A stretch of 21,630 bases of DNA from NCBI GenBank assembly GCA_030698575.1, contig JAUYMQ010000135.1:1-21630 (forward strand), read 5' to 3'. Positions 1 to 21,630 of this stretch are shown here, in pieces (position 1 is the stretch's first letter; every line of letters begins with the position of its first letter). Under the pieces are notes generated by a model. That model was not told where the DNA came from and made no database searches. It saw nothing but the letters and a program-made list of their open reading frames with translations. This DNA comes from Deltaproteobacteria bacterium (GTDB taxonomy: Bacteria; JAUYMQ01). The position numbers were made by a program, and so were the translations under genes.

Positions 1-482
1 CGAGTTGTGATGGTGACCACGATCAGATCGGGATCGAGGGCGGCCCCGTCTCTTTCCAGGTAGAGGCTTGCCATGGGACCGGTGGACCCGCTGACGCCGG
101 CGTTGATAACGTCGAAGCTTTTTCCGGGAAATGCATTGGAAAGGCGCATCTCGAGCTGCTTCGGCATTGTTTCTTCGAGCTCGACCTGAAGCCCTTCGAT
201 CATCGAATCGCCCAGAACCAGCACGCGGGTTACCCCCGGGGGCTTCACTCGCGGCCGCTCCACGTCACGGAGCCCGTCGCTGTTGATCTGCACGTGCGCC
301 TGGGTGTCGAGGCCGTGGGCTATCACGTCGGCGCCCGGAACGTGGGAGAAAACACCGTCCTCACGAAGGAGAAGGACGTTCAAGGATTGCGGCGCGAACT
401 TCCGCACGGAGCATTCGGCTATCGTGAGAACCAGCCCGACACTGATCACGAGCTGGATGATTCGCGCCGCCCATCTTTTCAT
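1..482 (-). CDS. SGNH/GDSL-family hydrolase, membrane-anchored N-terminus, 3' end beyond the window
   Basis: Probable ester hydrolase of the SGNH/GDSL superfamily (esterase, lipase or carbohydrate deacetylase type). My translation from the ATG at 482 gives 160 complete residues. Residues 8-22 form one hydrophobic segment after MKRWAAR, so an N-terminal membrane anchor or uncleaved signal is likely. Block I is VLVLGDSMIEG (about residues 87-97, nucleophile Ser93 in GDS). Block II appears as NAGVSG (127-132), supplying the usual oxyanion glycine. Blocks III and V (GxND and DxxH) lie past the window edge, so the catalytic triad cannot be confirmed. The start ATG overlaps the TGA of the upstream phosphodiesterase gene as ATGA, which implies translational coupling. 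Proteins of this shape often sit near acyltransferases for envelope glycans, but none is visible here. The substrate is unknown. Confidence 0.8.
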   Translation of the reverse strand, partial: MKRWAARIIQLVISVGLVLTIAECSVRKFAPQSLNVLLLREDGVFSHVPGADVIAHGLDTQAHVQINSDGLRDVERPRVKPPGVTRVLVLGDSMIEGLQVELEETMPKQLEMRLSNAFPGKSFDVINAGVSGSTGPMASLYLERDGAALDPDLIVVTITT

Positions 483-2068
483 CCGCCCGGCTCCCTCCGT
501 CGCAGAAGATCCCGCCCCTCCATCCACGCGGGCGCGGCGCGCCCGGTGAGCGCCAGGGCCGTGGGCGCCACGTCGCCGATCCACGCGCGATCGGGAAGGC
601 GCCCCGGCGCAACGGCCGGCCCCGCGCCCAGAAGCACGCCGTCGCGGCGGTGCGAGCCGTTCATCCCGCCCTCCTTGCCGCCCACATGCTCGGCGGCGCT
701 GATCCTGCGCACGCTCGGGCCGCCAGCCGGACCTTGTGAGCGCAGGCAGGAGACCGAGTAGCCGTCGCGCAGCGCGAAGTCGAGAAAGAGGTCGGGCGCA
801 AGCGAAGCGTAGGGTCCGCGATAGATCTCCTCGCGCCGGTACACCCCCTTCAGCATCGGCGCTCCGTCGATCGGATCGCGCCAGGCCAGCAGCCGGTCGG
901 TGAGCGAATCGAGTGCGCGATTTGCATCACGTGCAGGCACGGTCCCCTGAGGGTCCCGCCCGGTGAGATTGAGCCAGATCGACGGTGCGTAGTTCAACTC
1001 CTCCGAGAAGGCCCGCGTCGTATCGAGATCGATCGCCCCGAAACGTGCGGCGCTCTCGACGGCGCTCGCCAGGGCCGGCGCGGCCCGGAAGGCGGCCTCC
1101 TGGGCGCGCGCGGGGAGGGATCGGAGGGCGAGGCGCTTGGCGGACGCGGCAGCGCGCTGCACCGCCCCCTTCGACCGACGGAAGGTGAGCAACCCCTCCT
1201 CTTCGAGCCAGCGGTTCACGTAGACCGCCCGATCGCCGGCGCCGCCGAAACCGTGATCACTCGCCACGAGGACATGCGCGCCGGGACCGGCCGCTTCCAC
1301 AAGCGCGCCCACGGCTTCATCGAGGCGCCGGTAGATGCGCCTGATCGCGTCGCCGTGCTCGCGGGCGCCGCCCGGGTCGTGCCGCGGGCTATCCGGGTCG
1401 TGGTACATCCAGAAGTGGTGGCTCACGGTGTCGGATTCTCCGAAGAGCACCATGAACGCGTCATACCCTCCCTGGGCGAGCAGGTGCAGGGCGAGCTTTT
1501 CCTTGCGCGCGGCCGTGTCGAGAAGCGAGGCGAGTGCGGCGCCATGCCATCCGGGACCGATGTCGATCTCCTGGAAATCGGCGAAGCGCCAGGCGCCGAT
1601 AACGCGCCGGATGGTTTCGTACAGCGCGGGGGGCTGCACGAAGCGCGGCGTGATTCCCGTCGCGATGGGGGAGTCGAAGCCCGCGATCACCTCCCCGCGC
1701 AACTTCTCCGGCGGGAAGGTAGTGGGAACGCCGAGCACCGCCACGCGCCCGCCGTCGTCGGAGAGCAGCCGGAGGAAGGTCGGCAGCCGGCGGTCTGCAC
1801 CGGAGGCGAAGCGGACAGCGTAGCTGCCGGGGACGCGGAGAGTGAAATCGAGAAGGCCGTGGGCGCCGGGATTGGCGCCCGTCAGGAAGGTGGACCAGGC
1901 GGGGTAAGTCACCGGCGGAAAGGTGCTTTCGAGCAACGTGAGCCCGCCGGCGCGAACGAGCGCGCCCAGGCTCGGGAGGCTTCCTTCGGCGATCCAGCGG
2001 CGAACGAGCGTGGGCTCGAGGCCGTCGAGCCCAATGATGAGCAGCCTGGTCTTCGGGGAGCGCCGCAC
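479..2068 (-). CDS. Type I phosphodiesterase/nucleotide pyrophosphatase-like protein, no signal peptide
   Basis: Predicted phosphoesterase of the alkaline phosphatase superfamily, 529 residues from a GTG start. The metal and catalytic set is visible: Asp15 in IIGLDGLEP, nucleophile Thr54 in PPVTYPAWSTF, Asp213 and His217 in ESDTVSHHFW, Asp271-His272 in VASDHGFG, and a late His473. These match the two-metal site of nucleotide pyrophosphatase/phosphodiesterases. The start was chosen because GGGAGG lies 7 nt upstream. The reading frame stays open further upstream, but that stretch is Arg-rich and overlaps the end of the preceding gene out of frame, so it looks like shadow. No signal peptide or TM segment precedes the first beta strand, so the protein should be cytoplasmic or exported by an unusual route. 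It is a clear paralogue of the lipoprotein at 4082-6073. Its stop overlaps the next gene's ATG. Substrate unknown. Confidence 0.85.
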   Translation of the reverse strand: MRRSPKTRLLIIGLDGLEPTLVRRWIAEGSLPSLGALVRAGGLTLLESTFPPVTYPAWSTFLTGANPGAHGLLDFTLRVPGSYAVRFASGADRRLPTFLRLLSDDGGRVAVLGVPTTFPPEKLRGEVIAGFDSPIATGITPRFVQPPALYETIRRVIGAWRFADFQEIDIGPGWHGAALASLLDTAARKEKLALHLLAQGGYDAFMVLFGESDTVSHHFWMYHDPDSPRHDPGGAREHGDAIRRIYRRLDEAVGALVEAAGPGAHVLVASDHGFGGAGDRAVYVNRWLEEEGLLTFRRSKGAVQRAAASAKRLALRSLPARAQEAAFRAAPALASAVESAARFGAIDLDTTRAFSEELNYAPSIWLNLTGRDPQGTVPARDANRALDSLTDRLLAWRDPIDGAPMLKGVYRREEIYRGPYASLAPDLFLDFALRDGYSVSCLRSQGPAGGPSVRRISAAEHVGGKEGGMNGSHRRDGVLLGAGPAVAPGRLPDRAWIGDVAPTALALTGRAAPAWMEGRDLLRRREPGG

Positions 2069-2081
2069 CCGTGTTCCTCCC
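2066..2081 (-). promoter_or_regulatory. Ribosome binding site deciding the GTG start of the phosphodiesterase gene
   Basis: On the minus strand GGGAGG (2081-2076) is followed by 7 nt and then GTG (2068-2066). It lies in the short gap after the TAG of the upstream sulfatase-like gene. It supports a 529-residue product rather than a longer one running back into the upstream gene. Confidence 0.7.
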
Positions 2082-2106
2082 TTCGGCCCGCGTCTCCCCC
2101 TGGTAA

Positions 2107-3990
2107 CTACTCGACGTAACCGAGCGCGCGGAGCCGCTCCCGTGTGGCGTCGTCCACCTCCACCTGCTCGCCCGCGACGGCGGCCTTCAAGGCTTCGCCC
2201 ATCGTGTGATCCATTCGCCCCCGCATGGCCTTCCAGCGTCCCTCGTCGTCGCCGGCGAGATTCCGGGTCTCGCCCGGATCCTCCGCCAGATTGTAGAGCG
2301 CAATATCGGGGAGCCCACGGGGGTTGTCGGCGTTGGCCTCGATCGTCTTCCATGTGTCGCCGCGTAGCGATCGCAGGCGGTTCCCCTCGAGATCCTCTTC
2401 CGCAAAGCTCTCACCGGTAACCGGCCCGGCCGCCAGCGACGCGCCCTGCGTGCGGGCGGGGGCCTCGACGCCCGCCAGATCGAGCACCGTCGGCGTGACA
2501 TCGAGAAGCCGCGCGAGATCGGCCCGCCGGCTCCCCGGCGCGAGACCCGGGGGCCCCCCCGCTGCCGGCTTGACGATCAGCGGCACATGAATCTGCTCTT
2601 CGTACAGCGTGGTTCCGTGCCACCAACCGCCGTGCTCGTGGAATTCCTCCCCGTGATCCGCGGTCAGGATGATGAGCGCGCCGTCATAAATCCCTTCCTC
2701 ACGAAGGTGATCAAAGAGATCCCCCAGGTGCCCGTCGAGATATTCTATTTCGCCATCATACAGGTCGGACAGCTCGCCGGCCCGGGCGGCGTCGGGGTTC
2801 GGTGTCTGGACCCGCGCCACGGCCGTGCCGTCATAGGGATGGCGGAAGTAGGGGTCATGCGGGTCCATGTAGTGAATGAAGAGGAAGAACCGCGAACCCC
2901 GGTTGCGATCGATCCAGGCCTTGCCGGCCTCGGTCACCGTGGCGCCATCCTGGTAGTAGTGCTTCACCTCCTTGCGGCGCGAGAGAAAACGCTCGCGCAC
3001 AAGCCGGAGGCTGTTGTAAACGGCGAGCTTCGAGGAGGATTCCTTCGCGCCGAAAAAATAGTTCGGCGCCAGATAGTGATACTCGCCGAAACCCTGATCA
3101 AACTGGTAACTCGGCGCGAGGTTGACGTTCGAAACAATTCCGCCGGTCCGCCACCCGGCGCCCGCCAGCGACTCGGCGAGCGTATCCACTTCTTCCGGCA
3201 AGCGATCAACCTTGCCGATAGCCCGGTGGGTCGACGGGTAGAGCCCCGTGAGAAGCGTCGCCGTGGACGGCTTGGTCCATGACGCCTGCGCCGAGCCTTT
3301 CTCGAAGACCACGCCGTCCGAAGCGAGACGATCGATGGCGGGCGTGGAAGCGCCCTTGTAGCCGTAAGCGGGCAGGCGATCCGCGCGCAGCGTGTCGACC
3401 ATGATGAGGATGACGTCGGGCCGCCCGGCGAGCGCCGGGGGAATCCCGCCTTCCGGCGGCGCCGGCGCCGCGGCCGGCGAGGCGACCAGCTGCGCGCAGA
3501 CGGCCCCGATGATGATCACTGCCACCGCGCCTCCGACAAGCTTCATCGGCGGCGCCCCGGCGTCCGCGGCAGCGCGCCGGGCACGCGCGCGCAGAACGAG
3601 CCAGGCCAGAACAAAAAGCAGCGTGAACAAGCCGAGGAGTGCGAGCTGGTGGAGCGGCGGCATCGCGTGCTCGCCGAGCAGGTCGCGATTGATGCGGAAG
3701 CGGGCGAAGACGAAGCCGCCGCCGAACAGCACCGCGGGGAGAAGAAAGGCCGCAAACGCTCTCTCTCCCGGACGGCGCCGTCCCAGAAGGCCAAGCGCGA
3801 AGCCCGCTCCCGCGCCCGCCGCAGCCATCACGACGGCATACAGCGCGGGCCCGAACCAGAGCGCCTGGGCCTCAATGCGTTCGCTCGAGCCGAGCGACAC
3901 CGCCCAGCCTTCGGCGAACCCCAGAAGCGCCCCGGCAAGAAGGCCGGCGGCAGCGCCGGCAATCAGAAGACGGATAAGTGCGCGGATCAC
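2107..3990 (-). CDS. Membrane-anchored sulfatase-like hydrolase (alkaline phosphatase superfamily), Thr at the nucleophile position
   Basis: A 627-residue protein with about five N-terminal hydrophobic segments (roughly residues 4-26, 44-70, 78-97, 112-133, 150-170), then a Pro/Ala linker, then a sulfatase-fold domain from about residue 190. With a cytoplasmic N-terminus (MIRALIR), five passes put the catalytic domain outside the membrane. Metal-site motifs are visible: Asp199 and Asp204 in VDTLRADRLPAYG, Asp445-His446 in LTADHGEEF, and further His in HEHGGWWHG. The nucleophile region reads ASWTKPSTATLLTG. The position used for formylglycine Cys/Ser in sulfatases is Thr239, and the following Arg of CxPSR is missing. 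A true formylglycine sulfatase is therefore unlikely; a phosphoesterase or transferase with a Thr nucleophile fits better. The C-terminus ends in RLRALGYVE, a tail I have seen in related sulfatase-annotated proteins. The GTG start lacks a strong ribosome site and is the least certain part. It lies between two phosphodiesterase paralogues. Confidence 0.85.
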   Translation of the reverse strand: MIRALIRLLIAGAAAGLLAGALLGFAEGWAVSLGSSERIEAQALWFGPALYAVVMAAAGAGAGFALGLLGRRRPGERAFAAFLLPAVLFGGGFVFARFRINRDLLGEHAMPPLHQLALLGLFTLLFVLAWLVLRARARRAAADAGAPPMKLVGGAVAVIIIGAVCAQLVASPAAAPAPPEGGIPPALAGRPDVILIMVDTLRADRLPAYGYKGASTPAIDRLASDGVVFEKGSAQASWTKPSTATLLTGLYPSTHRAIGKVDRLPEEVDTLAESLAGAGWRTGGIVSNVNLAPSYQFDQGFGEYHYLAPNYFFGAKESSSKLAVYNSLRLVRERFLSRRKEVKHYYQDGATVTEAGKAWIDRNRGSRFFLFIHYMDPHDPYFRHPYDGTAVARVQTPNPDAARAGELSDLYDGEIEYLDGHLGDLFDHLREEGIYDGALIILTADHGEEFHEHGGWWHGTTLYEEQIHVPLIVKPAAGGPPGLAPGSRRADLARLLDVTPTVLDLAGVEAPARTQGASLAAGPVTGESFAEEDLEGNRLRSLRGDTWKTIEANADNPRGLPDIALYNLAEDPGETRNLAGDDEGRWKAMRGRMDHTMGEALKAAVAGEQVEVDDATRERLRALGYVE

Positions 3991-4081
3991 GGAAAGGGCC
4001 CATCCTTCGCCCGGCAGAGCGTTACGCTCGGCCGGCGGCCGGTGATGAGATTCGGGCGCGGCATGACGGCGGGTCGAAATG

Positions 4082-6073
4082 CTACCACAGGCGCTCGCCT
4101 TCGACGTCGGGAGGCGGCGTGAGCCCGTACTCGTAGAGCAGGGTAGGCGCCAGATCGACGATCTCGGGATTGGCGAGATTCAGGCGCTCGTTCACCAGGA
4201 TGATCCCCGCCGTGTCGGTCACGTCGCTTGCGGCGTGATCGCCACTCCACTTCTTGGTGTTGGGGCCGGTAAGCGAATCTGGAATCCCGCCGAGCACCGT
4301 TTCCCAGCTTGTCCTCCAGCCGGGGCTGAACGCGAGTTGCAGGTCGGGCCTTTCCAGCGGATCGGCGCCGGGAAATATCTTCTCTCCGATGTAGACCTTC
4401 TTCATCGGGACCTCGCCGGTTTCCGGATCGCGGAAAGCCTCGAGCTTGCTGGCAATCTCCGCTGCAAGATCCGCCGCCTCCTCGCGCGGCACGATGCCGT
4501 CGCGCTCTCGCCCCTGGAGATTGAGATAGACCTGCCCCGTGCCGATGGCGTAGGCCCTGGTGCCGGACCAGTCGACGTCCGCAAAGAACTCCTTCGCGCT
4601 GAACTTCCCGTCGGAACTCTCCGGCGTCGGGAACAGCTTCATGTATCCGTTGCGGACGAGCCACGTGTTGGTGTGCAGCCCTCGCCGGAAGCTGTGGAAA
4701 CCGTGGTCGGAGAGGATGACGAGCGTCGCGCCTTCCGGAAGCCGCTCCAGCACCTTTCCCACTGTCTGATCCATCCGCACGTACGACTCCTCGATCGCCC
4801 GGGAGTAGCGGTCGGCCAGCTCTGCGTCGTAGCGGGGACTCTGCTTGTCGATGAGCCGATAGAACATATGGGAGACGCGATCCGGGGCTGTTGATACCCA
4901 GATGAGCAGATCCCAGTTGTCCGCATCGAGCGCGCCGAGCAGCATCGCCTCCTTCTGATCCTCCACCGACGCGGCGTCTTCCAGAAAAGCTTTCTCGTCC
5001 AGCCGCTCGTCGTTCAGGCCGGAAGTGTCGTGATCCCATCCGAGGGTCTTGTAGAGGCCGTGCGCTTCGGCCAGCGACGCGGAGAACGTCTCGGGGCTCG
5101 AGATGGACGCGTAGGGATCGAGCGGGTCGTAGTTGAGCGGCGAGCCGTAGACGCGCAACCCCGGAGCCGCTTCGAGGACGTAGAAGCGACAGATGCCTCT
5201 AATCTCGTAGAAGGGTGAAACGCGGAAGGAGACGGGCGCCCAGGGAGTCCACTCGCCCTCGGCCGCCGACACCTCCGCGCCGCCCAGCCGGATGGTCACC
5301 CGCTTGCGCGGGGCGTCGAGCTCGAACTCGATGGGAACAGTCAGCGCCTCGCGATCCTCGCTCGCCGGATCCGTGGGCCCTTTCAGAATCGCGTTCGCGC
5401 GCCCGTCGTTCACCTGGATGCTCACGAGTCGCCCTCCGGCCACCGCGCCCGCGGACCCGGCCTCCTGCAGATCGTCGCCGAAGTAATAGAAGGTGCTGTT
5501 CGTGCCGAGAAGATCCGGCGTGCCGAGCCCGGACAGCTGGCGCCCGGTCGGCGCCACCTCGTCCGGCGGGAAGGTGTAGGGGACGGAGATCACGGTCACG
5601 CGCACGCCCGCGTCGGAGGCGATCTTCCAGAAGCTCTCTCCCCGACGCGGGTTGTGCCCCTCGGGGCCCTTCGAAGGCCAGAGCCCCCAGCGCATCTCCG
5701 GCGGCGAAATGGTGGAAGTCGCGACGGCGGGGAGATAGCTGGCCGGATCGCGGCGCACGAAGTCGTAGATGCCGTGCCTTCCGGGATTCATCCCCGTCGC
5801 GAAGGTGGACCAGGCAACGGGGCTCTGGGGCGGATTGGTCGAGCCGAGCGGCACGAAGGTGCCCTCGGTGGCCAGCTTCTTCAGGTTGGGCAACCGCCCG
5901 GCGTCGATCCATTCCTGGAGAAAGTCGGGATCGACGCCGTCGAAGCCCAGCACGACGATCTTCGGGCGATCCTCAGCCGGCGGGGGAAGCGCCTTGTCGC
6001 CGGTGTCGCAGCCGGAGAGGGCCGTCAGGAGAAGCAGGACGGGCAACGCTCGAAGGGCGGATCCATTATTCAA
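4082..6073 (-). CDS. Lipoprotein phosphodiesterase of the alkaline phosphatase superfamily
   Basis: A 663-residue predicted lipoprotein hydrolase. The N-terminus has a hydrophobic stretch ending in the lipobox LSGC (Cys22 lipidated), followed by Asp23 and an acidic, Pro-rich linker. The catalytic domain starts at about residue 37. Visible site residues are Asp45 (VLGFDGVDP), Ser84 at the nucleophile position (PPQSPVAWSTF), Asp398 and His402 (TAPDRVSHMFY), Asp456-His457 (ILSDHGF) and His613 (SGDHAAS). An insert of about 130 residues near 190-320 looks like a beta-rich cap and is larger than in the paralogue at 479-2068. The TTG start at 6073 is used because GAGG lies 9 nt upstream, overlapping the pyrE stop, and because it places the signal peptide correctly. 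The gap to pyrE is only 11 bp, so co-transcription is likely. Substrate unknown; an envelope phosphodiester such as a lipid head group or glycan decoration is an inference. Confidence 0.87.
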   Translation of the reverse strand: MNNGSALRALPVLLLLTALSGCDTGDKALPPPAEDRPKIVVLGFDGVDPDFLQEWIDAGRLPNLKKLATEGTFVPLGSTNPPQSPVAWSTFATGMNPGRHGIYDFVRRDPASYLPAVATSTISPPEMRWGLWPSKGPEGHNPRRGESFWKIASDAGVRVTVISVPYTFPPDEVAPTGRQLSGLGTPDLLGTNSTFYYFGDDLQEAGSAGAVAGGRLVSIQVNDGRANAILKGPTDPASEDREALTVPIEFELDAPRKRVTIRLGGAEVSAAEGEWTPWAPVSFRVSPFYEIRGICRFYVLEAAPGLRVYGSPLNYDPLDPYASISSPETFSASLAEAHGLYKTLGWDHDTSGLNDERLDEKAFLEDAASVEDQKEAMLLGALDADNWDLLIWVSTAPDRVSHMFYRLIDKQSPRYDAELADRYSRAIEESYVRMDQTVGKVLERLPEGATLVILSDHGFHSFRRGLHTNTWLVRNGYMKLFPTPESSDGKFSAKEFFADVDWSGTRAYAIGTGQVYLNLQGRERDGIVPREEAADLAAEIASKLEAFRDPETGEVPMKKVYIGEKIFPGADPLERPDLQLAFSPGWRTSWETVLGGIPDSLTGPNTKKWSGDHAASDVTDTAGIILVNERLNLANPEIVDLAPTLLYEYGLTPPPDVEGERLW

Positions 6074-6084
6074 GTCTATGCGCC

Positions 6085-6624
6085 TCAGACGAAATCGCGC
6101 CTGGTGAAAACGGCCTCGAAGGGGTAACCCCGGGCGGTGATCGCCTCGCGCCCCCCCTCGAGACGGTCGACCAGGGCCAGGACCAGCGCCACCGTTCCGC
6201 CCTCGGCTTCCACGGATTCGGCGGCCCCGAGCGATGAATCGCCGGTGGTCACGACGTCTTCCAGGATCGCCACCCGGTAACCCTTCGCGAACCGCCCCTC
6301 GATGCGTTTCTGCATACCGTGCCCCTTCGCGGCCTTGCGCACAAAGAAACCCTGGACGGGATTCTCGCGGCGCATGCTCGCGTGAAGGACGGCGTCGACC
6401 AGCGGGATGGCGCCCACCGCCATCCCACCCACGGCGTTCAGGGCATGCGGCTCGACGCGATCATAGAGCACCTCACCGATCAGGGACGCAGCCTCAGGCA
6501 GGAAAGCACTCTTGCGCACGTCGATATAGAAATCGCTCTCGCGGCCCGAGGCGAGCTTCACGCGGCCAGGGACGTAGGATTCTCGCTTGAGGATCTCGAG
6601 AAGGCGCTCGTGCCTGGGGTCCAT
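6085..6624 (-). CDS. pyrE: Orotate phosphoribosyltransferase
   Basis: Catalyses orotate + PRPP to orotidine 5'-phosphate in de novo pyrimidine synthesis, in the cytoplasm. The 179-residue product from the ATG at 6624 matches the family length. The N-terminal part shows KLASGRESDFYIDVRK (about residues 23-38), the usual orotate-side signature. The mobile loop has VRKAAKGHGMQKR (95-107) with the expected Lys and His. The PRPP-binding motif is VAILEDVVTTGDSSL (118-132). I chose the ATG at 6624 because the extra residues of the longer frame (to a TTG at 6729) are Pro-rich and unlike the family; the Shine-Dalgarno match at 6624 is weak. It sits between the GGDEF gene and the phosphodiesterase block, with no other pyrimidine gene in the window. 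Confidence 0.93.
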   Translation of the reverse strand: MDPRHERLLEILKRESYVPGRVKLASGRESDFYIDVRKSAFLPEAASLIGEVLYDRVEPHALNAVGGMAVGAIPLVDAVLHASMRRENPVQGFFVRKAAKGHGMQKRIEGRFAKGYRVAILEDVVTTGDSSLGAAESVEAEGGTVALVLALVDRLEGGREAITARGYPFEAVFTRRDFV

Positions 6625-6663
6625 CGCAGGTCCGGTCGTTCGGGGAGATGCGGGCGGGGCTAC

Positions 6664-6691
6664 GCCGGGCGCCCGCTGCTGCGGCGCCGGC
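6664..6691 (-). repeat. GC-rich inverted repeat in the 108-bp gap between the GGDEF gene and pyrE
   Basis: GCCGGGCGCC and GGCGCCGGC face each other around a 9-nt loop, giving a nine-pair stem with one bulged G. No T-run follows on either strand, so it is not a standard intrinsic terminator. It could be an mRNA structure that stabilises or attenuates the transcript, or simply chance in GC-rich DNA. Confidence 0.35.
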
Positions 6692-6732
6692 CCGTGCGGA
6701 AAGCTAGCGGGATCGGAAGGGGAAATCAAGCA

Positions 6733-7791
6733 TCAGATGTCCTGGGCGCTGCACACGCGGTTCTTCCCCGCGAACTTCGACGCGAACAGCGCTCCCTCGG
6801 CCATGTCGAGGAGCGACACGTGGCTGTCGGCGTCCTCGGGATAGGCGGCCACGCCGAGGCTGATCGTGAGGTGCTCGGCCAGATCGCCGGCCGAGCCGGG
6901 GAAGTAGTGCGCGTCCACCGACACGCGGATTTTCTCGGCGAAAATCAAAGCGCTCTTTGGATCGGTCTCGGGGAGGAGAACGGCGAACTGGTCGCCGCCG
7001 TAACGGCTCACGATGTCCGAGGCGCGCGATTGCGCGCATATGATCTGCGCAATCGTGCGGATGGCCTTGCTCCCCGCCGGATGCCCGTAGCGATCGTTGT
7101 AGGGCTTGAACTCGTCAATGTCCACGAGCAAGAGCGAGAGCGGGCGCGCGTAGCGCTCGGCCCGGTCCAGCTCCCGTTCCAGGAGGTTCTGGAAGGTGGC
7201 GTGGTTGTAGAGGCCCGTCATCGAATCGAGGTAGCTCGACGCGAGCGACTCTTCGAAGAGGTGGGTGTTGTCGATCGCGAGGGACAGGACGCCGCCGAGA
7301 GCCAGGAGGATGTCCAGATCCTCGGCCGCGTAACCGTCTTCCCCATGCCTCCCCCAGATCTCGATGACCCCCGCCAGCCGATCCCGCGACAGGAGGGGCG
7401 CGCCGAGGAGCGGCCCGGTGATCCAACCTTCTTGGTCGCGCATGGCGAAGCGCGGATCGGCGTTCGTGTCCTCCAGCCGGAGGGCCTGGCGTTCACGGCC
7501 GATCCATCCGGCGATCCCTTCGCCCATTGCAACGGCCGCCGCTTCCCCGATCGGGGCCGCACCCCCGAGCGAGGCCTTCACCCAGAGCTTGTCGTCCTCG
7601 GGGTCACGCAGGAGGATCGCGCCGCACCTGGAATCGAGCGCCCTGAGCGTGCGCGCCAGCAGGCTGTGCAGCACCGTTTCCGTGTCCGCGGCCGCGCCGA
7701 GCTCCCGCGCGGCCTCGTAGAGGCCCTCGAGGCGCCGATTGCGGGCCTCGAGCCGGGACATTGCGCCGCGCAGGTCGTCGATCTCAGCCAT
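6733..7791 (-). CDS. GAF-GGDEF signalling protein (possible diguanylate cyclase, GGDQF signature)
   Basis: A soluble 352-residue protein: a short N-terminal coiled-coil-like helix, a GAF sensor domain (about 25-175), then a GGDEF domain (about 187-345). Family landmarks are DSMTGLYNHATF, the metal-site Asp in LLVDIDEFKPYNDRYGH, and the signature RYGGDQF (GGDQF at 265-269). An intact product-inhibition I-site RASD (256-259) lies exactly five residues before it. Two departures from consensus are visible: Gln replaces Glu in GGDEF, and the usual GD after YGHxxG is GS (240-241). Cyclic-di-GMP synthesis is possible but not assured; a GTP- or c-di-GMP-binding receptor role is the alternative. The ATG at 7791 is preferred over an in-frame GTG at 7803 because GGGAG lies 5 nt upstream. 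It lies 77 bp downstream of the phosphatase gene. No TM segments or signal peptide are seen. Confidence 0.88.
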   Translation of the reverse strand: MAEIDDLRGAMSRLEARNRRLEGLYEAARELGAAADTETVLHSLLARTLRALDSRCGAILLRDPEDDKLWVKASLGGAAPIGEAAAVAMGEGIAGWIGRERQALRLEDTNADPRFAMRDQEGWITGPLLGAPLLSRDRLAGVIEIWGRHGEDGYAAEDLDILLALGGVLSLAIDNTHLFEESLASSYLDSMTGLYNHATFQNLLERELDRAERYARPLSLLLVDIDEFKPYNDRYGHPAGSKAIRTIAQIICAQSRASDIVSRYGGDQFAVLLPETDPKSALIFAEKIRVSVDAHYFPGSAGDLAEHLTISLGVAAYPEDADSHVSLLDMAEGALFASKFAGKNRVCSAQDI

Positions 7792-7868
7792 GCGAACTCC
7801 CACGCCCGGAGGCGATTTCAGGAAGACGCATGATCTATCGGAGCGGCGACGGGAAGCTTGAGAGCGCT

Positions 7869-8336
7869 TCAGGCGGGTGCGCCGAGATGGCGGAGAAGGC
7901 CCGCCAGTCCTTCACGAATGCGCGCGAGGCAGGCGCGATAGTCGGCGAGCGAGCGCTCGAAGGGATCGGGGATGTCCATTCCCCGGGCGCGCCCGGGGAT
8001 GAACTCGGAGAGCATGTGAAGCTTGCCTTCCTCTTCACCGTAGAGGGAACGGAGCGTGTCCAAGTGCCCGCGCTCCATCACGATGACGAGATCGGCCGCA
8101 TCGAAGGCCTGGCGCGTGACGGGACGGGCGGAGTGCCCCGAGAGATCGAGATCGTCCTCCCGCGCGAGCTGGACGATCTCCCAGGGCGGCTGGGCCCCGG
8201 GGGAAGCGTAGATGCCGACGGACGACGCCTCGAGCGCGGCGCCCCGCGCCCGGGCCTCTTGCAGAAAGAGCGCCGCTGCGAGCGGACTCCGGCAGAGGTT
8301 GCCCGTGCAGACGAAAAGCACGCGGCGCACCGGCAC
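7869..8336 (-). CDS. Low-molecular-weight protein tyrosine phosphatase family protein
   Basis: A cytoplasmic phosphatase fold of about 155 residues. The P-loop VCTGNLCRSP begins near the N-terminus (nucleophile Cys10, Arg16 of CX5R in this start), and the general-acid loop appears as DIPDPF. Both are diagnostic of the LMW-PTP/Wzb family, which dephosphorylates protein tyrosine (in many bacteria on capsule or exopolysaccharide kinases) and is related to arsenate reductases. I saw no third Cys pattern that would argue for arsenate reduction. The start is uncertain: GTG 8336 gives the family-like N-terminus MPVRRVLFVC, while a TTG at 8381 would extend it by 15 residues and overlap the gpsA end by 20 bp. 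Neither has a strong ribosome site. No tyrosine kinase is in the window, so its partner is unknown. Confidence 0.88.
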   Translation of the reverse strand: MPVRRVLFVCTGNLCRSPLAAALFLQEARARGAALEASSVGIYASPGAQPPWEIVQLAREDDLDLSGHSARPVTRQAFDAADLVIVMERGHLDTLRSLYGEEEGKLHMLSEFIPGRARGMDIPDPFERSLADYRACLARIREGLAGLLRHLGAPA

Positions 8337-8361
8337 CCCGGCGACCGCCGGGATCCAGGAG

Positions 8362-9381
8362 CTAGATTCTCTCTGTTTCAACTTCAGACTTGAGGGTGCG
8401 GCCCATGAGGTCGCTGACCGCGTCGTGGGCGGGCTTGTCCTCGTAGAGGATCGCGTAGGTCTGCTCGATGATGGGAACCTCGACGTTGAATTTCTTCGCC
8501 ATGTCGTACGCCGCGCGCGTGGTGTTGACCCCCTCGGCGACCATCTTCATTTCGCCGAGTATCTGCTTGAGTGACTTCCCCTGGCCGAGGGCCAGGCCCA
8601 CGCTCCGGTTTCGCGAGAGATCGCCGCAGCAGGTGAGAACCAGGTCCCCCACGCCGGCCAGGCCGAGGAAGGTCAGTGGCTCCGCACCCTTGTGGATGCC
8701 CAGGCGTGTGATCTCAGCCAGCCCGCGCGTGATCAGGGCCGCGCGCGCCGACTGCCCCAGCTGCAACCCGTCGCTGATCCCGACGGTCACCGCGATGACG
8801 TTCTTCAGCGAGCCGCCCAGCTCGATCCCCACCACGTCGGGATTGGTGTAGCACCGGAAGGTCGTGCTGCTGAACACTTCCTGGACCCGGCGGGACAGGT
8901 CGTCGTTGAAGGAGGCCACGCTGACCGCACAGGGCATTCCCTTGGAGATTTCCTTGGCGAAGCTCGGGCCCGAGATGTAGGCCAGGTGATCGCGATAGCC
9001 GGCTGGAAGCACCTCTTCCAGAACTTCCGACATGAGCATGAGGGTGTCGACCTCGATCCCCTTGGTGGCCGAGACGAGCGGGATGGGCTCCTGGACAAGG
9101 GGCGCCAGTTGGGTCATGACCGAGCGTACGTACTGGCTGGGGACCACGCTCAGGAGCATGTCGCGCCCCTTGATGGTGTCCCGAAGCTCCCGCGTGGGAT
9201 AGACGTTCGGGGGGAGCTTGACGCCCGGGAGATAGACGTCGTTTACCCGCGTCTGGAGCATCCGCTCGCAGAGATCCTCCTCGAACACCCACAGGCGGAC
9301 GTCGTGCCCCTTCTCACCCAGGAGCTTCGCAAGCGCGGTGCCGAAACTGCCGGCGCCGATAACACCGATGGAAACCTTCAT
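8362..9381 (-). CDS. gpsA: NAD(P)-dependent glycerol-3-phosphate dehydrogenase
   Basis: Reduces dihydroxyacetone phosphate to sn-glycerol 3-phosphate, the backbone for phospholipid synthesis, in the cytoplasm. The 339-residue length is typical. The N-terminal Rossmann motif is GVIGAGSFGTALA. Further landmarks are VSATKGIE, YISGPSFAKEI, the catalytic-Lys segment GGSLKNVIAV, the TFLGLAGVGDLVLTC stretch and MVAEGVNTTRA near the C-terminus. ATG 9381 was chosen over the adjacent in-frame TTG at 9384; a G-rich run lies 9-10 nt upstream. It is the first gene of the leftward unit, about 100 nt downstream of a predicted promoter at 9488-9516. Confidence 0.96.
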   Translation of the reverse strand: MKVSIGVIGAGSFGTALAKLLGEKGHDVRLWVFEEDLCERMLQTRVNDVYLPGVKLPPNVYPTRELRDTIKGRDMLLSVVPSQYVRSVMTQLAPLVQEPIPLVSATKGIEVDTLMLMSEVLEEVLPAGYRDHLAYISGPSFAKEISKGMPCAVSVASFNDDLSRRVQEVFSSTTFRCYTNPDVVGIELGGSLKNVIAVTVGISDGLQLGQSARAALITRGLAEITRLGIHKGAEPLTFLGLAGVGDLVLTCCGDLSRNRSVGLALGQGKSLKQILGEMKMVAEGVNTTRAAYDMAKKFNVEVPIIEQTYAILYEDKPAHDAVSDLMGRTLKSEVETERI

Positions 9382-9487
9382 CAATGAACCCCCGCTTCAG
9401 AGCGACCCCCGAGGCGTCGCGGCTCCTGCGGCGCACCGTCCCGGCCACCCGGCAGCGGAAACTGGTGCGATTGTTTTGTCGTGGCCG

Positions 9488-9516
9488 ATTATGGCGGCGG
9501 GCCCGAGGCGTTGCAA
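9488..9516 (-). promoter_or_regulatory. Predicted sigma70-type promoter for the gpsA unit
   Basis: On the minus strand TTGCAA (9516-9511, 4/6 to TTGACA) is separated by 17 nt from CATAAT (9493-9488, 5/6 to TATAAT). Initiation would fall near 9481, giving a leader of about 100 nt before gpsA. Spacing and position are right; there is no experimental support. Confidence 0.55.
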
Positions 9517-9561
9517 GCGTGTTGGCTCCCATCCGGCGCGTGTTTCGCGCGCGGCCGTCCC

Positions 9562-9590
9562 TTGACAGGCACGGGGTCTCCACTTACCTT
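9562..9590 (+). promoter_or_regulatory. Predicted sigma70-type promoter for the nuo operon
   Basis: A perfect TTGACA (9562-9567) is followed by a 17-nt spacer and TACCTT (9585-9590), which keeps the first two and last bases of TATAAT. Initiation would fall near 9597, about 120 nt before nuoA. It is the only good promoter I see for the operon. Confidence 0.65.
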
Positions 9591-9719
9591 GCCGGTGATT
9601 TTATTGAAGCTTTCCCGCCTGTTCGAGCTTGATCAGCGTGGCGCCGGCCCGGTCGAGGCAGAGCAGCATGCCGGCTCCGCCAACCTTCTCCTCATGGCAT
9701 ACCGGAGACGAGATCAGAC

Positions 9720-10076
9720 ATGCTCGGCGAGTACGTTCCGGTCCTCATTACCCTGGTGGTCGCGATGGGACTGGCGGCCACATTCATCCTGCTCACGACC
9801 ATTCTCGGCCCGAAGCGGTATCTGCGCGTAAAAATGGAGCCGTTCGAGTGCGGGGTGGAGCAGCTGGTGAGCCCTCGCCGGCGCTTCAGCGTCAAGTTTT
9901 ACCTCGTGGCCATGCTCTTCATCCTTTTCGATATCGAGGTGGTGTTCCTCTACCCCTGGGCGGTGCGCTTCCGCGAGCTGGGGTGGTACGGCTTCGGCGC
10001 CATGATGATTTTTCTGGGGGTGGTTTTCATCACGCTCGCCTACGAATGGCGCAAGGGCGCGCTCGACTGGGATTGA
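9720..10076 (+). CDS. nuoA: NADH-quinone oxidoreductase subunit A
   Basis: A small membrane subunit of complex I that helps form the quinone-site/membrane interface with NuoH, J and K. It has 118 residues and three TM segments (about 8-30, 62-82, 91-111). The conserved loop PFECGVEQ (about 41-48) and the second-helix acidic motif LFDIEVVFLYPW are present. The ATG at 9720 gives the family's normal length. It is the first gene of the operon. The next gene, 23 bp on, is nuoC; nuoB, which normally follows nuoA, is missing. Confidence 0.95.
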   Translation: MLGEYVPVLITLVVAMGLAATFILLTTILGPKRYLRVKMEPFECGVEQLVSPRRRFSVKFYLVAMLFILFDIEVVFLYPWAVRFRELGWYGFGAMMIFLGVVFITLAYEWRKGALDWD

Positions 10077-10099
10077 AGGTTACCGGCTGAGGAAGCGTT

Positions 10100-10627
10100 A
10101 TGGATGCACCAGTAGAGGGGAACAGGGCGGCGGGGGACTCGGACGAGAAGCCCTCGCCGGCCGTGCAGCGCGTCCTCGAGAGATTTTCCGGCGACGTTCT
10201 GAGCCGGCACGCCTATCGCGGCGATGACACCCTCGTGATCAAGCGCGAGGCCGTCGTCGATGTCTGTCGATTCCTGAAGGCGGAGCCGGATCTCCGCTTC
10301 GACCTCTTTCTCGATCTCACGGCCGTGGACTACCTCCCCGTCGAACCGCGCTTCGAAGTCGTCATCCATCTCTATTCGACACCCCATGGGCTTCGCATGC
10401 GCCTGAAGGTGCCGCTCGCAGGCGACGATCCGGAGATGGATACGCTCACATCCGTGTGGCGGGCGACCGACTGGTTCGAGCGTGAAGCCTGGGACATGTA
10501 CGGGATCGTCTTCCGCGGCCACCCGAACCTGAAGCGGATCCTGCTTTACGAGGAGTTCGAGGGCCATCCGCTGCGCAAGGACTACCCCATCGACAAGCGT
10601 CAGCCCTTGATCGGGCCAAAGAACTGA
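10100..10627 (+). CDS. nuoC: NADH-quinone oxidoreductase subunit C
   Basis: A peripheral-arm subunit of the complex I quinone module (30-kDa family), without cofactors. The 175-residue protein has a variable N-terminal tail (residues 1-25) and the diagnostic C-terminal signature FEREAWDMYGIVFRGHP, followed by LKRILLYEEFEGHPLRKDYP. It is a separate gene, not fused to nuoD as in E. coli. GAGGAAG precedes the ATG with good spacing. It takes the place directly after nuoA where nuoB is usually found. Confidence 0.95.
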   Translation: MDAPVEGNRAAGDSDEKPSPAVQRVLERFSGDVLSRHAYRGDDTLVIKREAVVDVCRFLKAEPDLRFDLFLDLTAVDYLPVEPRFEVVIHLYSTPHGLRMRLKVPLAGDDPEMDTLTSVWRATDWFEREAWDMYGIVFRGHPNLKRILLYEEFEGHPLRKDYPIDKRQPLIGPKN

Positions 10628-10640
10628 GGCGGAAGCGCTG

Positions 10641-11831
10641 ATGGCCGAACCGGAAAATGAGCTTCACACAGATGAGATGATCCTGAACATTGGGCCGTCT
10701 CATCCCGCCACGCACGGAACCGTTCGTGTACTCGCCACGCTCGACGGCGAGAACATCGTGAATGCGGATGTCGAGATTGGATACCTTCACCGGGCCTTCG
10801 AGAAGAGCTGCGAGCACGGCACCTGGCAACAGGCTTTCCCCTACACCGATCGGCTGAACTACAACTCCGCAATCATCAACAACGTCGCCTACGCCATGGG
10901 CGTCGAGAAGCTCCTCGGCATCGATGTTCCCGAGCGCTGCCGCTTCATCCGGACCATCGCCTCCGAGATCTCGCGCGTCGCCGATCATCTTACCTGCATC
11001 GGGCCCAGCGCCATGGAGGTCGGGGCCTTCTCGACCTTCCTTTACTTCGTGGAAGCCCGCGAACTCATGTGGGATCTGATCGAATCGCTCTGCGGCGCGC
11101 GGCTCACGAACAACTACGTGCGCATCGGCGGCGTCAAGGCTGATCTGCCCGCTGACTTCGCGGAGAAACTCAAGGCTCACTTCGTCAAGACCCGCCAGCT
11201 CATCGACGACGTCGACAAGCTCCTCACCCACAACCGCATCTTCATCGATCGCATGCGTGGCACCGGCGTGCTCTCCGCGGAAGACGCGATCGACTGGGGC
11301 TGGACCGGCCCCTGCCTGAGATCCACGGGCGTGCCGCTGGATCTGCGAAAGGACGAACCTTACCTGGTATACGACCAGGTGGACTTCGACGTCCCTGTGG
11401 GAGAGTACGGCGACAATTTCGATCGCTACCTCGTGCGGATGGAGGAGATGCACCAGTCGATGCGCATGGTCGAGCAGCTCCTGGAGAAGATCCCCGAAGG
11501 CCCGATCAACGTCGAGGATACCCGGGTGCGCTGGCCGGCCAAGCAGCTCGTCTATTCGCGGATGGAGGAGCTGATCAATCACTTCAAGATCGTCTTCGAG
11601 GGCGTGCAGCCGCCGAAAGGCGAGGCCTACGCGGCGGTCGAGAGCCCGAACGGCGAGCTGGGCTTCTATCTGGTGAGCGACGGCTCAGGCAAGCCCGTGA
11701 AGGTGCGCTGCCGCCCGCCGGGCTTCGCGAACCTCCAGGCGCTGGGCCCCATCCTGAAGGGCGGCATGCTGTCCGATCTGGTTCCGAGCTTCGGGATGAT
11801 CAACATGATCGGGGGGGAGTGCGACCGGTGA
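10641..11831 (+). CDS. nuoD: NADH-quinone oxidoreductase subunit D
   Basis: The 49-kDa-family subunit that forms the quinone-binding pocket with NuoB and NuoH. It has 396 residues, the family's normal length. Landmarks: NIGPSHPATHGTVRV near the N-terminus with the quinone-site His; PYTDRLNYNS containing the expected pocket Tyr; EISRVADHL; and the C-terminal KVRCRPPGFANLQAL followed by MIGGECDR. The [NiFe]-hydrogenase-type nickel Cys ligands are absent, as expected. GAGGCGGAAG precedes the ATG 13 bp after nuoC. The TGA overlaps the nuoE start as GTGA. Its partner NuoB is not in the window. Confidence 0.97.
   Translation: MAEPENELHTDEMILNIGPSHPATHGTVRVLATLDGENIVNADVEIGYLHRAFEKSCEHGTWQQAFPYTDRLNYNSAIINNVAYAMGVEKLLGIDVPERCRFIRTIASEISRVADHLTCIGPSAMEVGAFSTFLYFVEARELMWDLIESLCGARLTNNYVRIGGVKADLPADFAEKLKAHFVKTRQLIDDVDKLLTHNRIFIDRMRGTGVLSAEDAIDWGWTGPCLRSTGVPLDLRKDEPYLVYDQVDFDVPVGEYGDNFDRYLVRMEEMHQSMRMVEQLLEKIPEGPINVEDTRVRWPAKQLVYSRMEELINHFKIVFEGVQPPKGEAYAAVESPNGELGFYLVSDGSGKPVKVRCRPPGFANLQALGPILKGGMLSDLVPSFGMINMIGGECDR
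11811..11830 (+). promoter_or_regulatory. Ribosome binding site and GTG start of nuoE inside the nuoD end
   Basis: GGGGGGGAG (11811-11819) lies 8 nt before GTG 11828, which overlaps the nuoD TGA (11829-11831) as GTGA. This favours GTG 11828 over the in-frame GTG at 11819, which would sit inside the purine run, and suggests coupled translation. Confidence 0.6.
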
Positions 11832-12298
11832 GCCTGCTGAACGAAGCCGCGCGCAAGGAGATCCTGGAGTGCACCAAGCGCTATCCCGAGAAGCGGGCTG
11901 CGCTGCTTCCGGCGCTCCACGTACTGCAGCGGGATCACGGCTGGATTCCCCAGGAAGGGATGAAAGAGGTGGCCGAGCTGCTCGGCCTCAAGCCGGCCGA
12001 GGTGCTGGAAGTCGTTACGTTCTACACGATGTTCAATCAGAAGCAGGTCGGGCGGCACCATATCCAGGTCTGCCGGAACATCTCCTGCGCGTTGCGCGGG
12101 GCGCGGCGCATCACCCGTCACATCTCGGGCAAGCTGGGCATCCAGACCGGCGAGACGACCCCTGACGGACAGTTCACGCTGAGCGAGGTCGAGTGCCTCG
12201 GCTCCTGCGGCACGGCCCCCATGCTGATGCTGAACGACGATTACCACGAGAACCTGACCGAACCGCGCGTCGACGAGATCCTCGATGATCTCTCCTGA
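11828..12298 (+). CDS. nuoE: NADH-quinone oxidoreductase subunit E
   Basis: The 24-kDa-family subunit of the NADH-oxidising module; its thioredoxin-like domain holds [2Fe-2S] cluster N1a. It has 156 residues from GTG 11828. The four ligands are visible as Cys82 and Cys87 in VCRNISC, and Cys123 and Cys127 in ECLGSCG. The N-terminal helical domain includes LLPALHVLQRDHGWIP and FYTMFNQK, both typical. It overlaps the nuoD stop by 4 bp and lies 21 bp before nuoF, with which it forms a heterodimer. Confidence 0.96.
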   Translation: MSLLNEAARKEILECTKRYPEKRAALLPALHVLQRDHGWIPQEGMKEVAELLGLKPAEVLEVVTFYTMFNQKQVGRHHIQVCRNISCALRGARRITRHISGKLGIQTGETTPDGQFTLSEVECLGSCGTAPMLMLNDDYHENLTEPRVDEILDDLS

Positions 12299-12319
12299 CG
12301 GCGCGGGCGGGCGGTGGCG

Positions 12320-13606
12320 ATGAGCGAAGCCTACCTCACCACACACTTCGGCGAGAAGGACTCGGCGAAGCTCGATTTCTACCTCTCCCACCGGGGGTAC
12401 GAATCGGCGCGCCGCGCGATCGGCTCGATGACCCCCTCCGAGGTCGTTCAGCTCGTCAAGGACAGCGGGCTGCGGGGCCGCGGCGGCGCCGGGTTCTCGA
12501 CCGGCCTCAAGTGGAGCTTCATGCCCAAGCCCGGGCAGGACGACCGCCCGCGGTACATCGCCTGCAACGCGGATGAGTCGGAGCCGGGCACCTTCAAGGA
12601 TCGCGCCATCATGGAGCGGGATCCGCACCAGCTCATCGAGGGACTCATCATCGCCGGATGGGCGATGCAGGCCAAGGCCGCCTACATCTATATCCGGGGC
12701 GAGTACGTCCATCCGGCCCGCGTGCTGGAGGCCGCCCTCCGGGAAGCCTACGACGGGGGCTATCTGGGACCGCGCGTGATGGGCACCGACTTCGCCTTCG
12801 ACGTCTATCTGCACCGGGGGGCTGGCGCCTACATCTGCGGGGAAGAGACCGGGCTCATGGAGAGCCTGGAGGGGAAGAAGGGGCAGCCCCGGAAGAAGCC
12901 GCCCTTCCCGGCGAACTACGGTCTGTGGGGAATGCCCACGACGGTGAACAACGTCGAGACCTTCTGCCACGTGGTGCACGTCGTCGATCGCGGGATCGAC
13001 TGGTTCCGTGGCATCGGCACCGAGAAGAGCACCGGGACAACGCTGTTCGGCGTTTCGGGGCACGTGGTGCGGCCGGGTTACTTCGAGTTACCCCTCGGCA
13101 CAACGGCCAGGGAGATCATCTTCGAGCACGCCGGCGGAATCGCGAACGGCCGGCAGCTGAAGGGCTTCATCCCGGGGGGCTCCTCGACCAAGCCGCTGCC
13201 CGCCTCGGCCGTGGACGTCAGGATGGATCATGATTCTCTCGCCGCAGCCGGAAGCGCGCTGGGGACCGCGGGGCTCATCGTCATGGACGACACCACCTGC
13301 ATGGTGCGCGCCTCGAAGGTGATCGCGCACTTCTACCGCGACGAGTCCTGCGGGCAGTGCACGCAGTGCCGCGAGGGCACGGCCTGGCTCGACAAGCTCA
13401 TCGGCCGCATCGAGGCCGGCGCCGGCCGCATGGAGGATCTGGATCTCCTGCTCGATGTGGCCAATTCGATCGAGGGCGTGACGATCTGCGCCCTCTCGGA
13501 CGCCGCCGCCTGGCCCGTGCAGGGCGTTCTTAAACACTGGCGGGACGAGTTCGCGCGGCACGTGAAGGAAGGGAAGTGCCCCTTCCCGGAAAGCTTCGAA
13601 GTCTAG
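12320..13606 (+). CDS. nuoF: NADH-quinone oxidoreductase subunit F
   Basis: The NADH-binding 51-kDa-family subunit: FMN accepts the hydride and passes electrons to [4Fe-4S] cluster N3. The product is 428 residues. FMN/NADH motifs are GLRGRGGAGFSTGLKW, ACNADESEPGTFKDR and GAGAYICGEETGLMESLEG; the NNVET motif follows. Cluster ligands are the three Cys of ESCGQCTQCREG (344, 347, 350) and Cys390 in TICALSD. An in-frame GTG at 12314 is an alternative start adding two residues; ATG 12320 has GGGCGG five bases upstream. All catalytic elements look intact, so NADH oxidation is expected. Confidence 0.97.
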   Translation: MSEAYLTTHFGEKDSAKLDFYLSHRGYESARRAIGSMTPSEVVQLVKDSGLRGRGGAGFSTGLKWSFMPKPGQDDRPRYIACNADESEPGTFKDRAIMERDPHQLIEGLIIAGWAMQAKAAYIYIRGEYVHPARVLEAALREAYDGGYLGPRVMGTDFAFDVYLHRGAGAYICGEETGLMESLEGKKGQPRKKPPFPANYGLWGMPTTVNNVETFCHVVHVVDRGIDWFRGIGTEKSTGTTLFGVSGHVVRPGYFELPLGTTAREIIFEHAGGIANGRQLKGFIPGGSSTKPLPASAVDVRMDHDSLAAAGSALGTAGLIVMDDTTCMVRASKVIAHFYRDESCGQCTQCREGTAWLDKLIGRIEAGAGRMEDLDLLLDVANSIEGVTICALSDAAAWPVQGVLKHWRDEFARHVKEGKCPFPESFEV

Positions 13607-13618
13607 CAAGGAAAGACG

Positions 13619-15202
13619 ATGCCCAAGTTCACGATCGACGGGAAAGAGATCGTCGTGGAGCCCGGCACCACGATACTCCAGGCCGCGAAGGCGCACGGCA
13701 TCCGGATTCCCTACTTTTGCTGGCACCCCAAGCTGTCGATCGACGGCTCCTGCCGCATGTGCCAGGTGGAAGTCGAGAAGATGCCCAAGCTGCAGATTGC
13801 CTGTAACACGCCGGTGCTCGAAGGCATGGTGGTGAACACGCAAACTCCGAAGGTCGAGGACGCCCGGCGCGCGGTAATGGAGCTTCTTCTCATCAACCAT
13901 CCCCTCGACTGCCCCATCTGCGACCAGGCCGGCGAGTGCAAGCTGCAGAACTACTGCTTCGACTACGGCATGCGTCACAGCCGTTATGTCGAACCGAAGC
14001 GCCTGCTCAGCAAGCGAGTGGATATCGGCCCTCGCGTTCTCCTCGACGAAGAGCGCTGCATTCTCTGCCGTCGATGCGTCAGGTTCTGCCGGGAGGTCAG
14101 CAAGACCGGTGAGCTAACCGTGCACAACCGGGGTGATCACAGTGTCATTGCGACCTTCCCCGGGCAGAAACTGGACAACCGCTACTCGATCTGCACATGC
14201 GACATCTGCCCGGTCGGGGCGCTCACGGGCAAGGATTTCCGATTCAAGGTGCGGGTCTGGTTTCTGAAAGAAACTCCCTCCGTCTGCACAGGTTGCGCGA
14301 ACGGCTGCAATATCAACGTCGCGGTTTACAAGGATCGGATCTATCGATACCTTCCCCGCCGGAACGACGCCGTGAACGACACCTGGATGTGTGACGACGG
14401 CCGCCTTTCCTACGGGCACGTCCAGGCCGAGGATCGGATTCGCGCCGCGCGAATGATCGAGGCGCCCGGCCAGCCCGCCGCCGAGGTTCCGCTCGACATG
14501 GCGGTGGACGCGACCGCCGCGGCGCTCCGCCAGGCGCGCGACAATGACGGCGCCTCCGCCCTCGCGGCGGTGGCAAGCGCGCGGGCGACGAACGAGGATC
14601 TCTTTGTCTTCACGAAGTTCGTCCGGGGCGTCCTCGGCGTAGAGAGATCCGCGATGGTCGTTCCCGCCTGGGAGCCTGACGGGTTTCTCATTCAGGCCGA
14701 GAAGGCGCCGAACGCCGCGGGCGCGCGGGCTATGGGTGTGGGGGGAGAGGACGAGGCGCGGGCGATCCTCGATCGTTGCGAGCGGGGCGAGGTGAATGCG
14801 CTGATCGTGCTGGGCGCCGACCTTCTGCTTGCCGGCGAAAGAGAGAAGGTGCTCACCGCCCTCCGCAAGGTCCCAACCATCGTCTGCCTCGACACCCACG
14901 AAAGCGAACTGTCGCGGATTGCTCACTTCGTTCTTCCCGCCTGCACCTTCGCCGAGAAGGATGGAACGATGACGAACGTGAAGGGGCGCGTGCAGCGCAT
15001 CCGCCCGGCAATCCGGGCCCTGGGCGACGCGCTCCCGGAGTGGGAGATCCTCGGGCGCCTGGCGGCGCGCATGGGGCAGCCGCTCCCCTCCGGCGAGCCG
15101 CGCGAGATCCTGAAAGAGCTGGCGGGCGAGGTGCCGGCCTTCGCCCGCGTGACGCCGGAGAGCGTCGGCACGCAGGGTGTCACTCTGACCGTCGTAGCCT
15201 GA
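13619..15202 (+). CDS. nuoG: NADH-quinone oxidoreductase subunit G, compact form
   Basis: The 75-kDa-family subunit that carries electrons from NuoE/F toward NuoI. All cluster motifs are present: N1b (Cys34, 45, 48, 62), N5 (His94, Cys98, 101, 107), N4 (Cys147, 150, 153, 197) and the N7 motif CX2CX3CX27C (Cys223, 226, 230, 258), which mitochondrial homologues lack. The C-terminal molybdopterin-like domain (about 255-527) is short; 527 residues is well below the roughly 700-900 of common NuoG. It keeps ASARATNED, LIVLGADLL and AEKDGTMTNVKGRVQRI, so internal shortening looks likelier than frameshift. AAGGAAAG precedes the ATG. The last codons (Val-Val-Ala-stop) form the first unit of the tandem repeat at 15191-15260. 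Confidence 0.95.
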   Translation: MPKFTIDGKEIVVEPGTTILQAAKAHGIRIPYFCWHPKLSIDGSCRMCQVEVEKMPKLQIACNTPVLEGMVVNTQTPKVEDARRAVMELLLINHPLDCPICDQAGECKLQNYCFDYGMRHSRYVEPKRLLSKRVDIGPRVLLDEERCILCRRCVRFCREVSKTGELTVHNRGDHSVIATFPGQKLDNRYSICTCDICPVGALTGKDFRFKVRVWFLKETPSVCTGCANGCNINVAVYKDRIYRYLPRRNDAVNDTWMCDDGRLSYGHVQAEDRIRAARMIEAPGQPAAEVPLDMAVDATAAALRQARDNDGASALAAVASARATNEDLFVFTKFVRGVLGVERSAMVVPAWEPDGFLIQAEKAPNAAGARAMGVGGEDEARAILDRCERGEVNALIVLGADLLLAGEREKVLTALRKVPTIVCLDTHESELSRIAHFVLPACTFAEKDGTMTNVKGRVQRIRPAIRALGDALPEWEILGRLAARMGQPLPSGEPREILKELAGEVPAFARVTPESVGTQGVTLTVVA

Positions 15203-15260
15203 ATATCGCAGCCTGATTGTCGTAGCCTGATTGTCGTAGCCTGATTGTCGTTTCCTGAAT
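15191..15260 (+). repeat. Five tandem 14-bp units spanning the nuoG stop codon
   Basis: Five contiguous 14-bp units start at 15191, 15205, 15219, 15233 and 15247. Units 3 and 4 are identical (GTCGTAGCCTGATT); units 1, 2 and 5 differ by 1-3 bases. Unit 1 encodes the last three residues and stop of nuoG. Each unit contains TGA and 14 is not a multiple of three, so stops occur in all three forward frames. The remaining 48 bp to nuoH shows no obvious structure. Confidence 0.9.
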
Positions 15261-15308
15261 TGATGCGAATCCCCGAGGTGGGCGCATTACTTCCCGAATG
15301 AGAGCTTG

Positions 15309-16415
15309 ATGCCCGCGGAAGCAATTTTCATGGCCGGCAAGATCGGCTTCGTGTTCTTCCTCGTCCTGAACCTCGCGGGGGTTCTGGGCTGGGTCGAGCG
15401 CAAGCAAAGCGCGCTGATGCAGGATCGCATCGGCGCTAACCGGGCGCCGATCTTCGGCATCACCGCCATCGGGCTTTTCCACCCGCTCGCGGACGCCATC
15501 AAGGCCTTCACGAAGGAAGACTTCATCCCCGCCCGGGCCCACAAGCTCTTCCACACGCTTGCCCCCTTCATCGCGCTGGTGCCGGCGCTCACCGCCTTCG
15601 CCGTGATCCCCTTCGGCGATACGCTCACGATCGGCGGAGAGACCACCCAACTCGTGGTTGCGGATCTCGACGTTGGCGTCCTCTTCGTGTTCGCAATCAT
15701 GTCCCTGGCGACTTTCGGCGTGGTGCTGGCGGGATGGTCCTCCTATAACAACTACTCGATGCTCGGCGGCCTTCGCGCCTCGGCACAGATGCTCTCCTAC
15801 GAGATCGTCATGGGGCTCACGCTGGTCGGCGTCTTCATGGTGTACGGGAGCCTGCAGCTCACCGAGATCGCGCGGGCCCAGGGGGAATACTTCGTGTTTG
15901 GCGGCGTGAACACCTGGATTCCCAAGTGGGGCATCCTCACGCAGCCACTGGCCTTCTTCCTCTTTCTGACGGCGGCCGTCGCGGAGAGCAAGCGCCTCCC
16001 CTTCGACGTGGCCGAGGCCGAGAGCGAGCTGGTCGCGGGCTACTTCACCGAGTACAGCGGGATGAAGTTCCTGATGTTCTGGATGGCGGAGTTCGTCGAG
16101 ATCGTCGTCATCTCGGCGCTCGTGGCCACCCTCTTCCTGGGCGGCTGGCAAATTCCATGGTTGCACCCGGACGGCCTGCACGTCCCCTTCACCGCGATTG
16201 TGGTGGGGCTTCCCTCGCTGGTCGTCTCGATGATGGGTGTAGGCGCGTTCCTGATGAAGGTGTTCGTCCTGATCTGGCTCCAGATGACAATCCGGTGGAC
16301 CCTGCCGAGGTTCCGTTACGACCAGATCATGCGCCTCGGCTGGAAGATGATTCTGCCGCTGGCGCTCGTGAACGTGGTGCTGACGGGCTTCGTCGTGCTT
16401 CTTCTGAACCGCTAG
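15309..16415 (+). CDS. nuoH: NADH-quinone oxidoreductase subunit H
   Basis: The membrane subunit (ND1 family) that forms the quinone chamber and links the peripheral arm to the proton-pumping arm. It has 368 residues and about eight or nine TM segments. Conserved elements: [13 protein letters not shown] (Glu30), [14 protein letters not shown], and the acidic loop [17 protein letters not shown] followed by [11 protein letters not shown]. The usual RxGPNR reads RIGANR (residues 40-45), with Ala for Pro. ATG 15309 is preferred to the adjacent TTG at 15306; GAGAG lies about 5 nt upstream. The 106-bp gap before it holds the tandem repeat. The next gene is nuoJ, 44 bp on, where nuoI would be expected first. 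Confidence 0.96.
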
Positions 16416-16459
16416 TGAACTGGGGCCGGCGCCAGGCGGCGCGGCTCCCGGAGTGACGT

Positions 16460-16954
16460 GTGCAGCAGCTATTCTACGTGTTCGGCTCCCTCGCCGTGGC
16501 CTCGGGCCTGCTGATGGTGCTTCAGCGCAACCCGATCACGGCCGCGATGAACCTCGTCGTCACCATGTTCTCGCTGGCGGCGCTCTTCGTGCTGCTGAGC
16601 GCCCACTTCATCGCCGTCATCCAGCTGCTGGTATACGCCGGCGCGATCATGGTGCTTTTCATCTTCGTGATCATGTTGCTGAACCTGCAGGACGACGAGC
16701 TGCGTCCCCGCGGCCGCAACTTCATTCACCTGGTGAGCGTCGCGGTCGTGCTCTTCGCGATGGCGCAACTCTGGCAGCTCCTGAGCCGCACGCCGGCCAT
16801 CCCCCTCGCGCCCGTGGACGAGGCCTACGGAACCACCGGCGAGATGGGCATGCTCCTTTTCAGCGACTACCTGTTTCCCTTCGAGATCGTGAGCATTCTC
16901 ATCCTGGCCGCGATCGTCGGGGCGGTAGTCCTCGCCAAGCGGAGGCTCGACTGA
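16460..16954 (+). CDS. nuoJ: NADH-quinone oxidoreductase subunit J
   Basis: A membrane subunit (ND6 family) next to NuoA, K and H. It has 164 residues and five TM segments. The conserved third-helix region with its pi-bulge reads [19 protein letters not shown] (about 54-72), followed by the LNLQDDE loop. The GTG start at 16460 has GGAG 6 nt upstream. It ends 2 bp before nuoK. Confidence 0.95.
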
Positions 16955-16956
16955 CC

Positions 16957-17259
16957 ATGCCCCCGTTGAATCACTATTTGGCGCTGAGCGGCGTCCTCTT
17001 CTTCATCGGGGTGGCGGGGGTGCTCACACGCCGGAACGCGATCATCGTCTTCATGTGCATCGAGTTGATGCTAAACGCCGTCAATCTGACGTTCCTGGCC
17101 TACGCCCGATTCCTCGGGTCGATGACCGGGCACGTCTTCGCCTTTTTCGTGATCACCGTGGCCGCCGCGGAAGCCGCCGTCGGCCTGGCCATCATCGTCG
17201 CCATCTTCCGCAACAAGGAGACGGTGAACATCGACGAACTGAACCTCATGCGTTGGTGA
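16957..17259 (+). CDS. nuoK: NADH-quinone oxidoreductase subunit K
   Basis: A small antiporter-related membrane subunit (ND4L family) that takes part in proton transfer. It is exactly 100 residues with three TM segments, from the ATG at 16957. Both functional glutamates occupy the E. coli positions: Glu36 in [11 protein letters not shown] and Glu72 in [12 protein letters not shown]. It lies 2 bp after the nuoJ stop. The same frame stays open upstream across nuoJ, so an automated longest-ORF call would place the start far too early; the family length settles it. Confidence 0.95.
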
Positions 17260-17305
17260 GGCAGGCGCTCGATCGCCCGCGCGGTCCCGGCGGGCCGGGA
17301 TAAGC

Positions 17306-19348
17306 ATGGAACAGGGAACCTCGCTCGACATCATCCGCTGGATCATCGCCGCGCCGCTTGCCGGCGCAGCTCTAAACGGGCTGCTCGGACGGCGGTGGAA
17401 CAGGCGCGGCGAGAGGCTCATCGCGCTCGTCGGGTGCGGATCCGTCGCGATCTCCTTCGCGCTGTCACTCGCAGTGGTTGGGCGGCTGCTCGCCCTTCCC
17501 CCCGAGGCGCGGCTGCTCGTGGATCACCTCTACACCTGGATCGAGGCGGGTGCCTTCCGCGCCGAGGTGGCTTTCACACTCGATCCGCTTTCCGCGGTAA
17601 TGCTCCTCGTGGTGACCGGGGTCGGGCTGCTGATCCACATCTATTCCGCCGGCTACATGCGCGGCGACGGCGGCTTCTGGCGCTACTTCAGCTACCTGAA
17701 CCTCTTCATGTTCTCGATGCTGGTGCTGGTGCTCGGGGACAACCTCCTGCTCCTCTTCGTCGGGTGGGAAGGCGTGGGGCTCTGCTCCTACCTCCTGATC
17801 GGGTTCTGGTTCGAGGACCCGGAAAAGGCGAGCGCGGGGAAGAAAGCCTTCGTGGTCAACCGGGTGGGCGATTTCGGATTCCTGCTCGGCATCCTTCTTC
17901 TCTTCTGGTCGCTGTCGGCCGCGGGACATCCCACGGTGAGCTTCGCCGGCATCGCCGAGCATGTCGGCCTTCTGGCGGACAGCGCGGTGAGCTTCACGCT
18001 TCCCATTCTGGGCCCCCAGACCTGGGGGGTCTGCACGCTCATCGGACTCCTGCTTTTCGTCGGCGCCGCAGGGAAGTCGGCCCAGATCCCGCTCTATGTC
18101 TGGCTCCCCGACGCGATGGCCGGCCCCACACCGGTCTCGGCGCTCATCCACGCCGCCACGATGGTTACGGCAGGCGTTTACATGATCGCGCGGATGCACT
18201 TCCTCTATGATCTCGCGCCCGGCGCCCTCGACGTCATCGCCGCCATCGGCGCGGCCACGGCCATCTTCGCGGCGAGCATGGGCATCGCGCAGACCGACAT
18301 CAAGAAGGTGCTGGCCTACTCGACCGTGAGCCAGCTCGGGTACATGTTCCTCGCCTGCGGTGTGGGCGCCTACACGGCCGCGATCTTCCATCTCATGACG
18401 CACGCATTCTTCAAGGGGCTGCTGTTCCTGGGTTCGGGATCGGTCATCCACGGCATGGGGGGCGAGCAGGACATCCGGCGGATGGGCGGGCTGGCGAAGC
18501 TCATGCCAATCACCACCTGGACGTTCCTCATTGCGACGCTTGCGATCAGCGGCATTCCGCCCTTCGCCGGTTTTTTCTCGAAGGACGAGATCCTCCACTT
18601 CGCTTATCAGCAGAGCGGCGCGCTCTGGGCCGTCGGCGCCACGGCGGCGTTCATGACCGCTTTCTACATGTTCCGCCTTTTCTTCCTGACCTTCACCGGG
18701 AGCTGCCGCGCCGACGCCAAAACGAAAGCGCACGTGCACGAATCCCCCGCCGTCATGTGGGTTCCACTGGCGATCCTCGCCGCGCTTTCGTTTCTCGGGG
18801 GGATGATCGGCTGGCCTCGCGCACTGGGCGGCGCGGTGGTCGGCGGCAACCACTTCCACCATTTTCTCGAGCCGGTTTTTGGCGGGCAGTCCGGCGGACA
18901 CGCCGGCGCGTACACGGCAGGTGCCGAAGCGGCCTCGCACGGGCCTTCCGAGATCGCCCTGGCGGCCGTCTCGGTGGGGATCGCGCTGGCGGGGATTGCG
19001 CTGGCCTGGCTCATCTACAGCAAGGCCCGCGGCGTGCTCCCGATGGTGCTCGCCATGAAATCGCGGCTATTCGCCGACGTCATGAGGATCGTCTCGGACA
19101 AGTATTACGTCGACGAGCTGTACGAACTGGTCATCGTGCGGCCAATCCGCGTGTTCTCGGACGTCGTCCTGTTCCGTTTCGTGGACGTGCGGGTAATCGA
19201 TGGGTTGCTGGTGAACGGCCCCGCCGAGACGGTAGCCCTCCTGGCCCGCGGCGTGATTAGCAGGCTCCAGACAGGCGTGGCCCAAAGCTACGCGCTCGCG
19301 ATGACGATCGGCGTGGTGGCGCTCATCGCCTACATCGCCCTCAGCTAG
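17306..19348 (+). CDS. nuoL: NADH-quinone oxidoreductase subunit L
   Basis: The distal antiporter-like proton-pumping subunit (ND5 family). It has 680 residues and about 16 TM segments. The charged residues of the channel are present: Glu155 in GWEGVGLCSYL and Lys257 in GAAGKSAQIPLYVWLPDA; PTPVSALIHAATMV follows. The C-terminal part (about 585-660), with DKYYVDELYELVIVRP, matches the lateral amphipathic helix and final TM anchor. GGGA precedes the ATG at good distance. It is 46 bp after nuoK and 12 bp before nuoM. Confidence 0.97.
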   Translation: MEQGTSLDIIRWIIAAPLAGAALNGLLGRRWNRRGERLIALVGCGSVAISFALSLAVVGRLLALPPEARLLVDHLYTWIEAGAFRAEVAFTLDPLSAVMLLVVTGVGLLIHIYSAGYMRGDGGFWRYFSYLNLFMFSMLVLVLGDNLLLLFVGWEGVGLCSYLLIGFWFEDPEKASAGKKAFVVNRVGDFGFLLGILLLFWSLSAAGHPTVSFAGIAEHVGLLADSAVSFTLPILGPQTWGVCTLIGLLLFVGAAGKSAQIPLYVWLPDAMAGPTPVSALIHAATMVTAGVYMIARMHFLYDLAPGALDVIAAIGAATAIFAASMGIAQTDIKKVLAYSTVSQLGYMFLACGVGAYTAAIFHLMTHAFFKGLLFLGSGSVIHGMGGEQDIRRMGGLAKLMPITTWTFLIATLAISGIPPFAGFFSKDEILHFAYQQSGALWAVGATAAFMTAFYMFRLFFLTFTGSCRADAKTKAHVHESPAVMWVPLAILAALSFLGGMIGWPRALGGAVVGGNHFHHFLEPVFGGQSGGHAGAYTAGAEAASHGPSEIALAAVSVGIALAGIALAWLIYSKARGVLPMVLAMKSRLFADVMRIVSDKYYVDELYELVIVRPIRVFSDVVLFRFVDVRVIDGLLVNGPAETVALLARGVISRLQTGVAQSYALAMTIGVVALIAYIALS

Positions 19349-19360
19349 GGACCGAATGCG

Positions 19361-20935
19361 ATGCCGATGGAGAACCTGACAACCTGGATCACCTTCCTGC
19401 CACTGCTCGGGGCGGCGGTGGTCGTGCTGATCCCGGGGAGATCGGAGAACGCCCTGCGCCTCACCGCGCTGGCCTTCGCCACAGCGACCTTCGTCCTGTC
19501 GGCGCGGCTCTGGGCGGGTTTCGACGGGGGGGACGGCGGTTTCCAGTTCCTGGATGAAGCGCGATGGATCCCCCAGTACGGCATCGCTTACAGCGTCGGG
19601 GTGGACGGGATCAGCCTCTTCCTCGTGATTCTCACCACCTTCATGGTGCCGGTGACGCTGCTTGCCGCGTGGCGCGACATCACCATGCACGTGAGGGCCT
19701 TCCTGGCCGCCATGCTCGCCCTCGAGACCGGCATGCTGGGCGCGTTCGTCTCCCTCAATGTGTTTCTCTTCTACATATTTTGGGAAGCGATGCTGGTGCC
19801 CATGTACCTCATCATCGGGGTCTGGGGCGGGCCGAGACGCATCTACGCCGCGGTGAAGTTCTTCCTCTACACGCTGATCGGCAGCCTTCTGATGTTGCTG
19901 GCGATTATCTACCTCTACATTCTTCACCACGAGCAGTTCGGCGCCTGGACGTTTGACCTGCTGCGGCTCTACGAAGTGCAGGTGCCGCTGGGGGAGGGCT
20001 GGCTGGGGCCCCAGACGCTGCTCTTCCTGGCTTTTGGCCTCGCATTCGCCGTGAAGGTGCCGGTCTGGCCTTTCCACACCTGGCTGCCGGACGCACACGT
20101 CGAGGCGCCCACGGCGGGCTCGGTGATCCTGGCGGCAATCCTTCTGAAGATGGGCACCTACGGTTTCCTCAGGTTCTCGCTGCCGCTATTCCCCGACGCC
20201 ACCGTGCAGCTCGTTCCCTGGGTGTTCTGCCTCGCGATCATCGGCATCATCTACGGAGCGCTCGTCGCGATGGTGCAGGCCGACGTGAAGAAGCTCGTCG
20301 CCTACTCCTCCGTGAGTCACCTCGGCTTCGTAATGCTGGGAATGTTCGCGCTGAATCTGCAGGGCGTGCAGGGAGGGCTCCTGCAGATGGTGAACCACGG
20401 CCTCTCTACGGGGGCGCTCTTCATCCTGGTGGGGATGATCTACGAGCGGCGCCACACGCGCATGATCGCTGACTTCGGCGGGCTCTCGAAATCGCTCCCG
20501 ATCCTTGCGGCTTTCTTTCTCGTTGTCACGTTCTCCTCGATCGGCCTGCCGGGCCTGAACGGGTTCATAGGCGAGTTCCTCGTGCTGCTCGGTGTCTTCA
20601 AGGTTTCGCCCTGGTCGGCGGCCCTGGCTGCAACAGGCGTGATCCTCGCGGCGGTCTACATGCTCTGGATGGTGCAGCGGGTGTTTTTCGGCCCCTGCGA
20701 TCGCGAGGAGAACAAGGGGCTCCAGGATCTCAGTCTGCGTGAGTTGGCGGTCCTCATCGCCGTCGTTCTCCCGATCGTCTGGATCGGCGTGCACCCCGGC
20801 ACATTTACCTCGAAGACAGGGCCCGCCGTCGCACAGCTTCTCCAGCGCGTCGAATCGAAGAGCGCCGGAGGCTGGCGCGCCGACGGCGGCCAGCCGGATG
20901 AGGCGCGGCTGTCGAGCCGGGAGGCGGCCCGATGA
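19361..20935 (+). CDS. nuoM: NADH-quinone oxidoreductase subunit M
   Basis: An antiporter-like proton-pumping subunit (ND4 family) between NuoL and NuoN. It has 524 residues and about 14 TM segments. Key residues: Glu142 in FWEAMLVPMYLI, Lys232 in AFAVKVPVWPFHTWLPDAH, and Lys263 in LLKMGTYGF. The last 30 residues or so form a charged, Gly/Arg-rich hydrophilic tail after the final TM segment, longer than usual and without recognisable motif. The in-frame ATG at 19367 is an alternative start. Its TGA overlaps the nuoN ATG as ATGA. Confidence 0.97.
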   Translation: MPMENLTTWITFLPLLGAAVVVLIPGRSENALRLTALAFATATFVLSARLWAGFDGGDGGFQFLDEARWIPQYGIAYSVGVDGISLFLVILTTFMVPVTLLAAWRDITMHVRAFLAAMLALETGMLGAFVSLNVFLFYIFWEAMLVPMYLIIGVWGGPRRIYAAVKFFLYTLIGSLLMLLAIIYLYILHHEQFGAWTFDLLRLYEVQVPLGEGWLGPQTLLFLAFGLAFAVKVPVWPFHTWLPDAHVEAPTAGSVILAAILLKMGTYGFLRFSLPLFPDATVQLVPWVFCLAIIGIIYGALVAMVQADVKKLVAYSSVSHLGFVMLGMFALNLQGVQGGLLQMVNHGLSTGALFILVGMIYERRHTRMIADFGGLSKSLPILAAFFLVVTFSSIGLPGLNGFIGEFLVLLGVFKVSPWSAALAATGVILAAVYMLWMVQRVFFGPCDREENKGLQDLSLRELAVLIAVVLPIVWIGVHPGTFTSKTGPAVAQLLQRVESKSAGGWRADGGQPDEARLSSREAAR

Positions 20936-21630
20936 CTCTCGAAGCGCCGATGTTCGACATCCGGGCCCTCGAGCCCATGCTGTTCGTCCTGGGGACGGCG
21001 CTGGTGGTGCTTGTGCTCGATCTGGCCCTGCCGCGCCGCGCGCGGGCGGCGCTGGCCATTGTGACGGTTGTCGGCCTCGTGCTCGCCATGCTCTCGAGTC
21101 TTCTTCTCTCACAGGACGCGCCGCTGCGCTTCATGACCGCCTCCCCGTCGATGCTTGTCCTGGACACCTACGCCGTCTTCTTCAATCTGATACTGCTCGC
21201 GGGCGCCATCCTCACCATCCTGGCCTCGGTCAACTACCTCGAAGAAATGCAGGCGCACCACGGCGAGTACTACGTCCTCGTTCTGTGCGCCCTGGCCGGC
21301 ATGATGACCATGGCTGGCGCCACCGATCTCGTCACCGTGTTCCTGGGGCTCGAGGTGATGAGCATTCCGATCTACGTTCTGGCGGGTTTCACACGGCGGC
21401 GGCCGCGATCGAACGAGGCGGCCCTCAAGTACTTTCTCCTCGGGTCTTTCGCGACCGGACTTCTGCTCTACGGCATCGCGCTGACCTATGGAGCCACCGG
21501 CGCGACGGATCTCGCGGCCATCCGCGCCGCCTGGGAGCCCACGCCTCTCGCCCTCGCCGGGATCGGACTCTTGCTCGCCGGTTTCGGCTTCAAGATCTCC
21601 TCCGTGCCCTTCCACATGTGGACGCCCGAC
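20932..21630 (+). CDS. nuoN: NADH-quinone oxidoreductase subunit N, 3' end beyond the window
   Basis: An antiporter-like proton-pumping subunit (ND2 family). The 233 codons in the window are uninterrupted and in frame to the last base. They cover about the first six or seven TM segments. Visible are Glu141 in FLGLEVMSIPIYVLAGF, Lys166 in ALKYFLLGSF and Lys221 in GFKISSVPFHMWTPD, the usual channel residues. The ATG overlaps the nuoM stop (ATGA), so the two are probably translationally coupled. The missing part is roughly half of the usual 450-500 residues. Confidence 0.95.
   Translation, partial: MTLEAPMFDIRALEPMLFVLGTALVVLVLDLALPRRARAALAIVTVVGLVLAMLSSLLLSQDAPLRFMTASPSMLVLDTYAVFFNLILLAGAILTILASVNYLEEMQAHHGEYYVLVLCALAGMMTMAGATDLVTVFLGLEVMSIPIYVLAGFTRRRPRSNEAALKYFLLGSFATGLLLYGIALTYGATGATDLAAIRAAWEPTPLALAGIGLLLAGFGFKISSVPFHMWTPD

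Follow-up and report, generated by a model that had tools for sequence, protein, structure and literature searches.

nuoB and nuoI lie together on a second contig of a deltaproteobacterial draft genome whose main nuo operon lacks both

The window, that is, the whole 21,630-bp stretch of DNA analysed here, comprises all of contig C287 (1-21630). It carries on the + strand a nuo operon with the gene order nuoA, C, D, E, F, G, H, J, K, L, M and the start of nuoN, whose genes and two relevant junctions are as follows.

9720..10076, + strand: nuoA; NCBIfam NuoA models, best E 1.2e-39
10077..10099, + strand: nuoA-nuoC junction, 23 bp without nuoB; SD-like GAGGAAG ahead of the nuoC ATG
10100..10627, + strand: nuoC; TIGR01961 above cut-off, the sole NuoC match in the genome
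10641..11831, + strand: nuoD; TIGR01962 E 5.7e-149, above cut-off
11819..12298, + strand: nuoE; TIGR01958 above cut-off
12314..13606, + strand: nuoF; TIGR01959 above cut-off
13619..15202, + strand: nuoG; 527 aa, with similar length in relatives; TIGR01973 452 bits, slightly below the cut-off of 470
15306..16415, + strand: nuoH; NuoH models
16416..16459, + strand: nuoH-nuoJ junction, 44 bp without nuoI
16460..16954, + strand: nuoJ; NuoJ models
16957..17259, + strand: nuoK; 100-aa frame, matches in relatives of 46-69% at the same operon place
17306..19348, + strand: nuoL; matched by tblastn at the equivalent operon position in relatives
19361..20935, + strand: nuoM; matched by tblastn at the equivalent operon position in relatives
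20932..21630, + strand: nuoN; truncated at the contig end, with an approximate start codon, frame open to the end, matches in relatives of 37-50%

The first-pass annotation, made from the window alone, had claimed that nuoB is missing between nuoA and nuoC, that nuoC has its own ribosome site and that no NuoB-like frame occurs elsewhere in the window. All three observations hold: nuoA and nuoC are intact full-length frames only 23 bp apart (stop at 10076, start at 10100), an SD-like motif precedes the nuoC ATG, and a whole-genome PF01058 search yielded no NuoB-family frame in the window, both of its matches being on other contigs. The description of the operon as otherwise complete had to be corrected, as nuoI is also absent from its place between nuoH and nuoJ and nuoN is truncated where the contig stops. 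The genes of the NADH module, nuoE, nuoF and nuoG, are all present in this main operon. Divergent from it, on the - strand at 479-6073, lie three consecutive long frames that by eye resemble sulfatase/phosphodiesterase (alkaline-phosphatase-superfamily) proteins.

The two PF01058 matches in the genome are a true nuoB on contig C373 (C373:12024-12353, E 5.7e-25) and a distant homologue on contig C72. The C373 NuoB has 177 residues and scores 204 bits, where the NCBIfam cut-off for the NuoB subfamily is 116. It shares 80% identity with the NuoB that the related locus L036 carries within its operon. All four cysteine ligands of cluster N2 are present (C38, C39, C104 and C133) and align with those of all intact relatives. 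About 650 bp downstream of nuoB, with one gene (X) between, lies nuoI, so that the order is nuoB-X-nuoI; the nuoB stop overlaps the start of X, and nuoI follows X. NuoI scores 121 bits against a cut-off of 113 (NCBIfam) and retains two intact CxxCxxCxxxC (4Fe-4S) motifs, CVACGMCEVAC and CMFCGLCEEAC. A promoter-like TTGACA-16-TACACT lies 92 bp upstream of nuoB (one found, 0.1 expected), and lipoamide dehydrogenase-like and lipoyl transferase-like genes, recognised by eye, lie 3' of nuoI. NuoC and true NuoB each occur once in the genome, and the only other NuoI match is the ferredoxin part of a fusion protein on C72. The profile search of the rest of the genome thus returned a single intact nuoB with nuoI nearby, the result that the first-pass annotation had said would support a split operon. 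All 14 complex I subunit genes are present in the genome, with A, C-H and J-N in the window (N partial) and B and I on C373.

The genome is a 4.13-Mb draft in 653 contigs with 91.6% completeness and 4.6% contamination, and C373 is assigned to it by binning and composition only. Independent assemblies or long reads with nuoB between nuoA and nuoC, which would make the gap an assembly deletion, had been named beforehand as the finding that would overturn the observation, and the fragmentation and contamination of the draft, together with the in-operon nuoB kept in the relative L036 and the in-operon nuoI in the relative L035, could suggest that the operon really contains both genes and that C287 lost them in assembly, or that C373 is a contaminant. 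The GC contents of C373 and the window match (0.663 and 0.656), however, and their tetranucleotide profiles correlate with r 0.937, compared with 0.15-0.83 for the loci of related organisms; this agreement in composition opposes the contaminant reading. A precise assembly deletion would require two gene-exact removals that left clean junctions, reading frames and a ribosome site, whereas the only true nuoB and the only true nuoI of the genome sit close together at one other locus; the same direct nuoA-nuoC junction also occurs in 37 other assemblies. We therefore reject the deletion and regard an artefact of either kind as very improbable.

The distant homologue on C72, which is the second Oxidored_q6 match, consists of a NuoB-like domain fused to a NuoI/HycF-like (ferredoxin) domain. 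Its existence is what could favor a complex that works without canonical NuoB, with this or another protein assuming the role of N2. The NuoB-like domain contains zero cysteines, however, and so cannot carry N2, which rules it out as a NuoB substitute. The fusion gene moreover adjoins a NuoD-like gene and membrane (antiporter-like) subunits in a hydrogenase-4-like cluster of its own, and a canonical nuoB is present in the genome. Such a replacement has next to no probability. Of the first-pass proposal that NuoB must be supplied in trans or replaced, the first half is borne out by the nuoB on C373 and the second is not. The C72 cluster (L005 / L002) also encodes what is probably a fused NuoC/NuoD-like protein, and its large subunit ends in NLSYAGHDR and not in the usual CxxC motif. 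Judged from its sequence, the cluster probably encodes a non-hydrogenase, Ehr-like membrane complex.

Gene X (L001 1920-2522, on G000:C373) is a 200-residue frame with a histone-H1-like, Lys/Ala/Pro-rich N-terminus and a C-terminal four-cysteine zinc-ribbon-like domain (C141, C142, C166, C169 and H171). X matched no Pfam or NCBIfam model, no PDB entry credibly and no plasmid record. In 20 related genomes nothing convincing turned up (one match at chance level), and only 2 of 289 other genomes have matches. A paralogue in the same genome (L178 1441-1824, C154), 32-39% identical, adjoins genes for a DegP-like protease and a response regulator, and a relative in genome G254 adjoins response-regulator-like and SufB-like genes, the neighbours being identified by eye in both cases. 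Because these two adjoin non-nuo genes, the data suggest that X belongs to a small family of zinc-ribbon proteins unconnected with complex I. We considered an NDUFS6-type (zf-CHCC) zinc subunit and rejected it given the lack of a profile or PDB match, no more than one chance-level match to X in 20 related genomes and the location of its family elsewhere away from nuo genes. That X helps to assemble complex I in this lineage, or serves it as an accessory zinc subunit, by acting on the N2/N6 module, its capture being the reason why B and I travel together, appears quite improbable.

To see the junction in a wider context, 80 named related loci found through NuoD were compared. A direct nuoA-nuoC junction was present in 37/80 loci and nuoA-B-C in 18/80; the layout is therefore not unusual, and it appears from these loci to be frequent in Binatota-like and deltaproteobacterial MAGs. 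The comparison of relatives suggested in the first-pass annotation thus shows the junction to be common, although L036, one of the nearest relatives, keeps nuoB in the operon. Among the A-C loci with both nuoH and nuoJ visible, nuoI is missing between them in 16/16, a count in which L066 is included by its second nuoH piece since a broken frame inflates its automatic nuoH-nuoJ gap. Within the A-C group, nuoB was found apart from nuoA, C and D of this gene set in 15 genomes and encodes proteins 62-71% identical to the NuoB of the window genome. In the A-C genomes L061, L062 and L063 the search recovered no NuoB other than a second one, more distant or fragmentary, which may reflect draft incompleteness.

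Two further observations were made among these loci. The off-operon NuoB in the genome of L042 (L128 1501-1959) has Cys-Gly at the N2 vicinal site, whereas all other relatives with this site have Cys-Cys; this could be a base error in the MAG, and the same genome carries a second NuoB, 47% identical. The Binataceae-like loci L037-L040, L046, L050 and L051 show nuoB-nuoG and, about 2 kb on, nuoI-C-D-E-F, and no membrane-arm genes were matched near their nuo loci.

Of the A-C loci, 36 group in a single supported clade of the NuoD tree; the window falls outside this clade, grouped with L035 and L036, although support for this grouping is only 75-87. L036 NuoD belongs to the sister pair of the window NuoD; L036 has nuoB between nuoA and nuoC, and L035 has nuoI between nuoH and nuoJ. 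A single event inherited by the window and the Binatota-like clade would account for the junction and the nuoI displacement that both groups share, and the two are neighbours in the NuoD tree. Forcing the A-C rows, including the window and leaving out the myxococcal L097, into one NuoD clade costs 57 log-likelihood units, however, and is rejected (p-AU 0.006). Among the nearest relatives of the window, the operon still includes B in L036 and I in L035, and the search for X found none in genomes of the Binatota-like group. Common inheritance of the junction is thus unlikely. In the NuoB tree the window NuoB stands apart from the Binatota-like NuoB, but this tree is weakly resolved and the window row is unresolved in it. 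Since the one-clade constraint is rejected and L036 keeps B and L035 keeps I, the displacement of nuoB and nuoI in this genome was probably independent of that in the Binatota-like clade, and such displacement has probably happened at least twice. A direct nuoA-nuoC junction is also seen in L097 amid relatives that retain nuoB, possibly a further independent displacement.

Taken together, the genome almost certainly encodes an ordinary 14-subunit NADH:quinone oxidoreductase with its genes in two places, the main operon and nuoB-X-nuoI on C373. The main operon nuoA-C-D-E-F-G-H-J-K-L-M-N would supply 12 subunits from the window contig, and the second unit, behind its own promoter-like site, would supply B and I in trans. 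The subunits of complex I are made separately before they come together, so NuoB and NuoI translated from a second transcript should function normally; they would assemble with the other subunits, and electrons would pass from N6a/N6b to N2 and on to quinone in the ordinary way through the trans-made NuoI and NuoB. Judging by its title, Oppermann 2022 (cited in PMC12361115) reports for E. coli that complex I assembly does not depend on gene order. The N2-holding subunit is not missing, which removes the apparent paradox. Gene-cluster pipelines that expect the 14 genes to lie in a single cluster would mistakenly score the complex I of this genome as incomplete.

The nuo cluster resembles those of the 11-subunit complex I-like enzymes, which lack E/F/G and hence the NADH module, in being short of some subunits, but here nuoE, nuoF and nuoG are present and B and I are merely displaced. 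The first-pass reading of the locus as the reverse of these reduced complexes, with E/F/G kept and B lost, is therefore unsupported, as nothing has been lost from the genome. Compared with a canonical operon (e.g. L103, A-B-C-D-E-F-G-H-I-J-K-L-M), the subunits and their order are the same, but B and I lie within the operon there. The Binatota-like and other MAGs (L042, L045, L060, L068, L073, L082, L083 and others) share the order A-C-D-E-F-G-H-J-K-L-M-N with nuoB elsewhere, but they belong to another NuoD clade and no nuoI or X was found beside their nuoB. In Nitrospina gracilis, the NUO-2 genes are spread over a cluster nuoACHIJKLMN, a second cluster with D/E/G, a solitary F and a nuoB2 that lies elsewhere and belongs to no operon; NuoF2 has no FMN site, and ferredoxin reduction has been proposed for the complex (PMC3578206). 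The present locus is similar in that nuoC comes right after nuoA and nuoB lies away from the cluster. In contrast to NUO-2, where nuoI is in the cluster, the main operon here contains D-E-F-G, and nuoB is accompanied by nuoI at its separate locus, so that the lone nuoB, split-off F and D/E/G apart from A-C of the Nitrospina type are not seen. The split nuo operon is thus of an already known kind, found here in a poorly sampled phylum, and it adds one more lineage with nuoB and nuoI outside the main operon, which indicates more than one such event.
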